Source of the DNA: Bacillota bacterium
Lineage (GTDB): Bacteria; Bacillota; Negativicutes; CTSoil-072
NCBI GenBank assembly: GCA_017889545.1
Contig: JAGFZV010000001.1
Span: 62,001 to 126,000 of the forward strand
Length of the DNA stretch: 64,000 bases
Direction: 5' to 3'
Positions within the stretch are counted from its first letter, which is position 1. Each line of letters begins with the position of its first letter. Position numbers and translations under genes: made by a program. The notes beneath the pieces were generated by a model. It ran no database searches. It was not told where the DNA came from and was given only the letters and a program-made list of their open reading frames with translations. This document shows, piece by piece, positions 1 through 64,000 of the stretch.

Positions 1-3000
1 TGGTCCAGCCGCCATAGGGGTAGGTGTCCAATTGAACGTCGGACAGTGCCAAAAGCCCCATCAGATCGCTCGCCTGCCGCAGCGGGGGCAGAATGATCAG
101 CCGGTCGGCAACCTTGGCCTGCCGGGCCGCGGTAAGCAAGCGGTCGGTCAGTTGATGATGAATGCTGGGCGGGTTCATATAGGGTTTCAAAACAATCCAG
201 GCCTGCGGCGCGCGCTGCAGGATTTGGACCAGCAAACGGTCCCGCTGCGGCGCATGCTTAATTCCGTTGGCGCAGGAAACGAAAACTACTGCCTCCTCCG
301 GCAGGTTGAAGTCGCGCCGATTTGGCATCTGCTGCGGCATCAACGGCGGATATTGCGCCGCACCAAGATTCGGCAAGCGGATCAGTTTTTCCCGGTAATG
401 GCTGTCGCCGTCCGGCGGCTCATGGTCGCCGCTGACATAGTAATCAATCGTCGGCAAGCCGGAGGTGATCCCGTGGCCGACCAAGACAGCCTGCACCGGT
501 GCGAGCCGGAAGGCGGCCAGCATATACGTGACCGGATCCATGCCCAGGTCGGCATATACGAGAATATCCAAGTCCTGCTCCCGGATCGTTTGCGCAATGC
601 TTTGGATATCCTGAAGATTTTTCATCTGAATAAACTGATCGCAATTCCGGCGGAATAATTCGGTCATATCGTCCTGCCGTTCACCCAGGGCAAAAACAGT
701 GACCGCAAATTTTTCCCGGTCGTGATGCAAAATGCGGTTGACCATATAGTAACTGACAGCCTGGCTGGCAAAGTTGCGGGAAACATAGCCCACCCGGAGT
801 TTTCCGTCCGCCCGGCCCGGCCGCCGTTTCGGCGTCTCTTTGACCCCGGGATACAAGCGGTGCATATTGAAAACCAGGAAGTCACCAAGCGCATTCAACG
901 CTTCCAGGTTGTTGCCGCCCACATAGGTGGAGCGCCAAAATGCAGTCATCGCTTCTTCAATGAATGCATTGAAAAAAGCCGGCGTCATCAGGCGTTTTTG
1001 CTTGACTGCCTCTCCGCACAGATCCAGGGCGTATTTCAGCAGCTTTTGCCGGTGTTCTTCGCGGGCGTTGAAATACGGCAGGTTGAGCATCCAGAAAATA
1101 ATGATCGCTTTGCAAAAAACGGGGATATATTTTGAACTCCACAATTTTCCGGCGTCAAGAGCAATCCGGTCAGCCGAAAACGGGGCATAGAGGGATGTGA
1201 GCAAGAGACGCGGATACCAGTTATTGTCATTTGAAGTCAATAGCTTGGCTGCCAGATCCTGTTCTTCGGCCGGAATGGTCAAACGCAGATTGAGAGCCGA
1301 AAAGACGTTCAAAAAAACTTGACGCCAGAGGCTGACCAGCAGCCACTGCTGTTTATCGTTGATTTGTTTTAGGGCGGTTACCGGCGTTTGGCTGAAATAG
1401 TCATGCAGTTTGCTGCGCAAGGTAAGACAGATGCGCAGCAGCGCCGCTTCCTGCACGGGATGAAGTCCCCCGCAGCGCGGCGGCAGTCGGCGGGCAGCGA
1501 ACCATTGCCCGGCAAATTCCCAAAGCAAAGAACTCTGCGTCATGGAATCGATAGACCGCAAGCAATAATCAAAATACAAATCCGTAAACAAGGCCCGATC
1601 GGCTGTTTTTTGTTTTTCAAACCCTTCGTACCGGGTCCGGAATTCCTGAATGACCTGTTTCCAGGAGACTGTTCGCGCCTTGTCGACTGTTGCAGGGATC
1701 TGAAACTTCGCTTCCAGTTCGGCAAAGTTTACCGGGTTCCTGGTTTCGCGCCGGGCAGACAAGTCCTGCGACAGCAGCGGCTGAGCTGCGGGAAGTTTTG
1801 GCTGTGGCCGGACCGGTTTTTTCCCCGATAACAATTCCTTGTAGAGTGCCAGGTACTCATCAGTCATGCGGCGCGCCGTGAATCGATCCATAACAGACTG
1901 CCGGGCGGCTTCACCGACAATTTGACTCCGCCCCGGATCGTTCAGGAACAGAGCCAAGCCAGCAGCCAAATCCTCGCTGTCGCGCATCCGGGCCAGATAG
2001 CCCGTCAGCCGGTGGGTGATGATTTCTTTCATGCCGCCGCTGTCAAACGCAACGACGGGAGTGGCGCAAGCCATCGCTTCCAACGGTGTCATCCCGGGTG
2101 TATTGAAGATTGTCGGCACGGCGGCAACGTCCGCTGCTCCGTAGTACGCAGCCAACTGCCGCGCATCGGTCAAAAAGGGAACATCCAACTGCTTTACCGG
2201 CAGATCCCCCGGGAGGCTTTCCTGACTGCCGCCAACGGTGATCAGCAGCAGGCCGGGAATTTCTTTGCTTATCTTGTGCAAGGCTTCCCGCAGAAATTGC
2301 CCGCCGCGGCTGGAATTGGCAAAGCCGCCGGGCGCAGCAAAAAGAACGATTTTCGCCGTCGCCGGGAGGGAAAGATTTTTGCGCAGCAAAGCCTGTTCGC
2401 CCGGCTGAAAAACTTCCGTATCCACCCCGTGATAAATCAATCGGACGTCATGCCCTTCCAGAATGCTGTGGACAGCCTGTTCCTGCCGCTCACGCGACGG
2501 GCTGACGACCGTAAAGCTGCTCAGCCGGTACAGACTGTTTTTCAACCTCTGCAGAGTTTCTCTCCTGCTGTCGCCGCAGCGGGCGTTTTCCGGCCGGGAA
2601 CTGTGCCGGCCGGCGTCCAGCGGACAGCCGCGGCAGCCCATGTCCCGCCAAAGATCGCAGGAATCGGCATTATAACAGCCGCCGGTAAACGCCAGCGAAT
2701 CATACAGCGTCCAGACAGTCGGCTTGATCGCCGTCAAAAACGGAAATAGCAAAAAAGAAAAATAATTGCCTTTGATCGCATGCAGATGAAGAACATCCGC
2801 GGCCTGAAAAGCCGGGTGCTGCAAGACCTGCAGCAAGGATGCGGAATAGAGATTGCCCAGTCCTTGCCGGTTTTGCGCCTCCAGAAGTTCTTTTTGCCAT
2901 GGCGTCTGCAAAAAAGGCAATGAAATGACACGCTCATCGCCGCTGATTTTGTGATGGGCGAACAACCAGCCTTCCTGTCCCTGCGCGGCCAAAGCGTCCA

Positions 3001-3067
3001 GCAGGGTTCGCGCGGTACGCGACGATCCGTCTTGTGTATCATGAAAATTGATATGCGCTATTTTCAC
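1..3067 (-). CDS. GT4-GT41 fusion glycosyltransferase (partial, C-terminus beyond window)
   Basis: The reading frame is open from a GTG at 3067 to the left edge, at least 1022 codons. Residues 1 to about 410 are a GT-B family 4 glycosyltransferase that begins KIAHINFHDTQDGSSRTART and carries TPLEAMACATPVVAFDSGG in its donor site. Residues about 420-735 are mostly helical and not recognised. From about 745 the protein matches GT41 enzymes (SPINDLY/O-GlcNAc transferase and HMW1C types): GKLRVGYVSRNF, LAPVQAVLVGH, GLPTIDYYVSGDHEP, EKLIRLPNLG and DVQLDTYPYGG. GT41 enzymes put GlcNAc or hexose on Ser/Thr or Asn of proteins in the cytoplasm. Where SPINDLY has DLxGHT, this protein has DLGMDP, closer to HMW1C. 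A GAAGGAG sequence lies about 11 bases before the GTG, and the gene starts 19 bases after hlyD ends. It is probably the last gene of the RTX secretion operon. The role, glycosylating the RTX protein, is inferred. Confidence 0.85.
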   Translation of the reverse strand, partial: MKIAHINFHDTQDGSSRTARTLLDALAAQGQEGWLFAHHKISGDERVISLPFLQTPWQKELLEAQNRQGLGNLYSASLLQVLQHPAFQAADVLHLHAIKGNYFSFLLFPFLTAIKPTVWTLYDSLAFTGGCYNADSCDLWRDMGCRGCPLDAGRHSSRPENARCGDSRRETLQRLKNSLYRLSSFTVVSPSRERQEQAVHSILEGHDVRLIYHGVDTEVFQPGEQALLRKNLSLPATAKIVLFAAPGGFANSSRGGQFLREALHKISKEIPGLLLITVGGSQESLPGDLPVKQLDVPFLTDARQLAAYYGAADVAAVPTIFNTPGMTPLEAMACATPVVAFDSGGMKEIITHRLTGYLARMRDSEDLAAGLALFLNDPGRSQIVGEAARQSVMDRFTARRMTDEYLALYKELLSGKKPVRPQPKLPAAQPLLSQDLSARRETRNPVNFAELEAKFQIPATVDKARTVSWKQVIQEFRTRYEGFEKQKTADRALFTDLYFDYCLRSIDSMTQSSLLWEFAGQWFAARRLPPRCGGLHPVQEAALLRICLTLRSKLHDYFSQTPVTALKQINDKQQWLLVSLWRQVFLNVFSALNLRLTIPAEEQDLAAKLLTSNDNNWYPRLLLTSLYAPFSADRIALDAGKLWSSKYIPVFCKAIIIFWMLNLPYFNAREEHRQKLLKYALDLCGEAVKQKRLMTPAFFNAFIEEAMTAFWRSTYVGGNNLEALNALGDFLVFNMHRLYPGVKETPKRRPGRADGKLRVGYVSRNFASQAVSYYMVNRILHHDREKFAVTVFALGERQDDMTELFRRNCDQFIQMKNLQDIQSIAQTIREQDLDILVYADLGMDPVTYMLAAFRLAPVQAVLVGHGITSGLPTIDYYVSGDHEPPDGDSHYREKLIRLPNLGAAQYPPLMPQQMPNRRDFNLPEEAVVFVSCANGIKHAPQRDRLLVQILQRAPQAWIVLKPYMNPPSIHHQLTDRLLTAARQAKVADRLIILPPLRQASDLMGLLALSDVQLDTYPYGGWT

Positions 3068-3086
3068 AAGCTTACGATCTCCTTCT

Positions 3087-4460
3087 CTACCGTTCTCTCA
3101 AGCCTTCGCTCTGATATTTCCGGAACGGGTCGAGGAAAAATTCAATGATCCGTTTTTCCCGCGTTTTGATTTCTGCGGAAACCGTCATGCCGGGGCCGAG
3201 GTATACTTTTTTATCGCCGACAATCAGGTAGTCGCGATCCAGTTGGAGGGTGACCCGGTAAACGCGGCCCTTCTCTTTATCCTCAATGGCGTCTGGACTG
3301 ATCTGTGTCACATGAGCGTCCAGATAGCCGTATTTTTGGAAATTAAAGGTTTCGACTTTTACTTCCGCCTGCTGGCCGCTATAAATAAAGCCAATATCCT
3401 GGTTGGCGGCCCAGGCCTCCACTTCCAGCGTCACATCCGCCGGCACGATCACCATCAGCGGCTGAGCTTCCGTTACCACCCCGCCGATCGTATGCACCGC
3501 CAATTGCGTCACACGGCCGTCGATCGGCGAAGTCAGACGGGCCAGACGGTTCTTCTCGTTGGCCATTTTCAACGTTTCCAGGGCCACTTGCAGCGCCTTG
3601 CGGTCTTCCACCATTTTGGCCGTGATGTCGCGGTTCCGTTCCGCGATCACGCTTTGCATCGCCTCCCGGCTCTGGGCCAGGGCGGCTTCGGCACGGATAA
3701 TCTCGCCCTCCTGGGCAGCCAGGTTCTGCTCCAGTTCAATGCGGCGGCCGCGGTACTCTAAAACGGTGAAGGTGGAAATGGCATTCTGCACCATGAGCTG
3801 CTCCAGGCGGTTTTCCCGGTCGCGGGCAATCTCGTATAAGGAGGCATATTTGTCACGGTTGACGCGGGCCACATTGACGGAGGCCTCGCCCTGGTTCACA
3901 CTGTGCCGCGCTACCGCCATCTTGCTGTTGAAATCGGCAGTGCGGCTCATATACAAGCTCATCTGGAAGGACAAGTCCTTGTCATCCAGATCGGGGCTCG
4001 GCTGGGGCGTAAACGGAGCATTGTTCATTTCCGCCAGCAGCCGGTCAATTTCCAGGTTGTAATAGGCCACTTCTTTTTTGATCCGGGCCAGTTCCGCGCC
4101 GGAAATGGTTTGATCCAATTCAATCAGCAAATCGCCACTTTTGACGGTCTGGCCGTCCTTGACGTTGATTTGCTTGACTACGCCTTTGCTCTCCGGCTGG
4201 ATCACCTTGACGTAACCGCTGGGAATAATTTTCCCCGGCGCAACCGCGACTTCGTCCACGTGGCCGAAGACGGACCATAAAAAGGCGACGCCGATAATCG
4301 CCACCAGCACCGCGATCAGCATGCGTACCGTCGGCGATACCGGATTTTCGGTAATTTCCAGGATGGCGGGCAGAAATTCGGTTTCTTCCGGCGCCAGCGT
4401 CTCGTTTCCCTTGCGTTTTGTGCCCAGCCATTTGGCCAGGTATCCTGTTTTCTTTTCCAT
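3087..4460 (-). CDS. hlyD: HlyD-family type I secretion membrane fusion protein
   Basis: This is the periplasmic adaptor of a type I secretion system, linking the inner-membrane ABC exporter to a TolC channel. It has a short cytoplasmic N-terminus, one membrane segment at about residues 45-67 (MLIAVLVAIIGVAFLWSVF), a biotinyl-lipoyl-like half motif (VIQPESKGVVKQINVKDGQ), a long coiled-coil hairpin at about 120-300, then the second lipoyl half and a beta-barrel ending in the HlyD C-terminal pattern (RVYRVTLQLDRDYL, PGMTVSAEIKTREKRIIEF). About 457 residues is typical. Three ATGs are in tandem at 4466-4460. The third is preferred because AAGAGGG then lies about six bases upstream. The preceding transporter's TGA overlaps these ATGs, so translation is probably coupled. 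Confidence 0.95.
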   Translation of the reverse strand: MEKKTGYLAKWLGTKRKGNETLAPEETEFLPAILEITENPVSPTVRMLIAVLVAIIGVAFLWSVFGHVDEVAVAPGKIIPSGYVKVIQPESKGVVKQINVKDGQTVKSGDLLIELDQTISGAELARIKKEVAYYNLEIDRLLAEMNNAPFTPQPSPDLDDKDLSFQMSLYMSRTADFNSKMAVARHSVNQGEASVNVARVNRDKYASLYEIARDRENRLEQLMVQNAISTFTVLEYRGRRIELEQNLAAQEGEIIRAEAALAQSREAMQSVIAERNRDITAKMVEDRKALQVALETLKMANEKNRLARLTSPIDGRVTQLAVHTIGGVVTEAQPLMVIVPADVTLEVEAWAANQDIGFIYSGQQAEVKVETFNFQKYGYLDAHVTQISPDAIEDKEKGRVYRVTLQLDRDYLIVGDKKVYLGPGMTVSAEIKTREKRIIEFFLDPFRKYQSEGLRER

Positions 4461-4462
4461 CA

Positions 4463-6601
4463 TCATCCCTCTTGTTGGCTATGCAGATTTTGATAAATGC
4501 CCCCAAGGGCCAGTAATTCGCGGTGTGTGCCCTGTTCGGCCAGTCTTCCCCGGTCGATGACCAAAATGGCATCGCATTGTTCAACGGTGGACAGGCGGTG
4601 AGCGATGAGTATCACCGTACGGTTGGCGCAAATTGTATCCAGGTTGTCCATAATGACCCGTTCCGATTCATAATCCAGCGCGCTGGTTGCTTCGTCAAAA
4701 ATCAAAATGCGCGGGTTGGTGATCAGCGCCCGGGCAATCGCAATCCGCTGACGCTGGCCGCCTGACAGCGCGCCGCCGCGTTCACCGACGTTCGTATCGT
4801 AGCCTTCCGGCAATTCACGGATAAATTCGTCGGCGCCGGCCATCCGGGCGGCCTGAACGATTTCCTCGGCGGTCGCTTCCGGCCGGGCCATCGCGATATT
4901 TTCCCGCACGCTGCCGTTGAATAAGAAGCTTTCCTGCAGCACAAAGCCGATCTGACGGCGCAGCCAGGCCGGTTCGACCTGGGCGACGTCAATGCCGTCA
5001 ATGAGTACTTGACCTGTGTCCGCCACATAGAGCCGCTGGATGAGCTTGATAATTGTGCTTTTGCCGGAACCGGACCGGCCCACGATCCCCACCCGGGTTC
5101 CGGGCTTGATGGTAAAACTGAGCTCGCGCAGCACTTCCGGGCCGTCCGCCCGGTAGCGAAAGCCCACGTTGTCAAAAACAATTTCTCCTTCGATCGTCGA
5201 TAAGGTTGTCCGGTTGGGATTAAACGCCGGTTCCGCCGGCACATTGAGAATATCACCCAACCGGTCGATCGATAATTGGGCCTGCTGGAACGATTGCCAG
5301 ATGTTGACGAGCCGCAGAACCGGCCGGGTTACCTGTCCGGCCAGCATATTGAAGGCGACCAGCTCCCCGACCGACATTTTTCCGTCCATAACGAAGTTCG
5401 CGCCCAGCCAGAGGATGCCGAGCGTGGTCAGCAGGCTGACCATCTGCCCGATGCTGCCAAAGATGTTGGCCATGTTTGTGGTGTCAAACGACATTTTGAC
5501 GTAACGCGCCAGACTCTGTTCCCATTTCTGCTGGAATTGTTTTTCCAGTGCCAGGGATTTCAGCGTTTGGATCCCGGTAATCGATTCAATCAAGAAAGAG
5601 TAGTTTTCCGCATAGGCGGCAAACCGGACGTTGAGCTGACGTTTGAAGACCGGCGTAAACAGGAAGGTCAGCAGGGCAAATACCGGCAGCGCGGCAACTA
5701 CAATGAGGGACAAGGTCATATTGTAATAAAACATGGCGGCAACATACACAATGGCAAAGACGGTGTCCAACACCAGCGTGAGGGCGGTACCGGTAATGAA
5801 ATTACGGATATTTTCCAATTCCCGTACCCTGGCCACGGTATCCCCGACCCGGCGTTCTTCGAAAAAGCGCAGCGCCAGAGCAGAGATGTGCCGGTAGAGA
5901 CGGGTTCCGAGAATAACGTCAATCTTATTTGCGGTATGCACGAACAAATAGCCGCGCAGATAGGTGATGAGCGTTTGAAAGAGATAGACAAACAGCATCC
6001 CGACGACCAGGATATCCAACGTCGTCGTCCCGCGATGAACAAGAACCCGGTCGATGATGATCTGAAAAAAAACCGGGGTCGCCAAGCCGAATAGTTGAAT
6101 GCCGAACGAGGCGGCGATGACTTCGGAAAACGCACGGCGAAACCGCCAGAAAACCGGCAAAAACCAGGTAAGATTGAATTTTTTCGACAGCTGTCCGGTT
6201 AAGTTTTCGGCCGTCATGCGGCGCGTGATCAGAACGACTTCCCCGCTCCAAGCCTGGAGAAACTGTTCCAGCGGCAAGGAGAACGGCCGGCTCCGGTACG
6301 GGTCGATGAGTGTGACGGCGTTCTGATGGGTACGGCCAACGACCACACAATTCCCGTTTGTCAAAATCGCAATGGCCGGGATCGGCAGCTTGGAAAACCG
6401 TTCCTTGTCCGGCGTAACCAGCCGGGCTTTTAACCCGATATCTTTCGCGGCCCGCAGGAGTGTTGTCATATCCATGCCGGCACTGCCAATCGCATAGGCG
6501 CGGCGCAGCTGCTGTTCATCGGCCGGAATGCCCAGGATCTTGGCCGCTGTTGCCAGGCAAATCAAGGCTGTATCTAATTTAGGCGCCGATTGCGTTTCCA
6601 A
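4463..6601 (-). CDS. Type I secretion ABC transporter with degenerate C39-like domain (second of pair)
   Basis: This 712-residue HlyB/LapB-type exporter energises RTX protein secretion across the inner membrane. Residues 1-125 are a C39-like domain. The catalytic Cys position reads DTALIC rather than the peptidase ECG, and the catalytic His position reads GNCVVVG, so it should bind substrate rather than cleave it. Six membrane segments lie at about 150-430. The ATPase domain has Walker A GRSGSGKST, signature LSGGQRQRIAIARAL, Walker B ILIFDEATSALD and H-loop AHRLST, all intact. The start is a TTG at 6601 with AAGGAG nine bases before it. It follows its paralogue by 29 bases and overlaps the start region of hlyD. 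Confidence 0.93.
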   Translation of the reverse strand: METQSAPKLDTALICLATAAKILGIPADEQQLRRAYAIGSAGMDMTTLLRAAKDIGLKARLVTPDKERFSKLPIPAIAILTNGNCVVVGRTHQNAVTLIDPYRSRPFSLPLEQFLQAWSGEVVLITRRMTAENLTGQLSKKFNLTWFLPVFWRFRRAFSEVIAASFGIQLFGLATPVFFQIIIDRVLVHRGTTTLDILVVGMLFVYLFQTLITYLRGYLFVHTANKIDVILGTRLYRHISALALRFFEERRVGDTVARVRELENIRNFITGTALTLVLDTVFAIVYVAAMFYYNMTLSLIVVAALPVFALLTFLFTPVFKRQLNVRFAAYAENYSFLIESITGIQTLKSLALEKQFQQKWEQSLARYVKMSFDTTNMANIFGSIGQMVSLLTTLGILWLGANFVMDGKMSVGELVAFNMLAGQVTRPVLRLVNIWQSFQQAQLSIDRLGDILNVPAEPAFNPNRTTLSTIEGEIVFDNVGFRYRADGPEVLRELSFTIKPGTRVGIVGRSGSGKSTIIKLIQRLYVADTGQVLIDGIDVAQVEPAWLRRQIGFVLQESFLFNGSVRENIAMARPEATAEEIVQAARMAGADEFIRELPEGYDTNVGERGGALSGGQRQRIAIARALITNPRILIFDEATSALDYESERVIMDNLDTICANRTVILIAHRLSTVEQCDAILVIDRGRLAEQGTHRELLALGGIYQNLHSQQEG

Positions 6602-6630
6602 AATGGCGATCTCCTTTGCTGTGGCGTATT

Positions 6631-8790
6631 TTAACGGCTTTGCTGATGATAAAGGCCCCAGTACATTCCCTGTTTGGCGATCAGTTCTTCGTGACTGCCC
6701 TGTTCGATCAATTGGCCGCGCTCCATGACAAACAGGATTTCACATGGACGGACAGTCGACAGGCGGTGGGCAATGATGATCACGGTGCGGCCGGCACAAA
6801 TCTGATCCAGGTTTTTCATGATGACGCGCTCGGATTCATAATCCAGCTGACTTGTCGCCTCATCAAAAATCAAAATACGCGGGTTGGTCATCAGGGCCCG
6901 GGCGATGGCAATGCGCTGCTTCTGCCCGCCGGACAGGGAGGCGCCCCGTTCACCGACATTCGTGTCATAGCCTTGTGCAAGTTCGGCGATAAATTCGTGC
7001 GCCCCGGCAATGCGGGCGGCTTTGATCACTTCATCCATGCGGGCGCTGGGCCGGGCAATGGAGATGTTTTCCCTGACGCTGCCGTTAAACAGGAAATTTT
7101 CCTGCATGACAACGCCGATCTGCTGGCGGATCCAGGTTGGATCGGCTTGCGCAAGATCGATCCCATCCAGGAAGACTTTGCCGCTTTCCGGGATATAAAG
7201 GCGTTGAATGAGTTTGCTGATCGTGCTTTTGCCGGATCCGGACCGGCCGACGATCCCGATGCGCATGCCGGCGCGAATGTTCAGACTCACGTCACGGATC
7301 ACCAGCGGCGCATTCGGACGATAGCGGAAGTGGACATGCTCCAGGCGGATATCCCCGCGCAGGGCGGCATGACGTGCCGTACCGGCCCGGACGGTCGGCT
7401 CAGGCGGTGAATTGAGGATCTCGCCGAGCATCGCGACCGAAAGGCGAGCCTGCTGGTAGGATTGCCACTGGTTGGTGAGATGGGTCACGGAGTTGATCGC
7501 CTGACCGGCCAGCATATTGAAGGCGATAAACTGGCCAACCGTCATTTCCCCGCCGATTACCAGCCGCGAGCCCAGCCAGAGAATGCTCAAACTGGACAGC
7601 AGACTGACGATGCTGCTGATACTGCCGAACAAATTCCCCATATTGGACGTTTGAAACGAGATGTTGACATATTTGCCGATCGTTTCTTCCCATTTTTTAT
7701 TGAACTGCGGCTCAAGCGCCAGCGATTTGACCGTCTGGATGCCGGTCAGCGATTCCACAAGAAAGCTGTAATTTTCCATGTAGGCGGCAAACCGCGCCTT
7801 AAACTGTTCCCGCATGATGGGCGTAAAATACATGGCCATGCCGATGAATAAAGGCAAGGCGGCAATCACGACCCAAGTCAGAGTGGCACTGTAAAAAAAC
7901 ATGACGGCAAAAAAGACCACGCCAAAAACGGTATCCAGCAGCACCGTCAGGCTGGTTCCGGTTAAAAAGCTCCGGATATTTTCCAATTCGCGCACCCGGG
8001 TCACGGTGTCGCCGACCCGCCGCGATTCAAAATAACGCATCGGCAGCGCGCAAAGCTGATGGTACAGCCTGGCGCCGAGGATGGCATCGGCTTTATTCGT
8101 GGTATGGGTAAAAATATACGTCCGCAGATAACTCATCAAGCTCTGGAAAAAATAGGCGCAGAAAATAACCGCAATCAGGATGTTTAATGTGGACATTCCT
8201 TTGTGCGGCAAAACTTTATCGATTACGACCTGCATAAACAGCGGCGTGATCAGGCCAAACACCTGCAGTAAAAACGCCAGCAGGATGACTTGATAGAACG
8301 TGTGGCGGTAACGCCAAAATACGGGAGCAAACCAGCCGATGTTGAACTCCTGCCCCAGCCGCTTAAAACTGAAAGGCCGGGCGATTTCGATGATTTCACC
8401 GCTCCAGGCTTCGGCAAAGCGTTCCTGGGTCGCCACCTCCGGTTTGCCGGCGACAGGATCAAATACCAGAAATTTTGCGCCATCACAGCGCAGAATGACA
8501 ACATAGCTGTCGTTTTGGCAAACGGCGATGGACGGCAGCGACAGGCGATTGATCTTGTCGATTTCCGGCCTGACGACGCGTGACTTTAGCTTCAGTTTGT
8601 GGGCGGCCTTACAGATGCCCTTCGTATCGATCGCCGTCTTATCAAGAACAAATTCCTGCCGCAAGGAATTTTCTTCGGCAGGAATACCCAGAATGCGGGA
8701 CACGATCAGCAAGCTGGCCAGCCCGGTATCCGGGGAGCCGGCAGCTTGCGCTGTTTGTTCGTTGACTTGCGGATTGGCTTCAGATGTCAT
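6631..8790 (-). CDS. Type I secretion ABC transporter with degenerate C39-like domain (first of pair)
   Basis: This 719-residue protein has the same build as the next gene: an N-terminal C39-like domain (about 1-135), a six-helix membrane domain (about 160-440) and a C-terminal ATPase. The protease cysteine is missing, with DTGLASLL in its place, so it is not a processing exporter. ATPase motifs are intact: GRSGSGKST, LSGGQKQRIAIARAL, ILIFDEATSQLD and AHRLST. It lies 123 bases after the RTX structural gene, with a hairpin between them, which could set the ratio of cargo to exporter. It starts at ATG 8790 after AAGGGG. The two transporters may be a heterodimer or alternatives with different cargo; the sequence cannot decide. 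Confidence 0.93.
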   Translation of the reverse strand: MTSEANPQVNEQTAQAAGSPDTGLASLLIVSRILGIPAEENSLRQEFVLDKTAIDTKGICKAAHKLKLKSRVVRPEIDKINRLSLPSIAVCQNDSYVVILRCDGAKFLVFDPVAGKPEVATQERFAEAWSGEIIEIARPFSFKRLGQEFNIGWFAPVFWRYRHTFYQVILLAFLLQVFGLITPLFMQVVIDKVLPHKGMSTLNILIAVIFCAYFFQSLMSYLRTYIFTHTTNKADAILGARLYHQLCALPMRYFESRRVGDTVTRVRELENIRSFLTGTSLTVLLDTVFGVVFFAVMFFYSATLTWVVIAALPLFIGMAMYFTPIMREQFKARFAAYMENYSFLVESLTGIQTVKSLALEPQFNKKWEETIGKYVNISFQTSNMGNLFGSISSIVSLLSSLSILWLGSRLVIGGEMTVGQFIAFNMLAGQAINSVTHLTNQWQSYQQARLSVAMLGEILNSPPEPTVRAGTARHAALRGDIRLEHVHFRYRPNAPLVIRDVSLNIRAGMRIGIVGRSGSGKSTISKLIQRLYIPESGKVFLDGIDLAQADPTWIRQQIGVVMQENFLFNGSVRENISIARPSARMDEVIKAARIAGAHEFIAELAQGYDTNVGERGASLSGGQKQRIAIARALMTNPRILIFDEATSQLDYESERVIMKNLDQICAGRTVIIIAHRLSTVRPCEILFVMERGQLIEQGSHEELIAKQGMYWGLYHQQSR

Positions 8791-8870
8791 AGGGCCCCTT
8801 CTTTCCAGGCGATTTACACATAATTAGTTTACATTCTCTTACTGGATGTCCTTTTCCTGCCGGATGGCAG

Positions 8871-8907
8871 GGAAAAAACCGGCTGCGACTTCGCAACCGG
8901 TCTTTTT
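8871..8907 (-). terminator. Intrinsic terminator after the RTX gene
   Basis: A hairpin with outer stem ACCGG/CCGGT and inner stem TGCGA/TCGCA is followed by six T on the minus strand (8872-8877). It also has six T on the plus side, so it could work both ways. It lies between the RTX gene and the exporter genes and probably gives partial termination, so that cargo mRNA exceeds exporter mRNA. Confidence 0.75.
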
Positions 8908-8913
8908 TCGTTC

Positions 8914-11900
8914 TTAAAGGTGTCTGTATGAACCTTGTGCGCTGAGTAACGCAAGGATTTCCGATGCCGATTTCGTCGTCCCGTCGGCAAACACCAAGGT
9001 ATCCGCCTGATACTGCTGCGAACCGATCGTTCCTGTGCTGCTGAACCAATTTTCAAAGATAAGTGTTTGGCCTGTTGAACCTTCGCCGCTGTCTGTCCCA
9101 ATTCCCAGCACCAAATCGTAGGGGCTGTTGTCGCTGCCGTATTGTACCCAGCATTCATTGGCATGAAAGCCAATCAGCACCGTATCGCAGCCATTGGGAG
9201 TTCCGTCCTCCGTTGTGCTGACAATCCAGTCGCTGCCGTCACCTTCGCCCCAGACATAGACATCATCGCCGGCGCCGCCGGCCAGCAAATCGGCGCCGCT
9301 GCCGCCCTTCAGGGTATCATCGCCGGCACAGCCTTTGATTTTCACATCGTCGGTTTCATTGGTCCGGTCAATCGAATCGCTGCCAGAGCCACCCAAGAAC
9401 ACTTCAAAATCCGTCAAAACTTCGTTGGTGGCGATCAGTCCAGCGGTCAATTGCCGCGCATCAAATACATCGATACCGGCTCCGCCGTTAAACCAACCGG
9501 TTTGGTCTCCTGCATTAAATACCAACGTGTCATTGCCAAGGCTGCCGCTTAGGATGTTGCTGCCGCTGCCGCCATCAAGCAGATCGTTTCCAATGCCGCC
9601 GGTCAAAATATCATCACTATCGCCGCCGGTCAATGTTACGGATTCGGTTCGGTAGGACTGATCGATCACATTCGCCGCTGCGTTCCCGACAAATACTTCG
9701 AAATCAGCAAATTGAGAACCTATGGAAGTGTAAACTCCGCTTCCTGCTGTCAGCGTATCTATCCCGGCTCCGCCGGACAAAGCCCTAACACCGTCCCAAA
9801 CCATGCTGTCGTTGCCTGATCCGCCCACAATCACTTCAAAATCAGCAAGCTCTTGTGTGGTATCCACCGCCAGCGAACCGGCATAATTGCTGGCGTCGAT
9901 GGTATCCGTGCCCGCGCCGCCGGATAAATTTGCGAATTGGTCGGTGCCGTCATAGATCACAATGTCATTGCCGGCGCCGCCGGATAAAATGTCCTCTCTG
10001 CCAAGGCCGTCGATGGTATCGTTGCCGCCCAGACCGGCGATCGTATCGCTTCCGCGCGTGCCTGTCAAGACATCGGCGCCTTCTGTTCCCAGCGTATCCA
10101 TGCCGGTTGTCGACAGCCAAATGTAATCGCCGGCGCCGGGGCTGTCATTGGGCAGGTATTCATAAATCCGGCCGTCGCTGAAGACAACTTGGCCGATCCA
10201 GGCGCTGTACGCATCGTATGCGCCCGTGTCGCCAAGAATCGTGATGGTTTCATTGCTGCCGTTCATCGAGAAGGTATCCCCGGCGGCAGTGTGAATGTAG
10301 GTGATATCATTGGCGCTCAAATTTGTCAGAATCAGCGTGTCATTCGCGTTGTCGCTGTCAAAAGCGATCGTATCGTGGCCCGAGCCAAGGCCGAAAACAT
10401 AGCGGTCCGAGCCCGCTCCGCCGGCCAGCAGGTCATTTCCGGCCAGTCCATTCAGCGTATCGTTGCCGCCCAAGCCGGCCAACTGTTCGCCGTAAGCCGC
10501 TCCGCTGATGGAATCCGCTCCATCCGTCGCGTTGCCGATGAACACGAGGTGGTTGATTTGCGCCGTCGTCAGCGTTCCGTCACTGAATAGCATTTTCTGA
10601 ATCTGATACGCACTGCCCAAAAACCAATTGCTGATCCGCAGCACGTTTTGCGCGCCATCCTTCCATTGAACCAGCAAATCATTCTCAAACTGGCTGAAGG
10701 AATAAGCCGCGATCCTATTGTCTTCGCCGGCATAGAACTGAATGACGTCATTGGTACTGCCGTCGGAATTATCTATCGCAGTATAGGCTTTATTGCTGAT
10801 TGTATAGGTATCATTGCCCAAGCCGCCCCGCAAGGTTACATGAGAATCACGATATAAGTACGATTCGCTGTAGGTTGTGGAACGCAATTCATCGTTGCCG
10901 GCGCCGCCGTCCAGCAAATTGTGCCCGCCGCTATCAATCTCAGCGATCATCAGATCATTATCGTTCCCGCCAAACAGCTGCAATTCATTTGCGAAATTGG
11001 CTGCCGTGGTTAGCGTATCCCGGCCGCTTCCGCCATCAACCGTATCGTATTCACCATTCACGATGATACGATCATTGCCGGTGCCGCCGAGCAGCATGTC
11101 ACTGCCGGATCCTCCCGCCATGATCGTATCATTGCCTGCGCCGCCGTCGAGAAGATCATTGTTCTCATCCGAATCGTCAACTAGCAAATCGTTGCCGTCA
11201 CCGCCCAGCAATGTGTCATTGCCGGCATCCCCGTATAGTTCATCTGCCCCCGCAGCGCCAACAAGAGAGTCTGCGCCGCTGCCGCCAATTAGCAGATCAT
11301 TGCCGGTTCCGCCGGTCACCGTGTCGTTGCCGGCCAGTCCGTAGAAGATATTGGTCAATGTGCCGGAACCCGACAAATTGTTATTCGTTTCATTGCCTTG
11401 GACAAAATTTTCCAGATTGCAGGCTTGACCGTTCACCACAAATTGTTTGATCTTGTTGGCGCTTACATACCAGTCTGCGAACGTGATGGAACTCGTTTCG
11501 CTTCCGGCGCGCGGTGAAACAATCAAATCATTGCCCTGTCTGGCGAAGCCGAGATCATTCAGTTTTGATCCGTAATTTTCTTCGGAAACCGTGTCAAAAT
11601 GAAGAATTACTTTGTCGCCGGCGTTATCGCTCGCGCCGCGGATGGTATCGTGGCCAAACGTCAGCCCGCTGAAACGATAGGTATCCACCCCGGCGCCGCC
11701 AATCAGCACATCGTTGCCTGCCCCGCCGATCAAAAGATCAGCGGCTCCTGATCCGTTCAGGGTATCGTTGCCGCCCAGACCGTTGAGCAGATCCGCCAGC
11801 CCAGCGCCGTTCAGCACATCATTGTAATCGATCGTGTCACTTTCATCCTTGCCTTGGATGGGATTGCCAAGCACAAAGGTTTCATTGCCGGCAATCAGGC

Positions 11901-13695
11901 CGGTCAGCTTGTAACCGGACCCATCTTTCCAGCCTTGCACCGTAATCGAAGCTCCGGATAAGGAATCGCCGCCCAGGTACAGCATGAGATCATTGCCGCT
12001 GTAAGCGATCCCGACCTCCTCAATGCCGATGCCGTCAGCCAGCTTGATCTTGTCAAGATTATTGCCGGAGGCTTTCATGATAAGATCTCCGCCGGAATCC
12101 GCACCGAAAATATAGGTATCGACGCCGGCGCCGCCTCTTAACAGGTCGTTGCCGGTTCCGCCGTCAATCCGGTCATTGCCGCTGCCGCCATCCAGCAGAT
12201 CGTCGCCGGCGCCGCCAAGCAATATATCGCTGCTGCCATTGCCGCTGATGGTATCCGCTTGATCACTTCCCATCATCATTTCCGCACTGTCATTGCCGGT
12301 AATCGTATTGCCTGCGGCATTCGCTGCATCCAAATAGCGCTGGATGGTATAGTACTGACCGCCCATTCGGAATTTTGTCACTTTTGCAGTGGAACCTGCA
12401 TCATTCCAGCCTTCCAGCGTCACGGTATCCGTCCCCGCCTCGTCTTCCACACGGATCAACAGGTCACTGCCGGCGATGCTCATTTCAATGGAGTTTTCGC
12501 TGATACTGCTGCCAAATTCAATGGTATCACTGCCATTGTTCGCATACGCTTTGACAGTATCATGGCCGAAGCCGGCATCAAACCAGTAGACATCCGCGTC
12601 ATTGCCGCCGATGAAGATATCGTTGCCCGTACCGCCATTCAGCGTGTCCGCACCGCTCCCGCCATATAAGCGGTCGCTGCCGCTGCCGCCGTTCAATTTA
12701 TCCGCCCCGGTCAGACCCAGAAGAAGATCATCGCCGCTGCTGCCGCCCAACGTATCTGCCGACGCGGATCCTGCGGACAGCGAATAGAGCGCATCGTCCA
12801 TGCTCACGTTGCCGATCGCATAGTCAGCGCCTTCATTCCAGCTTTTCAACGTAACCTTTCCTTGCGAACTGCCAAAATCAAGGATCAAATCATTGCCGGT
12901 CCGCAACGAATTGGACAAATCGGCAATACCGCTCAGAGCAATGAGATCATGACGGTTGGAGGAATCCTTCAGGATGACATCATTGCCGGCGGAGCTTGCC
13001 CCAAACACATAGCAGTCCGGTCCTTCACCGCCCATCAGGGTATCCGCGCCGCCCTGGCCTTCGATCGTATCGCTGCCTGCTCCGCCGCTGAGCAGGTCAT
13101 TGCCGTCACCGCCAATGATCGCATCGTTGCCCGCGCCACCGTAAATTCCATCGTTGGCCAGACCGCCGTCCAGGAAATCATCGCCAATTCCACCCACCAG
13201 GATATCGGCGCCGGCAGCGCCGTTCAAGGTCGTTCTGGCATCGCCCGACCCGGCGATAAAGTCCGCTCCGCTGGTTCCGGCAGCTGCCTTGGCATATACC
13301 ATCGAGCCAATTTTGACATTTTTGACGCCATTTTCAAAAGTCAGCCACTCTTCCAAGGTAAGAGTATCGATTGTATCATTGCCGGTCATCCGAATGATGA
13401 GGTTCGGACCCGCCGTCTCATAGGAAAATTTGCTGAGCGCAATCGAGCCAAAATCGACGGTATCCGCGTCACTCGCATCCCCTGCGCCAATCGTGTCATT
13501 CCCGCCGCCGGCCGAAAATTTGTATGTATCATTGCCTGCACCGCCAAACAGCCGGTCATTCCCCGTTCCGCCGTTTAGGACATCGGCGCCGTCATTGCCG
13601 TACAAGGTATCCTCGCCGCCCAAACCATTCACCGTATCGGCCAGGCTGCTTCCCTGCAAGATGTTGTTTGCAGCATTTCCGCTAATCGTGGCCAT
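8914..13695 (-). CDS. RTX repeat (haemolysin-type calcium-binding) secreted protein
   Basis: This is a 1593-residue, very acidic, glycine- and aspartate-rich protein built almost wholly of calcium-binding RTX nonapeptides (GGxGNDxLx). It has no signal peptide, as expected for type I secretion. RTX blocks alternate with about eight beta-rich modules with the pattern NDLIxx, then an aromatic xxWF or xxW, then FxDG (haemolysin-type C-terminal-like domain). The C-terminus ends in such a module (TLIFENWFSS, TLVFADGTT), the usual place for the secretion signal. No enzymatic or toxin domain is visible, so an S-layer-like or adhesive surface protein is more likely than a toxin. The frame extends to 13800, but ATG 13695 has TAAGGAGG six bases upstream and the protein then begins MATISGNAANN. 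The exporter genes follow directly. Confidence 0.93.
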   Translation of the reverse strand: MATISGNAANNILQGSSLADTVNGLGGEDTLYGNDGADVLNGGTGNDRLFGGAGNDTYKFSAGGGNDTIGAGDASDADTVDFGSIALSKFSYETAGPNLIIRMTGNDTIDTLTLEEWLTFENGVKNVKIGSMVYAKAAAGTSGADFIAGSGDARTTLNGAAGADILVGGIGDDFLDGGLANDGIYGGAGNDAIIGGDGNDLLSGGAGSDTIEGQGGADTLMGGEGPDCYVFGASSAGNDVILKDSSNRHDLIALSGIADLSNSLRTGNDLILDFGSSQGKVTLKSWNEGADYAIGNVSMDDALYSLSAGSASADTLGGSSGDDLLLGLTGADKLNGGSGSDRLYGGSGADTLNGGTGNDIFIGGNDADVYWFDAGFGHDTVKAYANNGSDTIEFGSSISENSIEMSIAGSDLLIRVEDEAGTDTVTLEGWNDAGSTAKVTKFRMGGQYYTIQRYLDAANAAGNTITGNDSAEMMMGSDQADTISGNGSSDILLGGAGDDLLDGGSGNDRIDGGTGNDLLRGGAGVDTYIFGADSGGDLIMKASGNNLDKIKLADGIGIEEVGIAYSGNDLMLYLGGDSLSGASITVQGWKDGSGYKLTGLIAGNETFVLGNPIQGKDESDTIDYNDVLNGAGLADLLNGLGGNDTLNGSGAADLLIGGAGNDVLIGGAGVDTYRFSGLTFGHDTIRGASDNAGDKVILHFDTVSEENYGSKLNDLGFARQGNDLIVSPRAGSETSSITFADWYVSANKIKQFVVNGQACNLENFVQGNETNNNLSGSGTLTNIFYGLAGNDTVTGGTGNDLLIGGSGADSLVGAAGADELYGDAGNDTLLGGDGNDLLVDDSDENNDLLDGGAGNDTIMAGGSGSDMLLGGTGNDRIIVNGEYDTVDGGSGRDTLTTAANFANELQLFGGNDNDLMIAEIDSGGHNLLDGGAGNDELRSTTYSESYLYRDSHVTLRGGLGNDTYTISNKAYTAIDNSDGSTNDVIQFYAGEDNRIAAYSFSQFENDLLVQWKDGAQNVLRISNWFLGSAYQIQKMLFSDGTLTTAQINHLVFIGNATDGADSISGAAYGEQLAGLGGNDTLNGLAGNDLLAGGAGSDRYVFGLGSGHDTIAFDSDNANDTLILTNLSANDITYIHTAAGDTFSMNGSNETITILGDTGAYDAYSAWIGQVVFSDGRIYEYLPNDSPGAGDYIWLSTTGMDTLGTEGADVLTGTRGSDTIAGLGGNDTIDGLGREDILSGGAGNDIVIYDGTDQFANLSGGAGTDTIDASNYAGSLAVDTTQELADFEVIVGGSGNDSMVWDGVRALSGGAGIDTLTAGSGVYTSIGSQFADFEVFVGNAAANVIDQSYRTESVTLTGGDSDDILTGGIGNDLLDGGSGSNILSGSLGNDTLVFNAGDQTGWFNGGAGIDVFDARQLTAGLIATNEVLTDFEVFLGGSGSDSIDRTNETDDVKIKGCAGDDTLKGGSGADLLAGGAGDDVYVWGEGDGSDWIVSTTEDGTPNGCDTVLIGFHANECWVQYGSDNSPYDLVLGIGTDSGEGSTGQTLIFENWFSSTGTIGSQQYQADTLVFADGTTKSASEILALLSAQGSYRHL
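9250..13630 (-). repeat. Tandem RTX nonapeptide-coding repeats
   Basis: This stretch encodes dozens of GGxGxDxxx nonapeptides in about nine blocks separated by beta-rich modules. On the plus strand it shows as recurring ATCATTGCCGGCGCCGCC-like strings. A second, longer repeat occurs three times near the C-terminal third: LADFEVIVGGSGND, FADFEVFVGNAAAN and LTDFEVFLGGSGSD, each after a GGAG(T/I)D motif. Confidence 0.9.
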
Positions 13696-13758
13696 CCATA
13701 ACCTCCTTACTGCCCTGCCAAATAAAGCCGGATGCATGAAAAATTTTGAACCCTTTCT

Positions 13759-13806
13759 GAAAAAATGCAGGTTAAAACAAGGTTTGCTCCTTGCATTCAA
13801 CCTGCA
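13759..13806 (-). terminator. Intrinsic terminator after ugd
   Basis: A long hairpin has outer arms TGCAGGTT/AACCTGCA and inner arms CAAGG/CCTTG. On the minus strand it is followed by TTTTTTC. It ends the ugd transcript and insulates the RTX operon, whose promoter must lie in the roughly 60 bases between here and 13695. I saw no convincing -35/-10 pair there. Confidence 0.7.
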
Positions 13807-13825
13807 CCATTCTTTCGCTGCCTTA

Positions 13826-15166
13826 TTATTTTAAAGCCTGCGCATTTCTCCCAATGCAATAATATTCAAAGCCTTGCTCTGCCATTTGCTGCAGGTCATA
13901 TTGGTTGCGGCCGTCAAAAACAACCGGTTGTTTCATGATTGTCTGCATCTCGGAAAAATCCGGCTGCCGGAACTGCGGCCATTCGGTGACCAGAACCATC
14001 GCATCGGCGTTCACTAATGCCCCCATCATCGTATCTGCATAACGGATCTGCTCTGCATATTCGGCCAGTGTTTTTTTTGCTTGACGTATTGCTTCCGGAT
14101 CATAGGCCTGAATTTCGGCCCCCATCCGGATCAATTCTTTGATGATGATGAGCGCGGGTGATTCACGGATGTCATCTGTCTGCGGCTTAAAAGCAAGCCC
14201 CCAGATCGCAAAGGTCATTCCTCGCAAATCTTGACCGAAACGACGTCTGATCAACTCCACCAGATACTTTTTCTGGCGTTCATTCGCGCGGTCAACGGCT
14301 TCGATTACGGCCATGGCAACCCCATGCTTCTTGCCGGTATGGACTAATTCTTTCACATCTTTGGGGAAACAGGAGCCGCCATACCCAGGCCCAGCGTATA
14401 AAAAGGGCATGCCAATCCGCCGGTCTGTGCCGATCCCCAGCCTCACATTGGCAATGTTCGCGCCAACCTGGTCGCACAGTTGGGCCATTTCATTCATAAA
14501 ACTGATTCGGGTGGCCAGCATCGCATTCGCAGCATATTTCGTCAACTCCGCCGATGCAATATCCATGACCAAGATAGGATTTTGGTTTTGCACGAAGGGT
14601 TCATATAGTTTTTTCATCAATTCAGCGGTCTGCGGATGATCAGCGCCGATAACCACTCGATCCGGCCGCATGAAATCTTCGATCGCAGCGCCTTCTTTGA
14701 GAAATTCAGGATTAGACACAACGTCAAATTCAATTTCTTGCCCGCGCAATTCCAGTTGTTCGGCGATCACCGCCCGCACTTGGGCCGACGTCCCTACCGG
14801 GACGGTCGATTTGGTGATCACAATCATTTTTTTGGTCATTTGCTTGCCGATTGCTTTCGCCGCCTGCAAAACTTGACTGAGATCGACCGAACCATCAGGC
14901 AGGGGCGGCGTTCCGACCGCAATAAAACAAAAGCGGGCATTGTTCAGCCCCTCCTCCAGCTGCGTACTGAAATGCAATCGGTTTTCCTGTCTGTTCCGCC
15001 TGACCATTTCCTCCAGCCCCGGTTCATAAATCGGAATGAACCCCTTTTGAAGCTTCTCCACTTTATCCTGATCCGCGTCAATACACCAGACCCGGTTTCC
15101 CATTTCCGCAAAGCAGGTTCCGGTGACTAAGCCGACATAGCCGGTTCCAATGATACAAATATTCAT
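13826..15166 (-). CDS. ugd: UDP-glucose 6-dehydrogenase
   Basis: It oxidises UDP-glucose twice with NAD to give UDP-glucuronate for surface polysaccharide. The 446 residues match the usual size. An N-terminal Rossmann motif (GTGYVGLVTG) is followed by the second-domain catalytic motif GPGYGGSCFPKD, whose Cys forms the thioester, and by the C-terminal UDP-binding domain (AIWGLAFKPQTDDIRESPAL). The start at 15166 has GAGGAG upstream. It lies 14 bases after the GT4 gene and is probably co-transcribed with it. Confidence 0.95.
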   Translation of the reverse strand: MNICIIGTGYVGLVTGTCFAEMGNRVWCIDADQDKVEKLQKGFIPIYEPGLEEMVRRNRQENRLHFSTQLEEGLNNARFCFIAVGTPPLPDGSVDLSQVLQAAKAIGKQMTKKMIVITKSTVPVGTSAQVRAVIAEQLELRGQEIEFDVVSNPEFLKEGAAIEDFMRPDRVVIGADHPQTAELMKKLYEPFVQNQNPILVMDIASAELTKYAANAMLATRISFMNEMAQLCDQVGANIANVRLGIGTDRRIGMPFLYAGPGYGGSCFPKDVKELVHTGKKHGVAMAVIEAVDRANERQKKYLVELIRRRFGQDLRGMTFAIWGLAFKPQTDDIRESPALIIIKELIRMGAEIQAYDPEAIRQAKKTLAEYAEQIRYADTMMGALVNADAMVLVTEWPQFRQPDFSEMQTIMKQPVVFDGRNQYDLQQMAEQGFEYYCIGRNAQALK

Positions 15167-15179
15167 TCTTGATCTCCTC

Positions 15180-16307
15180 TTATGTGTAGTTCTGTTCCAT
15201 TCTCAAAATGTAATCGTGCAGTTTTTTGCGAAACCGTTCCGGCGAGAAGCGCATGGCATTATCCCGGCACATTTGCGGCGAAATCCGGATCTCTTCCGCC
15301 TCAAACAGTTCGACGCCTTTTTTCAAGGATGAAACGGTTTGTTCTTCAAAGAAAACCCCCGTGGGAAATAAGTTGGTCAAACCCTGTACTGTTTCCTGCA
15401 CACCGCCTTTGCCGTAAGCGATCACCGGCGTCCCGCAGGCCTGCGCCTCAAGCGGGGTGATGCCAAAATCTTCTTCGGCGGCAAACACAAATGCACGGGC
15501 TTTTTGCATATAATCAATCAATGCTGCCGACGGCTGATAGCCCAAAAAGGTAATGTTGGGCGCATCATTCGCTGCCGCCCGGACGGCTGCGGCTTCCGGT
15601 CCATCACCAATCACTACTAACCTGCGTTCGGGCATCTCGCGAAAGGCAGTGACAATCAGGTCAATTTTTTTATAGGGAACCATCTGCGAAACCGTTAAAT
15701 AATAATCTTCTTTTTCCTTTCCCATTAGGAAAGCATCCACGGCAACCGGTGGATAGATTACGTCGGCATCACGATGGTAGGCTTTGCGTATGCGGCGGGC
15801 AATAAACTTGGAGTTGGCAATGAAACCGTCGACTCCGTTTACGGTCCGCAAATCCCAAAGACGAAGATAATGCATGAAGGCTTTGGCCGTCCAGCTTTTG
15901 ATGCCCCGTGTCATTTTGACTTCCTTCAAGTACTGATGCTGCTGATCCCAGGCGTAGCGGACAGGAGTATGTACATAAGAAAGATGCAGCTGATCGGGTT
16001 CGGTCAGGACTCCTTTGGCGGCAGTATGTGAAGAGGAAATAATCAGATCATAGGCAGAAAGGTCAAATTGTTCGACTGCCATGGGCATCAGCGGCAAATA
16101 TCGCCGGTACCACTTACGGAGCTTAGGAAGTTTTTGGATAAACGAAGTCTGAACCGGCTTTCCCTTCAGAAAAGCGCGCTCTCGTTCCGGCAATACGTCC
16201 AACAGGCAATACAAATCCGCCTCCGGATAGAGCAGGAGCATCTGCTCCAAAACCCGTTCCGCGCCACCGTAAGCAACCAGCCAATCATGTACAATCGCAA
16301 CTTTCAA
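15180..16307 (-). CDS. GT4 glycosyltransferase (WbaZ/mannosyltransferase-like)
   Basis: This 375-residue GT-B retaining glycosyltransferase begins KVAIVHDWLVAYGGAERVLE, typical of WbaZ/RfaB-type family 4 enzymes. Residues about 85-120 (SSSHTAAKGV, SYVHTPVRYAWD) match the WbaZ mannosyltransferase subgroup. The donor site carries EEDFGITPLEAQACGTPVIA, including the EX7E pattern. It should add a sugar, possibly mannose, to a core or O-antigen-like glycan at the cytoplasmic face. It starts with TTG at 16307 after an AGGGG-rich stretch. The 139 bases upstream (16308-16446) hold no feature I can name. Confidence 0.85.
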   Translation of the reverse strand: MKVAIVHDWLVAYGGAERVLEQMLLLYPEADLYCLLDVLPERERAFLKGKPVQTSFIQKLPKLRKWYRRYLPLMPMAVEQFDLSAYDLIISSSHTAAKGVLTEPDQLHLSYVHTPVRYAWDQQHQYLKEVKMTRGIKSWTAKAFMHYLRLWDLRTVNGVDGFIANSKFIARRIRKAYHRDADVIYPPVAVDAFLMGKEKEDYYLTVSQMVPYKKIDLIVTAFREMPERRLVVIGDGPEAAAVRAAANDAPNITFLGYQPSAALIDYMQKARAFVFAAEEDFGITPLEAQACGTPVIAYGKGGVQETVQGLTNLFPTGVFFEEQTVSSLKKGVELFEAEEIRISPQMCRDNAMRFSPERFRKKLHDYILRMEQNYT

Positions 16308-16446
16308 AACCCTGCCACCCCTTCCTTTGCTGCTGCAGCAATCTCAAGCAAATCAGAGTCTGATCAATATGACATGACGATCATTCATATCTTCTAATTT
16401 CTTTATGCATAAAAATTTTCCTTTTCGGCTGGGGTTTAGATAAAAT

Positions 16447-17367
16447 TTATACTTTCTCGTGTACCAACAAATTCCGGTCCGGCAGCTGCAAATAAGAACC
16501 CAGAAACTCGTCAAACGCTTCCGGATTGTAACGGTGCATGCCCCCCAAGGGATAAAAGGTCATTTCCCCAAAATAAATCCGGCCTTGGGTCAGCGCAAAA
16601 TCAACCCGGACAAACGGAAAGCCTTGTGCAAGTTTGCCTGCATAAGAAATCATTTCTTCGTAGTGTTCCGTTCTTTCCAGCGTTCCAACAATGGGAGGAC
16701 TCTTATATTTTCGCCATAACAGGTTGAGATCCATATCATAGGTATTCGCCCGCCGCTCGTCTCCGTTAATCTCGATGACTTCGACCAAACGCGGCGTTCC
16801 GTGATAACAAAAGAAATTGTATTCGAACATTGTGTTCCCGTCTTTGGTCAAATGTTCTTCGCAGAGAATGCGGGGCGCGATGTTTTGGTAGGCCCATTCA
16901 CGCAGATGATAATAATTGTTGTTGCGCAAATGCAGGTTTAAGATTCGTGCCGCATACGGCCAGTCCAATTCTTTTTTATTGTTGCACAGGATCATTTGCT
17001 TGCAGCCGTGATTGACCTTCAAGGCAAACGCGCCCGGAAGTTCTGCCAGCGCTATCTCGTGCGCATTGGCATAAACGCCGTATAGTTTTTTCAATATGTG
17101 CGAACCTACCCTGGCTTCAACAAACTTGCGAACCTCCACTTTATCCGCGCATTGCGTAAGCAGATCGCTGCGCCAGTGGAGTTTCAGCCATTGAAGCTTC
17201 TCCGAGAAGGTTTGCGGGTTCTGCAGGTCAAGGCGTTTGCCCATTCTTTTTTTGTATTTCCATTCGATGAATCGACGGTCAGAAATGGTTTTTGCCTCTA
17301 TGCGATAGATCGACCAGCGGCAAAAACCAGCAAAGAGTTTCATTTGCTTCCACACAGAATGGTACAC
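16447..17367 (-). CDS. TupA-like ATP-grasp family protein
   Basis: About 306 residues resemble the TupA-like ATP-grasp family first linked to teichuronopeptide synthesis and common in polysaccharide loci. Visible family features are the N-terminal RLDLQNPQTFSEKLQWLKL, the segment ADKVEVRKFVEARVG, the phosphate-binding lysine region AFALKVNHGCKQ, and the metal-site segment PFVRVDFALTQGRIYFGEMTFYPLGG. By family it would ligate an amino acid or similar group to an acidic sugar polymer. That would fit the nearby UDP-glucuronate enzyme, but the substrate is not known. The open frame extends to 17580 inside the upstream gene. GTG 17367 is preferred because GAGGTGG lies just before it; ATG 17343 is the alternative. 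Confidence 0.75.
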   Translation of the reverse strand: MYHSVWKQMKLFAGFCRWSIYRIEAKTISDRRFIEWKYKKRMGKRLDLQNPQTFSEKLQWLKLHWRSDLLTQCADKVEVRKFVEARVGSHILKKLYGVYANAHEIALAELPGAFALKVNHGCKQMILCNNKKELDWPYAARILNLHLRNNNYYHLREWAYQNIAPRILCEEHLTKDGNTMFEYNFFCYHGTPRLVEVIEINGDERRANTYDMDLNLLWRKYKSPPIVGTLERTEHYEEMISYAGKLAQGFPFVRVDFALTQGRIYFGEMTFYPLGGMHRYNPEAFDEFLGSYLQLPDRNLLVHEKV

Positions 17368-17396
17368 GTCGCCCACCTCAACTGATTCATTTTTAC

Positions 17397-18365
17397 TTAA
17401 TGGCCCAGCAATTTGAGGATGTTCCAGCACAGCCTGTTCTTTGATAACACAATTTTGTATTTTAATGCTTCTGGCAGGCGCAGCGTCTTGAATGGGACGC
17501 ACTCCAACCGTTTGGCAAATTCGGCATCCGCCATCAAATCCAGCACGTCTTGGTGAGAGCCGGTTTTGATCATGCGCCACAGCAGACGGCAGCTTTGACG
17601 GCCCAGTTTGGCGTTGTGATAGCGCAGTACTTCTTCCAGATTGGAAGCGCCGGCCAGTTTTTGCGCCATGAAATCAATCGCCCGTTTGTAGCCATGCAGA
17701 GCGTGAATATGCCGTTTCCAGTTCCAGCGGGAGTTCAGCGTTGAGCCCTTGCGCTGCCGGTAAATCATCAAATCCCGGGGTACCGGCTGCACCGTGGCAA
17801 CCGTCAATACTTTGGCAATCATCTCCCAGTCCTGGCCAACCAGCCCTCCCGGCGTAAATGTAATGGCATGCTTGTCAAGCAGCGCCTTGTCAAACAGCAT
17901 GGCGCCGATATGAAAACGAACCGGCTTATCGGCCGGCGGAATGATTAATGATCCGCCTGGGTAGTGATAGCGGTATTTTCGTTTGTAGCCATTGCTGTAA
18001 AAGCGGCTGTAGCCGCTGTAAACGGCATCGGCGTTTGTTCGCATTTTAACGCCAACCGTCTCTGCCAAAAACTCCGGTTCCCAAAGATCATCGCCGTCAA
18101 GGAAAGCTACACACTGGCCCTTCGCTGCCCTCAATCCAGTATTGCGGGCGACAGAAACACCGCCGTTTTCCTGATTTATCAGCCGTATCCGCGGATCTGT
18201 CCGGGCCAATGCGGCTGCAATTTCCGCCGTATTATCGGTCGATCCGTCATTGACTATCAGTACTTCCCATTGTTCGTATGTTTGCGCCAGAATGGAGGAA
18301 ATACATTCTCCGAGATATGCACCTACGTTATACGAAGGCACTATGATAGAAACCAACATGCCCAT
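17397..18365 (-). CDS. GT2 glycosyltransferase
   Basis: This 322-residue inverting GT-A enzyme has the family 2 N-terminus VSIIVPSYNVGAYLGECISS, the nucleotide-binding VLIVNDGSTDNT and the metal-binding FLDGDDLW. It is a close paralogue of the plus-strand enzyme at 26190-27152: both share the GYSRxY region, the VGQDxE segment, RxGSxxxSxWNWxKHIHALxG and a short C-terminal helical tail. The pair probably add the same or related sugars to the LPS core. It starts at ATG 18365 after GAGGAG, and the TupA-like gene follows within about 30 bases. Confidence 0.9.
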   Translation of the reverse strand: MGMLVSIIVPSYNVGAYLGECISSILAQTYEQWEVLIVNDGSTDNTAEIAAALARTDPRIRLINQENGGVSVARNTGLRAAKGQCVAFLDGDDLWEPEFLAETVGVKMRTNADAVYSGYSRFYSNGYKRKYRYHYPGGSLIIPPADKPVRFHIGAMLFDKALLDKHAITFTPGGLVGQDWEMIAKVLTVATVQPVPRDLMIYRQRKGSTLNSRWNWKRHIHALHGYKRAIDFMAQKLAGASNLEEVLRYHNAKLGRQSCRLLWRMIKTGSHQDVLDLMADAEFAKRLECVPFKTLRLPEALKYKIVLSKNRLCWNILKLLGH

Positions 18366-18431
18366 AAACCCGCTCTCCTCTTAAAAAAATCAATCTATCC
18401 TTTCATGGAGAAACCACAAGGTGTTACAGGA

Positions 18432-19385
18432 TCAACTATCCCTATAAATACTGAAATCTATGCTATAGGCTTCCATGATTTTTGATAATTGTATATCATT
18501 TAAATTTTTACCAATATTTTGTTTTGCCAACCCAGTTTTATATAACCCCCGCAATGTAAAAAATTCACTTAATATCGGCATTGATTTCACCACTTTTACG
18601 CCATTTAAAACTCCCATGCATTTTAACCACATATCATCCGCCAAGGGTGCCAATTCTTTCATTGCCTTTTTATTAAATACTTCTTTATGCAAAATATGCG
18701 GCGGCCAAAGGCAACCCCCTACACCGGTCGGCACCAAAAGCATACTGGGATTTTTTTCACCTAATGCAAACGTAATCCATTTTGAATACGGAGCAACTTT
18801 ATTGTCGGCAAAGGTTATTTTATGGGCCCGATTGGCCACGATGCAATTAGGATGTCTTTGATATTGTTTCACTAATAAACTAACCATATTTTCCGGATAA
18901 AAAACATCATCATCCACAGTTATAACGATCGCATCAGGATTTTCCAACATCGTGTAGTAATATTTTTTATGACTGCGTAAATCATCACAAAATCTAATTT
19001 CAAGACCTCTTTTTTGCATATTGAGCACTTTACCAGGTAATTCTGAGAGTCCATTAGGAAATTGTTCTGCTGCCAGCCACAATATGATCCTATTCGGTTT
19101 AAATGACTGTCGCATCAAAGTCTCAAGAACAATCCAAATGGTATTCACCCTGGCCGGAAAGGTAGTAAGCGATAGGATAATTGGCGGCGATCCATCATAA
19201 GACCCGGCAGCAATGCCTGGTTGTTCGCTCTTATTGTAATGATAACACAAGGGAATCAGTATCCTTATCGATGCTTTGCAAAGCGAATATACAATTTTAT
19301 TGATTTTTTTTATCAGTATATTATTATTATGCAAATATCTATACTTTAAGAATGTTGTTGCTATGTCTTGAAAATACTGTATCAA
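18432..19385 (-). CDS. Putative glycosyltransferase (AT-rich)
   Basis: This 317-residue protein has a GT-A-like fold suggested by IILSLTTFPARVNTIWIVLE, NRIILWLA, and a DDD motif in VITVDDDVFYP. Its C-terminal half carries LADDMWLKC, like the second-metal or acceptor site of polysaccharide glycosyltransferases of uncertain family. It begins with TTG at 19385 after AGAGGATAA. Base composition is clearly more AT-rich than the genes on either side and several rare A/T-ending codons appear, so it may have arrived by transfer. The sugar donor and acceptor cannot be told from the sequence. Confidence 0.65.
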   Translation of the reverse strand: MIQYFQDIATTFLKYRYLHNNNILIKKINKIVYSLCKASIRILIPLCYHYNKSEQPGIAAGSYDGSPPIILSLTTFPARVNTIWIVLETLMRQSFKPNRIILWLAAEQFPNGLSELPGKVLNMQKRGLEIRFCDDLRSHKKYYYTMLENPDAIVITVDDDVFYPENMVSLLVKQYQRHPNCIVANRAHKITFADNKVAPYSKWITFALGEKNPSMLLVPTGVGGCLWPPHILHKEVFNKKAMKELAPLADDMWLKCMGVLNGVKVVKSMPILSEFFTLRGLYKTGLAKQNIGKNLNDIQLSKIMEAYSIDFSIYRDS

Positions 19386-19418
19386 TTATTTTATCCTCTT
19401 TATACTACGATTTATTTT

Positions 19419-20444
19419 TTAACGCTCGAGAAGCATTTTAATTGCATCATATACCGCAGATACGCTGATAACAGATAGGCAATCTTCTCCCCTGGGGCAG
19501 CTTCGCTGCCAACAGCCTGCGCATTCCCGGTTTGCGACCAGGGTTGTGTGCGCTTTTCCATACGGACCGTTGCGGCTTGTATCGGTCGGCCCGTACAGGC
19601 CAACGACCGGAGTGCCGATCGCCGCTGCCAAATGCAGGGGTCCGGTATCACCGCCGACAAACACACGAGCGCCCCGTATAATATGAATGAGTTGTTTTAG
19701 TGTCGTTTTACCAATTAAATCAACCGGCGGCACCACGGTGCCGGCAGCGATCGCATTGTACAGTTGGTGGTCTTTCGCCCCCCCGACGATCACCGGAATC
19801 AAGCCTTCATCGAATAACCGGTCGCAAAGTGCAGTAAAATGAGTCGTTGGCCAGCATTTATTCGGCCAATTTGTCCCAGGCGCTAAAATAGCGTATCGCC
19901 GGCTCATATCCAGTCCCGCCTGCGCAGCCGCAGCCACGGCCATTTCCTGTTCTCGCGGCGTAAGGACGAAGGTGAAAACAGGTTCTTTGGGTTCACAATC
20001 AAGCGCCCGGACAACATCAAGATAACGTTCCACCACATGCCCGTGACAGTTCGGCCCGCAGATCCGCTGACTGAACCAATCACTTATTTCGCGTGTGTTT
20101 TCATATACCAAACGATGTTTCGCGCCACTGGCAAACGCAATAACGGCGCTTTTGAAAAGCCCCTGCAGGTCAAGCGCCAAATCGAAATGGCGGGAACGTA
20201 ATTTACGGATAAAATCCGGTGTCTGTTTGATAAAACCTGCCACGGATTTAAATTTCGGCTTATCAAACACAATAATTTCGTCGATGTCAGGATGATGGGT
20301 AAGGAGATCATACGCTGGTTTTTCCACTACCCATGTGATCCGGGCAGCCGGAAAACATGTTTTCAATGCATGCGCCACCGGTAACGCATGGACTACGTCG
20401 CCGATGGCGCTCAATTTCACAATGAGAATATTATGATATGTCAT
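19419..20444 (-). CDS. waaF: LPS heptosyltransferase, GT9 family
   Basis: The 341 residues fit ADP-heptose:LPS heptosyltransferases, which add L-glycero-D-manno-heptose to the Kdo-lipid A inner core. The N-terminus ILIVKLSAIGDVVHALPVAHAL and the ADP-heptose site FVGGDTGPLHLAAAIGTPVVG followed by LYGPTD are characteristic. The N-terminus is closer to WaaC than WaaF, so which heptose it adds is open. It starts at ATG 20444 with AGGAG, 10 bases after the heptose adenylyltransferase. The three genes together supply and use ADP-heptose. Confidence 0.88.
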   Translation of the reverse strand: MTYHNILIVKLSAIGDVVHALPVAHALKTCFPAARITWVVEKPAYDLLTHHPDIDEIIVFDKPKFKSVAGFIKQTPDFIRKLRSRHFDLALDLQGLFKSAVIAFASGAKHRLVYENTREISDWFSQRICGPNCHGHVVERYLDVVRALDCEPKEPVFTFVLTPREQEMAVAAAAQAGLDMSRRYAILAPGTNWPNKCWPTTHFTALCDRLFDEGLIPVIVGGAKDHQLYNAIAAGTVVPPVDLIGKTTLKQLIHIIRGARVFVGGDTGPLHLAAAIGTPVVGLYGPTDTSRNGPYGKAHTTLVANRECAGCWQRSCPRGEDCLSVISVSAVYDAIKMLLER

Positions 20445-20454
20445 GAAAAAACTC

Positions 20455-20931
20455 CTATGTATTTTCCTGTTCAGAAATTTTGCGTATGATGGTTGAGGTG
20501 GACCGGCCGGGAACTTCCGGTATCAACACGGTCTTGCCGCCGTAAGCGGCGACGGTTTTGGCTTCCGGCAGCTCTTGCGCGCAATAGTCGCCGCCCTTTA
20601 CGTAAATATCAGGTTGTATTTCAGCGATCAACCGCTCTGCTGTGCGGTCAGCAAAAATCACTACATAATCAACGGCCTCCAGCGCAGATAGAACTTCCGC
20701 CCGGTCTTGTTCGTGATTGACAGGCCGCGAGGAGCCTTTCAGGCTGCGAACAGACGCATCGCTGTTCAGTCCGACAATCAGGCAATCTCCCAGCGCCCGG
20801 GCCGCCGCCAAGTAACGGACGTGACCGGCGTGAAGAATATCAAAACAGCCATTTGTAAAAACCACTTTGGCGCCTTTGATTTTTAACCGCTGAATATGCT
20901 CCTGAAGCTGTTTATCCGTTGCTATTTTCAT
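20455..20931 (-). CDS. rfaE2: D-glycero-beta-D-manno-heptose 1-phosphate adenylyltransferase
   Basis: This 158-residue nucleotidyltransferase converts heptose 1-phosphate plus ATP to ADP-heptose. It contains the family signature FTNGCFDILHAGHVRYL with the HxGH motif and the C-terminal VPGRSTSTIIRKI with the related ISTS-like nucleotide site. It equals the C-terminal half of E. coli HldE, here as a separate gene. Its ATG at 20931 follows GGGAG and overlaps the end of the kinase gene, so the two are translationally coupled. Confidence 0.95.
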   Translation of the reverse strand: MKIATDKQLQEHIQRLKIKGAKVVFTNGCFDILHAGHVRYLAAARALGDCLIVGLNSDASVRSLKGSSRPVNHEQDRAEVLSALEAVDYVVIFADRTAERLIAEIQPDIYVKGGDYCAQELPEAKTVAAYGGKTVLIPEVPGRSTSTIIRKISEQENT

Positions 20932-21922
20932 AATAACTCCCGATCACTTCTTTCAGCTCTGCCGGTGAAACGGTCGCCGCGCCAAATTTTGTCACTACGA
21001 CTCCTGCGGCAAAATTGGCTAATTGCGCCGCTTCGACATAATTGGCGCCGGCTGCCAACGCCAATGCCATCGCTGCCACGGCCGTGTCGCCGGCACCGGT
21101 GACATCAAAGACTTCACTGACATCGACCACAGGAATATGAGTCACTTTCCCTCCATGTTCGAAGATGCTCATCCCTTCCGGCCCGCGCGTCAGCATAATC
21201 GCCTGCGCTTCCATAAGCTCCAGCAATTGCCGGCCGGCGGCCAGAAGATTGCTTTCATTAAGCGTATCATAACCCAAGGCTGCCGCAATCTCAGATTCAT
21301 TTTGCTTGATCACAGTCGCCCCTTTGTAGGCCAATATATTATACCGCGAATCAACGATGCAGGGAATATTTTTTTCCTTGCACAGGTCGATCACTTGGCG
21401 CAATAACGATGGTGAAATCGCACTGCCGCCATAATCGCTCATCACTACCGCACCGATTTGATCGATTGCCGTTTTGACCGCTGTCAAGACGGTGCTTTCC
21501 GCATGGGTGGATAGGGGTGTCCGGTCCTCCCGGTCGATGCGCACAACTTGCTGACGCACCGTAGCCTTCGCTCCCGCCATAATCCTTGTCTTTGTGGTGG
21601 TTGGCCGGATGTCATCGGTGATCAGGCCGTCCGTATTGACCTTGCGCTCCTGTAAACAGCGGGCAAGCTCCCGGCCGGTATCGTCCCTGCCGATCACGCC
21701 TACCGCACGCACAAGTCCTCCCAGGACAGCCGCATTTAAAACTACGTTGGCCGCTCCTCCGGGGACTACTTTTTCGCCGGAATATTCCAGCACAAGAACC
21801 GGCGCTTCCCGGGAAATGCGGGCGATCTTTCCTTCTAAATATACATCGGCGACCATATCGCCGAGTACCAATATTTTCTTTTGCTGCATGGCGTCCAGCA
21901 ACTCAAACAGCTTTTTTTGCAC
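20912..21922 (-). CDS. rfaE1: D-glycero-beta-D-manno-heptose-7-phosphate kinase
   Basis: This 336-residue PfkB/ribokinase-family enzyme matches the N-terminal half of HldE and phosphorylates heptose 7-phosphate at C1. Seen are the N-terminal KILVLGDMVADVYLEGKIARISREAP, the substrate motif VVPGGAANVVLNAAVLGG and the C-terminal anion-hole motif DVTGAGDTAVAAMALALAAG. It starts with GTG at 21922, with GGGAG upstream. The epimerase and phosphatase needed for ADP-L-glycero heptose (gmhA, gmhB, hldD) are not in the window. Confidence 0.95.
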   Translation of the reverse strand: MQKKLFELLDAMQQKKILVLGDMVADVYLEGKIARISREAPVLVLEYSGEKVVPGGAANVVLNAAVLGGLVRAVGVIGRDDTGRELARCLQERKVNTDGLITDDIRPTTTKTRIMAGAKATVRQQVVRIDREDRTPLSTHAESTVLTAVKTAIDQIGAVVMSDYGGSAISPSLLRQVIDLCKEKNIPCIVDSRYNILAYKGATVIKQNESEIAAALGYDTLNESNLLAAGRQLLELMEAQAIMLTRGPEGMSIFEHGGKVTHIPVVDVSEVFDVTGAGDTAVAAMALALAAGANYVEAAQLANFAAGVVVTKFGAATVSPAELKEVIGSYYENSNG

Positions 21923-21945
21923 ATTAAAACTCCCTTATCTCTTCA

Positions 21946-23328
21946 TTACCATCTGGTAACTGTAAAATCACAATCCCATTCCTTCCGTTTCTCGCGATAA
22001 GTAACGGCCATATCCCAGCAATGGAAGTTGTGATACCAGGTATAATCCCTGTCGTATACGCGGTGATCACCTAAATCATAGCGGTGAGAAATGCCAATCG
22101 AGTTCAGCCGGTCCACCTTATAAATGACGCCGAAGTCAAGTTCTTTTCCCATATCGGCCTGATTGAATGCAAAAAGGCCTTCATTGTTCATCGTATAATG
22201 ATAGGCAACAGAGGAAGACCATTTCGACGACCATTTCGTATCCAGCTTTACATCTGCTCGTGGCGAGTTCCGCTGCGAATGGTCATAACTTTCCCGGATC
22301 GTTTCCCAACCGGCGCCAATCGATAGCTTGGACTTCGCGCCGACTTGTATCGGATCATGGGTAAAGTACAGCAGATAATCCTGGTGCCAGCTTCGGATCG
22401 CCCCATCCTGCCAAAAGCCCGATACGGCGGTAAAGGTATATTTAATCGGTGAAGATCCAATTTTTCGCGGAACCGTTTCCAACTTAATTTCCGGATCTTT
22501 TTTTACCCAGTCAGCATCGGCATCGCGAAAACTGCCTTTGATGACGGAAAGCGAAAACGTTTTTTCCCGATTAATGACGCCGTATACCGGCTTGAAGCCG
22601 GAGCGGCTGTAATAGGCTGGGTCAGCATATATAGAAGTGTGGTCGCCCAGCGGATATTCGAAGTGCTGCCGGATGTACACGCCGTTCCGGCTGTTGTACC
22701 CAATGGTTGGAAATTCCGTTTCCGATCCAGTCCCCAGCATCTTCTGGTATTTCGGCAGAGAAAAGATCACTGTGTTTTTAATCCAAAATTTCGCATCATA
22801 GAAGATCATTTTTTCGCCCGGCCAAATTTCCACCTTCGAAGCGCTCACATGATAATCCGGAACCTTGGCCGGGCACTTTGTGACCGTTCCATTGTGAATA
22901 ATCGCTTGATTCGGCAGCACTTCAATGGTATCGGCGGCGACACGCTGCTTGTCAACCATTCCGGCGACTTTCTGCATCGATCCCGTTTGCTTCTCGTAGT
23001 TATAGCGGACGGCATTGCCGGTTAGATCCACGCCGGGCTGCAGCATATGAGCCTGACCGTCAATCCAGACCTCGCTTTGTTTGGTGTTGCCGTCAATGTG
23101 ATTCGCCATAACCTTATTCTGCCCTTGGGTGATAATCACATTTCCGTCGGCAAACAGCACCCCGGTCGAATCATTAAAATGCAGGGTTTCTGCTTCGATG
23201 ACAATCGGAATTTGCGCCGCTTGAACCGGTTTGTCAGTCTTGACATCTGCCGCTTCCGCCGTTAAAGCAAATCCTGCCGCCAATGTTGCTGCGAGGATAG
23301 CCCGAAAAGCATTTTTACAAATGTTCAT
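21946..23328 (-). CDS. Short LptD/OstA-like LPS assembly protein
   Basis: This 460-residue exported protein has a signal peptide (about 1-26, ending TAEA) and an OstA/LptA-like jelly-roll at about 40-160, seen in IVIEAETLHFNDSTGVLFADG and VITQGQNKVMANHIDG. A beta-barrel-like half follows, ending in an aromatic residue (VTRW). This is the domain order of LptD, which inserts LPS into the outer leaflet. It is far shorter than E. coli LptD (about 780 residues), leaving room for perhaps half the strands of its 26-strand barrel. It may be a specialised or partial LptD. The start at 23328 has CAGGAG upstream, directly after a TGACT-N4-AGTCA palindrome. Confidence 0.75.
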   Translation of the reverse strand: MNICKNAFRAILAATLAAGFALTAEAADVKTDKPVQAAQIPIVIEAETLHFNDSTGVLFADGNVIITQGQNKVMANHIDGNTKQSEVWIDGQAHMLQPGVDLTGNAVRYNYEKQTGSMQKVAGMVDKQRVAADTIEVLPNQAIIHNGTVTKCPAKVPDYHVSASKVEIWPGEKMIFYDAKFWIKNTVIFSLPKYQKMLGTGSETEFPTIGYNSRNGVYIRQHFEYPLGDHTSIYADPAYYSRSGFKPVYGVINREKTFSLSVIKGSFRDADADWVKKDPEIKLETVPRKIGSSPIKYTFTAVSGFWQDGAIRSWHQDYLLYFTHDPIQVGAKSKLSIGAGWETIRESYDHSQRNSPRADVKLDTKWSSKWSSSVAYHYTMNNEGLFAFNQADMGKELDFGVIYKVDRLNSIGISHRYDLGDHRVYDRDYTWYHNFHCWDMAVTYREKRKEWDCDFTVTRW

Positions 23329-23338
23329 ATCATTCTCC

Positions 23339-23352
23339 TGACTGTTTAGTCA
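23339..23352. promoter_or_regulatory. TGACT-N4-AGTCA palindrome before lptD-like gene
   Basis: A perfect 14-base inverted repeat, TGACTGTTTAGTCA (TGACTAAACAGTCA on the minus strand), ends 10 bases before the start codon and touches the ribosome binding site. It shares half-sites and spacing with palindromes at 46660, 56531 and 63251, all upstream of envelope genes. Likely an operator; the regulator is unknown. Confidence 0.5.
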
Positions 23353-23390
23353 TACAATCCTATCATTTCATAAGATGGTTAACTTTTCTC

Positions 23391-26090
23391 TTATTCTACA
23401 CCTGCTATTTTTCTCCTGCCTTTTCTATTCGCGGAATTAATTTCTTCCCGTTTGATGATTTTTTCCAGCCGGAGCGCCAATTCCGACACTTGCGGTTCAA
23501 GCATCAGCGTCCGATGATCGCCCGGAATTTTATACACATCGATCCCTTTTTCAGCCAGTCCGCTCCATCCGAGTTCCTGGTCCTGATTTCCGTATTCTTC
23601 CTGATCGGCGGCGCAGAATAACGTCAGTTTTCCAGGGAACAGCGCAGGCTGATACTTTCTTCTTGCGGTCATAAATTGCGACCGAAGCTGCTGTTCTTCT
23701 GTTTTACGTCCCTGATTGACCGCCAGCGCAGGGATAAATTTTCCGACTTTACGCCGCAGACGGTCCAGTTCTTTTTGTGCGCGCGACTGAAAATATTCCT
23801 TCCAGCCGCCCCCGGAAAATTCTTCCCGCCGCAGCATGCTTTTTTTCACGCGGTATACCAGTCGGTATAATTCGCGTTCAGGCCGCAGCAATCCTCGGAT
23901 CATAACGTTCGGATGCCTGGTGTCAAACAGAGCCAGCAAAGCGATTTCCTGCCCTGCGCGGCGCAGCTGCTGCGCCATTTCAAAAGCAATCAATCCGCCC
24001 AGGGAATGTCCGGCCAAATAATAAGGCCCTTGTGGCTGTACTGCCCGGATGTCCCGCACATACCGGCGCGCAAGACTTTCAATGCTCATTTCCGGATTGC
24101 CAAGCACTTCCTGAAATCGCAGCCCATATACCGGGAACAAATCGCCAAGGCATTTACTCAGATAGACATATTCCACTACTTTCCCGTCAATTGGATGCAC
24201 ACAGAATAAAATTGGATTTGAGCCTTTCAATTGTATGGGAACTACTGATGAACCAACCGGCATGCCATCTTCCTGTTCGGCCAAAAGCAAAGCCATTTTC
24301 TCCACCGAACAGCCTTCAAAAAGATCCATTAACGGGATCGACTGCCCCCAGCGTTCTTCTACCATTGTCAACAGCCGCACTGCCGCCAACGAATCGCCGC
24401 CTAATTGGAAAAAGTCATCTGTAACGCTAATCGGCCCGGTCTCCAGGATTTCTTCCCATAATTTGATCAGCTGCTCTTCTTGTTCGTTTCGCGGAGTCAC
24501 TAATTTCCGCTGTTCGTTAATGGTAGATCCGGCAATTCCCAATTGCTCGGCAAGCAAAGCACGCTGTATTTTTCCGGTGGAGCCTTTTGGCAGGGCATCT
24601 ACGAAGAAGAAGCGGCTTGGCACCTTGTAGAACGCAAGTTTCCCCAGTAAAAACCGGCGAAGATCGCATTCCTGCACTTCCCGCCCCGGCTTAAAAACGA
24701 CTGCAGCCGCAACGTCTTCCCCCAGTTTTGGATGGGAAAGCGCAAATGCAGCCGCTTCCGCTATGCAGGGATGTTCCAAAAGGCACTCGTCCACCAGCTG
24801 CGGCGAAACTTTCTGCCCGCCGCGGTTGATGATCTCCTTGCTCCGTCCGGTAATAAACAAATATCCGTCGTCGTCAAAATATCCCTGATCGCCGCTTTTG
24901 AACCATCGACCGTGAAAAGCGTCACGGTTGGCTTGCGGGTTATTTTCATACCCGCTCAATACCGTATTGCCAGATAAAATGATTTCTCCCGTTTCGTTGG
25001 GCGGCAGCCGGCATCCCTGCTGATCGACAATCTGGATTTCACAGCCGTTCGATTTTCCTACCGATCCTAATTTGCGCTTTTCCGGCGGCAGTGGATTACT
25101 GGCAATTTGCGATGACGCTTCTGTCATTCCATAGGTCTCAATCACTGGAACCCCGAACGCATCTTCCAATTTTTCGATCAGAGCGGGAGCCAAAGCGGCG
25201 GCAGCGGACCGGATAAACCGCAGGGAAGAAGGCAAAGCAGGCTGACCCGTTGCCAGGGCATGACGTAAAATATTCTGGTGCACAGTGGGCGCGGCGGTAT
25301 ACCATGTGGGTTTCATTGTTTCAAGCATATGAAAAAAAAGCTCCGCGTCATATGCATTGGCGCAAATAACTACCGAACCGCCGGTCGCAAGGGAAGCCAG
25401 AACAGCGATGACAAGACCGTGCGTATGAAAAAGCGGCGCAGTGTTCAAGCAACGGTCTTGCGCAGTCAAACGAAATGCCCGTGCCGTATTCTGCAAGGAA
25501 GTGTTTATCATTTTATGCGTGAGCGGCACCATTTTCGGACGGGAGGTCGTCCCTGATGTGTGAATGATCAATGCCGTATCGTCAGACATTGCAAAGGTCA
25601 TGCCTCCCGTATGCGAACGGGCATCGCCGATCAGGAACGGTCCTTTGTTTCCGCCTTGGCCTTCTGCCGCCAATCGGATAACCGGAATAGCAAGCTCTTG
25701 GGCTGCCGCCTCTGCTGCTGTGTTTCCCGCCTCTTCGATAATGAAGGTCTTCGCTTTTACATCTGCTAAATAAAACATAAATTCATCTTTTGAATACCCC
25801 GGGTACAGCGGAGCGCAAGCGCCGATGGCTGATACCCCCAAGAATACCATGGCCAATTCCGGACTGTTAGGCAAAGCAACAGCTACCCGGTCACCCCTGT
25901 GAATTCCCATCTTGGATAGTTGCTCTGACAGCTGACTTACATTCAGCATCATCTCATGATACGTATGCACTTGTTCTTGTGCGGAAATTAGCGCAGCTGC
26001 CAACGGGTTTTTCTCCGCCTGCCGGCCAATCGTGTCCATAATTGTATCATGACTAAAGTTGCTGCTTGGAATAGACGGCATTTTTTGCAT
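23391..26090 (-). CDS. Single-module adenylation-carrier-thioesterase protein (NRPS-like)
   Basis: This 899-residue protein has three domains. Residues 1 to about 525 are an acyl-activating enzyme with the P-loop IIHTSGTTSRPKMVPLTHK (about 175), YGMTEASSQIASNPLPP, SGDQGYFDDDGYLFITGRSK and the catalytic lysine motif PKGSTGKIQR. Residues about 540-615 are a carrier domain with the phosphopantetheine serine in FFQLGGDSLAAVRLL. Residues about 640-880 are an alpha/beta thioesterase with LAGHSLGGLIAFEM, a likely Asp in LFDTRHP and His in PGDHRTLMLEP. The activating domain looks more like oxalyl-CoA-synthetase-type (AAE3) ligases than amino-acid adenylation domains, so the substrate may be a small organic acid. 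No condensation domain is present. It would activate an acyl group and release or transfer it. It lies between LPS genes and its product is unknown. Start ATG 26090, AAGGAG upstream. Confidence 0.85.
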   Translation of the reverse strand: MQKMPSIPSSNFSHDTIMDTIGRQAEKNPLAAALISAQEQVHTYHEMMLNVSQLSEQLSKMGIHRGDRVAVALPNSPELAMVFLGVSAIGACAPLYPGYSKDEFMFYLADVKAKTFIIEEAGNTAAEAAAQELAIPVIRLAAEGQGGNKGPFLIGDARSHTGGMTFAMSDDTALIIHTSGTTSRPKMVPLTHKMINTSLQNTARAFRLTAQDRCLNTAPLFHTHGLVIAVLASLATGGSVVICANAYDAELFFHMLETMKPTWYTAAPTVHQNILRHALATGQPALPSSLRFIRSAAAALAPALIEKLEDAFGVPVIETYGMTEASSQIASNPLPPEKRKLGSVGKSNGCEIQIVDQQGCRLPPNETGEIILSGNTVLSGYENNPQANRDAFHGRWFKSGDQGYFDDDGYLFITGRSKEIINRGGQKVSPQLVDECLLEHPCIAEAAAFALSHPKLGEDVAAAVVFKPGREVQECDLRRFLLGKLAFYKVPSRFFFVDALPKGSTGKIQRALLAEQLGIAGSTINEQRKLVTPRNEQEEQLIKLWEEILETGPISVTDDFFQLGGDSLAAVRLLTMVEERWGQSIPLMDLFEGCSVEKMALLLAEQEDGMPVGSSVVPIQLKGSNPILFCVHPIDGKVVEYVYLSKCLGDLFPVYGLRFQEVLGNPEMSIESLARRYVRDIRAVQPQGPYYLAGHSLGGLIAFEMAQQLRRAGQEIALLALFDTRHPNVMIRGLLRPERELYRLVYRVKKSMLRREEFSGGGWKEYFQSRAQKELDRLRRKVGKFIPALAVNQGRKTEEQQLRSQFMTARRKYQPALFPGKLTLFCAADQEEYGNQDQELGWSGLAEKGIDVYKIPGDHRTLMLEPQVSELALRLEKIIKREEINSANRKGRRKIAGVE

Positions 26091-26126
26091 GTTTCCCGTT
26101 CTCCTTCTTGATTCAAATAAGCAATC

Positions 26127-26155
26127 TTGCTAAAATGATTGTTTTCGGGTACATT
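26127..26155 (+). promoter_or_regulatory. Possible sigma-70 promoter for the plus-strand GT2 gene
   Basis: TTGCTA (26127-26132) and TACATT (26150-26155) are 17 bases apart, about 35 bases before the start codon. This is a fair, not perfect, match to the housekeeping consensus, in the roughly 100-base gap between divergent genes. Confidence 0.4.
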
Positions 26156-26189
26156 AATCATATGAGTATATAAGTGGGAGTTGGATTTT

Positions 26190-27152
26190 TTGGATCATTT
26201 CGTGTCCATTGTCGTACCGGCATATAATGTTGCCAATGAAATTGAAGATTGCATCCAGTCCGTCCAGGCGCAAACTTATCCAAACTGGGAGCTGCTCGTT
26301 GTTAATGACGGTTCCACGGATGACACGGCTGCAAAGGTAGAAAAGTTATCGGCCGGCGATGCGCGGGTCCGCTTAATCAATCAGGTCAATCGCGGGGTAT
26401 CAACTGCGCGAAACACCGGGATCAAAGAAGCCAGGGGAGACTACATCGCTTTTTTGGATGGCGATGATCTGTGGGATCCGCGTTTTTTGGCGGAATTAGC
26501 AGCCGCAAAACAACGTTACGGCGTCGATTTGGTGTATTGCGGTTATAGCCGGCTCTATCATAAAAATGTAAAACTGGGCTATAATTACGCCTATGCGGAT
26601 AACGATGTATTTCTGGCAGCAATTACCGGAAAAACGCAAATTCATGTTGGAGCGATTTTGGTTGATAAAAAACTTCTGACAACCTTTGATCTTGCGTTTA
26701 CAGACGGCTGCCTGGTCGGCCAGGATCAGGAGTTTATTATCAAACTGGCTGCTGTGGCAACGGCTCGCTCTGTGCCGAAAGAACTGTTAATTTATCGTAA
26801 ACGCGCAGGATCGGCGATCCATTCGTCCTGGAATTGGCAAAAACATATTCACGCTCTCTATGGCCTTCAGCGCGCCATTGTTTTTGCCGCAGCTGAATTG
26901 AAAAAACGGCAGATTGAAAACTATCATCAGGAAATGAATTTCCGCCTGGCTTATAAAAGCTATAAGTTTTTTTGGCGAATGATCCGCCACGGGTACCACG
27001 ACGATGCGCTGCGCCTTCTGACGGAAGAAAAATGGAAAACAATTTTATCCCATCTGGAGCTAAACCGCCTGTCGATTTCTGATCGGCTAAAATATTCGCT
27101 ACTCGGATCCCGCAATCCATGGTTGTGGAAGTTGGCCGCAAAAATCGGTTAA
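26190..27152 (+). CDS. GT2 glycosyltransferase (paralogue of 17397-18365)
   Basis: This inverting GT-A glycosyltransferase of about 320 residues is the only clear plus-strand gene here. Motifs are FVSIVVPAYNVANEIEDCIQ, LLVVNDGSTDDT and FLDGDDLWDPRFL. The C-terminal half closely follows its paralogue at 17397-18365, including GCLVGQDQEF and SSWNWQKHIHALYG. The frame opens at TTG 26181, but GTGGGAG directly abuts that codon. TTG 26190, nine bases after the ribosome binding site, is the better start. It is transcribed away from the adenylation-thioesterase gene and is followed by a strong terminator. It probably builds the LPS outer core or a surface glycan. Confidence 0.88.
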   Translation: MDHFVSIVVPAYNVANEIEDCIQSVQAQTYPNWELLVVNDGSTDDTAAKVEKLSAGDARVRLINQVNRGVSTARNTGIKEARGDYIAFLDGDDLWDPRFLAELAAAKQRYGVDLVYCGYSRLYHKNVKLGYNYAYADNDVFLAAITGKTQIHVGAILVDKKLLTTFDLAFTDGCLVGQDQEFIIKLAAVATARSVPKELLIYRKRAGSAIHSSWNWQKHIHALYGLQRAIVFAAAELKKRQIENYHQEMNFRLAYKSYKFFWRMIRHGYHDDALRLLTEEKWKTILSHLELNRLSISDRLKYSLLGSRNPWLWKLAAKIG

Positions 27153-27191
27153 AAGAGATTGACCCTGCCGTTGGGCAGGGTCAATCTCTTT
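27152..27191. terminator. Bidirectional terminator between convergent genes
   Basis: An 18-bp perfect stem (AAAGAGATTGACCCTGCC and its complement) with a 4-base loop starts at the stop codon of the plus-strand GT2 gene. The A/T ends of the stem serve as U-tracts both ways, so it can also end the minus-strand transcript of the gene at 27216. Confidence 0.85.
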
Positions 27192-27215
27192 CCAACCTGA
27201 AAAATTGTCACCGCT

Positions 27216-28139
27216 CTATTTCACTTGTAAACCATACACTTGCGTTTCCGTCTTGGTCTGTATGTAGAGTTCTGTGCCGGCCGGCATCTTCACTTCTTCC
27301 CCATGGACAAATGCGCCGCCCACTACGCCAATCGGTCCGAGAACAACCAGTCCGGCTACTGCTGCGCCGGCGGCTTTGGCCATCGAGCGTGTTTTTTCTT
27401 TGGCTTTGTCGCCCAGAACCGTGTTCATGTTGCTGCCATCAAGGGCCGTAATGGTATCGAAGGCAATTTCCATTTTTGCATCCCGGCCAAAATTTTTCGA
27501 CCGATCGATTTTGATTACTTTGCCGCTTCCAAGAGCTCCTTTGGCGATCACAAGCGTCCCCTCGACAATGACATCCTCCGCAGCCCGAAAGACTACTTGA
27601 TCGCCTGCCAGCGAGGTTCGGGTGTCGAGAGGGGTAATCGTCATAATCTTTACCAGAAGATCACTGGATACTTGCGCAGCCTGCACATTCAACTGACCGT
27701 TTGCAAAGGACAGTTTTGCCAATTTCGTCAACCGGCTGTCAAACGCTTCGTCAGAAACTGTCCCAATCAGCAGCTTCTCCAGATTTTCAAGTCTGACGTT
27801 TACCGCATCGGCAGTTACCGTATGCGTAAGCACCCATTCCGTCGCATTGAGCTTCAGCGCAAAGGAAGGGGCTGCCGGAGCATTCTGCGTCATGTAACCA
27901 TACACACGATCCACTTTGCCAAGAAGCGCCTCCTTGCTTTCCAGGCCGTAAACAGTCTTTTCCACTTTTGCGACCCGGTCCACTAACGCTCCCGGCTGCT
28001 CCGCGCCATAAAAATAGTTCTCCACTGCCGCTGTTTTATCCAGTGCAGTCATTTCCTGTCCCTGCGCCAGCGCAACCCCTGCACACATCATCAGCAGCAG
28101 TACTGCAAGCGCCAATCCCATTGAAAGTTTGCTACGCAT
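27216..28139 (-). CDS. Exported protein of unknown function
   Basis: I do not recognise a family. The 307 residues begin with a clear signal peptide (SKLSMGLALAVLLLMMCAGV, then ALAQG). The N-terminal third has two repeats, AAVENYFYGAEQPGALVDRV and KVEKTVYGLESKEALLGKV, of the short EKxxYGxE...L..R(V) pattern found in exported proteins of Negativicutes. A third, weaker copy is NVRLENLEKLLIGTVSDE. The C-terminal half has beta-rich segments (VVFRAAEDVIVEGTLVIAKG) and a glycine-rich hydrophobic stretch AGAAVAGLVVLGPIGVVGGA at about 255-275, perhaps membrane-associated. It starts at ATG 28139 with AGGAGG. It is probably periplasmic or on the outer-membrane inner face, co-transcribed with the next small exported protein. 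Confidence 0.75.
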   Translation of the reverse strand: MRSKLSMGLALAVLLLMMCAGVALAQGQEMTALDKTAAVENYFYGAEQPGALVDRVAKVEKTVYGLESKEALLGKVDRVYGYMTQNAPAAPSFALKLNATEWVLTHTVTADAVNVRLENLEKLLIGTVSDEAFDSRLTKLAKLSFANGQLNVQAAQVSSDLLVKIMTITPLDTRTSLAGDQVVFRAAEDVIVEGTLVIAKGALGSGKVIKIDRSKNFGRDAKMEIAFDTITALDGSNMNTVLGDKAKEKTRSMAKAAGAAVAGLVVLGPIGVVGGAFVHGEEVKMPAGTELYIQTKTETQVYGLQVK

Positions 28140-28163
28140 CTCATTCCTCCTGTTTCCATGTTG

Positions 28164-28595
28164 TTAAATTCGGATGTCAATCATTGCGGAAACACCGACA
28201 CCCTGCACCCGGGAAAAATTGGTCGGGTTTTTGCTGTCAATCGGAATCAAACCTTTAATCCGAAATTGATTGCCATTGAAATTCCCTTCAATTTGAATGA
28301 CCGCTTCCGTCCGTTCAATGAGTTCCTGCGGCCCCGTCACCTGCGCAGCACCAACATATCCGCCGGTCCCCACTGTTAAAATGGGTACTACTTTTGTCGC
28401 GTAGTCCGTTCCCGCATTATTCTTCATCATCAGATCGTTAATAAAGTTATTCAGCGGTGTGGCAAATTTATCAATCACGATTCCCATGACACCGACTTTT
28501 AGGATACTGCCCAGGTCAATTGCCTGCGCGGACGGAATTGCCGCTACCGACAGCAGGCACAGTAGCAAAAGCCCTACCATGATGCGTTTTTTCAC
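28164..28595 (-). CDS. Small exported protein of unknown function
   Basis: About 143 residues with a signal peptide (IMVGLLLLCLLSVAAIPSAQA) and a mature part of about 118 residues containing VGVMGIVIDKFATPLNNFIND, a glycine-rich VGTGGYVGAAQVTGP, and a C-terminal beta hairpin ending VSAMIDIRI. No known domain is visible. The frame can begin at GTG 28604, but GAGGTGG immediately before GTG 28595 favours the shorter form. It is 24 bases upstream of the gene at 27216 on the same strand, so the two form an operon downstream of the porin gene but separated from it by a terminator. Confidence 0.7.
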   Translation of the reverse strand: MKKRIMVGLLLLCLLSVAAIPSAQAIDLGSILKVGVMGIVIDKFATPLNNFINDLMMKNNAGTDYATKVVPILTVGTGGYVGAAQVTGPQELIERTEAVIQIEGNFNGNQFRIKGLIPIDSKNPTNFSRVQGVGVSAMIDIRI

Positions 28596-28720
28596 GTCTT
28601 CCACCTCGCATTTTATTTGTCACCTACCAACATTATACCTGTTTGGAGACCCAAAATGCAAACCATTAGTAACTGACCGCATGCGTAAACGAAAAATAGT
28701 TCACGCTTAAATTCTTTACC

Positions 28721-28762
28721 AACACAAAAAAAAGATCCCCGCAGGGATCTTTTTTTTGTGTT
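28721..28762 (-). terminator. Strong intrinsic terminator after the porin gene
   Basis: AACACAAAAAAAAGATCCC pairs with GGGATCTTTTTTTTGTGTT around a short loop. Long T-runs flank the stem on both strands. It lies directly after the stop codon of the OmpM-like gene, as expected for a highly expressed single gene. Confidence 0.9.
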
Positions 28763-28766
28763 GAAA

Positions 28767-30023
28767 TTAGAACCAGTACTCAGTCCGGAAGTAGTATACA
28801 TCGTCATGTGAAGTTCCGAAAGCGGAGCTTTCCAAGTTTTCAACGTCAGCAGTCAAAACAACGTTTTTAGCTACTGTGTAGTTGAAACCAAAACCCCAGC
28901 CTTTAGTATCCGGGTTAGCAATGTTCAAACCAGAAATTTGGGTTGCAATGGAGAAAGCTTCGATGTCGCGATAGTCAACGAACAGACCATAGGAACCCGG
29001 TTTCGCTTTGTTAGCGCCTTTGTACCACAAGCTTGCATACCAAGCAGTGTTCAGGTCTTCAAGGCCATCATTTTTCGCAAAGTCAGCTGCGATTGTGAAC
29101 TGGCCGGCTTTAGTGGAGAAACCAGCGCCATACATTTCATAGTCGCCAATGTTCGAGCTTTTTCCTAATTGGGTGAAAGCGAATAAAGCGGTAGATTTGG
29201 AAGGAGCCCATTTCAATTGTGCGGACATAACGTCTGTTGTAGCAGCAAGCGTATTGTCGGTGTTCGGACCAGGCATAGAGCTTACATCACCATAAGCGAC
29301 CCAGCCGCTCAATACATTACCGAAAGTCAATTTTACGCTGTCATAATAACCAGCAGTGCCGGCAACCAAAGTAGTAGCGCCTTGGTTCAGGTAATCACGG
29401 CCGATGGACACGTCAGCATGGGAAGCCACGTTTTTGAACGTGAATTTCGCAACGGAAAGTTCTGTTTGGTCAGTACCAGAAGCACTTGCAGAAACATCGC
29501 TGTGAACGTTAGTCGTGTTTTGCATTAAGAGAACACCAAAGAAATCCACTTTGTCATTAAGTTTTGAAGACATGTTCAAGCGAATACGCTCTTGATATCT
29601 TTTACCACCGACGTCGGCAACATTCCAGTTTTCTTGGAAACGGATACGAGCGTCGCCAGTGAATTTGATTGTGCTGGCATTAGCTTCCAATTTGGAAACG
29701 CGAACGCCGAGGTTGTTCAGCTCAGCTGCGAATTCAACAGCCAATTTGTCAATGGTAGCTTTGTTGGCTGCATCGGCTTTGTCCGATTTCGCCATAGCTT
29801 TTGCTACGATTTGAGCCATTTCATAACGGGTCATGAGTTGGTCGCCACGGAAAGTGCCGTCGCCATAACCATCAATAATACCGGCATTAGCCAGCTGTGA
29901 AATGGAACCGTATGCCCAGTGTTTTGCAGGAACATCAACGAAAGGGTTAGTAGCTGCAAAAGCGGTACCGACGATGCCGAGTACGAACACTAATGCAAGA
30001 GTTACGATAAGACTTTTTTTCAT
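28767..30023 (-). CDS. ompM: SLH-domain outer-membrane porin (OmpM/Mep45 type)
   Basis: A 418-residue outer-membrane protein typical of Negativicutes. A signal peptide (1-23, ending TAFA) precedes one SLH domain at about 24-85 (NPFVDVPAKHWAYGSISQL, GIIDGYGDGTFRGDQLMTR). In this class the SLH domain binds modified peptidoglycan and ties the outer membrane to the wall. A coiled-coil linker follows (about 85-115) and then a beta-barrel of about 300 residues ending in an aromatic residue (RTEYWF). Codon choice is noticeably biased towards a limited set, unlike neighbouring genes, which fits very high expression. GGGAGG precedes ATG 30023. The gene stands alone, with a long structured leader upstream and a strong terminator downstream. 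Confidence 0.93.
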   Translation of the reverse strand: MKKSLIVTLALVFVLGIVGTAFAATNPFVDVPAKHWAYGSISQLANAGIIDGYGDGTFRGDQLMTRYEMAQIVAKAMAKSDKADAANKATIDKLAVEFAAELNNLGVRVSKLEANASTIKFTGDARIRFQENWNVADVGGKRYQERIRLNMSSKLNDKVDFFGVLLMQNTTNVHSDVSASASGTDQTELSVAKFTFKNVASHADVSIGRDYLNQGATTLVAGTAGYYDSVKLTFGNVLSGWVAYGDVSSMPGPNTDNTLAATTDVMSAQLKWAPSKSTALFAFTQLGKSSNIGDYEMYGAGFSTKAGQFTIAADFAKNDGLEDLNTAWYASLWYKGANKAKPGSYGLFVDYRDIEAFSIATQISGLNIANPDTKGWGFGFNYTVAKNVVLTADVENLESSAFGTSHDDVYYFRTEYWF

Positions 30024-30339
30024 GTGTTTGCCTCCCTAGGTTTTTTTTATTTTTTGCGAGCCTAAGAAGGGGAAGCGAATTGAGTTTCCACGTTTCCTCA
30101 ATATTCCCTTTTCAAAGGACTCATATCTTTCGCCTACTTCAAGGTCTGCTCTCAGGGTACCTAAGGTGCACCTCCTTTCTTCCCCGTCAGTCCTCTTCGG
30201 CGATAAGATCAAGAGTTATGATGACCGGCCGGCAAACTGCCGATCATTTTCTTACTTTGCTATATATTCTCGCAGGAAGATTATTCTCCTGCTCAGTTAT
30301 GCAAAAATTTAAAAATTTTTATCTGCTCGGAATATGTAA
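30024..30339 (-). promoter_or_regulatory. Long structured 5' leader of the porin gene
   Basis: This non-coding stretch precedes ompM. On the minus strand GGGGAAG (30179-30185) can pair with CTTCCCC (30069-30075), enclosing an ATTGAG/CTCAAT hairpin (30079-30102). AGGACT (30189-30194) can instead pair with AGTCCT (30116-30121). These two long-range stems cross, so they are either a pseudoknot or mutually exclusive. I compared it by eye with lysine, TPP, SAM, M-box and c-di-GMP riboswitch cores and found no match. No convincing -35/-10 pair was seen, though TATATA near 30262 could be a -10 element. Confidence 0.45.
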
Positions 30340-30411
30340 TTGTATACGGATCCTATCCAACGCTTCGACTCTATCGCTTGACCTCCGGTTTTGGATAGGA
30401 TCCGTATACAA
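30340..30411. repeat. 21-bp perfect inverted repeat with 30-base loop
   Basis: TTGTATACGGATCCTATCCAA at 30340-30360 is repeated in inverted form at 30391-30411. It lies 17 bases past the stop of the YqgF-like gene and far upstream of ompM. It lacks a T-run. It could form a very stable hairpin that protects or ends the upstream mRNA, or be the remnant of a small palindromic mobile element. Confidence 0.85.
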
Positions 30412-30428
30412 ACTTCGCAAAAATACAC

Positions 30429-30845
30429 TTACTTCCGGCGTGCGAAATAGCGCTCCGCCAAAATCACTGCCACCAAATCATCCACCGGTACCGGCGGAGT
30501 CCGCATGCCGGTCGGAACCAGCCGCCACAAGCCGCTCGGCGGTGTTTCCCGCCAGTAGCGCAGCCGCGCTTGTTCCGTGGAACGGTGTTCTTCGACCAGC
30601 ACGACCGAAAGCGGTCCGGCGTCTGTCATCCTCCCCTGCAGCAGTTGCCGGGCTTCCTTGCTGGAAGTCCGGCTGCCAAGCACTACAACGGTGGTGCGAT
30701 ACGCCTCAGCCCAAGTCTTCACCATCTCTGCCAGACAAGCGGTGGCGATCACTTGGCGGATCAATGCGCCGCGCTGTTGATCAACTACCGCAATGCCGCA
30801 TTTTTCCCGGCCTGGATCGACGGCAATCACAACGTGATCTGCCAT
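30429..30845 (-). CDS. RuvX/YqgF-like RNase H-fold protein
   Basis: 138 residues with the RNase H-like fold of the YqgF/RuvX family, which includes the pre-16S rRNA processing nuclease. Conserved positions visible are the first acidic motif AVDPGREKCGIAVV, a middle acidic region VVLVEEHRSTEQAR and the last aspartates in VPVDDLVAVILAERYF. It departs from canonical RuvX elsewhere, so a second true RuvX is likely in the genome and the role of this copy is open. The start ATG at 30845 overlaps the TGA of the DUF3084 gene (TGATG), and AGGGAG lies upstream, so the two are translationally coupled. Confidence 0.75.
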   Translation of the reverse strand: MADHVVIAVDPGREKCGIAVVDQQRGALIRQVIATACLAEMVKTWAEAYRTTVVVLGSRTSSKEARQLLQGRMTDAGPLSVVLVEEHRSTEQARLRYWRETPPSGLWRLVPTGMRTPPVPVDDLVAVILAERYFARRK

Positions 30846-32095
30846 CACAGCGCTCCCTGAACCTGCAGTTCCACCTGCAGCGGCCCCACTGTATAGGTAT
30901 CTTTTTTTGCCGTAGCGCTGATTTGGACGTTACCGCCCAGTTTTTTCACTTTATTGACCGTATCATACAACTGCGCGCCGCTCATCATGCCGACCGTGCC
31001 CTGCAGCGGGTCCGGCAGCATACCTTTCTGCACGGCCGCGGCATTGACTTTCTGCAAAAACTGCAGAACGACTTCCTCGGTTTCACGCGCATCCGTGGTG
31101 CGGATCGTATCGGTCAAAATCACCATTCCCTTTTCATAAACCAAACGATTGGGGAAAAATTCCAGGTGACCAATGACCGGTTCTCCGTAAACAATATTGC
31201 CGCTCGCCAATACCCGGACGATCATGTCGCCTTCGGTCCCGGACAGCATGGTCACAGCCTTTTCCACCTCGGATTTGCTGATCCACAAAATGGCCAGGTT
31301 TTTATCTTTAATATTCAGACTGGAAAGCAAATTTTGGTTCGTTTGGTAAAGCACGGACGTCAGCGTTTTCTCGGTCTCGGCAGTCGGTTGGCCGCCCTGA
31401 AGTACTGAGGTTCCCAGCGCTTCGCCGGCCCGGAAGATCACAACGCCCTCCCGGACTGTCTGAATGCCTTTTTTCAGGTTTTCCGCCAATTCCGTAAGGC
31501 TGTCCACATCATTCTGCAGCGCGACGCGGGCTTGGGTCAGTTCCTCCACCCGGCTGTTCAATTGATTTTTGGTCGCCTGCAAATCGGCTATCTCACTCTG
31601 CGATTTTTCCAAATCCGCCTGAGCCGCCGAATAATCCTCCTGTACCTGCCTGAGAGCAGCCGCCGCTGCGTCCCGTTCCGCTTCTGCAGTCGCCAGCTCC
31701 TGGGTAATCACGGTTAACTGGCGGCTGGTTTCGGAAACCTTCACCGTCAAAGCCGAATATTCGGCGGTCCTTGCTTCCAGCGCAGCCCGGCTGGTCTCCA
31801 ATTCCTGATTTTTGGCCGCCACTTCATTGCTCAGGGAATGCAATTCCGCCTGCAAGGCTTGCATCCCGAACAAAGCGGTCCGGACATTGTCCGATGCCAG
31901 ACTCAAAACGCCGAGGGTGGACGCGGCGATCAAAACGCCGGTGATAATGGTTACGATGATCGACGTATGCTTTGGCCGCAAACCGAACAGGCTTAATCGG
32001 CGTTTGCCCACTTTGGTGCCCAGCTTGTCGCCGATAAAGGCGATAAAGCCGCCCATCACTGCCAATATGGCAATTAATGTCAATCCGTATATCAT
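30845..32095 (-). CDS. DUF3084 family membrane coiled-coil protein
   Basis: 416 residues. Two N-terminal membrane segments (about 3-22 and 48-68) flank the family signature GTKVGKRRLSLFGLRPKHTS. A long coiled coil follows at about 78-220, rich in Glu, Ala and Gln. The C-terminal domain (about 225-416) is beta/alpha-rich, with RVLASGNIVYGEPVIGHLEF. The family is widespread but its function is not established. In this class it often sits next to lpt genes, suggesting an envelope role. GGAGGGGG precedes ATG 32095. Confidence 0.85.
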   Translation of the reverse strand: MIYGLTLIAILAVMGGFIAFIGDKLGTKVGKRRLSLFGLRPKHTSIIVTIITGVLIAASTLGVLSLASDNVRTALFGMQALQAELHSLSNEVAAKNQELETSRAALEARTAEYSALTVKVSETSRQLTVITQELATAEAERDAAAAALRQVQEDYSAAQADLEKSQSEIADLQATKNQLNSRVEELTQARVALQNDVDSLTELAENLKKGIQTVREGVVIFRAGEALGTSVLQGGQPTAETEKTLTSVLYQTNQNLLSSLNIKDKNLAILWISKSEVEKAVTMLSGTEGDMIVRVLASGNIVYGEPVIGHLEFFPNRLVYEKGMVILTDTIRTTDARETEEVVLQFLQKVNAAAVQKGMLPDPLQGTVGMMSGAQLYDTVNKVKKLGGNVQISATAKKDTYTVGPLQVELQVQGAL

Positions 32096-32154
32096 CGTCC
32101 GTTCCCCCTCCGTTTGGTCCAGTTTTCAAATGCCCGCAGACAAATTTTCCGTTG

Positions 32155-33240
32155 TTATGATGCCCGGCGGACCAGATATGCGCCGGCGATCATACCGATG
32201 ATATTCGGCAGCCAGGCGGCCAGGGCCGGGTTCATCGCGCCCCCTTGTCCAAGCGCCGTGGAAACTGCCATGATAATATAGTAGACAAAAATAATCACGA
32301 TGCTGAAGCCGAGCCCGGTAGACGAGCTGGAACGGTGCGGCGACAAGCCAAGCGGCGTACCGATCAAAGCAAAGACCAGGCTTGCCATGGGGATAGAAAT
32401 CCGGTGATGCAGTTCGACCTCGTAGACGCTGGATTTCACATATTCCCGCTGCAGTACCTGGATTTGCTGCTTCAATTCCCGGATCGTCATTTCTTCGGCT
32501 TTCTTCTGCTCCCGGGCGATCGTTTTCGGCGCTTTGGTCACCGGCATCGTCTGTTCTTCAAACCGCAGGCTGCGCTCTAAATTGCCTTCCGCGCCCATGT
32601 CATAAATCGTGCCATGGTACATGATCCAGCGGTTATCTTTCCATACGGCTTTCTCGGCATTTTCGATCCGCACCAGCCGTGAATTTTCAAATTCTTCAAT
32701 TGTTACGCCAATCATGGTGCTGGTCGCTTCGTCAAATTTGCGGGCATAGGTCAGTCGTCCCAGATTTCCGGAATCGACATCTTTGATGATAATGTGATCC
32801 TGCGATTTCGGCGTGGTATTTTTTTGGATCTCGTAAAAAACCGTATTGTTATACGCGGTATTGGCCGCCGGAACCACCAGCTCATTAAAAGCGACCGCGA
32901 AAATGCTGACAAAAAAAGCAACGACAAAAACCGGTACGGCAAGGCGGTAAAAGCTCAAGCCGCCGGATTTCATCGCAGTGACCTCGCTCGCTGCCGACAA
33001 CCGGCCAAACGCCAGCAACGATGCCAGCAGCATCGACATGGGAAACGTAAGAACAATGATATTCGGCAAACTGTAGATAAACAGTTTTGTCACCGAGCCC
33101 AGCGAAGCGCCGTATTTTGTGATGTACTGTACAATGCGAAAGATCGTGTTCGTGCCGATAAAAATACTGGAAAAGGAAGCGATGCCGAACAGAAACGGCC
33201 CCATCAGCTCGCGCAGGATGTATTTGTCGAGAATACGCAT
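32155..33240 (-). CDS. lptF: LptF/LptG family LPS export permease
   Basis: A 361-residue YjgP/YjgQ permease. Three N-terminal membrane helices, a periplasmic beta-jellyroll-like domain (about 130-250) and three C-terminal helices fit the family. RILDKYILRELMGPFLFG is the usual start and LSPHRSSSSTGLGFSIVIIF the usual fourth-to-fifth helix region. With LptB it extracts LPS from the inner membrane. Only one permease gene is present next to lptB, lptA and lptC, while E. coli needs both LptF and LptG. The frame opens upstream at 33267, but TTAGGAG before ATG 33240 marks the start. Whether it is LptF or LptG cannot be told. Confidence 0.9.
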   Translation of the reverse strand: MRILDKYILRELMGPFLFGIASFSSIFIGTNTIFRIVQYITKYGASLGSVTKLFIYSLPNIIVLTFPMSMLLASLLAFGRLSAASEVTAMKSGGLSFYRLAVPVFVVAFFVSIFAVAFNELVVPAANTAYNNTVFYEIQKNTTPKSQDHIIIKDVDSGNLGRLTYARKFDEATSTMIGVTIEEFENSRLVRIENAEKAVWKDNRWIMYHGTIYDMGAEGNLERSLRFEEQTMPVTKAPKTIAREQKKAEEMTIRELKQQIQVLQREYVKSSVYEVELHHRISIPMASLVFALIGTPLGLSPHRSSSSTGLGFSIVIIFVYYIIMAVSTALGQGGAMNPALAAWLPNIIGMIAGAYLVRRAS

Positions 33241-33255
33241 ATCGTTACTCCTAAA

Positions 33256-33302
33256 AGACCGCTGCAAAAATCCATCGTTCCTGGAGCTTTTTCAACCGGT
33301 CT
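33256..33302. repeat. Dispersed imperfect palindrome, copy 1
   Basis: Begins AGACCGCTGCAAAAATCCA and ends with a partly complementary arm closing in CGGTCT. The first 19 bases match the copy at 38713 at 17 positions. Both copies lie 10-20 bases upstream of a ribosome binding site (lptF here, kdsA there) in the same orientation. Confidence 0.6.
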
Positions 33303-33317
33303 CAGTATTTATTTATG

Positions 33318-34037
33318 TTATAAACTGAAATTATCGCCCAGATAAAACTTTTTGGCGATCTCGCTTTCCGCAATCGTTTCACTGTCGCCGGCGATGAGGA
33401 TTTTTCCTTCATTCAAAATATACGCATGATCGACGATCCGCAGCGTTTCCCGCACATTGTGATCGGTAATCAAAACCCCGATTCCCCGTTCTTTCAGATA
33501 ACCGATAATTTCCTGGATATCGGCAACCGCGATCGGATCCACGCCGGCAAACGGCTCATCAAGTAAAATAAAGCTTGGATTAATCGCCAGCGAACGGGCA
33601 ATTTCCACTCTGCGCCGTTCTCCGCCGGATAATTCCGATCCTTTGCGCTGACGAACATGTCCGACATGAAATTCCGCCAGCAGGCTTTCCATCTTCTCCC
33701 GCCATTCTTCCGGAGTGCCGGGACGGGTTTCCAAAATAGCCAGCAGATTTTCTTCCACTGTTAATTTGCGGAAAATGGAAGCCTCCTGCGGCAAATAGCC
33801 AATTCCATACTGCGATCGTTTGTACATCGGCAAAGCAGTAATGTCTTCGCCGCTGACAATGATCCGGCCGCTGTCCGGTTTCTCCAGACCGACAATCATG
33901 TAGAAGGTGGTTGTCTTGCCGGCCCCGTTCGGACCGAGAAGCCCGACGATATGGCCTTGATCGACACGGATGCTGACACCGTCGACCACGTTGCGGCCTT
34001 TATAGGTTTTCACCAGGTTCTCTGTTGCAATATACAT
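33318..34037 (-). CDS. lptB: LPS export ATP-binding protein LptB
   Basis: A 239-residue ABC ATPase that powers LPS extraction with the LptF/G permease. Motifs are Walker [19 protein letters not shown]-loop YLPQEASIF, signature [15 protein letters not shown], Walker [14 protein letters not shown] and switch histidine [10 protein letters not shown], all as in LptB. Length matches E. coli (241). The frame can be read back to 34076, but only ATG 34037 has a GAGGA in reach (about 11 bases) and gives the family's usual N-terminus [15 protein letters not shown]. Confidence 0.95.
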
Positions 34038-34117
34038 CCGAATCGATTTCCTCATTTCATTTTGAAATTCATTCATTTATACTTATGAAATCTGGAGTAT
34101 TCGCAGCCAATGCTCTT

Positions 34118-34849
34118 TTACTGCTGCGGTTTGACGATCAGCTTGGTGCGGCCCTGCGCATCGAGCGCCTTCTCATCCAGATAAATGGTCATCGTATTGC
34201 CGGTCAGCACATTTCCATCCTGCACCACCCGCGGACTGCCTGTCAATACAATCTTGCCCGGAGCGTCCTGCGCTCCTTTTATTCCATAAAATACCGCCTG
34301 CTGGGCTGTCGCATCCAAATTGCGGGCATTGCTGACAATGTGCACGCTGCCGGCGCCTACCGCCCGGTCTTCGGAAATAAATGCCTCCAGCTGATCCGCC
34401 GTCATGCTGCCGTCCGGCATATCCAGACGAGCGCCGCTGGTGATCAACGCGTACTGTCTGTCCGCGTAATAATCGATCTGCGGACCGTGCAGCGTATTTT
34501 GTCCTTTGGTCAAAACGGCATCCCCCTCAGCGATCAGATGATTGTCCTGAAAAGAACGAACCTGATAAGCGGTAAGCGACAGGTCGTCCTTGGAATAACG
34601 AACGCCGCCGGTAATGAATGCTTCTTTACTCTTCGTGTTATACTGCGCATTCGCGCCGGTCATCACCGCACCATCCTGCGTCAGCCGGACATTCCCCTGT
34701 GCAACCATGATGCCCTGCACGGAGTCATATTCAATCACATCGCCTGTCAATTCAAAAGCTCCGCCATTCGCCGCAAACGAATTGCCATTGCTGAACACCA
34801 TCGTCAAACATATCAGCATTGCCAGCAGCAATCTGTTTTTTTTCATCAT
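34118..34849 (-). CDS. lptA: LPS transport periplasmic protein LptA (OstA-like)
   Basis: 243 residues with a signal peptide (about 1-27, ending SFA) and an OstA-like beta-jellyroll repeated along the chain: FELTGDVIEYDSVQGIMVAQG, DAVLTKGQNTLHGPQIDYYA and VLTGNTMTIYLDE. LptA forms the periplasmic bridge that carries LPS from LptC to LptD. It is about 60 residues longer than E. coli LptA, allowing extra strands. It starts in an ATGATG that overlaps the lptC stop codon. Confidence 0.9.
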   Translation of the reverse strand: MMKKNRLLLAMLICLTMVFSNGNSFAANGGAFELTGDVIEYDSVQGIMVAQGNVRLTQDGAVMTGANAQYNTKSKEAFITGGVRYSKDDLSLTAYQVRSFQDNHLIAEGDAVLTKGQNTLHGPQIDYYADRQYALITSGARLDMPDGSMTADQLEAFISEDRAVGAGSVHIVSNARNLDATAQQAVFYGIKGAQDAPGKIVLTGSPRVVQDGNVLTGNTMTIYLDEKALDAQGRTKLIVKPQQ

Positions 34850-35406
34850 GGGATCAATCCTCCTTTTAGAGCACGAGCTTGTCCCTGCACTTTTACTTTT
34901 TCCAGCCCTGCGTCGCTTTCAATTGCAGCGCCGGTAATCACAACGTCCTCACGCGTAAACGTAATTCCTCCGGTTCCAAAGAAACGCTTCTGTGTCCCTT
35001 CCCAGCGCGCCTGCGCTGCCGTGAAGACTGCCCCTTCCGTGGACACAGCCCGCACATCGCCATTCAGGCTGATATTTTTTGTTGCCGGATCTAACGTCGC
35101 TTCGCGCGCCGTCACATCAACTTTACTGCCGTTCTCCTGATAAAAGCTCCCTTTTAGTCCGTAAAAACGTGCGGTTTTGGTCGTTTGATTCACCGTGATT
35201 CGATCCGCGCCAAGTTCCCATAGTTTCGTGCCGTTTTGTTCTTCTGCGATCGAAGTGCCGGAAAAACTCACTTCCGCTTCCGGATCGCTGGTAATTTTCC
35301 TTGGCGGATTCGGCGTCATCGGCGGTTCTTCCCGCAGAAAATAATACAGTCCGCCGGACAGCAGCAGCAACGTGACGGCAATCGCCAGAATTGAACTTTT
35401 TTTCAC
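34846..35406 (-). CDS. lptC: LPS export inner-membrane anchor LptC
   Basis: 186 residues with one N-terminal membrane helix (about 5-23, ILAIAVTLLLLSGGLYYF) and a periplasmic jellyroll (KLWELGADRITVNQTTKTARF, VDVTAREATLDPATKNI, GVFTAAQARWE-like). It receives LPS from the permease complex and hands it to LptA. It starts with GTG at 35406 overlapping the stop of the acyltransferase, and ends overlapping lptA, so the three are translationally coupled. Confidence 0.9.
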   Translation of the reverse strand: MKKSSILAIAVTLLLLSGGLYYFLREEPPMTPNPPRKITSDPEAEVSFSGTSIAEEQNGTKLWELGADRITVNQTTKTARFYGLKGSFYQENGSKVDVTAREATLDPATKNISLNGDVRAVSTEGAVFTAAQARWEGTQKRFFGTGGITFTREDVVITGAAIESDAGLEKVKVQGQARALKGGLIP

Positions 35407-36299
35407 GCCGTTTCGCCTGCTTTCTCATCATACTTGGTATTCCAGCGCTTTATAAACCATAGCCAATGATCCGGGTACTGCCGGATCATATTTTCCGTGA
35501 TCTTAACCATCTGCTGGGTCGCCCGGTATAGATCGGCTTCTTCATTGCCGGTCTTTTCACAATAAAAGGGTTCCTGCACCACAACACGGTGTCCGCCTTC
35601 CGGGCGGCGAACGATAAAAACCGGTATCACCGGAACGTTGAATTTCCGGGCAAATGTGGCCGGCCCAAGCGGCGTCGATGCCATTTTCCCCAGGAAATCG
35701 ACAAACAGTCCCGCCCGCCCGGCATCCTGGTCGGCGACAAAGCCGACAAAGCGGCCTTGTTTTAATGCCCTTGAAATTCCCAGCAATTCCGAAGTCCCCC
35801 GATTAAAGATCTGCATCCCTGTGTGCTGGCGAAACTCATTCAATATTCGCGTGTGCTGCTCATTCGGCTGCGGTTTAATCACACTGGAAAGAGGCACACC
35901 GGTTAAGGCGAGAGTCGCCCCCAGCCATTCCCAATTACCGAAATGCGCCGCGAGAATAACCGCGCCTTTTTCAGTTGAAAGAACTTCCTCCAAATAATGC
36001 CGGTTCTCAATAGCGATAAAGCGTTCCAAATTGTTGCGGTCTAATACCGGCGTATACATTATCTCGAGGAAGGTCTGTCCTACATGGATAAATAACCGGC
36101 GAATCACAGCCCTTGCTTCTTTCTCCGGCAGATTAAGACGTTCTGAAATTTGCGCAATGGCACGCTTACGCTGTTTTTGGGCAATGCGATGGAATACAAG
36201 CCCAAGCAATTTGCCGATCGCCAACAACCAGGAATATGGCAGCCAGCAAATCATCCGGCTGAATGCTTTGATTAAATAATACTGCCAAACTTTGGACAC
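35403..36299 (-). CDS. lpxL: Lipid A biosynthesis acyltransferase (LpxL/HtrB family), copy 1
   Basis: 298 residues of the lysophospholipid acyltransferase fold that add secondary acyl chains to Kdo2-lipid IVA. The catalytic HX4E motif is AAHFGNWEWLGA, followed by VIKPQPNEQHTRI, the QDAG motif (FVADQDAGRAGLFVDFLGK) and a C-terminal YPDHWLWFIKRWNT that ends most LpxL proteins. An N-terminal hydrophobic segment anchors it. It starts with GTG at 36299 after AAGGAGGG. A second paralogue lies at 48128-48991. Confidence 0.92.
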   Translation of the reverse strand: MSKVWQYYLIKAFSRMICWLPYSWLLAIGKLLGLVFHRIAQKQRKRAIAQISERLNLPEKEARAVIRRLFIHVGQTFLEIMYTPVLDRNNLERFIAIENRHYLEEVLSTEKGAVILAAHFGNWEWLGATLALTGVPLSSVIKPQPNEQHTRILNEFRQHTGMQIFNRGTSELLGISRALKQGRFVGFVADQDAGRAGLFVDFLGKMASTPLGPATFARKFNVPVIPVFIVRRPEGGHRVVVQEPFYCEKTGNEEADLYRATQQMVKITENMIRQYPDHWLWFIKRWNTKYDEKAGETA

Positions 36300-36333
36300 A
36301 CCGCGCCCTCCTTTACAGAGAAGTACAACCGTT

Positions 36334-36879
36334 TTACTGCCGTGTTTCCACGCCTCCGGGTTGCAGATAGGCGGCTACGATGTCCGTCCATTTTCCCTGC
36401 GCTTTCAATATCATTTCGATGATTTCCCGTGCGGCGCCGCTGCCGCCGGTATGCCCGGCTACATAGCGGGCGATTTCTTTTACTTCCGGCACAGCATTGC
36501 CGACTGCACAGGGCAAGCCAACCTTCGCCATTACCGCCAGATCGTTGAGATCATCACCGACATAGGCCACTTGTTCCATGGTTAATTCGTATTTTTTCAG
36601 CAATTCCTGGACTGCCCCCAGTTTATCAATGACTCCCTGACAAACTGCGTCAATGCGCAGTTCCGCACTTCGCACTTCCACCATGGTTGTCCACCGGCCG
36701 GTGATAATCGCCGTTTTCAAGCCGGCTCGCCGCGCAGCGTTAATCCCTAATCCATCCTGGCTATGAAACACTTTCAATTCTTCGCCTTCATGGCCAAAAA
36801 CAAGCTGCCCGGTGGTAAGAACTCCGTCGACATCAAAGGCGATCAAGCGCACTTTTTCCGCAAGTGCTTTGTATTCCAT
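36334..36879 (-). CDS. kdsC: 3-deoxy-D-manno-octulosonate 8-phosphate phosphatase
   Basis: A 181-residue HAD phosphatase of the KdsC type that makes Kdo from Kdo-8-P. It has the nucleophile motif IAFDVDGVLTTG, motif II IITGR and the C-terminal metal site YVGDDLNDLAVM. The glycine-rich GGSGAAREIIEMIL tail is typical. Its ATG at 36879 overlaps the stop of kdsD. Confidence 0.95.
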   Translation of the reverse strand: MEYKALAEKVRLIAFDVDGVLTTGQLVFGHEGEELKVFHSQDGLGINAARRAGLKTAIITGRWTTMVEVRSAELRIDAVCQGVIDKLGAVQELLKKYELTMEQVAYVGDDLNDLAVMAKVGLPCAVGNAVPEVKEIARYVAGHTGGSGAAREIIEMILKAQGKWTDIVAAYLQPGGVETRQ

Positions 36880-37847
36880 TATACCACTCCTTGGCGTAAT
36901 AAGTCAGTAAGATGGATCATGCCGATCGCATGCTGCGCATCATCCACAACCGGCAATACCGTAATCGGCCGGGGCTGGTTTTTTTCCATCAAATGCAAGG
37001 CATGCGCTGCCAATTTTTCTTTTGTAATCGTACACGGTCTTTTCGTCATGAGCGCCCCTACGGGCTTATCCAAAAATTCATGGCCTTTTTCCAGACCGCG
37101 GCGAATATCGCCATCGGTAATAATCCCGGCCAGGCGTCCATCATCTTCGATTACGGCGGTTGCGCCAAGACCCTTGGCGGTAATCACGAACAGCGCTTCT
37201 TTTACGGTTTTATCCATTGTTACGACCGGGTTATCTTCACCGCTGTGCATGACCGCTTCCACTGTCAATAGCAGCTTACGGCCCAGTGCGCCGCCGGGAT
37301 GGCAAAGTGCGAAATCTTCCGGCGTAAAATTACGCGCGGACAGCAGCGCTACTGCCAAGGCGTCTCCCATGGCCAAAGCGGCGGTCGTGCTGGCAGTCGG
37401 AGCCAATCCCAAGGGGCAGGCTTCCTTTTCTACCGCAACATCTAAAAATACGTCCGCGTTCTGCACCAGCGACGAGGCTTCACGGCCGCAGAGCACGATG
37501 AGCCGGGCGCCGATTCGTTTGAGGGTAGGGATGATACCAATCAGTTCCGCAGTTTCGCCGCTGTACGACAAGGCAATCACGATATCTTCCCCTGTGACCA
37601 TGCCAAGATCGCCATGAATTCCTTCCGCAGGATGCAGAAAAAAAGCCGGCGTTCCTGTACTGGTCAGCGTCGCAGCGATTTTCCTGCCAATAAGACCGGA
37701 TTTCCCCATCCCGGTAACAATCACCCGGCCCGGATTTTGCAAAATCATATTGACAGCGGTTGAAAACTGTCCGTTAATCCGCGGAATCAGCGCCTCAATG
37801 GCCGCGGCTTCAATTGCTAACGCTTGGCGCGCTTGTTGAATGATCAT
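36879..37847 (-). CDS. kdsD: Arabinose-5-phosphate isomerase
   Basis: 322 residues: an N-terminal SIS sugar isomerase domain (about 1-190; VTGMGKSGLIGRKIAATLTS, ALSYSGETAE) and two C-terminal CBS domains (about 205-320). It converts ribulose 5-phosphate to arabinose 5-phosphate, the first step of Kdo synthesis. GAGG precedes ATG 37847. It lies between kdsA and kdsC in a kdsB-kdsA-kdsD-kdsC order that contains the whole Kdo pathway. Confidence 0.95.
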   Translation of the reverse strand: MIIQQARQALAIEAAAIEALIPRINGQFSTAVNMILQNPGRVIVTGMGKSGLIGRKIAATLTSTGTPAFFLHPAEGIHGDLGMVTGEDIVIALSYSGETAELIGIIPTLKRIGARLIVLCGREASSLVQNADVFLDVAVEKEACPLGLAPTASTTAALAMGDALAVALLSARNFTPEDFALCHPGGALGRKLLLTVEAVMHSGEDNPVVTMDKTVKEALFVITAKGLGATAVIEDDGRLAGIITDGDIRRGLEKGHEFLDKPVGALMTKRPCTITKEKLAAHALHLMEKNQPRPITVLPVVDDAQHAIGMIHLTDLLRQGVV

Positions 37848-37871
37848 GTGTTGCCTCCTGAATCAAATTGA

Positions 37872-38696
37872 TTACTTGTATTTGCGGACAATGGCGTCGA
37901 TGTCCAGAACGTCGCGAAGTACACTCTCCAATTGATCGATTTGCAGCATGTTCGGCCCATCTGACAAGGCCTCTGCCGGATTGTCGTGCACTTCCAAAAA
38001 CAGAGCATCAATCCCAGCCGACGCTGCCGCCCGGGTAAGGTAAGGAACAAATTCCTTTTGTCCGCTGGAAGATGTTCCGGCGCCGCCTGGAAGTTGGACG
38101 CTGTGCGTACCGTCAAAGACCACGGGATAACCCATGGAACGTAAAATCGGCAGCGAACGCATATCTACCACCAAATTGTTATAGCCAAAGCTGACGCCGC
38201 GTTCCGTCAACAGGATTTTCTCATTACCGGCTTCCCGGATCTTGTCCACTACGTTCTGCATGTCGCGTGGGGCCAAAAATTGTCCTTTTTTAACATTTAC
38301 CGGCAAACCGGACGCTGCAGCAGAAAATACCAGATCCGTCTGGCGGCACAAAAAAGCCGGTATTTGCAGAACATCCAGTACCGCCGCCGCCGGGGCCACT
38401 TGAGTAACACAATGAATGTCGCTCAAAACCGGTACCGCAAGTTCCTGACGAATGGTTTGCAAAATCTGCAAGCCTTCTTCCAAACCAGGTCCGCGAAAGG
38501 AACTGTAGGAAGAACGATTGGCTTTATCAAACGAAGCTTTGAAAATATACGGCATCCCCAAGCGGTTTGCAATGTCGCGAACCGCTGCGCCAATCGCCTT
38601 TGTCCGTTCAAGACCTTCTATTACACAAGGCCCGGCAATCAGAACGATGGGATTTTTCCCGCCTACTGTAATTGAACCAATATCTACTGTATGCAT
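37872..38696 (-). CDS. kdsA: 3-deoxy-D-manno-octulosonate 8-phosphate synthase
   Basis: 274 residues. It condenses arabinose 5-phosphate and PEP to Kdo-8-P. Typical motifs are VLIAGPCVIEGLE, FKASFDKANRSS, QTDLVFSAA, NVKKGQFLAPRDM and FDGTHSVQLPG. The metal-site Cys of metal-dependent types appears in the N-terminal GPCVIE. The frame opens at 38747, but TAGGAGG before ATG 38696 sets the start, and a palindromic repeat lies in the region between. Confidence 0.95.
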   Translation of the reverse strand: MHTVDIGSITVGGKNPIVLIAGPCVIEGLERTKAIGAAVRDIANRLGMPYIFKASFDKANRSSYSSFRGPGLEEGLQILQTIRQELAVPVLSDIHCVTQVAPAAAVLDVLQIPAFLCRQTDLVFSAAASGLPVNVKKGQFLAPRDMQNVVDKIREAGNEKILLTERGVSFGYNNLVVDMRSLPILRSMGYPVVFDGTHSVQLPGGAGTSSSGQKEFVPYLTRAAASAGIDALFLEVHDNPAEALSDGPNMLQIDQLESVLRDVLDIDAIVRKYK

Positions 38697-38712
38697 TAAT
38701 TTTCCTCCTAAG

Positions 38713-38753
38713 AGACCGTTGCAAAAGTCCAGCTGAAACTTTTGCAACTCGTC
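38713..38753. repeat. Dispersed palindrome, copy 2
   Basis: AGACCGTTGCAAAAGTCCA opens a hairpin with 11-bp perfect arms GTTGCAAAAGT/ACTTTTGCAAC (38718-38728 and 38738-38748). It is related to the element at 33256 (17 of 19 bases identical, same strand), again just upstream of a gene's ribosome binding site. Confidence 0.65.
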
Positions 38754-38767
38754 TTATCATTTCTTGG

Positions 38768-38792
38768 CAGTCTGTTGCTTGTGCAACAGACT
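38768..38792 (-). repeat. Hairpin after kdsB
   Basis: A 10-bp perfect stem AGTCTGTTGC/GCAACAGACT with a TTGT loop starts at the kdsB stop. No T-run follows on the minus strand, so it may slow transcription or protect the mRNA rather than terminate it. Confidence 0.5.
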
Positions 38793-38793
38793 C

Positions 38794-39519
38794 CTATCTG
38801 CGAAGCAGCGCATTCACACGCTCCAAATCCGCCGGAGTATCTACTCCGATGAACCGGAAATCCGTAGCCAGAACCTTGATGCGGTGTCCGTGTTCCAACA
38901 CCCGCAGCTGTTCTAATGATTCCGCCTGTTCCAGCGGCGTCGGAGCCAGCGTGGAGTATTCCAGAAGAAAATCGCGGCGATAAGCATAAATGCCGATATG
39001 TTTATAAACCGGTAATTGGGGGATTTTCACACGGGGATAAGGAATCAGCGAACGGGAAAAATAAAGGGCATAGCCATGTTGATCCGTGACCACTTTTACA
39101 GCATTGGGGTCATGGTATTCCTCCGGCCGCATGGGTGTCATCATTGTCACCATCTGCAGCTCTGGCCGGCCATCAAAAGCCGCAGCCAGCTGATCAATGA
39201 TCATGGGTTCGATCAGCGGCTCGTCTCCCTGCACATTCACAATCACTTCCGCCTCTGGAAACGAACGTGCCACTTCCGCCAACCGGTCGGTGCCGGTTGG
39301 ATGATCGGCGGACGTCATTAACACTTCGCCGCCAAACGTTTTTACTGCATCATACACCAGTTGGTGGTCAGTCGCTACAACCACCTTAAAGGGCCGTACA
39401 GCTTTGGCCGCCCGTTCATAAACGTGCTGAATCATCGGTTTTCCAACAATATTGGCCAATGGTTTTCCCGGCAGGCGGGTCGAAGAAAACCGAGCCGGAA
39501 TGACACAGAGAATTTGCAT
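38794..39519 (-). CDS. kdsB: CMP-Kdo synthetase (3-deoxy-manno-octulosonate cytidylyltransferase)
   Basis: 241 residues of the GT-A-like cytidylyltransferase fold. It activates Kdo with CTP for transfer to lipid A. Motifs: CVIPARFSSTRLPGKPLANI, STADHPTGTDR-like (TSADHPTGTDR), VNVQGDEPLI and HIGIYAYRR. Length matches the family. GGAGG precedes ATG 39519, 17 bases after lpxK. Confidence 0.96.
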   Translation of the reverse strand: MQILCVIPARFSSTRLPGKPLANIVGKPMIQHVYERAAKAVRPFKVVVATDHQLVYDAVKTFGGEVLMTSADHPTGTDRLAEVARSFPEAEVIVNVQGDEPLIEPMIIDQLAAAFDGRPELQMVTMMTPMRPEEYHDPNAVKVVTDQHGYALYFSRSLIPYPRVKIPQLPVYKHIGIYAYRRDFLLEYSTLAPTPLEQAESLEQLRVLEHGHRIKVLATDFRFIGVDTPADLERVNALLRR

Positions 39520-39536
39520 CGATTTCTTGCCTCCAT

Positions 39537-40694
39537 TTACAATGAATTATCCTTGCAGGAAACCTTTCGGATCAGATCGATGAATTCCTGCTTGCCATCG
39601 GTAAACTTAACCTCAATGCCAATCACATAAACTGGCAGCGAACGGTCAGAATCAATAAATTCCGTTGGGATCTTGACGGCGTCTTTTTCCGTGGTCGCCA
39701 GTGCGCAGGCTCCTTCCTGCAGCGCTTTTTCCATCACACCCTGCATTTCTGCCATGGTGTAGTCATGGTGGTCAGGATAGCGCTCGGCAGCAACGACCTT
39801 TGCCCCGACATCGAGCAATGTCTGCTCAAATGAAGAAGGATTCCCGATAGCCGAAAAGGCCAGCACTTTGCGCTCGCGGATGCTTTCCAAGGCTACCGTT
39901 TGGGCACGCAGTCCCTTGTACCAATCTTTCAGTTCAATAAGGCACACCGGGTTGTGAACACTTTCCACCACCAACGCATTGCGGTTAACCCGCCGCAGCG
40001 TTTCGCGGATCCGATTTCGCGCTTCTGACGTTGACTGGTCGACTTTGGTCAGCAGAAATACCTGCGCTCTGGCTAAGTTTCCCAATGGCTCCCGCAGTGT
40101 TCCGCGCGGCAACAGAAAATTATTGCCGAATTCATTCAGCGTATCAATCAGCACGATATCCAAATCCCGGGCCAGTTGCCAGTGTTGGAAGCCGTCATCG
40201 AGAATAATGACATCCGCTTTCAATTGCCGAACGGCATATTCACCGGTCAAGGCGCGGTCCTTACCGACGACAACTGCCACGCCCGGTACATTTTGGGCCA
40301 GCAGAAATGCTTCGTCGCCCGACTCGGCAGCGGTCATATGAATGCGCCGGCCGTCCGATACAAGACCGATTTGCCCGCTCCAATTGGCGCGATATCCGCG
40401 GTTTAGGATGACCACGCGAAAACCCATGTCCCGGATCATCGCCGCTAATACTTGCGCAGTGGGTGTTTTTCCGGTACCGCCAACGGTAATATTACCCAGG
40501 CTAATCACTTTGCAGGACAAACGGTGCTGCTTCAGTATCCCATATTTATATAATATTAACTTGCAGAAAACTCCGATTCCATAAAATACGGAGAATAGCC
40601 GTAAAACAGCCAATAGGATCCCTCCCAGGATCCCTGCATTGTTGCCATGAACCAGTTGGTATAAATAGATTTGCAGTGTCTCGCGTTGGCGCAT
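39537..40694 (-). CDS. lpxK: Tetraacyldisaccharide 4'-kinase
   Basis: 385 residues. LpxK phosphorylates the 4' position of the lipid A disaccharide. An N-terminal membrane-associated segment precedes the P-loop ISLGNITVGGTGKTPTAQVL. Further motifs are ILNRGYRA, GDEAFLLAQN, the Walker B-like ILDDGFQHWQL and FLLPRGTLREP, all standard for the family. It starts at ATG 40694 after AGGCGGA, 27 bases after waaA. Confidence 0.95.
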   Translation of the reverse strand: MRQRETLQIYLYQLVHGNNAGILGGILLAVLRLFSVFYGIGVFCKLILYKYGILKQHRLSCKVISLGNITVGGTGKTPTAQVLAAMIRDMGFRVVILNRGYRANWSGQIGLVSDGRRIHMTAAESGDEAFLLAQNVPGVAVVVGKDRALTGEYAVRQLKADVIILDDGFQHWQLARDLDIVLIDTLNEFGNNFLLPRGTLREPLGNLARAQVFLLTKVDQSTSEARNRIRETLRRVNRNALVVESVHNPVCLIELKDWYKGLRAQTVALESIRERKVLAFSAIGNPSSFEQTLLDVGAKVVAAERYPDHHDYTMAEMQGVMEKALQEGACALATTEKDAVKIPTEFIDSDRSLPVYVIGIEVKFTDGKQEFIDLIRKVSCKDNSL

Positions 40695-40721
40695 ATCAGT
40701 TCCGCCTTTTATATCAGTTGG

Positions 40722-42017
40722 CTATTGCCGATTTTCCAATAATTCCTTTAAATAGATCGCGCTTTTCTTCGCAGCGCCTTGATTTTCCCTGACAATGGCG
40801 AGCGCTTCCTCGCTCATCGACCGGCGAAGGGGCTCCGTTGAAAGGATTTCCATCACTTTGTCCGTAAGGCTGATTTCATCATATACGGTCGCGCAGGCGC
40901 CCCGACCGGAAAAAAGGGCATAGCTTTCCTTGAAATTGAACATGTGCGGACCGACCAAAATCGGTTTGCCATGAGCGGCCGGTTCAAGAATATTATGGCC
41001 GCCCCGGGAAATGAGGCTGCCGCCGACAAAAATGATATCGCCAAGGCCGTATACTTTTCCCAATTCACCAATCGTGTCCAGAATCACAACATCATGTGCA
41101 CTTGTGAGCTTATCCTTGAGTCCGGTACGGGTCGCAGCAGCGAAACCGGCTTTGACAGCCATTGCGCTGATTTCTTCCGTCCGCAAAATTTCCCGAGGTG
41201 CAATCACCAGCGCCGTCTCAGGAAATGCCGTTTTTACTTTCTTCAGGGCCGAAAACAGCATTTCTTCTTCGCCCTTGTGCGTACTCCCAGCCACGATAAC
41301 AGGGTTTGAGGCAGTTAAGCCAAGTTGGCGCCGCAGCGTGGCGATCTCCTCAGAGCTGATGTCCGTATAGGTCTGATCAAATTTCGTATTGCCGGTTACA
41401 ATAACCCGTCGCGGGTCGGCGCCCATCTGAATAATATATTGGGCGTCAATGGTAGACTGCATGCAGAATTTCTCTACAGTGTCCAGCATATTGGCTAATA
41501 TGCCGCCCAGATGACGATAACGGCGGACGCTTTTGTCACTGATCCGGCCATTGACCATCATCACCGGAATCTGATGTTTGCGGGCGGACCGCAAAAAATT
41601 CGGCCATAATTCTGTTTCTACCGGCAGAAACACCCTGGGGCGAATTTTCCGTACAGCACGTTCACTCAGCCATGGCAAATCAATCGGAAAATAGATAATG
41701 CTGTCGGCGTCAGGAATAATCCGGTGCGCCATCGCATAACCATTGGCGGTGACCACGGATATTAAAATTGGAACGCCGGGAAAAGCCTGACGTATTTCTT
41801 TGACAATTGGGCTCGCTGCTACGATTTCCCCAACCGATGCGGCATGAAGCCATATACAATCTTTTCCGGCCACCCGGTCCATCACTGCGTCCGGAATCAA
41901 ACCGAAGCTTTGGCGCAGCCGTTCGCCAAACCCGTTCTCCCGCAATAATCGCACAAGAAATACCGGCATGGCAAGAATGACCAGACATATGGCCAGGATG
42001 TCATACAGAAATTGCAT
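40722..42017 (-). CDS. waaA: 3-deoxy-D-manno-octulosonic acid transferase
   Basis: 431 residues. WaaA (KdtA) adds Kdo residues to lipid IVA. One N-terminal membrane helix (about 5-25), then the acceptor-site WLHAASVGEIVAASPIV with the catalytic Glu, PVETELWPNFL, and donor-site motifs VTGNTKFDQ, VAGSTHKGEEE and FVGGSLISRGGHNILEPAA. A single waaA is usual; whether it adds one or two Kdo is not visible. It lies between msbA and lpxK. Confidence 0.95.
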   Translation of the reverse strand: MQFLYDILAICLVILAMPVFLVRLLRENGFGERLRQSFGLIPDAVMDRVAGKDCIWLHAASVGEIVAASPIVKEIRQAFPGVPILISVVTANGYAMAHRIIPDADSIIYFPIDLPWLSERAVRKIRPRVFLPVETELWPNFLRSARKHQIPVMMVNGRISDKSVRRYRHLGGILANMLDTVEKFCMQSTIDAQYIIQMGADPRRVIVTGNTKFDQTYTDISSEEIATLRRQLGLTASNPVIVAGSTHKGEEEMLFSALKKVKTAFPETALVIAPREILRTEEISAMAVKAGFAAATRTGLKDKLTSAHDVVILDTIGELGKVYGLGDIIFVGGSLISRGGHNILEPAAHGKPILVGPHMFNFKESYALFSGRGACATVYDEISLTDKVMEILSTEPLRRSMSEEALAIVRENQGAAKKSAIYLKELLENRQ

Positions 42018-42049
42018 ACTAGTTACCCCATTTCGACTACTGGATGCGT

Positions 42050-43780
42050 CTATCCTGCCTGTTCACTGAACTGGATCTGATACAGTTTCTCATATAAGCC
42101 GCCGGCATGAATGAGTTCTTCGTGCGAACCGGTTTCAACAATGCGGCCTTTGTCCATGACAATAATGCGATCGGCCCGCTGGATTGTAGAAAGACGATGG
42201 GCAATCACGAACGAGGTTCGGCCGAGCATCAGTTTGTCCAAGGCATCTTGCACCAGTTTTTCACTTTCGGTGTCCAGCGCGGAGGTTGCTTCATCCAAGA
42301 TCAACACCCGGGGATTTTTCAAGATCGCGCGGGCGATAGAAATTCGCTGGCGCTGACCGCCGGATAATTTGCAGCCCCGCTCCCCGATATGGGTTTGGTA
42401 GCCTTCCGGCATAGCCACAATAAAATTGTGGGCATTCGCGGCCTGGGCGGCAGCTGTAACCTGCTCTTCGGTTGCCGCTAAATCGCCATATAAAATATTA
42501 TCATATATTGTGCCGTTAAACAGGATGGTTTCCTGCGGCACAATGCCGATTTGTTCCCTCAGGGAACGTAATGTGACTGTTTTTATATCGATTCCATCCA
42601 AAGCAATTCTACCGGATACCGGATCGTAAAAACGCGGCAATAAACTGGCAAACGTTGTTTTTCCGGCGCCGCTTGGGCCTACGATAGCCACCATCTGTCC
42701 AGGCTCCGCTACCATGGAAACTTCCTTCAGCGCAGTTTCGCCCGGTTTGTACTCGAAGGTGACATTGTCAAAAACAACCTGTCCATTCACCGGCGGCAGT
42801 TCCTTTGCGTCTGGCAAATCTTTAATTTCCGGTTGGGTATCCAAAACGGAAAAAACCCGTTCCGCCGCTGCCAGCGCGCGTTGGATGTTCCCATAAACTT
42901 TGCTTAACCGTTTGATGGGATTTGAAATGTTGACGACATAAATTAAAAAAGCAATCAGGGAGCCGGATGTCAAGTTGCCGGCAATGACTTCGCGTCCGCC
43001 ATACCAAATAATCACCGTTACGCCGAGGGCGGCCAAAAATTCAATCGTCGGGGTCAGCGTCGCCATCAGTTGCGCGGTTTTCATCTGAGCCCGAAAATTA
43101 AAATAATTCTCCCGGTTAAAACGTTCGATCTCATAGTCTTCCCTGGCGAAGGATTTGATCACCCGGACAGATGAGATCGTTTCCTGGAGAACAGAGGTGA
43201 TGTCTGCGGTCCGTTCCTGCATTACCTTGCCGGCTTTTCGCAGTTTCTTGCCAAAAACATTAATGGTCAAAGCAACCAACGGCAATGTAGTAAGCGTAAG
43301 CAGCGAAAGTTTCCAATGGATATAGAACATCGCCCCCAGCGAGCCGATTAGAATCATTCCTTCCGTCACCAGTTCCACAACGCTCTCGATCAATGCATTC
43401 TGGAGCGCTGCCACGTCATTGGTGACATAACTCATAATGGTACCGGTCTGGCGTTTGTCAAAGTAGGATAATGACAATTTTTGCAGGTGGCGATACACGG
43501 CTTCACGAATGTCAATGATCACTTTTTGGCCAATAAAAGACATCAGATACGTTTGCCCATAAAAAAAGATGCCCCGAACAAAAAAGACAAGAACGATCCC
43601 GACCGATATCATATTCAGCATCGCCATGTTTTTCGTCGTCAGCACATCGTCGATGACATCCTTAATAATCCACGGGATATATAAATTCGCAGATGCGGCA
43701 ACGATGATGCAGATAATGGCGATCACCAGCCGGGGCAAATAAGGCTTTACATAACTCAAAAGTCGCAAATAGATCGTCAT
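42050..43780 (-). CDS. msbA: Lipid A flippase MsbA
   Basis: A 576-residue ABC half-transporter: six membrane helices (about 15-300) and a C-terminal ATPase with Walker A VGPSGAGKTTFASLLPRF, signature LSGGQRQRISIARAI, Walker B VLILDEATSALD and AHRLST. As a homodimer it flips core-lipid A to the periplasmic face. The position between lpxB and waaA/lpxK supports MsbA over a general multidrug exporter. Its ATG overlaps the lpxB stop (ATGA). Confidence 0.93.
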   Translation of the reverse strand: MTIYLRLLSYVKPYLPRLVIAIICIIVAASANLYIPWIIKDVIDDVLTTKNMAMLNMISVGIVLVFFVRGIFFYGQTYLMSFIGQKVIIDIREAVYRHLQKLSLSYFDKRQTGTIMSYVTNDVAALQNALIESVVELVTEGMILIGSLGAMFYIHWKLSLLTLTTLPLVALTINVFGKKLRKAGKVMQERTADITSVLQETISSVRVIKSFAREDYEIERFNRENYFNFRAQMKTAQLMATLTPTIEFLAALGVTVIIWYGGREVIAGNLTSGSLIAFLIYVVNISNPIKRLSKVYGNIQRALAAAERVFSVLDTQPEIKDLPDAKELPPVNGQVVFDNVTFEYKPGETALKEVSMVAEPGQMVAIVGPSGAGKTTFASLLPRFYDPVSGRIALDGIDIKTVTLRSLREQIGIVPQETILFNGTIYDNILYGDLAATEEQVTAAAQAANAHNFIVAMPEGYQTHIGERGCKLSGGQRQRISIARAILKNPRVLILDEATSALDTESEKLVQDALDKLMLGRTSFVIAHRLSTIQRADRIIVMDKGRIVETGSHEELIHAGGLYEKLYQIQFSEQAG

Positions 43781-44928
43781 TTTTTCCCTCCGCAGCCATT
43801 TGCCGCCACATCCAGAACTAATTCGGCCACTCGCTTCACAGCGCCCGGCTCTCCTAGGAGGCGGCGAACCTCCGCCAGATCCGCTCTATTTTCTTCGCGT
43901 ACTGCCGGATCCATCAGCATAGGCAACGCAGCCGCAACCAGATTGTCCGCAGTAACCGCATCTTGAAGAAATTCGGGCAAAATACGCCTGCCGGCGACAA
44001 TGTTCGGCAAACTGATGTTGTCAATGCGGACCAACGCTTTGCCGATCAAATACGTCAGAAAGGCTGTTTTGTAAATTACCACGGATGGCAATTGCAATAA
44101 AGCCGCTTCCAGGGTGACGGTACCGGAAGTCGCCAGCGCCAAATCAGCGATGTTCATTAAATCATAGGTGTATCCATCCGTCAAATGCACGTTCACGGGG
44201 TAAGCTCGCAGCATGTTTTCTATTATTTCCCGGGAAATTGTCGAAGCTACCGGCAAAAAGAACTGACAATCGGGAATCGTTTGACTGATCTTCACCGCCG
44301 CTTCGAGCATCGGTGGTAATAGACGGTCAATTTCATGCCGCCGGCTGCCCGGCAAAAGAAGCACGACCGGTTGTTCCGGATTAATGCCAAAGTACCTTTC
44401 CGCTTCTTCTTTGCTCCACTGGGGTTGAACAATATCCAAAAGCGGGTGACCGACAAAAGTCACATCCGCCCCCGCTTCTCTGTAAACTTCCGCTTCAAAT
44501 GAAAAAATGGCCGCCACCTTTGTTACTGTCTCGGCCACGCCTTTTGCCCTGCCCCGTCCCCACGCCCAGACGGACGGGCTGATATAAGATACTACCGGGA
44601 TCCCTAAGCGTTTTGCAACTGCAGCCAACCGCATATTAAACCCGGGATAATCAATCACTACCAACACATCCGGACGCTCACGCTCCATCACTTCTGTGAG
44701 CATATCCCGCAGACGAAACATTTTGCGCAAGTTGCGAACCACTTCAACAAAACCCATTACGCCCAAGTCAGCAATATCATAGACAATATCCACTCCGGCG
44801 GACCGCATTCCTGCGCCGCCCATGCCCAACAAAGAAATATCAGGTTGCAAAGCTTTCAAAGCTTTCGCCAGGCTGGCGCCGTGCAAATCGCCGGACGCCT
44901 CACCCACAGAAAGCATAATTTTTGTCAT
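43777..44928 (-). CDS. lpxB: Lipid-A-disaccharide synthase
   Basis: 383 residues, GT19 family. It joins lipid X to UDP-2,3-diacylglucosamine. The N-terminus IMLSVGEASGDLHGASLAKAL and GMGGAGMRSAGV, then DYPGFNMRLA, YISPSVWAWG and LPGSRRHEIDRLLP are signature blocks. The frame opens at 44943, but GGAGG eight bases before ATG 44928 marks the start. Confidence 0.96.
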   Translation of the reverse strand: MTKIMLSVGEASGDLHGASLAKALKALQPDISLLGMGGAGMRSAGVDIVYDIADLGVMGFVEVVRNLRKMFRLRDMLTEVMERERPDVLVVIDYPGFNMRLAAVAKRLGIPVVSYISPSVWAWGRGRAKGVAETVTKVAAIFSFEAEVYREAGADVTFVGHPLLDIVQPQWSKEEAERYFGINPEQPVVLLLPGSRRHEIDRLLPPMLEAAVKISQTIPDCQFFLPVASTISREIIENMLRAYPVNVHLTDGYTYDLMNIADLALATSGTVTLEAALLQLPSVVIYKTAFLTYLIGKALVRIDNISLPNIVAGRRILPEFLQDAVTADNLVAAALPMLMDPAVREENRADLAEVRRLLGEPGAVKRVAELVLDVAANGCGGKK

Positions 44929-44955
44929 ACAACAAGCCTCCACCGGTTTTGCGCA

Positions 44956-45762
44956 TCATTCTTGCGCCGCAATTGTAATTTTATGCTTATCCGCCAGCGC
45001 GATTACCGTTTCTTTATCAATAAGAAGAGTTTTTCCGGCCTCCATCACCAAGGAAACGGCCCCGGCCTCGATCATGGCCTGCAAGGTATCCGGTCCTACG
45101 CCGGGCACGTCAAAGCGCATGTCCTGGTTCGGCTTTGCGACTTTGGCGACTGTTACGCCGCCGCGTCCGAGCGCACCGCCCCGGCGGATGCAGGCATCCG
45201 TTCCTTCGATCGCCTCGACTGCCATAACAGCCCGGTTTTTGACCACTACGGTTTGTCCAATATCCAAGCCGCCGATTTGCTTCGCCATCTGGAAACCGAA
45301 TTCCATATCAGCCAGTTCCGCTTCTGTCGGTTTCCGCCGGGTTAAAATACCCGGAAGCGGCATTAAGGTTTTAAGAAACTGAGTCTGATCCAGTACGCCA
45401 ATCCCTTCGGCGGCCAATTCACGAACAAACGCCAGCATCAGCGTATCGTCGCTGTTATTTTTCAATCCAGCCATCAATTTGATCAAGCGCATATCCGGGA
45501 TGACCAATTTATTAAAAACCAATTCTTTGGTCACTTTGCCAAGCATGGTAACCTCGGTCACTTTTTCCGATTTTAAAGTAGAAATTATTTTACTCAATTT
45601 CGCAACGCTAATCGAATAAAATTTATCTGCAACCGCCGGAAGCTCTTTATCGGTTCCGTCAACCAGTCCAATGGCAATTACGCCAAAACCCATGCCGCGA
45701 GCGGCACGGGCGAATTCGACCGGCAGTCGTCCCACACCGGCCAACAAACCTATTTTTCTCAT
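44956..45762 (-). CDS. lpxI: UDP-2,3-diacylglucosamine pyrophosphatase LpxI
   Basis: 268 residues of the LpxI family, the alternative to LpxH for cutting UDP-2,3-diacylglucosamine to lipid X. Family blocks seen are GLLAGVGRLPVEFARAA, TMLGKVTKELVF, VVKNRAVMAVEAIEGTDACI, RGGVTVAKVAKPNQDMRFDVP and GPDTLQAMIEAGA. It sits between lpxA and lpxB, as in organisms lacking lpxH. GGGGG precedes ATG 45762. Confidence 0.95.
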   Translation of the reverse strand: MRKIGLLAGVGRLPVEFARAARGMGFGVIAIGLVDGTDKELPAVADKFYSISVAKLSKIISTLKSEKVTEVTMLGKVTKELVFNKLVIPDMRLIKLMAGLKNNSDDTLMLAFVRELAAEGIGVLDQTQFLKTLMPLPGILTRRKPTEAELADMEFGFQMAKQIGGLDIGQTVVVKNRAVMAVEAIEGTDACIRRGGALGRGGVTVAKVAKPNQDMRFDVPGVGPDTLQAMIEAGAVSLVMEAGKTLLIDKETVIALADKHKITIAAQE

Positions 45763-45777
45763 ATTGGCCCCCGTTTA

Positions 45778-46599
45778 CTATTCGCTTGCGTCACGTCGAC
45801 CGCGGCAAATACCACGTTCCGCATTTCGCAAAAAGCGCATCAAATGCTCTACTTCTTCACAAGATTCCAGTTCTTGTTCCATAACCGCAATCGCTTGCGG
45901 CAAACTTAATCCGGAACGATACAGAATGCGGTACGCTTTTTTCAGGTTCCGGCGAACCTCTGCAGACATCCCCGCCCGGGAAAGTCCTACATTGTTCAAT
46001 CCTGCCACTTTGGCCGGATTGCCATCCACAATCACAAACGGAGGAATATCCTGTACGATTTTGGTTGCGCCGCCAATCATGGCATTGCGTCCAATCTTAA
46101 CAAACTGGTGAACGCCTGACAAGCCGCCAACAATCGCCCGGTCTTCCACAATCACATGGCCGGCCAGCGTTGCCGCATTGGCCAGGATGACATTGTTGCC
46201 AACCACGCAGTTATGAGCGACATGAGAATACGCCATCATTAGGCAGTCATTGCCGATTCTGGTTTCTTCGCCTTCTCCTGTTGCCCGGTTCACGGTGCAG
46301 CATTCTCTGATTTTCGTATTGTTTCCAATAAAAACATAGCTTTTTTCGCCGTAAAATTTCAGGTCCTGCGGTTCCGCGCCAATGGACGCGCCTGGAAAAA
46401 TCACGCAATGATGACCGATACTGGTCCAGCCGTCGATCACTGCATGCGGGCCGATTTTTGTTCCATCGCCAATAATCACATTCGCACCGATTACCGCATA
46501 AGGCCCGACTTCAACGTCTTTGCCCAGTCGGGCGCCAGGGGCGATCACCGCAGTTTCATGTATTTTACGTATCGGTATAATTACCGTTTCCGGTTTCAT
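45778..46599 (-). CDS. lpxA: UDP-N-acetylglucosamine acyltransferase
   Basis: 273 residues. LpxA starts lipid A synthesis by acylating UDP-GlcNAc. The N-terminal two thirds are a left-handed beta helix of hexapeptide repeats (VIGANVIIGDGTKIGPHAVI); the catalytic His is in MMAYSHVAHNCVVGNN. A helical C-terminal domain follows (about 190-273). GGAGGAG precedes ATG 46599. The 177 bases upstream hold a GACT-N4-AGTC palindrome. Confidence 0.95.
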   Translation of the reverse strand: MKPETVIIPIRKIHETAVIAPGARLGKDVEVGPYAVIGANVIIGDGTKIGPHAVIDGWTSIGHHCVIFPGASIGAEPQDLKFYGEKSYVFIGNNTKIRECCTVNRATGEGEETRIGNDCLMMAYSHVAHNCVVGNNVILANAATLAGHVIVEDRAIVGGLSGVHQFVKIGRNAMIGGATKIVQDIPPFVIVDGNPAKVAGLNNVGLSRAGMSAEVRRNLKKAYRILYRSGLSLPQAIAVMEQELESCEEVEHLMRFLRNAERGICRGRRDASE

Positions 46600-46659
46600 A
46601 TTTCTTCAACTCCTCCATAAATGTGCCGCACTGTTCAATTTTTCTGCTCTATATAGTCC

Positions 46660-46671
46660 GACTAAACAGTC
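46660..46671. promoter_or_regulatory. GACT-N4-AGTC palindrome before lpxA
   Basis: GACTAAACAGTC has the same half-sites and the same AAAC spacer as the site at 23339 read on its minus strand. A second small inverted repeat, TAGTC-C-GACTA (46655-46665), overlaps it. A TATATA that could be the -10 element lies four bases away on the minus-strand downstream side. Confidence 0.4.
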
Positions 46672-46776
46672 TGTTTGTGGCGGACGCATTTAGGCCATTT
46701 TCAGGCTTAATCGAAAATGACATCGCTTTATTGCCTTTTTTCAGCCTATATTCTCCATTTTACGATCATTTTCATG

Positions 46777-47202
46777 TTACTTCAGCGCAAAGAAAAACTC
46801 CGCTTCAGCAACCAGTTCACCGTCTACAAACGCTTCGGCTCTTAATTTCCCCATCGTTCCCCGGACTTTGATGATTTCGGCAACTGTTTTCACTTGATCT
46901 CCAGGTACAACCGGGCGACGAAATTTGACCTTGTCCATGCCGGCAAAATAAGCTATTTTCCCCCTGTTTTCGGCCGGATAGAGCATAGCAACTCCGCCTA
47001 CCTGCGCCATGGCCTCCAGGAGAAGAACTCCGGGCATTACCGGCTGTCCGGGAAAGTGGCCCATAAAAAACGGTTCGTCGATTGTAACATTTTTAATTCC
47101 CACAGCCCTCTTTAATGGCTCAATCTCTAAAATGCGGTCCACCAGCAAGAGTGGATAGCGATGGGGAATAATCTGTTGAATTTCAGTTGATGTTAACATC
47201 AT
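46777..47202 (-). CDS. fabZ: 3-hydroxyacyl-ACP dehydratase FabZ
   Basis: A 141-residue hot-dog fold dehydratase. It removes water from 3-hydroxyacyl-ACP, competing with LpxA/LpxC for the same acyl donor, which is why it sits among lpx genes. The N-terminus [19 protein letters not shown] and the active site [20 protein letters not shown] (His and Glu) are standard. AAGGAGG precedes ATG 47202. A 177-base gap separates it from lpxA. Confidence 0.96.
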
Positions 47203-47217
47203 GGCTCAACCGCCTCC

Positions 47218-48048
47218 TTATGTTCTATGCGCAGCAGCCGCAATTTTTGCGGCCAGTTCAGTATTCAGCCTGTGACCCGATTTCACGGCGATAATATGGC
47301 CTTTTAGCCGGCCGGCCAAAGCCAAATCGCCAATCACATCAAGAATTTTGTGGCGCACCAGTTCATCAGGAAACCGGAGCGGCGTCAGAACCTGGGTTTC
47401 ATCATAAACAACCACATTTTCGAGGCTTCCGCCCAATGCCAGCCCTTGTGCCTGCAGCGCAGCCACTTCATGCATAAAGCCGATCGTGCGGGCGGGAGCA
47501 ATTTCTTTCATAAAAATATCCGGTGCAATTTCATAGTCGGCAAATTGCACCCCGAGTAAAGGGTGCGGATTGATGGAGGTGAACGTAATCCGCAATCCAT
47601 TATACGGCAACACAACAATAAATTTATCCGTTTCCCGTACTGCAAAGGATTCAGAAATTGCATTCACAACGCATGGTGCATCTTGTTCCGTCCGCCCCGC
47701 CTGTTGTATTAAGCGGACAAACGGCAAGGCACTGCCATCCGCGACCGGAGGCTCCATCGCATTGATCTCTACCAAACAATTGTCAATCTCCAAAGCTGAA
47801 AAAGCCGCCAGCAAGTGCTCGACCGTGAAAACTTTGGCCGCACCGGCTTCGAGTGTAGTGGCGCGCATCGTTGCTGTGACATTGCAAGCCCGTGCGGCAA
47901 CTCTCGGAGCTCCTGGCAAATCAATACGGGCAAAAACAATGCCGGTATGAACCGGCGCCGGCTGCAAAGAAATCGTGACCGGCTTCCCGGAATGCAATCC
48001 GATCCCGGTATAGGTCACGGAAGTGGTAATCGTCGCTTGATGCTGCAA
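47218..48048 (-). CDS. lpxC: UDP-3-O-acyl-N-acetylglucosamine deacetylase
   Basis: 276 residues. LpxC is the zinc-dependent, committed and usually regulated step of lipid A synthesis. Zinc ligands lie in FTVEHLLAAF and RHKILDVIGDLALAG, and the catalytic His in VKSGHRLN. VEINAMEPPVADGSALPFV is also diagnostic. It starts with TTG at 48048, about 11 bases after AGGAGG. A good promoter with an overlapping 14-bp palindrome lies just upstream. The non-ATG start and the palindrome both suggest tight control of dosage. Confidence 0.96.
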   Translation of the reverse strand: MQHQATITTSVTYTGIGLHSGKPVTISLQPAPVHTGIVFARIDLPGAPRVAARACNVTATMRATTLEAGAAKVFTVEHLLAAFSALEIDNCLVEINAMEPPVADGSALPFVRLIQQAGRTEQDAPCVVNAISESFAVRETDKFIVVLPYNGLRITFTSINPHPLLGVQFADYEIAPDIFMKEIAPARTIGFMHEVAALQAQGLALGGSLENVVVYDETQVLTPLRFPDELVRHKILDVIGDLALAGRLKGHIIAVKSGHRLNTELAAKIAAAAHRT

Positions 48049-48075
48049 AATAGTTCGTTCCTCCTAGAGAATAAC

Positions 48076-48089
48076 TATACTATAGTATA
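48076..48089. promoter_or_regulatory. 14-bp perfect palindrome over the lpxC -10 element
   Basis: TATACTATAGTATA is fully self-complementary and overlaps the -10 hexamer of the lpxC promoter. A repressor bound here would block transcription. It differs from the TGACT-N4-AGTCA sites. Confidence 0.45.
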
Positions 48090-48112
48090 TAGGAAAAATT
48101 TTTTTCCTGCAA
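48084..48112 (-). promoter_or_regulatory. Sigma-70 promoter of lpxC
   Basis: On the minus strand TTGCAG and TATACT are 17 bases apart, about 35 bases before the lpxC start codon. The spacer is an A/T-rich inverted stretch (GGAAAAA...TTTTTCC). It probably drives lpxC, fabZ and downstream genes. Confidence 0.7.
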
Positions 48113-48127
48113 TACCAACCTTTCTAT

Positions 48128-48991
48128 TCAGGCTGGCGGCGAAGTTTTCCAGCGATTGTGCAGCCAAAACCATTGCTGCGGATACTGGCGGATATGGTTT
48201 TCCACGATGCGAGTCAGTCGCTGCGTCATTTCCCAGACATCCTTTTCACGATCCGCTGTTTTCTCCATTCGGATGGGTTCTTGAATGGCGAGGACATGGC
48301 GGCCGTCCGCTTCCCCATGAATAAAAAGAGGAACGATCGGCACATCCTGCATGCGAGCCATTACGGCAGCGCCCTTCGGCGTAGAAGCGGGACGGCCGAA
48401 AAACTCGACAAAGGCGCCATCTTGATGCGCATCCTGGTCGATTAAAAGACCGACGATATTGCCGCTGATCAGCATGCGGAGAATCGAGCGCACATCCGTT
48501 TTGTAAATGATCTGCATCCCGGTACTGGTCCGGCATTCATTGATAAAGCGATCCGAATTGCTATGCTGCTTTTGGGCGACGCCGACCATCGGAAATCCAT
48601 GCAGGGATAATGCCGGGCCAATGAGTTCCCAGTTTCCGCTATGGGCGGTAACCACAATCGCGCCCCGGCCAGCGGCTTGCGCCTGCCGTAAGTTGTCCAT
48701 GCCTTCGATCCGGCTGACAAGCTTTGGCAAGGTCTCCAATGTTAATCCCGGCAAACAAAGCATTTCCAAAAATAGACGGCCAAAGCGGACGGCGCTGTCT
48801 TTGGCAATTTTATCCGCTTGCAGTCGGTCAACACCCAAGCTGAGGCTAATGTTCGCTTGTGCCATTTGTTTGCGCCGCCGCGGCACAAATGGCCAGATCA
48901 GCGTCCCCAGCAAATCGCCAAGTTTGCAGCGACCGGCTAGTGGCAAGCGGGAAGCTATTTTGCTCAGAACTCTTAAAAAAGCATATAACAC
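48128..48991 (-). CDS. Lipid A biosynthesis acyltransferase (LpxL/HtrB family), copy 2
   Basis: 287 residues, same family as the gene at 35403-36299. The catalytic motif is TAHSGNWELIGPAL, followed by GLLIDQDAHQDGAFVEFFGR and the C-terminal YPQQWFWLHNRWKT. Two late acyltransferases suggest a lipid A with two secondary acyl chains. It starts with GTG at 48991 after ATGAGGAG. It lies upstream of lpxC but is separated from it by the lpxC promoter. Confidence 0.92.
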   Translation of the reverse strand: MLYAFLRVLSKIASRLPLAGRCKLGDLLGTLIWPFVPRRRKQMAQANISLSLGVDRLQADKIAKDSAVRFGRLFLEMLCLPGLTLETLPKLVSRIEGMDNLRQAQAAGRGAIVVTAHSGNWELIGPALSLHGFPMVGVAQKQHSNSDRFINECRTSTGMQIIYKTDVRSILRMLISGNIVGLLIDQDAHQDGAFVEFFGRPASTPKGAAVMARMQDVPIVPLFIHGEADGRHVLAIQEPIRMEKTADREKDVWEMTQRLTRIVENHIRQYPQQWFWLHNRWKTSPPA

Positions 48992-49023
48992 GCTACCGAC
49001 TCCTCATCTCCAGAACATAGGAC

Positions 49024-49656
49024 TCATTTTGTGAACATGATCCCGGTATAAAAATGATGATCTTGCCAGCCGGCGGATACTTTCAAGCCGGGCAGGATCG
49101 CCAGACGTGCTCCATAATTCATTCTGCGGCCATCAAACTCCACTAGCAGCGTGGTAGCCGGAAAAACATTATTGCCGGTAACCGTTCCAACAGGGTTCCA
49201 GGTCTTTTCAAGACCTGCGAAAGCGCCGTCAAAACGGCCATTGCCGACGCCTGCATGAAGACGCAAACCCAGCGGCAACCCTTTGCTGGCTACTGCAAAC
49301 AAGGAACTCTGTTCGCCGTGAATGCCCGTTTCTGCGCCGACCGACAGTCCAGGCGCCACAAGAGTCTCCGACAGCAACGAGTATTTGGCATTGAAAACAG
49401 AATCAACGCCGCGATCATCATGCTGAACTCTGGCCACCCCAACTTCGAGCCGGTCGGCTAAATTGAATTCAAGCGTTCCACTCGTTTTATCCTGAAAATG
49501 AAAATAGCCCAATGAAAATTGCCCTTCGCGCAACACATCGGCGCTCGGGTTCATGATCATTCCGGTGGAGCCATAAACGGATGGCGCAGCATCAGCAACA
49601 GGCGAGCTTGCGGCAAACATCACAGCGCATAAGAAAAACATCAACATCTTTTTCAA
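49024..49656 (-). CDS. Exported beta-barrel-like protein of unknown function
   Basis: 210 residues with a signal peptide (KKMLMFFLCAVMFAASSPV, cleavage after ADA). The mature part alternates polar and hydrophobic residues in short strands: TGMIMNPSADVLREGQFSLGY, EFNLADRLEVGVARV, LPLGLRLHAGVGNG and LLVEFDGRRMNYGARLAI. The first strand block resembles the N-terminus of YjbH-type outer-membrane proteins, but the match is weak. It ends HHFYTGIMFTK. It starts with TTG at 49656 after GAGGAGG. It is placed between lpxD and the second acyltransferase, so an outer-membrane role is likely. Confidence 0.6.
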   Translation of the reverse strand: MKKMLMFFLCAVMFAASSPVADAAPSVYGSTGMIMNPSADVLREGQFSLGYFHFQDKTSGTLEFNLADRLEVGVARVQHDDRGVDSVFNAKYSLLSETLVAPGLSVGAETGIHGEQSSLFAVASKGLPLGLRLHAGVGNGRFDGAFAGLEKTWNPVGTVTGNNVFPATTLLVEFDGRRMNYGARLAILPGLKVSAGWQDHHFYTGIMFTK

Positions 49657-49700
49657 CGTATTTCCTCCTCGCATTCAAAGGTAAAATGGCGATAAACAGA

Positions 49701-49728
49701 CAGCCTGTCTTTATCAAGAGACAGGCTG
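49701..49728 (-). terminator. Hairpin after lpxD
   Basis: A 10-bp perfect stem CAGCCTGTCT/AGACAGGCTG lies just past the lpxD stop. Only a weak T-rich stretch follows on the minus strand, so termination is likely partial. Confidence 0.5.
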
Positions 49729-49738
49729 CCAATCCTTA

Positions 49739-50767
49739 CTACTCGTCCGCCTCTGAGGAAAGCGCCGCAAGGCGTTTTTCCAATAAACGGATCTTTTTCT
49801 GATATTCGGGGAGTTTGGCCAGCGCAGCCTGCGCCCTGATCCATTCACTATGGGGCCGCGCAGGAAAGCCAGCGAAGAAAGATCCGGACGGAACGTCGCT
49901 GATAATCCCGGACCGGGCCGCAAATACGCAGTTGTCGCCTATGGTTAAATGGCCTGCAGAGCCTGTTTGTCCGGCAAAAATGACATTGTCTCCCACAGTC
50001 ACACTGCCGGAAATTCCGGTCTGGGCAACAAAAAAGCAATTCTCGCCCACAACGTCATTGTGGCCAATATGAACCAGATTATCAATTTTGGTTCCCCGCC
50101 GAACGATTGTGCTGCCGGTTGTCGCCCGGTCAATTGCCGCATTGGCGCCAACTTCCACGTCGTCTTCGAGGATTACATTCCCAACCTGGGGAACTTTGCG
50201 GTGCCGCCGGTCGATGGTCACAAACCCAAACCCTTCACTGCCGATGACCGCTCCGCTGTTTAAAATCACCCGCTCGCCGAGCCGGCAGTTTTCACGAACC
50301 GTCACATTCGGGTAAATGAGAGAATCAGCGCCAATTACCGTATCCGCGCCAATATAGCTATGAGGATAAATGACTACGTTGTCGCCGATGACCGCCCCAT
50401 CTTCAATAACTACATGCGCCATGATTGCAGTATGATCACCGATTTGTGCTTTTGGCCCAACCACAGCGGATGGATGGATGCCGCGCGCCACTTCGGGACG
50501 CGGCATAAAAAATTCCAGCAATCGGGCAAAAGCAACTCTAGGATTTGCCACGCGGATAGCCGGTTTGGCAAACTGTGTTTCAGAATCAGGGATGATCACC
50601 GCTCCGGCGGCCGATGCGGCCGCTTTCGCCAAATGAGGCGGAACCGCAAAGGTGATCTGTGCGGCGCCGGCTTCCTCAATATTAGTAACACCCGTGATTT
50701 CCAGTTCCCCATTGCCCAGCACACTGCCATCAATTAATTCGGCAATTTCAGATAATGTCTTTTTCAA
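49739..50767 (-). CDS. lpxD: UDP-3-O-(3-hydroxyacyl)glucosamine N-acyltransferase
   Basis: 342 residues. It adds the second acyl chain in lipid A synthesis. An N-terminal uridine-binding domain (about 1-100) is followed by a hexapeptide-repeat beta helix (VIGDNVVIYPHSYIGADTVI) with the catalytic His in HIGHNDVVGENCF, and a short C-terminal helix. It starts with TTG at 50767 after GGAGGGG. It follows the OmpH-like genes by 27 bases, the same linkage (bamA, skp, lpxD) as in proteobacteria. Confidence 0.95.
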   Translation of the reverse strand: MKKTLSEIAELIDGSVLGNGELEITGVTNIEEAGAAQITFAVPPHLAKAAASAAGAVIIPDSETQFAKPAIRVANPRVAFARLLEFFMPRPEVARGIHPSAVVGPKAQIGDHTAIMAHVVIEDGAVIGDNVVIYPHSYIGADTVIGADSLIYPNVTVRENCRLGERVILNSGAVIGSEGFGFVTIDRRHRKVPQVGNVILEDDVEVGANAAIDRATTGSTIVRRGTKIDNLVHIGHNDVVGENCFFVAQTGISGSVTVGDNVIFAGQTGSAGHLTIGDNCVFAARSGIISDVPSGSFFAGFPARPHSEWIRAQAALAKLPEYQKKIRLLEKRLAALSSEADE

Positions 50768-50794
50768 GGGAACCCCTCCGTACCTTTTTGCAAG

Positions 50795-51232
50795 TTACTG
50801 CATTTTTTGTTTCACTTCATCGGTAATATCGATTCCGCCCTGTGCAACACCATTTTTGTAAAGAATCACTCCGAGATTTTTTTCTTTCGCAATTTGCTCC
50901 AAAGCCTTTTTTACGCTTGCATCCACTTGTGCTTCGAGTGATTGCTTGGTTTTCATAAACTCGGTATAGGATTTTTCCTGTGTTTTCTGGAATTCCTCCG
51001 GAGTCATGGAAGCCTTATCTTTTTCCAGTTGTTCACTCATCGTTTTCCCTGTCGTGTTCAACTGTTCCTGTAATTGCTGGACCTTGGGGTTTTCCGCCAT
51101 TACTTTGTTCATGTCCACTATGCCGATCCCCGTCGTAGAGCTGCTGCATCCGCCAATCACTGCGGTCACCGCAAACGCCGTCAGCAATACCAGTGTGACA
51201 AAAGTTGTTTTCCCAATTTTTAACATATTCAT
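50795..51232 (-). CDS. OmpH/Skp-like lipoprotein, copy 3
   Basis: 145 residues. A lipoprotein signal ends in AVIGGC (Cys at about 28). The mature part has the OmpH start IGIVDMNKVMAENPKVQQLQEQ, a helical coiled coil, then NLGVILYKNGVAQGGIDITD-EVKQKM, the usual OmpH ending. Skp-type proteins hold unfolded outer-membrane proteins in the periplasm. The lipid anchor and short helices make it unlike soluble E. coli Skp. ATG 51232 has GGAGG five bases before it. Confidence 0.85.
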   Translation of the reverse strand: MNMLKIGKTTFVTLVLLTAFAVTAVIGGCSSSTTGIGIVDMNKVMAENPKVQQLQEQLNTTGKTMSEQLEKDKASMTPEEFQKTQEKSYTEFMKTKQSLEAQVDASVKKALEQIAKEKNLGVILYKNGVAQGGIDITDEVKQKMQ

Positions 51233-51255
51233 TCTTTCCTCCCATTGGCTTTCTT

Positions 51256-52188
51256 TCATTTTTTGAGTTCGGCAATCACGTTGCCGGTAATATCAATAGC
51301 GCTGCTGTTAACCAGGATATTGGCAAGCACGACGTCCAATTGCATAGAAATCGCTACCTTTGCCGTTTTATCACGGACATCGCGCAGTATTTCCTCTTTC
51401 AGTCCGGCAATTTCCTGTTGTTTACGGTCAGCTCGCATCTGCAATTCGGGCAGGCTGCCATCGGCAGCGGTGAACGGCGGCAATGCACGCGCAGCGAATT
51501 GGTCCTTCTGCGCTGCTTCTTTTTGTGCCAATTCAAGCTGCAGCTGCTGGGCAAAAGCCGATAACTCCTGGTCGGCAGCTCTTCTTTGCGGGGCAAGCCA
51601 TGTCTCAAGTTTCGCATGCAATTGCTGCTCACGCAGTCGCAGACGATCCGTCCGTTCTTTTTGCAGTTTTTCAAAATTCTGCTGTAAAGCCGTTTTTTCT
51701 TCCTGGGTTAATTGCAAAGTCCTCATTTTCAACTGAATATTGATCAGTTGCGGTTCGATTTGTCGATCTACTTCCTCTTCAAACGCTTTCATTTCATCGA
51801 TCAGCGCCCGGCGAAATTGCAGGGAGGATTTTTCCAGGCGAGTGTTGATTTCTTCCTGTTTGGCAGCCATACGAGACTGAAACTCATGCTCCAGCGTTTT
51901 TTGCAGGCCGGCTGCGGCAGAACTTTCCACAGAAGCAAGAGTGGCTGTGTCGCGCAGCATGGAAGACTGCCGCTGGTTTATTTGGAACACCAGCGTGTTC
52001 AATTGCTTTTGCAAGCCGGCCACTTCCGGATATTTGGGATGAGCTTCCGTTGCTTTCTGCAGATCAATAATGCCAAACGAATTGACAACAGAGGGTTTCG
52101 TTTCCTGAGCCGGCTGCTTGAAGCAACCGGGAGCCAAAACGAGTGCAGTCAGCATGAGGAGGCAAAAGCCGGTAACACTTCTTCGCAT
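51256..52188 (-). CDS. Long coiled-coil OmpH-like lipoprotein, copy 2
   Basis: 310 residues. The lipobox is VLAPGC (Cys at about 22). The OmpH-like start FGIIDLQKATEAHPKYPEVAG is followed by a very long helical region (about 60-275) rich in Gln, Glu, Lys and Arg with few breaks, and it ends SSAIDITGNVIAELKK, as OmpH proteins do. It is roughly twice Skp length, so its arms would reach much further into the periplasm. It overlaps the reading frame upstream of copy 3. Confidence 0.8.
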   Translation of the reverse strand: MRRSVTGFCLLMLTALVLAPGCFKQPAQETKPSVVNSFGIIDLQKATEAHPKYPEVAGLQKQLNTLVFQINQRQSSMLRDTATLASVESSAAAGLQKTLEHEFQSRMAAKQEEINTRLEKSSLQFRRALIDEMKAFEEEVDRQIEPQLINIQLKMRTLQLTQEEKTALQQNFEKLQKERTDRLRLREQQLHAKLETWLAPQRRAADQELSAFAQQLQLELAQKEAAQKDQFAARALPPFTAADGSLPELQMRADRKQQEIAGLKEEILRDVRDKTAKVAISMQLDVVLANILVNSSAIDITGNVIAELKK

Positions 52189-52212
52189 CCATTCACCCTC
52201 TTTTCAATCAAG

Positions 52213-52241
52213 AGCCGAGCTCAGTTAGCACCGGCTCGGCT
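52213..52241 (-). terminator. Hairpin between OmpH-like genes 1 and 2
   Basis: An 8-bp stem AGCCGAGC/GCTCGGCT with a 13-base loop lies in the 65-base gap. Only a weak T-rich run (CTCTTGATT) follows on the minus strand; probably a partial terminator or mRNA stabiliser. Confidence 0.45.
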
Positions 52242-52253
52242 TTTCACTATTAA

Positions 52254-52724
52254 CTATTTACCGGTAATTTTTTTCATGACATCTTCGGTAATATCCTGTC
52301 CACCGTATACGACATTGCTTTTATCCAGAACGACCGCCAGTCCTTTGGTATCAGCAACTGCTTTGATCGCTGCGGTTACTTTATCCAGGATAGGAGCAAT
52401 CAATTCTTGTTGTTTCACATTGAGTCTTTGTTGAACTTGTGCGTAATAATCCTGCTTTTCTTTGTCATTCATGGAAACTGTTTTTTCTTCAAAGTCTTTC
52501 TTGGCTTGCTCTACTTCGTTCTGCATGGTTGTCTGAGCGGTCGCCATATCAGGATGTTGTGAAACTATCATTTGATAGTTGATTACGCCAACATTCGACG
52601 CCGGAGCGGCACTGGCAATTTGACTGCTCCCGGACTGGGAAAGAGCGATCCCGACTACTCCCAGAACAAAAAAAGCAACGATCCCTATGGCTATGATTCT
52701 CGCATTCTTCTTGTTTTTAAACAT
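52254..52724 (-). CDS. OmpH/Skp-like periplasmic chaperone, copy 1
   Basis: 156 residues. An N-terminal hydrophobic segment (about 9-28, IIAIGIVAFFVLGVVGIALS) is followed by Ser/Ala-rich ASAAPASN and then the OmpH domain: VGVINYQMIVSQHPDMATAQ, a helical hairpin, and KGLAVVLDKSNVVYGGQDITED-VMKKI. It may be membrane-anchored or cleaved; there is no lipobox Cys. AAGGAG precedes ATG 52724. It is the first of three consecutive family members, each with a different way of reaching the periplasm. Confidence 0.88.
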   Translation of the reverse strand: MFKNKKNARIIAIGIVAFFVLGVVGIALSQSGSSQIASAAPASNVGVINYQMIVSQHPDMATAQTTMQNEVEQAKKDFEEKTVSMNDKEKQDYYAQVQQRLNVKQQELIAPILDKVTAAIKAVADTKGLAVVLDKSNVVYGGQDITEDVMKKITGK

Positions 52725-52837
52725 GTATTTTACTCCTTCTTCCTCGCCTTCCGGCAAAAAATTTGTCTTTTTCATTATAACAGGCAACCCCGAACTATTC
52801 AACTGCTTTCCATGAGTTTTGCCGCAGCCGGTTAGAC

Positions 52838-54121
52838 TCACAAATCCCCCACCAGCCGCAGCCAATTATCATGATTTGTAAATACATATTCTGCACTGAT
52901 AAAATCATGGAACTTATAGCGGATTCCTACTTCGGTGTAACTAATTGCCGGAGTCCGTTCCAAACGGAAACTCCAGTTGCGGGCCAACGGCTGCTGCAGC
53001 CACAGAACAGCCTGTTTATCGCCTATATTATATTTGATCCCCAACGTTGTGTTTGTACCCACCCGATGCCCCCAACCCGGAAGAAATTGCCATGATACCT
53101 GGTTGGGAAATAATACGACTTCCATGAAGGCTTCGTCCCGGTTGCTGATATATTTGCCGGCATGAAGCTGCACTGCTGTATTATCCTGCTCCCGCCCCAT
53201 ATCAAGGTGGCCCTCCAAGGTTACTTTGTACCGGTCGGTTTCTGCATTCAATGTGACTCTTGTTTCCCGGCCCGGCTCGAGCATCGGTGTCAGCTTCAAT
53301 TCATAGCGTCGGGCCGCCGGCAATTGGGCCGCCTGGTTTCCGATCCGATTGGCAAAATAAGCATGATGCCGTTCGACAAACGCAACCGGTAAGCCCCGAA
53401 GTTCACCGGCCGTCGCCTCCACATCCGGACGCGCTGTCAATAACAGTACATTGGGAATTGTTTTCGACCGCAAGGACAGCTGCACATCCTGCACTACCGG
53501 TCCTTGCGGCAAAAGTGAGACCCGGACTGTTGTCACAGATCCCGGCACAATATCAATTCCAGCGCGAAATTCAGGCAATTGTCCCTCCAGGTATTCGCGC
53601 AGCAAGGTTTTTGATAAGCTGCCCGCCCAGTCGACTGCATCAATTGGCAGTCCAACCAGCAGATTGCGCACCTTTTCGGTTATATCGCCGACATCCTGGC
53701 GAACCAGTTCGGCTGATGCCGGCGACAGACTGCCATAATCCATTTCTACGGAAACATCCCTCACTACATCGCCCCAGGGCGTGAGCGTGATCAGGATCGT
53801 TGTCCTGATGCCGGGATCAATCGACACCGCCTGTACCGTATACCCGACGAGAACTCTGTCAAACACTTCCTGAATGATCTTTTCATAGGCGGCTTGCCTA
53901 TCCAGCACATCACCGACTGTTTTGCCCAATAAAATCTGTTCCCCCACAGTCGTCACGCTGCCTGTCATCCGCTTGACGATCCTCGCCGGCGGCGGCACAT
54001 CGGAGGTCACATTCACGACAATGCTGTCGACCGTGTCTGCGGCGGCAACGACAGGTGCAGGCAAGAGGCAAAAAACAACAGCCGCCACAAGCAGAAAAAA
54101 TTGTCGACGCCAACGCACCAC
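52838..54121 (-). CDS. Exported protein of unknown function, beta-barrel-like C-terminus
   Basis: About 427 residues, not a family I recognise. A signal peptide (RRQFFLLVAAVVFCLLPAP, then VVAAAD) is followed by two similar halves of alpha/beta character that resemble POTRA-like units: ILLGKTVGDVLDRQAAYEKII then TTILITLTPWGDVVRDVSVE, and SLSKTLLREYLEGQLPEFRAG then VTTVRVSLLPQGPVVQDVQL. The C-terminal third is strand-rich (VTLNAETDRYKVTLEGHLDMG, NWSFRLERTPAISYTEVGI, HDNWLRLVGDL). It lies between bamA and ompH, so a role in outer-membrane biogenesis is likely. A frame start at ATG 54139 lies inside a hairpin; GTG 54121 (or 54118), just after AGGGGGTG, is preferred. Confidence 0.7.
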   Translation of the reverse strand: MVRWRRQFFLLVAAVVFCLLPAPVVAAADTVDSIVVNVTSDVPPPARIVKRMTGSVTTVGEQILLGKTVGDVLDRQAAYEKIIQEVFDRVLVGYTVQAVSIDPGIRTTILITLTPWGDVVRDVSVEMDYGSLSPASAELVRQDVGDITEKVRNLLVGLPIDAVDWAGSLSKTLLREYLEGQLPEFRAGIDIVPGSVTTVRVSLLPQGPVVQDVQLSLRSKTIPNVLLLTARPDVEATAGELRGLPVAFVERHHAYFANRIGNQAAQLPAARRYELKLTPMLEPGRETRVTLNAETDRYKVTLEGHLDMGREQDNTAVQLHAGKYISNRDEAFMEVVLFPNQVSWQFLPGWGHRVGTNTTLGIKYNIGDKQAVLWLQQPLARNWSFRLERTPAISYTEVGIRYKFHDFISAEYVFTNHDNWLRLVGDL

Positions 54122-54131
54122 AATCACCCCC

Positions 54132-54179
54132 TGGTACATTCTGGAGTCAGGTCTTTAAACCTGACTCCAGAATGTACCA
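54132..54179. repeat. 20-bp perfect inverted repeat between bamA and the next gene
   Basis: TGGTACATTCTGGAGTCAGG and its exact complement flank an 8-base loop (TCTTTAAA). It fills the gap after the bamA stop. It has no T-run and may be a palindromic mobile element or an mRNA-stabilising hairpin that separates bamA expression from the next gene. Confidence 0.85.
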
Positions 54180-54186
54180 TTCCCAA

Positions 54187-55953
54187 TTAAAATTGTCCGC
54201 CAAAACTAAAGTGGAATTTTCCGCCCTGTTCGCCTTTGGCAAAATCCAGGCGAATTGGCCCTAATGGCGAGTTGATCCGTATACCGGCGCCAATCGCAGC
54301 ATGCAGATCACTGTCCATGTTAAAGCCTTCACTGCCCCAGGCATTGCCAATATCGCCGAAGAAAGCGCCGTCAATTTTTTTCGCGATCGGAAAACGGTAT
54401 TCCGCTGTTGCGGCAATCATCTTTTTGCCTTTAAACTGGTCATCCTCATACCCGCGAACCGTATCCGCACCGCCAACAGCAAATAATTGACTCTCCGGCA
54501 AATCGCCGGTCGCATAGCCTGCCGTAATTCTCCAGGCTACGGTTTGCGCATGACCGACTTTGATGTAATGCCGGCTTTCCAATGTGTATTTGTTAAAGTC
54601 AAAGTCACCGCCAAGCGCTTTGCCGGCAAATTCAGCGGTCATCGAATAACGCTGGCCTGTAGTGGGATTGAAAACATTGTCCCGGCTATCGAAGACCCGG
54701 TTCAAAATCACGCTGCGCGTGAGGCCGAAATTGTTTTTCAAATATTCCGGGCCATACCCCGGGGACGTAGAATAATCGATGGGCGCGCCTTCATCGTCAA
54801 TGTTCTCCAACCATGTGTCCTCGCTGTTTTTCAGGGAAATGTAGTTTTGACTGAATTCCCCGGCCGGCCGCCCCAGCGTAATGTCCCAGCCTTTGCGTTC
54901 TTTGTAATACGCGGATTTCAAATCGCCATTAGAATAATAATCGTTATACTCATTGGTCATATTATAGAAGTTGAACCCTAATGACGTTTGCTTGGCGTCC
55001 AGCCATGGCTTTGTATAGCTAACTGAATAGTTCGGCGCGTCGCTGGCATCGCTGGAACTGCCGCCAAACTCCCAGTGCACTTTTACTTTGTCGCCAATTC
55101 CCCGGAAGTTATTATCGCCAATTTCCAGAATCCCGATCATTCCATCCGCTTCGCTATATCCGCCGCCGATGGAAAAAAAGCCTGTTTTCTGTTCCACGAC
55201 ATCGGTTTCCAATATGACGGCGTTCGGATTGCGGCCGGGATTCAGTTTCATATTTACATCTTCAAAGAAACCAAGATTATACACTTTTTGCATGCTGCGA
55301 CGCGCATCCTTGGCATTGAACGGCTCACCGACCTTCACTTTCATTTCTCGGGTAACAACATAACTTTTCGTTTTGTCATTGCCCTTTACGATGATTCCTT
55401 CCAATGTGCCTTCGTTGACCGTAATGGTGACGATTCCTTCGGGGGTCATTGCCACATCGCTAATCTTGGTCAGAATAAAGCCCTGATCATGATAATACTG
55501 TTCAATCGCCCGCATATTTTCACTTAACGTTTTACTGTTTACTACTTGTCCCTTACCAACAGTCAACAATTTAGTAATTTGTTCCGTGGTGACCTTGGTA
55601 TTGCCCTTCACGATGATTTCCGTAAGTATCGGATTTTCCGATACATGGTAGGCTATCTTAACCCCTTCCGGAACTTCTGTGAAGTTGGCTACCACATCAA
55701 AAAAATAGCCTAAATCGTAAATCGCCTGCATGTCTTGCTTAATTTTATCAGCGGATAAACTATCGCCAGGCCGAACCTTTACAACAGCCATCACTATACT
55801 CTCCGGCATGAAGTTGGCGCCAGTCACTGCTACAGCGGTCACCGTTTTACCGGTTAAATCTGCTGCTGCAACCGGTCCGGCGGCAGCCAAGCATAAACTG
55901 ATGCTCAAAAATACAGCCATCAGCAGGTGACCATAGCATCGTTTTTTTCTCAT
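54187..55953 (-). CDS. bamA: Outer-membrane protein assembly factor BamA
   Basis: 588 residues, Omp85 family. Signal peptide (about 1-31, ending VAAA), then three POTRA domains (about 34-105 TVTAVAVTGANFMPE; 106-182 LTEIIVKGNTKVTTEQI; 183-260 LEGIIVKGNDKTKSYVV), then a 16-strand barrel (about 275-588) with VRGYEDDQFKGK, the lid-loop (V)RGF/Y motif, and a C-terminal GGQF with aromatic end. E. coli BamA has five POTRA domains; three is common in Negativicutes. It folds and inserts beta-barrels. AAGGAGG precedes ATG 55953. Confidence 0.96.
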   Translation of the reverse strand: MRKKRCYGHLLMAVFLSISLCLAAAGPVAAADLTGKTVTAVAVTGANFMPESIVMAVVKVRPGDSLSADKIKQDMQAIYDLGYFFDVVANFTEVPEGVKIAYHVSENPILTEIIVKGNTKVTTEQITKLLTVGKGQVVNSKTLSENMRAIEQYYHDQGFILTKISDVAMTPEGIVTITVNEGTLEGIIVKGNDKTKSYVVTREMKVKVGEPFNAKDARRSMQKVYNLGFFEDVNMKLNPGRNPNAVILETDVVEQKTGFFSIGGGYSEADGMIGILEIGDNNFRGIGDKVKVHWEFGGSSSDASDAPNYSVSYTKPWLDAKQTSLGFNFYNMTNEYNDYYSNGDLKSAYYKERKGWDITLGRPAGEFSQNYISLKNSEDTWLENIDDEGAPIDYSTSPGYGPEYLKNNFGLTRSVILNRVFDSRDNVFNPTTGQRYSMTAEFAGKALGGDFDFNKYTLESRHYIKVGHAQTVAWRITAGYATGDLPESQLFAVGGADTVRGYEDDQFKGKKMIAATAEYRFPIAKKIDGAFFGDIGNAWGSEGFNMDSDLHAAIGAGIRINSPLGPIRLDFAKGEQGGKFHFSFGGQF

Positions 55954-55972
55954 GCATTCCCTCCTTATTACT

Positions 55973-56506
55973 TTACTGGCCGCGTAACGATTTTCCGGCC
56001 GTCCGGACAAGATCCTGCATCTGATCCGGACTCAATACAACCTCCTTGTTGTCTGCCTTGCGTTCAGCAACGCTGACAAAGGGTTCTTCTTTGACACCCG
56101 CCGCTTGTACAGACGACTGCCCGGTCAATACGGGTTTTTGGTTTTGAGCGGAAGCGGTGACTTCAGCCCGGTTTAACGGTGGAGCAGGCTTGCTTTCCTG
56201 ATTGACAGACTGCATCGGTATGATGGCTTGCGGCTGGCGGTGCAAACTCCAATAAGCGCCGCCGATCCCGACCGACGCAATGGCAAAAGCCAGACAAAAC
56301 GTCAGTCCTTGTTTCAGAAGCGGATACCGGTAACGCCACCGGCGAGTGCGGTTTGTTTCCTGCGCATGCCGCAATTCCGCCTGCGCCAGCAGCAAATCCA
56401 GCTCGCCGCGGACATCACGATCCTGGCCGAAAGAATTTTCAGCCTTTAACAGCCACTGGCGCGCCGCCTTCAGATGCCTTGAGGTATGCCGTTTGATTTC
56501 CGTCAT
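55973..56506 (-). CDS. Single-pass membrane protein of unknown function
   Basis: 177 residues. A basic, helical cytoplasmic part (about 1-65; TEIKRHTSRHLKAARQWLLKA, ELDLLLAQAELRHAQE), one membrane helix (about 70-90, LTFCLAFAIASVGIGGAYW) and a periplasmic tail of about 85 residues rich in Pro, Gln and Ser (VNQESKPAPPLNRAEVTA) ending LSPDQMQDLVRTAGKSL. No known domain. It lies between a sigma factor gene and bamA. The topology would suit an anti-sigma factor, but the HxxxCxxC zinc motif common in those is absent. It starts at ATG 56506 after GGGGTGG, 25 bases past a TGACT-N4-AGTCA palindrome. Confidence 0.6.
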   Translation of the reverse strand: MTEIKRHTSRHLKAARQWLLKAENSFGQDRDVRGELDLLLAQAELRHAQETNRTRRWRYRYPLLKQGLTFCLAFAIASVGIGGAYWSLHRQPQAIIPMQSVNQESKPAPPLNRAEVTASAQNQKPVLTGQSSVQAAGVKEEPFVSVAERKADNKEVVLSPDQMQDLVRTAGKSLRGQ

Positions 56507-56530
56507 GTCCACCACCCCTATATTCAACCA

Positions 56531-56544
56531 TGACTATATAGTCA
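56531..56544. promoter_or_regulatory. TGACT-N4-AGTCA palindrome before the bamA-linked gene
   Basis: TGACTATATAGTCA is perfectly self-complementary and contains a TATATA that could be a -10 element. It lies 25 bases before the start codon at 56506 and matches the sites at 23339, 46660 and 63251. Confidence 0.5.
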
Positions 56545-56557
56545 CGGAAATAGGCTA

Positions 56558-56587
56558 ATATTTGGCCGGCGTCTTTCGGCCAAATAT
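56558..56587 (-). repeat. Hairpin in the sigma/membrane-protein gap
   Basis: ATATTTGGCCG and its exact complement flank an 8-base loop. With the next hairpin and the palindrome at 56531 it fills the 160-base gap after the sigma gene. No T-run follows. Confidence 0.55.
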
Positions 56588-56608
56588 CCTGATTTATAAG
56601 GTTTAAGT

Positions 56609-56631
56609 GGCGTATTTGACGCAAATACGCC
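56609..56631 (-). repeat. Hairpin past the sigma factor gene
   Basis: GGCGTATTT/AAATACGCC with a 5-base loop lies about 35 bases past the sigma stop codon. It lacks a clear T-run; possibly a weak or factor-dependent terminator. Confidence 0.5.
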
Positions 56632-56666
56632 TTCTTATTGCCATTTTTCACGATATTCCATCCAGT

Positions 56667-57308
56667 TCACCGGTTCTGCATAAACCTGGACAACATGCCC
56701 CGTATGCGCCGTATTCCCTGACGCTGCAAGCGGTAAAGGTGAGAAATGCTGATATCCAAGGCATCCGCCATCTGACGGGCTTCACAATCTTGCAGATAAA
56801 CTCCGTTCAGCACTTCCTGTTCTTTCACCGGCAGCCTCTGCAAAGCCTGCTGTACCTGCTGAAGCAGCAAATTTTGTTCCACCTGCCGGGAAACGTCTGC
56901 TTCCGCATCAACCAGGCAATCCGCCAGCGTCCGTTGTCCTTCCTCTGCTGACAACGGGCTATCCATATACACATGATCATGCCGGCCTTCTTTTTGAATA
57001 TAGGTCAGCATTCGTCCGCGAATACGATGCAAGGCGAAAAGACTAAAGGCAACTTTTCTGGACGGATCGTAGTTTTCTACGGCTTCAATCAAGCCTACCG
57101 TGCCTTCCTGAATAATATCCATCATCTTGGCTTCATTACTGCGCCAATGCGCCGCTGCCTTAAACACCAGCGGCTGATATTGCTCGATCAGCCTTTGCCG
57201 GCTTGCGAGGTCTCCCTGCGCCTTGTAGGAAAACCATAGACATTGTTCTTCTTCCGGTTCAAGCAGTGTTATTTTTTTCAACTCTTTCAGATAAGTCTGC
57301 AGCGGCAT
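56667..57308 (-). CDS. Alternative RNA polymerase sigma factor (sigma-70 family)
   Basis: 213 residues. Region 2 spans about 38-110: LIEQYQPLVFKAAAHW, DIIQEGTVGLIEAVENYDPS and FALHRIRGRMLTYIQKE. Region 4 spans about 145-210: LQRLPVKEQEVLNGVYL and the helix-turn-helix ARQMADALDISISHLYRLQR. Between them is a short linker with no clear region 3. It is closer to FliA/SigB/sporulation-type sigmas than to ECF factors. Its place among bamA, tamB, tolC and mlaD suggests control of envelope genes. A GTG at 57317 is open, but AAGGAG is spaced for ATG 57308. Confidence 0.85.
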   Translation of the reverse strand: MPLQTYLKELKKITLLEPEEEQCLWFSYKAQGDLASRQRLIEQYQPLVFKAAAHWRSNEAKMMDIIQEGTVGLIEAVENYDPSRKVAFSLFALHRIRGRMLTYIQKEGRHDHVYMDSPLSAEEGQRTLADCLVDAEADVSRQVEQNLLLQQVQQALQRLPVKEQEVLNGVYLQDCEARQMADALDISISHLYRLQRQGIRRIRGMLSRFMQNR

Positions 57309-57371
57309 CGCTGTCACTCTCCTTTACCGCTCCCCGGGGAATATTGAGCGTCATTTTCTAGTTGGACAGAC

Positions 57372-60300
57372 TCAAAATGAGAACCGGGCTTCCAATCCGA
57401 TCCATTTGCGGTTTTGATCATCCACTGTGCCGGTCAGGCTAATTCTACGAGTGATGTCGTAGCGGAAAGCAGCGCTGCTTTCGTCATGTCCGACCCCCAT
57501 TGTGTAGCTGATGAATAGCCTATCCGTGATGTATTTGCCAAATTCCACGCTGTAAACCTGTTTATTGAAGTTGCTGGAAGCGCTAGCGGTGGTCCGGCTG
57601 CCATTTTCGGTTGCCGATCCTTCAATAAAGCGGAATTCATCCAATCCGAATACGTTGCGGAAGGAAGCCTCCATTTCATTCATAAACGCCATTTGAAGAC
57701 CGGTGCTCATCAAGCCAAACACTTCATTACGCCCTAAGCCGGAATCACGCGCCGCTCCCTGCGCGTTGGCCTGATCAGCATAACGGCTTCTCAGGGTGAG
57801 CAGCGACAAAATTTCCTGTTGGTTCATTGCCGGCTCTGAGGTCAGCTTGATATCAAGCTGCTGGACGGATCCGTCCACATTCAGAAAGACCTTGGTCTGC
57901 GACAAACTGGTCTCGGCGATGAGCTTCACTGTCGGCTCCATGGACCCTTCATGCAAAAAGCGAACGGTTCCGTACCGAACCCTAAACGGAGTGCGCAGAT
58001 AACTGACAGTCCCCCGCACCGCACTAAGACCGCCGGTGACCGCAGGGTTCTGGCTGGATCCGGTTATTTTGATATTCCCTTCCGCCCAGATATCATACAT
58101 ATACGGATTGTGGAAGCGGATCCGCGGTGCAGTCACTGCTTCCACATCCAAGCCGATATCCAGGTCGGATTGGGCAAACTCCGGCACGCCGGGAATATTG
58201 ATACTATCATTTTCAAATTCCACTTTCCCGCTTATCAGCGGTTTTCCATTCGCTTCGGTTAAATGCAATTTGCCATTCACCGGTCCCCGGAAATATTTAT
58301 GGTTCAATGCAAGGTGGTTGAGTGTCATATCCAGGTCATAATTGCCAAGAACCAGATTTCTAAAATCCATGGCGCCTTCCATCCGGAATGAACCGGCGCC
58401 CATTTGCCCGGAAAAAGACTTCAGTCTAATTGTATCACCTTCCAATTGAATATCAAGTACCATCTTTTGGATAGGATCATCCAAGGCTTTTAATTTCACC
58501 GCGCCTTCAGCAATGCTGATATTGCCGCGAAAATCCGGGTTGGCCAGAGTTCCGCTGATTGTCACTTCCCCCTGAGTCGGCCCTGTCGCCCAGGCAACTT
58601 CCTTGGTAAGCCAGGGAAGAATACGCAGGTCGGCCTGGTCCAAACGGAATTTAATATCCATTTGTTCGGTAGACGAAAGACGGGTATTTTTATCTGCCTG
58701 TAATGCAGCCAGGGGAACCCTGCCGTATGCGCTGGTCCGGTAGGGCCCTTTCGACAGAAACAACTGGCTGATTTCAATATTATCCTTATCATAGATAAAC
58801 AAACCGTACAATTGATCAAACGTCGCGCTAGCGACACCGCCATTTGCGATATCCAAAGATACGGCGGCATACGGCGCTTTGGCCGTGCCGGAAATCTGCG
58901 CCGCAACATTCAGCTGCCCTTTGATTTCCAAGGATGAATTGAACCACGATTTCAGCAACCCGGCATCAATATTGCGTCCGCCAATTTCCAGCGCAAGCGG
59001 TCCGTTTAGGTCTGCGGTTCCCTGCATCGCTAAAATTCCGTCACCCTGTTTTGCCATCAGCTGACGGATCGACAGAATATTATTTTCCAGTATGACGTCG
59101 ATATCAATATTGTCCAGAGGATAGTTTTTGATATTGCCGTTCACCAGCCCGCCGGTGATATGGAGTCCCGGATTTTCCAACGTCCCGTTTACATTGATCT
59201 GTCCGTTCAATTTGCCGTCTACTCCGGGCAGCTGCACGTTCAAGATCGCCAGGATCGGCGCCAGTTGTCCATTATCAACAACAATACTGCCATTGATCTC
59301 GTTCGATGGCCATTCTATGCCCCCAAGAACAATCACTTTGCCCTGCCCCTGCTGAAACGCAAGGTAGGGGATGTCTATTCCGCCCTGATTGATGCTAATG
59401 GTCGCTGCCGCCATTTCCATGGCCTGTCCGTTCAAGGTCAGGCGATCGGCCGAAAATTGCCCTTCCAGATGAGGATCCGCCAAGGTTCCTTTCAAGCGGC
59501 CGCTAAAACTGGCCAGTCCGGAAACAGGATATGGATACCTGGCCCGTAATCTGGCAAGATCAATGTCCTGCGCTTGAATGTCCACATCCAGGTTGTTATC
59601 CGAATCAATCCGCCCCGAAACTTGAGCCTGTAATTCCAAGGCATTTACTATAAAATGATCCAGTTTGGTTATCCCTTGCTGCCGCTGGTATTTGCCCGTT
59701 ACCTTCGGAAGCAGATAACCGCGGAAGCTGCCTTCAGTCAGTGTCACTTGACCAACGGCATTCAAATTCGCCAGAGAACCGCTGAGAATGACTTCGTTGT
59801 CAACATTGCCGGTCAATTTCTCACCGGGCGCCAGTAGTTTAACCAAGTTTTCCGCCCGGGCCTGCCGGGAAATCATTTGCAAGGCGACCAGCCGTTCACC
59901 GTCCAGACCAATTGTGCCTGTGACCTCATGACTGGTTGCGCCGTCAACCATGCGCCCGTCAAAAATGGCAGCTGTGCGGCGATTGATCTGCAATCGTCCG
60001 GAGGCCTGCCGGTAAGGCTGAAATAATATTCGTCCATCCTCAGCGGTAAAAGCGCCATTAAATTCCGGTTCGTCCCTGCTGCCGGTGATCCCGCCGGAAA
60101 ACGAAGCTTTTCCAGCTATATCCAGGCCAGGCAGGACTGCTGTCAATGCCGCCAACTGCACATCCTGTCCGCGGATCGTCATGTTCCAGCCATTATGATC
60201 CAATCCTCCGGCCGCAATTACGAAGCCGCCGGCAAAATCCGCGGTTAGATAATCTAATGTAAAAGATCCTTCTTGTCTATAAAATCCTGCATAAGCATTA

Positions 60301-61706
60301 TTAACAGAAATACCGGATAGTTGTCCGGCACTCATTGATGCTGCGGCATTTACACTAATTTGGGAGTAGTTTTCCCCTGACGCCGTAACGTCGGCCCGGA
60401 AGTCAATGGCCCCGGCTGCATTCAGCGAACTGGCAGAGGCAAGCCCCGTCAACGCTTCAAGCTCTATTTGATGTCCGGCAATCTTCAGTTGCGCCGTCTG
60501 ATCCGTTATATTGATCTGGCCCGCGGCCGTCAATACGCCGCCCAGAACAGCTGCATGGGCAGCATGGATCGTAAGGGTTTGGCCGGAAAATTGCAAGTGA
60601 GCCGCTGCATCTGATATGCTGTAGCCTTGAACTTCCCCTTGCGATAACGCTGCATCCCCTTCGATTACGGGCGCAGAAGGCGTTCCTGTCAGCCGGGCCT
60701 GAAACAGAACCGGTCCGCTCAGAGGACTCTCCTTCATAAATGCCGCCAGACTGCAGCCTGGCGATGATACCGCCAGGTCAAATGCCGGCTCGGAACCACC
60801 AAGGCCGATTTGGCCGTCGATTTCCATCGGCTGCCCGGCAACCTTCGCTGTTGTGTCAAAAAAGTGCAGCGACTTTTCGGTGAATGCGATTTTGCCTGAA
60901 ACGTCTTCCACTGCAAACCGGTCTGCTCTTCCGGCCACTCCGGCGAATTGCACTTCTCCGGCATAAGTAAGTGAATCCTTTTCGTACTGCACAAATGCGC
61001 TAAGACGTTTCGCCACTCCCGCAGTCAGCGCACCGTTTTCGGTGACTGGCAGTAAAGCGATGTACTCTTCCAAAACAATATTGTCGGCGATCATTTCCAG
61101 ACCACTGCGGCCTTGGCTATTCACTGTTCCTTTTATTTGAAACGAAGTTTTCCCCTGTTCGCCGGAAAATACAAGAGCGACTGCCGGATAACGGGAAAAA
61201 TCCGCCTCTCCCTGGATCCCGTCCACTGCCCACTGTCCTTCAGGAGTAAAAACATGTGCTTTTGCATCCTTGATCAAAATCCGGCCATGAAAAACTGCGT
61301 CCTCAGCCCGTTTCGGTTCTGTAAAATCCTCGAAATTCCAACGGTTATCGGTTCCACGGCGCAAAAATACCGCTGAGGCGGTTACGTTCACATCCGTCAG
61401 CGTTTCAATCACAGACCGGCCCCGCAGAAGATTAAAAACATTGACAGAAACAGTAACCGTCCCGCCTTTGATCATCTCCCGGCCCTGCTTATCATATAGA
61501 GTGAAATCATGGAGTGCCAAAGCATTCCATCCTATGATTTCGATTCGGCCCGCTTCAAGTTTGGCGCCCAATGCTGTGCTGATTTCATCGCTCAAAGTGT
61601 TTTCCACTCTGGATAAGATGGCGCGATTGTTTACACTCCAAACAACGGCCGTCCCAGCGAAAACCAGACAGACTGCCAAGACAAGCGCAATCACTTTTCG
61701 CCGCAT
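57372..61706 (-). CDS. tamB: TamB/AsmA-family inter-membrane protein
   Basis: 1444 residues. One N-terminal membrane helix (about 4-26), a signal-anchor, is followed by about 1050 residues of repeated short beta-strands (patterns such as GRIDSDNNLDVDIQAQDIDL and ASFSGRLKGTLADPHLEGQFS) that build a long hydrophobic groove. The C-terminal TamB (DUF490) domain occupies about 1080-1444 (AVRGTVSYLRTPFRVRYGTVRF, EPAMNQQEILSLLTLRSRYA) and ends in a strand KWIGLEARFSF that could pair with an outer-membrane barrel. TamB-type proteins bridge both membranes and move phospholipid. GGAGG precedes ATG 61706. Confidence 0.93.
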   Translation of the reverse strand: MRRKVIALVLAVCLVFAGTAVVWSVNNRAILSRVENTLSDEISTALGAKLEAGRIEIIGWNALALHDFTLYDKQGREMIKGGTVTVSVNVFNLLRGRSVIETLTDVNVTASAVFLRRGTDNRWNFEDFTEPKRAEDAVFHGRILIKDAKAHVFTPEGQWAVDGIQGEADFSRYPAVALVFSGEQGKTSFQIKGTVNSQGRSGLEMIADNIVLEEYIALLPVTENGALTAGVAKRLSAFVQYEKDSLTYAGEVQFAGVAGRADRFAVEDVSGKIAFTEKSLHFFDTTAKVAGQPMEIDGQIGLGGSEPAFDLAVSSPGCSLAAFMKESPLSGPVLFQARLTGTPSAPVIEGDAALSQGEVQGYSISDAAAHLQFSGQTLTIHAAHAAVLGGVLTAAGQINITDQTAQLKIAGHQIELEALTGLASASSLNAAGAIDFRADVTASGENYSQISVNAAASMSAGQLSGISVNNAYAGFYRQEGSFTLDYLTADFAGGFVIAAGGLDHNGWNMTIRGQDVQLAALTAVLPGLDIAGKASFSGGITGSRDEPEFNGAFTAEDGRILFQPYRQASGRLQINRRTAAIFDGRMVDGATSHEVTGTIGLDGERLVALQMISRQARAENLVKLLAPGEKLTGNVDNEVILSGSLANLNAVGQVTLTEGSFRGYLLPKVTGKYQRQQGITKLDHFIVNALELQAQVSGRIDSDNNLDVDIQAQDIDLARLRARYPYPVSGLASFSGRLKGTLADPHLEGQFSADRLTLNGQAMEMAAATISINQGGIDIPYLAFQQGQGKVIVLGGIEWPSNEINGSIVVDNGQLAPILAILNVQLPGVDGKLNGQINVNGTLENPGLHITGGLVNGNIKNYPLDNIDIDVILENNILSIRQLMAKQGDGILAMQGTADLNGPLALEIGGRNIDAGLLKSWFNSSLEIKGQLNVAAQISGTAKAPYAAVSLDIANGGVASATFDQLYGLFIYDKDNIEISQLFLSKGPYRTSAYGRVPLAALQADKNTRLSSTEQMDIKFRLDQADLRILPWLTKEVAWATGPTQGEVTISGTLANPDFRGNISIAEGAVKLKALDDPIQKMVLDIQLEGDTIRLKSFSGQMGAGSFRMEGAMDFRNLVLGNYDLDMTLNHLALNHKYFRGPVNGKLHLTEANGKPLISGKVEFENDSINIPGVPEFAQSDLDIGLDVEAVTAPRIRFHNPYMYDIWAEGNIKITGSSQNPAVTGGLSAVRGTVSYLRTPFRVRYGTVRFLHEGSMEPTVKLIAETSLSQTKVFLNVDGSVQQLDIKLTSEPAMNQQEILSLLTLRSRYADQANAQGAARDSGLGRNEVFGLMSTGLQMAFMNEMEASFRNVFGLDEFRFIEGSATENGSRTTASASSNFNKQVYSVEFGKYITDRLFISYTMGVGHDESSAAFRYDITRRISLTGTVDDQNRKWIGLEARFSF

Positions 61707-61794
61707 AGCAAGCCTCCAACTATTCTCAGACTTACAGAATATTTCGCCGCAGCAACCTAGCCTTCCTGTTGAAAAAGAAAATATTCTCCTGCCT

Positions 61795-61826
61795 TAAAAA
61801 GTAAGGCTTGGTATGATACCAAGCCT
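61795..61826 (-). terminator. Terminator after tolC
   Basis: An 11-bp stem AGGCTTGGTAT/ATACCAAGCCT with a single-base loop, followed on the minus strand by TACTTTTTAAG. It lies about 40 bases past the tolC stop codon, before tamB. The rest of the 155-base gap shows no clear promoter. Confidence 0.65.
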
Positions 61827-61862
61827 CCTGATTTTTATAAAATTTATTGATCCGCCTGTCTA

Positions 61863-63218
61863 TCATTCTTGGACAGGTACCCCCATCGCTTTTTCCAATT
61901 TCGCTTTGTTTGTATTGTAATCGTACAAGGCTTGCACATAGTTGGTCCTCGCTTGCGTCAACGCCACCTGTGAGTCAATCACGTCAAGGTTTGTTCCCAC
62001 TCCGGCGCTGTAGCGGACTTGGGCAATTTTAAAATCTTCTTCTGCTTTGGAAACAGCCACTTGACTGGTTCCAATCCGTTTTTCCGCTTCCTGCATGCTC
62101 AGATAATTCTGCCGGATCTCCAACTGCACGCTGTCCTTGGTTTGCTGCGCGGTATAGCTTGCTTTATCCACTGCGGAATTCGCCTGCTTCACTTGGGCGC
62201 GGGTAACCCCGGAGTCAAATATATTCCACGTCGAAGACAGAGAAATTGACCAGCTTTTATTGTCTGTTCCGAAATTTTCTGTACCCCAGCGACCTACTCC
62301 GCCATTCAGAGCGAAAGTCGGTCCATAGCCGCTTTTGGCTACCTTGACGCTTTCCTTCGCCAGTTGAATAGCTGCTTGAGCCTGAGCGGTGTCCGGCCGG
62401 TTCTGCAGACCAAACCGAATGCTGTCGTCAAGGCTCATGCCATACGGTTTATATTGCAATTCTTCCCGGATAACCAACTTGGTATCAAGCGGCAAACCGA
62501 CGACATTATTGAGACTGGCAACTGCCAGTTCATACGCGTTTTCCGCTTTCGTCAGCGTTTGCTGTGCATTGGCCAATTCCACTTCCGATCGTAGGACGTC
62601 TGATTTCGCAACGGTACCGACGTTAAACTGGGCTTGCACGTTCTTCAAATGTTCTTCCAAACTAGCTACTGATTCTTGGTTTACTTTAACCATATTGCGG
62701 GCTTGAAGAACGGCAAAATAGCCACTGGTGGCATCCAGTTTAATCTGTTGCCGGCTCTTCGCCACACCCAAATCCGCTATATCGACATTCCATTTGGCCT
62801 GATCGATTAATCCTTCCAGTTTGCCGGCGGTATATAAAGGCAATGTTAATGAAAATTGGTTTCTATAAAATTCATATACCCTCTCTGAAGAAGAGTTGAG
62901 GGTACCGCGCGAACCCGCATAGTTAAACGAAACTGCAGGTCCTTTCCCGCCTTTGGCTTGGCTTAACGCCCAATCCGCTTTGATTTTATCCGCTGTCGCA
63001 ATTTTGATGGCCGGATTATTCCGCAAGGCCATCGATATGCTCTCGTCCAATGACAGTTCGACGGATGCGGGTGCAGCGGAGCCGGTCCTCATAGTATACG
63101 TTGCTCCATCCCAGCCGTTTTCATTTGCTGCAGAAGCAAAGCCGGTCTGCATGGTGATAAAAGCGCCAGCCAACACAATGGCCAATCGTTTTTGCCATGA
63201 TTTTGTTTTTATTGTCAT
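61863..63218 (-). CDS. tolC: TolC-family outer-membrane efflux/secretion channel
   Basis: 451 residues. Signal peptide (about 1-29, ending FASA), then two TolC repeats: ELSLDESISMALRNNPAIKI and GMSLDDSIRFGLQNRPDTAQA each start a half, with long helical hairpins for the periplasmic tunnel and short strands for the barrel (FSLTLPLYTAGKLEGLIDQA, WSISLSSTWNIFDSGVTRAQ). It ends YDYNTNKAKLEKAMGVPV, typical of the family. It is the only TolC in the window, so it may serve the type I system at the left as well as efflux pumps. GGGAGG precedes ATG 63218; a near-consensus promoter and a palindrome lie upstream. Confidence 0.94.
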   Translation of the reverse strand: MTIKTKSWQKRLAIVLAGAFITMQTGFASAANENGWDGATYTMRTGSAAPASVELSLDESISMALRNNPAIKIATADKIKADWALSQAKGGKGPAVSFNYAGSRGTLNSSSERVYEFYRNQFSLTLPLYTAGKLEGLIDQAKWNVDIADLGVAKSRQQIKLDATSGYFAVLQARNMVKVNQESVASLEEHLKNVQAQFNVGTVAKSDVLRSEVELANAQQTLTKAENAYELAVASLNNVVGLPLDTKLVIREELQYKPYGMSLDDSIRFGLQNRPDTAQAQAAIQLAKESVKVAKSGYGPTFALNGGVGRWGTENFGTDNKSWSISLSSTWNIFDSGVTRAQVKQANSAVDKASYTAQQTKDSVQLEIRQNYLSMQEAEKRIGTSQVAVSKAEEDFKIAQVRYSAGVGTNLDVIDSQVALTQARTNYVQALYDYNTNKAKLEKAMGVPVQE

Positions 63219-63249
63219 TTTTATGCCTCCCAAAATGAGTAAGACCAAT

Positions 63250-63265
63250 TTGACTCACTAGTCAA
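63250..63265. promoter_or_regulatory. TTGACT-N4-AGTCAA palindrome downstream of the tolC promoter
   Basis: TTGACTCACTAGTCAA is placed just after the -10 hexamer of the tolC promoter, where a bound repressor would block initiation or elongation. It has the same half-sites as 23339, 46660 and 56531. Confidence 0.55.
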
Positions 63266-63274
63266 TTCATTTTT

Positions 63275-63304
63275 ATTATAGGATTAGAGGGTACTGCCTG
63301 TCAA
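63275..63304 (-). promoter_or_regulatory. Near-consensus sigma-70 promoter of tolC
   Basis: TTGACA and TATAAT on the minus strand are both perfect hexamers, 18 bases apart, about 55 bases before the tolC start codon. Confidence 0.85.
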
Positions 63305-63319
63305 TCGCAAGACTTTATT

Positions 63320-64000
63320 TTAAAATGACCGGCGCACGCCGAAGTAAAGATTTTTGTCCGGGTTTTTGTTCAGGCTGTCGGTCTGAGCGACCACGAAAGT
63401 ATCCGGCGCCACTTGATACTGGCTGCGCAGTTTTACACGAACGTCGTTGGGATCATACACGTCGAGCGACAATTTCATCTGGCCGCCAATCTGTTTATCG
63501 ACCCCGATTCCCGCCTTGCCATCGACAATGCCGGCGCGCTGCGACCATTCTCCCACATTATGCCCCACCTGGAGGTTCAGTTTGTTGGCAGCATCGCTCT
63601 CTCCGCCGATATCCCTGACACCAATGACGGCAAAGCTCTGAGGAGAAGTACTGACGCGCAAATCCGCGTTGCTGCTGTATTTTCCGCTGTCGCTATTGTA
63701 CAATACCTCAATTCCGGGTTCGACTGAGACCTGTTCGACTTTTCGCAGCATTGTATTGGCTTTTTCACTGGCCTCACGGGCATTTTTCAGGGTTTCTTTA
63801 ATGTTGTGCGAAGTTTGCGGATCAGTCACTACCCCTTCCATGGAAGCAGCCATCCTTTCAACCCGCGCGCTGGTACTTTTCAAATTTTGAATGATCTCCC
63901 GAAGATCACCGGCTGTCCGGCCATTGTTATCGACTTCGGCAAGCATGGAATCCATCCGAGTTGCAACGGCATTCAACCGCACAGACATGGACGAAAGGTT
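63320..64000 (-). CDS. mlaD: MlaD-type protein with fused beta-barrel (C-terminal part only)
   Basis: The last 226 codons of a gene whose start lies beyond the right edge. The visible part begins in helical repeats (VRLNAVATRMDSMLAEVDNN, LREIIQNLKSTSARVERMAA, ETLKNAREASEKANTMLRKV), as in the stalk that follows an MCE domain. It then switches to strand-rich segments (VEPGIEVLYNSDSGKYSSNAD, LNLQVGHNVGEWSQRAG, QMKLSLDVYDPNDVRVKLRSQ) and ends NLYFGVRRSF with an aromatic residue, as outer-membrane barrels do. This fits the trans-envelope MlaD with a fused barrel described in Veillonella. The MCE domain itself is outside the window, so the name is inferred. Confidence 0.75.
   Translation of the reverse strand, partial: NLSSMSVRLNAVATRMDSMLAEVDNNGRTAGDLREIIQNLKSTSARVERMAASMEGVVTDPQTSHNIKETLKNAREASEKANTMLRKVEQVSVEPGIEVLYNSDSGKYSSNADLRVSTSPQSFAVIGVRDIGGESDAANKLNLQVGHNVGEWSQRAGIVDGKAGIGVDKQIGGQMKLSLDVYDPNDVRVKLRSQYQVAPDTFVVAQTDSLNKNPDKNLYFGVRRSF

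Follow-up and report, generated by a model that had tools for sequence, protein, structure and literature searches.

The window analysed, a stretch of 64,000 nucleotides from a Bacillota bacterium of the class Negativicutes (contig JAGFZV010000001.1, positions 62,001 to 126,000), begins with a single unbroken minus-strand frame that opens at a GTG at position 3067 and runs off the left edge (Table 1). Leftward extension, as advised by the first-pass annotation, completed the gene on the assembly (C1:61696-65067, 1123 aa), the last 101 residues lying outside the window. The minus-strand gene order is UDP-sugar dehydrogenase, RTX1628, HlyB, HlyB, HlyD, fusion, PF12000 glycosyltransferase (GT), TPS/MBG adhesin, RTX1233, a GT9-GT1 protein of 760 aa, and RTX1119, with gaps of 25, 123, 29, -4, 19, -4, 229, 21, 156 and 206 bp, respectively. 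HlyB and HlyD homologues are co-directional with an RTX cargo, as in a type I secretion system (T1SS) operon. The fusion had been placed after hlyD, at the end of the operon. The first statement is correct, hlyD ending 19 bp upstream; the second is not, since the PF12000 GT gene overlaps the fusion by 4 bp and the four further genes follow on the same strand. A promoter-like site lies within the 229-bp gap before the adhesin (the scan gave 23 sites vs. 12 expected), and a terminator-like hairpin follows RTX1233 (scan near chance, 22 vs. 20.2 expected).

Table 1. Features of the fusion locus (window coordinates, except where prefixed by C1)
Feature	Position	Strand	Remarks
GT4-helical-GT41 fusion gene	2..3067	-	window = aa 1-1022 of 1123; GTG start
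GT4 domain	1823..3067	-	aa 1-415 (about); EX7E first Glu replaced by Asn
Helical domain (HEL)	842..1714	-	aa ~452-742; kept together with GT41
GT41 catalytic domain	2..814	-	aa 752-1022 in window, on to ~1118 beyond
HlyD-type T1SS adaptor	3087..4466	-	
HlyB-type ABC transporter, C39-like domain (second copy)	4463..6601	-	
HlyB-type T1SS ABC transporter, C39-like domain	6631..8790	-	TIGR01846 over cut-off
RTX repeat protein RTX1628, 1628 aa	8914..13800	-	presumed T1SS cargo
UDP-glucose/GDP-mannose dehydrogenase family	13826..15166	-	sugar-nucleotide supply
GT4 family glycosyltransferase	15180..16307	-	
TPS/MBG adhesin (MBG/YDG), 1677 aa	C1:55222-60255	-	TPS domain 123 bits, ten MBG_2 stretches; outside window

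The reading of the frame as an uninterrupted GT4 plus GT41 protein holds. PF13692 (76 bits), PF00534 (73 bits) and PF13844 (120 bits vs. a cut-off of 25, in two stretches) all score over their cut-offs, the last two being the models that the annotation had named for this check; PF13439, the GT4 N-terminal model, falls slightly below (27.6 vs. 28.5). The 1022-aa part of the protein was modelled with AlphaFold from a 13-row alignment (mean pLDDT 72.5, pTM 0.54). Residues 1-417 have a predicted GT-B fold matching GT4 enzymes, best sucrose-phosphate synthase (Z 28.9, rmsd 3.4 A, 354 residues), with PglA, BshA, PimA and MshA at Z near 28; pLDDT is mostly <50 at residues 122-208. The profile and fold of a GT4 retaining glycosyltransferase are thus both found. 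A helical block (pLDDT mostly >80) and the GT41 part follow in the model.

A profile search of 380 Negativicutes genomes with the combined helical and GT41 unit detected it, whole or contig-cut, in 21 of them. GT4-helical-GT41 fusions are encoded by 13 genes in 12 genomes, in open frames of 1060-1133 aa, that of G120 being truncated by the end of its contig. Among the relatives with names are Pelosinus fermentans JBW45 and P. propionicus, and two short peptide patterns, scanned against genome contigs, hit 12 loci that bear the labels Pelosinus, Negativicutes or Bacillota. Beyond the class, a phylum sample yielded the genome under study only (1 of 398). The fusion is a genuine, evolutionarily conserved double glycosyltransferase and no sequencing artefact: the alternative that two separate genes were falsely joined is excluded by intact fusions elsewhere, including those of G005, G023 and G048, whose assemblies are single contigs.

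The first-pass annotation had suggested a survey of other Negativicutes for the fusion next to T1SS genes. The fusion does recur, but within the fetched stretches it adjoins T1SS genes in 2 of the 12 genomes only, the window genome (G000) and G045, where it starts 24 bp after hlyB. No T1SS was found in the fetched 13.6-20 kb around the fusion in the other ten, and the fusion family is therefore not T1SS-specific. In these ten genomes the fusion adjoins a small conserved protein featuring the motif DGEQKxYILPD, encoded directly downstream of Pelosinus-type fusions at all 11 loci, counting the truncated G120 copy; in G048, which has two tandem fusions, it follows the second. The tree does not firmly unite the T1SS-linked copies (support 72/69; 89/85 with the antisense outgroup row L089).

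The unit is found without GT4 in nine genomes, G048 belonging to both groups. In this second branch it usually carries a C-terminal domain of ~250 aa with no Pfam match; G307 encodes this extension by a gene of its own, and the G309 copy is cut. A stand-alone relative of the C-terminal domain is encoded near Pelosinus fusions, and its model (pLDDT 82.8) matches the GT-A glycosyltransferases GalNAc-T2, WrtF and SpsA, with Z 12.6-14.5 among the matches listed. Judged by this predicted structure, the sister branch is a joining of the helical-GT41 unit to a GT-A-type transferase. No relative of the domain was matched in the genome under study, in a search run without a positive control. A coiled-coil protein with FGLNEIKNE repeats is encoded directly upstream, on the same strand, at 6 of 9 second-branch loci (G013, G036, G039, G048, G306, G309); it lies nearby in G305, is missing from the fetched 19 kb of G304, and its upstream position is hidden by a contig edge in G307. 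Sequons in seven coil-protein rows, several contig-cut, all exceed the shuffle mean, 4 of 7 with <=24/2000 shuffles as high; these proteins are repeats, and the reversed motif is frequent too.

Because it occurs with GT41 in the absence of GT4, the helical part is a domain of the GT41 enzyme and not a linker. The roughly 300 helical residues noticed in the first pass are indeed there, though not as a mere joining segment. Between the window protein and nine others, identity is 28-41% in the helical domain and 56-63% in GT41, and the faster divergence of the former is what would be expected of an acceptor-binding domain. In the catalytic domain, K937 aligns (HMMER) with the Lys of the LYK motif of OGT and is conserved without exception in the 14 aligned relatives. 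The corresponding Lys of the UDP diphosphate site is K842 in OGT numbering. In NGTs it is K440-441 (PMC10507012, PMC5303269).

The closest solved relatives of the catalytic domain are SPINDLY (9.5e-39) and TtOGT (7.4e-37). These and OGT carry TPRs, whereas no TPR model matches the fusion at E 0.001. HMW1C and ApNGT are also among the solved relatives of the unit, and resemble it in having an all-helical N-terminal domain in front of the GT41 domain, a cytoplasmic location and, as acceptors (putative here), surface adhesins. They differ in that the fusion scores 59.5 bits with the NCBIfam NGT model NF049992 vs. an equivalog cut-off of 1000, carries an extra GT4 domain, and has a helical domain which alone has no significant sequence match to the AAD, the domain that in AaNGT reads the NX(S/T) sequon through Arg177/Asp215. 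With one profile of the unit (A3), the match to ApNGT reaches into the helical domain (E 8e-17); profiles confined to that domain, built from 11 and from 20 sequences, gave no significant PDB match, AAD included, and once the 20-row profile was lengthened into the GT part it met ApNGT in that part only (E 0.2). NGT entries are absent among the 50 structure matches listed for the fusion model, a list filled by GT4 and OGT/SPINDLY, so that their absence does not speak against an NGT-like fold. With the NGT cut-off failed and SPINDLY/TtOGT nearest, the sequence favours neither an Asn nor a Ser/Thr linkage.

The donor motif of GT4 enzymes, EX7E, reads NTPGMTPLE in the window protein, the first Glu being replaced by Asn, and DGSSR stands where GGAAR is expected. 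Eight of the 12 aligned fusions retain an intact motif, as does the G055 fusion, outside this 12-row set. Besides the window protein, it is changed in one G048 copy (Gln), altered in G002 and degenerate in G045, where the fused GT4 domain is eroded to the point of losing its PF00534/PF13692 match; a stand-alone GT4 relative with an intact motif (ESFGLTVCE) resides on another contig (C61) of this genome. GT4/GT41 identities (%) are 46/59 for window-G005, 46/67 for G048b-G005 and 27/59 for G045-G005, vs. 65/69 for G005-G117 and 63/64 for G005-G048a among intact members. The lower GT4 values in some altered members hint at relaxed constraint, but the altered G002 is not lower (64/71). Loss of the Glu does not prove GT4 inactivity, because the PF12000 GT4 proteins, which are clearly maintained, carry a Phe at this position (11 of 11 displayed). 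To go by these residues, the fused GT4 domain of the window protein is probably impaired or re-purposed.

These data bear on the proposal that one polypeptide both attaches the first sugar and extends it, GT41 attaching and the fused GT4 extending. The closest precedent is the ApNGT-Agt pair of A. pleuropneumoniae, a GT41 enzyme and a GT4 extender acting on one acceptor, Agt extending the NGT-linked glucose (PMC5303269, PMC12159676). There the enzymes are encoded separately, in a rimO-ngt-agt operon that includes neither an adhesin nor a transporter; here they are fused, T1SS-linked, and the GT4 is doubtful. Retention of the fusion in 12 genomes, mostly with intact EX7E, and the joining of GT41 to a GT-A-like domain in the second branch speak for such a one-polypeptide counterpart; the substituted motifs of the window protein and the eroded G045 domain with its intact stand-alone copy speak against it. 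Since GT4 is altered in both T1SS-linked fusions, attachment and extension by one polypeptide is doubtful here, and a true bifunctional enzyme is an unlikely reading of the window protein; the proposal is plausible for Pelosinus-type fusions.

The gene overlapping the fusion encodes a PF12000 GT, a family linked to HlyD class-wide. HlyD matches were found in 125 of the 380 genomes, and 40 HlyD loci were fetched, 20 mostly from the best matches and 20 from further down the list. PF12000-type GTs are encoded in 15 of these loci, 11 of which also encode a ~560-aa GT1-type protein related to the C-terminal half of the GT9-GT1 protein of the window cluster. Over the whole set, 98 PF12000 genes reside in 87 of the 380 genomes, 84 of which have a HlyD match (p = 1.6e-48 for co-occurrence, phylogeny ignored). 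HlyD is on the same contig in 75 of 98 cases, always no more than 10 kb away and in the same orientation, with the PF12000 gene downstream in 73; for the other 23 genes, the genome either has its HlyD match on a different contig or has none. The linked genes come from at least 11 genera and 5 families, one genus supplying most. As a control, 150 listed GT41 matches were compared with all 134 HlyD places: 15 share a contig with HlyD, and only the two T1SS-linked fusions are within 10 kb of it. A cluster in G048 (L118) combines HlyB-HlyD-HlyB with four PF12000 GTs, a TPR protein that matches GT9 below threshold, and a TPR-GT41 protein, which lies about 11 kb from HlyD and is absent from the 150-row control. 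With this protein and the window fusion, T1SS-GT clusters have taken in GT41 enzymes of two different architectures.

In alphaproteobacterial plasmids, 14 PF12000-type places were opened among 225 matching records, one being unannotated. A Shinella plasmid has a PF12000-type GT directly after HlyD, Microvirga and Phaeobacter places have T1SS genes nearby in the fetched stretch, and the A. lipoferum place a peptidase-domain ABC transporter; T1SS genes are not listed at the other nine annotated places, the gene table of the collection being incomplete. T1SS-target or calcium-binding proteins are present at the Methylobacterium and Roseovarius places among these nine.

The annotation had taken the RTX cargo for the target, on account of the position of the fusion. 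That argument is weak, with two T1SS-linked genomes out of 12; support comes instead from the T1SS-PF12000 linkage and the L118 cluster. Observed and expected sequons in the three RTX proteins are 28 vs. 18.1, 22 vs. 11.6 and 17 vs. 11.5, an excess for which the RTX repeat, with its own GNDT, accounts at least in part. HMW1C glycosylates HMW1 in the cytoplasm before Sec export, and in a comparable pair the main acceptor would be the TPS MBG/YDG adhesin encoded two genes downstream of the fusion, outside the window and thus out of view of the annotation, likewise glycosylated before Sec export. The TPS domain and MBG_2 stretches of this protein fit such a role, as does the presence of HMW1C/ApNGT among the relatives of the unit, and NXS/T sequons in the MBG region number 30 vs. 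18.6 expected (5/2000 shuffles as high). However, NYT and NGT belong to a recurring motif of the repeats, the whole protein has 38 sequons vs. 30.8 (142/2000 shuffles as high), and a second TPS protein, on contig C31, shows no excess (22 vs. 23.5). The only strong TpsB match adjoins the C31 copy, a weak second one (24.2 bits, cut-off 22.7; window 54277-54609) being far from the adhesin, which is set apart by the 229-bp gap with its promoter-like site; the G045 locus, as far as it was fetched, showed no TPS gene. The adhesin is an improbable main acceptor. Sequon counts were rejected as proof of target, because both GNDT repeats and the MBG motif generate sequons. Flagellin was likewise rejected, the two flagellin-domain matches of the genome both being on contig C40. 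FlmG, the TPR plus OGT-like enzyme acting on Caulobacter flagellins, resembles the fusion as a soluble enzyme of modular build and binds its acceptor through the N-terminal domain (PMC7591256); the difference is that no flagellin gene lies near the fusion.

The fusion might alternatively serve polysaccharide or LPS side-chain synthesis together with neighbouring GT, heptose, rhamnose and fucose genes, with no protein glycosylated. The upstream surroundings include a GT9 heptosyltransferase, a sugar-kinase plus cytidylyltransferase, LptD_N and several GT genes, and downstream lie genes that look, from their sequences, like those of dTDP-rhamnose and GDP-fucose enzymes. Yet the T1SS-PF12000 linkage involves protein exporters, and in the cited papers GT41 enzymes act on proteins, NGT-type enzymes (PMC10507012) and the OGT-like FlmG (PMC7591256) modifying secreted proteins in the cytoplasm. 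This role is quite unlikely, more so than either alternative above.

The reading preferred here, a tentative one that falls somewhat short of an even chance, is that the fusion acts as a soluble glycosyltransferase in the cytoplasm and belongs to a protein glycosylation module linked to T1SS, in which GT41 initiates, separate GTs extend and the RTX proteins are exported. Catalysis, acceptor and order of steps would be as follows. RTX substrates leave the cytoplasm unfolded; the helical domain would recognise the unfolded secretory protein and the GT41 domain add the first sugar, the glycan would be extended by separate transferases of the cluster (the PF12000 GT, GT9-GT1, other GT4s), and the RTX proteins would then be exported via HlyB/HlyD. 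The ancestral fused GT4 may have been an extension enzyme, its motif being still intact in most Pelosinus-type fusions, and the GT41 enzyme may have been recruited into an existing T1SS-linked cytoplasmic glycosylation module. More broadly, and more tentatively still, Negativicutes may possess a T1SS-coupled system, in which soluble GTs encoded with HlyB/HlyD (PF12000, the ~560-aa GT1-type and, in some lineages, GT41) would glycosylate unfolded RTX adhesins before export, GT41 units being exchangeable initiators fused to GT4 or GT-A extenders.

Two-partner adhesins, autotransporters and flagellins are known to receive glycans in the cytoplasm prior to export, and the accessory-Sec/Gtf systems serve Gram-positive adhesins; the proposed T1SS system would be a type I counterpart of the latter. 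Searches of the open-licence literature listed no paper describing a GT4-GT41 fusion or PF12000 enzymes linked to T1SS. The loci offer enzyme-acceptor pairs that lend themselves to direct testing, some of them in cultured Pelosinus, as well as modular GT41 enzymes of use in glycoengineering. That relatives frequently keep a further glycosyltransferase beside such exporters, which serve calcium-binding surface proteins, suggests that the exported proteins are sugar-coated before leaving the cell; if true, the conserved linkage of type I exporters and glycosyltransferases would extend pre-export glycosylation to RTX proteins.

PF12000 glycosyltransferase genes adjoin type I secretion system (T1SS) genes in the class Negativicutes, and lie at most 10 kb from HlyD in all cases in which the two share a contig (75/75; examples in the table).

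Four PF12000 genes are arranged in tandem in a T1SS cluster of genome G048, which also encodes a TPR protein weakly matching GT9, and a TPR-GT41 protein. In G045, the genome in which the GT4 of the fusion is eroded, this domain is found as a stand-alone copy with the EX7E motif intact, adjoining three PF12000 glycosyltransferases and two GT9-GT1-related proteins.

Pelosinus-type fusions are directly followed by a small protein carrying the motif DGEQKxYILPD (11/11 loci); no Pfam family was found for the members scanned. Two TPS adhesins are encoded by G000, the genome of the window; TpsB adjoins the one on contig C31, and is absent next to the copy adjoining the fusion. LPS/glycan genes surround a single 899-aa, NRPS-like protein of the window with AMP-binding, carrier and thioesterase domains. 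The profile search for GT41 units in 380 Negativicutes genomes also detected family f11, the members of which have long open frames, each with two GT41 matches.

GT41 units lacking GT4 are directly preceded, at six of nine loci, by a gene for a coiled-coil protein with FGLNEIKNE repeats, NXS/T being abundant in several of these proteins. GT41 unit and coiled-coil protein are a candidate enzyme-acceptor pair in Negativicutes.

Locations of the genes and loci described
Feature	Locus or contig	Positions or length
PF12000 beside T1SS genes	L129, L139-L143, L146-L149	
T1SS cluster with TPR-GT41 (G048)	L118	1956-16609
Stand-alone GT4, PF12000 and GT9-GT1-related proteins (G045 C61)	L049	5647-14113
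DGEQKxYILPD protein (examples)	L054	13309-13737
	L052	5326-5751
	L043	12260-12913
TPS adhesins (G000)	L003	11222-16255
	L105	6857-12036
NRPS-like protein	window	23391-26090
f11 frames (examples)	G190:C56	2147 aa
	G224:C8	1141 aa
	G200:C1	1150 aa
FGLNEIKNE proteins	L044	3-4907
	L045	15060-18665
	L046	8297-13061
	L048	8034-12966
	L063	7109-11018
	L102	2-3308

Follow-up and report, generated by a model that had tools for sequence, protein, structure and literature searches.

A stand-alone adenylation–carrier–thioesterase protein in a Negativicutes LPS locus: a possible acyl donor for surface glycans

A gene in an outer-membrane and LPS gene block of a Negativicutes genome encodes a protein in which an adenylation (A) domain, a carrier (PCP) domain and a thioesterase (TE) domain are joined in one chain (Table 1). 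The data suggest, with a probability of about 0.45, that this A-PCP-TE protein is a single-chain enzyme that donates a PCP-tethered acyl group to a surface glycan. The gene block occupies the window, which is the whole 64-kb stretch of DNA that was analysed.

Table 1. Features of the A-PCP-TE gene and its neighbours (positions within the window)
Feature	Position	Strand	Details
Heptosyltransferase (GT9)	19419..20444	-	PF01075; TIGR02193/02195
ADP-heptose pathway adenylyltransferase (HldE domain II)	20455..20931	-	TIGR02199 over cut-off
ADP-heptose pathway kinase (HldE domain I)	20912..21922	-	TIGR02198 1.2e-99, just under cut-off
LptD-like OstA-domain protein, short, 460 aa, OstA/LptD_N	21946..23328	-	PF03968
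Stand-alone A-PCP-TE gene	23391..26090	-	899 aa, ATG start
Type I thioesterase domain, residues 627-876	23463..24212	-	PF00975 1.1e-28; S696/D723/H859
Carrier (PCP) domain, residues 539-600	24291..24476	-	PF00550 6.6e-14; attachment Ser567 in LGGDS motif
Adenylation (A) domain, AAE3/Pcs60-like, residues about 15-507	24570..26048	-	PF00501/PF13193; pocket H222, A297, S327
Divergent GT2 glycosyltransferase	26181..27152	+	PF00535 8.7e-38; 45% identical to GT2 at 17397-18365
Conserved ~305-aa protein, marks right edge of insertion	27216..28139	-	homologue adjoins lptD-like gene in relatives

Pfam searches of the A-PCP-TE protein identified AMP-binding (residues 23-381, 1.2e-77), AMP-binding_C (residues 433-507), PP-binding and Thioesterase domains, and no Condensation domain. 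As the E-value of each domain was below 1e-11, the architecture is not a matter of chance, and the preliminary description of a complete one-module protein for acyl activation, carriage and thioesterase action was confirmed. The catalytic motifs of the A domain are intact (A3 TSGTT, A10 K507), the attachment serine of the carrier is present and the TE triad is complete, while an Sfp-type PPTase is encoded in the same genome; these observations together favour a role of the protein as a glycan acyl donor. The mean pLDDT of the AlphaFold model was 80; the A domain and the TE core were modelled with confidence, but the placement of the domains relative to each other was uncertain (pTM 0.54). When the model was compared with solved structures using Foldseek, EntF and AB3403 matched almost the full length of the protein, and oxalyl-CoA synthetases matched the A domain; the solved relatives of the TE domain also include type I FAS thioesterases. 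EntF and AB3403 were among the top sequence matches as well, and these terminal NRPS modules share the PCP-TE part and the fold with the window protein, but they carry a condensation domain and an amino-acid A domain. The Pfam, AlphaFold and Foldseek results agree with the order of the non-reducing NRPS-like enzymes, which have A, carrier and TE domains in one chain without a condensation domain. All matches of the A-PCP-TE protein to NCBIfam families were below threshold (FadD7, 410 bits versus a cut-off of 650), so that it was assigned to no named family.

The A domain was best matched in the PDB by AAE3 (5ie0, 1.5e-114), followed by the grass-pea and yeast oxalate-CoA ligases. It is about 40% identical to the solved oxalyl-CoA synthetases AAE3 (PDB 5ie0-5ie3) and Pcs60 (8aff), among which its sequence nests, and it has in common with them the motifs PLFHxHG, TWYTA, RFIRS and SNPLP, although these enzymes use free CoA and have neither carrier nor TE. 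In a maximum-likelihood tree the window A domain grouped with those of its relatives in genomes G088 and G314 (support 99/94), next to those of two paralogues, C40 and C14, and of a relative in G043 (100/100 for these three, with a weak joining branch, 88/73). All A-PCP-TE A domains fell with AAE3 and Pcs60, far from the amino-acid NRPS A domains (separation 100/100). Hence, the phylogeny that the preliminary description had proposed agrees with the PDB matches and the fold search, and it upholds the earlier assignment of the A domain to an oxalyl-CoA-synthetase-like rather than a standard amino-acid type.

The residues of the substrate pocket point away from both oxalate and standard amino acids. 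The pocket was compared by conservation at AAE3 positions 214, 289 and 319 only, which we take to line the oxalate site. The His-Ser-His set at these positions is kept in AAE3, Pcs60 and the grass-pea enzyme, while in the window protein two of the three residues are changed (S289 to A297 and H319 to S327) and H222 is retained, which makes oxalate an unlikely substrate. It could still be argued that oxalate, or a short dicarboxylic acid close to it, is activated by the protein and ends up in an oxalyl ester or amide, since the A domain nests with the oxalyl-CoA synthetases, and since relatives and paralogues that load NRPSs hold the complete His-Ser-His set. However, the closest relative (G088) shares the His-Ala-Ser pocket, and the A-PCP-TE group ranges over HAS, HGG, NAS, HSP and HSS, with His-Ser-His retained in the Argonema protein, so that we regard this explanation as quite improbable. 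The wide pocket variation across the A-PCP-TE radiation suggests new substrates. In a motif alignment the equivalent of the amino-acid-binding Asp235 of GrsA was His222, which, together with the grouping of the A domain apart from amino-acid A domains, makes a standard amino acid unlikely. As judged from these residues, the substrate is likely a small carboxylic acid other than oxalate.

The position of the gene is consistent with a link to LPS. To its right lie lipid A, Kdo, Lpt and BamA-like genes, as recognized by sequence reading, and to its left heptose and glycosyltransferase genes, and so the earlier placement inside an LPS locus was borne out by a conserved LPS and outer-membrane gene block. 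The gene is located 62 nt upstream of the lptD-like gene on the same strand, after which come the genes for the two HldE parts and the heptosyltransferase, and the 62-nt gap contains no terminator-like site, which favours a link to the glycan. A putative promoter of the lptD-like gene, TTGACA-16-TATGAT, was found at 23926-23899, inside the A-PCP-TE gene; the lptD-like gene may thus have its own promoter, and co-transcription of the two genes is putative. The location between an LptD-like gene and a glycosyltransferase gene stood in that both adjoin, but it needed refinement, because the LptD-like protein is short and the glycosyltransferase gene is divergent and does not belong to the same operon.

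Comparison with other genomes of the class indicated that the gene was inserted into this locus. Of 200 genomes, 188 encode a relative of the lptD-like protein. In the 29 other loci that were fetched, the immediate neighbour of the lptD-like gene is a homologue of the ~305-aa protein gene in 26 cases, and none of these 29 loci contains an A or TE domain. Since the lptD-like and ~305-aa genes are normally neighbours, the A-PCP-TE gene and the divergent GT2 gene represent an insertion between them. Several genomes (e.g., G092, G093 and G303) encode relatives of this GT2 at a distance of a few kb from their lptD-like gene, which identifies the GT2 as an LPS-type transferase. The base composition of the insert is the same as that of its surroundings (GC 51%, GC3 52%), so that a recent foreign origin is unsupported by composition; the 64-kb window contains no tRNA. 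The shared insertion with an LPS-type GT2 into a conserved gene pair and the neighbour-like composition both favour the glycan acyl donor. The ~305-aa protein itself looks exported and is without a Pfam family.

Relatives of the protein are rare and only some of them are found near glycan genes. Strong matches were present in only 13 of 380 class genomes, and only five of these, the own genome included, had A-PCP-TE proteins of this group, while searches at the family and order level returned the own genome alone. Further relatives, in a sample that is small, came from Cyanobacteria, one Caldiserica MAG and an alphaproteobacterial plasmid; the plasmid relatives were mostly ordinary NRPS ends (27-29% identity), and those of Gemmobacter and Sphingobium had no glycan context close by. 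In G314 a polysaccharide locus with Bac_transf, a MurJ-type flippase, a Wzy_C-like gene (just under cut-off), GT4 and Capsule_synth ends with the gene of the clade mate, which overlaps the gene before it. The Caldiserica copy, truncated by the end of its contig, overlaps a gene for a glycosyltransferase after Bac_transf. In these two other lineages the relatives occupy the last or a late position in polysaccharide operons. In Anaerolineaceae an A-PCP relative starts 27 nt after a gene for a PglD-like hexapeptide acyltransferase. A GT2 gene was found within 3 kb at 3 of 11 loci, versus 0.42 expected from genome counts (P = 0.007, post hoc), and this enrichment is suggestive of a glycan link, with a criterion picked after the loci had been seen, three loci carrying the effect and two closely related Nostoc loci in the set. 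These neighbourhoods favour the assignment to glycan modification. On the other hand, no glycan neighbours were seen at most A-PCP-TE relatives, namely those in G088, G292, G043, Nostoc and Gemmobacter and the C40 and C14 copies of the own genome. The closest relative, in G088 (48% identity), is located between fabG and an MFS gene for a Bcr-type transporter, away from glycan genes.

The own genome encodes two further A-PCP-TE proteins. The C40 copy (41% identity; L092:8773-11415) lies in a flagellar locus, between flaG/fliD/fliS-like and flagellin genes, which is a usual site for flagellin modification genes, and the C14 copy (39%) follows an arginase-family gene in a metabolic locus. On the contig that contains the window, 28 kb past the window edge, an A-PCP paralogue (46%) directly precedes a C-A-PCP-TE NRPS gene. 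This NRPS cluster (L089:12399-18893 and L004, own genome C1) is located beside sugar-nucleotide genes, about 28-33 kb to the left of where the window begins, and it also contains an Sfp-type PPTase gene and an asparagine-synthase-like gene. Its A-PCP loader has the complete oxalate-type pocket (His-Ser-His), and the cluster could conceivably make an oxalyl-starting peptide. In a verrucomicrobial MAG (L012:2256-7093), an A-PCP protein with His-Ser-His precedes a Condensation-TE protein that lacks an A domain, and the pair is a predicted minimal two-protein acyl-condensing system. Since the nearby NRPS cluster has A-PCP and TE domains of a related kind, the window protein could be an NRPS-derived leftover, either decaying or acting in trans as a module for the A-PCP and C-A-PCP-TE proteins. 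We find this improbable, because no catalytic residue has been lost and an identity of 40-48% is retained in distant genomes, which argues for selection, and because the protein has its own TE, which would be superfluous for handing on. With paralogues in flagellar, metabolic and NRPS loci and the G088 gene away from glycan genes, the link to LPS is partial. The genome-context survey suggested in the preliminary description thus gave a divided answer, and the unusual acyl decoration of LPS, or else a free metabolite, that it had envisaged is consistent with the LPS and polysaccharide placements and does not extend to the relatives in general.

The main rival to a glycan acyl donor is an enzyme for a free small metabolite, in which one acid would be loaded and the TE would condense or cyclise two copies or release the modified acid, the LPS position being incidental. 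The domain order is identical to that of the A-T-TE NRPS-like enzymes (fungal quinone and furanone synthetases, bacterial RalA and EchA), whose TE condenses two alpha-keto acids (PMC9047271; PMC10316625). The paralogues are spread over unrelated loci, a transporter gene adjoins the closest relative, and at the YGMTE position the window protein has Met, which is also present in a keto-acid A domain (PMC11253843) but is common in acyl-CoA ligases. However, the keto-acid enzymes of the RalA and AtrA type are marked by Val at code position 1 (GrsA 235; PMC10316625) and StsA has Ile there (PMC11253843), while the window protein has His and an acyl-CoA-ligase-type A domain in the oxalyl-CoA synthetase branch. 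As no precursor or tailoring gene adjoins the A-PCP-TE gene in the window either, we consider a free metabolite somewhat unlikely, although it is the explanation to be weighed most seriously against the preferred one.

As a glycan acyl donor, the protein would form in its A domain the acyl-adenylate of a small carboxylic acid, which would be no standard amino acid and probably not oxalate, and load it onto the phosphopantetheine arm at Ser567, from which the acyl group would pass to Ser696 of the TE. The TE would then hand the acyl group over, presumably in the cytoplasm before export, to an acceptor that is most likely a hydroxyl or amine of an LPS core sugar or of the activated precursor of this sugar. 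The loading and TE steps are proposed because of the domain families, while we infer the acid, the acceptor and transfer rather than hydrolysis by the TE; no TE that transfers an acyl group to a glycan was found. In Dlt D-alanylation (DltA/DltC/DltB), a carrier-bound activated acid likewise esterifies an envelope polymer, but with separate proteins, D-Ala as the substrate and a membrane acyltransferase. That adenylation-carrier chemistry can feed LPS is shown by Vibrio cholerae, where AlmE, AlmF and AlmG are required to place glycine on lipid A and AlmF is a carrier protein (PMC4790380). This system is different from the one described here, as it consists of three separate proteins and uses glycine and transfer by AlmG, in contrast to a non-amino acid and a TE fused in one chain. 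Searches of the open-access literature found no paper that describes a TE in a capsule locus or an A-PCP-TE protein whose A domain is of the oxalyl-CoA type; hence, the earlier remark that no LPS pathway with such an enzyme had been described holds for the exact protein, while its chemistry has a precedent in AlmEFG.

A broader and more doubtful proposal is that a recurring family of one-chain acyl donors, which arose by fusion of oxalyl-CoA-synthetase-like A domains to a carrier and a TE, decorates bacterial surface glycans with unusual organic acids, on LPS core, capsule and perhaps flagellin, each copy with its own substrate. If the glycan role is true, it would constitute an NRPS-like route by which unknown acids are attached to LPS and capsules, and it would bear on diderm Firmicutes, a group in which little is known about the chemistry of LPS. 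The differences in the pocket from copy to copy point to several substrates, and the study of one gene would open a small family.

The locus also contains other genes worth noting. No clear LptD was reported in Negativicutes in a 2016 eLife study (PMC5007114), which, together with the wide occurrence of its relatives in the class, makes the protein encoded next to the A-PCP-TE gene an LptD candidate. A gene for a 317-aa protein without a Pfam match (18432-19385), with a GC content of 36%, far below that of its neighbours, is located among the LPS glycosyltransferase genes, two genes from a TupA ATP-grasp gene. The region 3087-13800 encodes a large RTX-repeat protein (1628 aa) together with two putative type I secretion ABC transporters and one putative membrane fusion protein, and further RTX-repeat proteins are encoded at L090.
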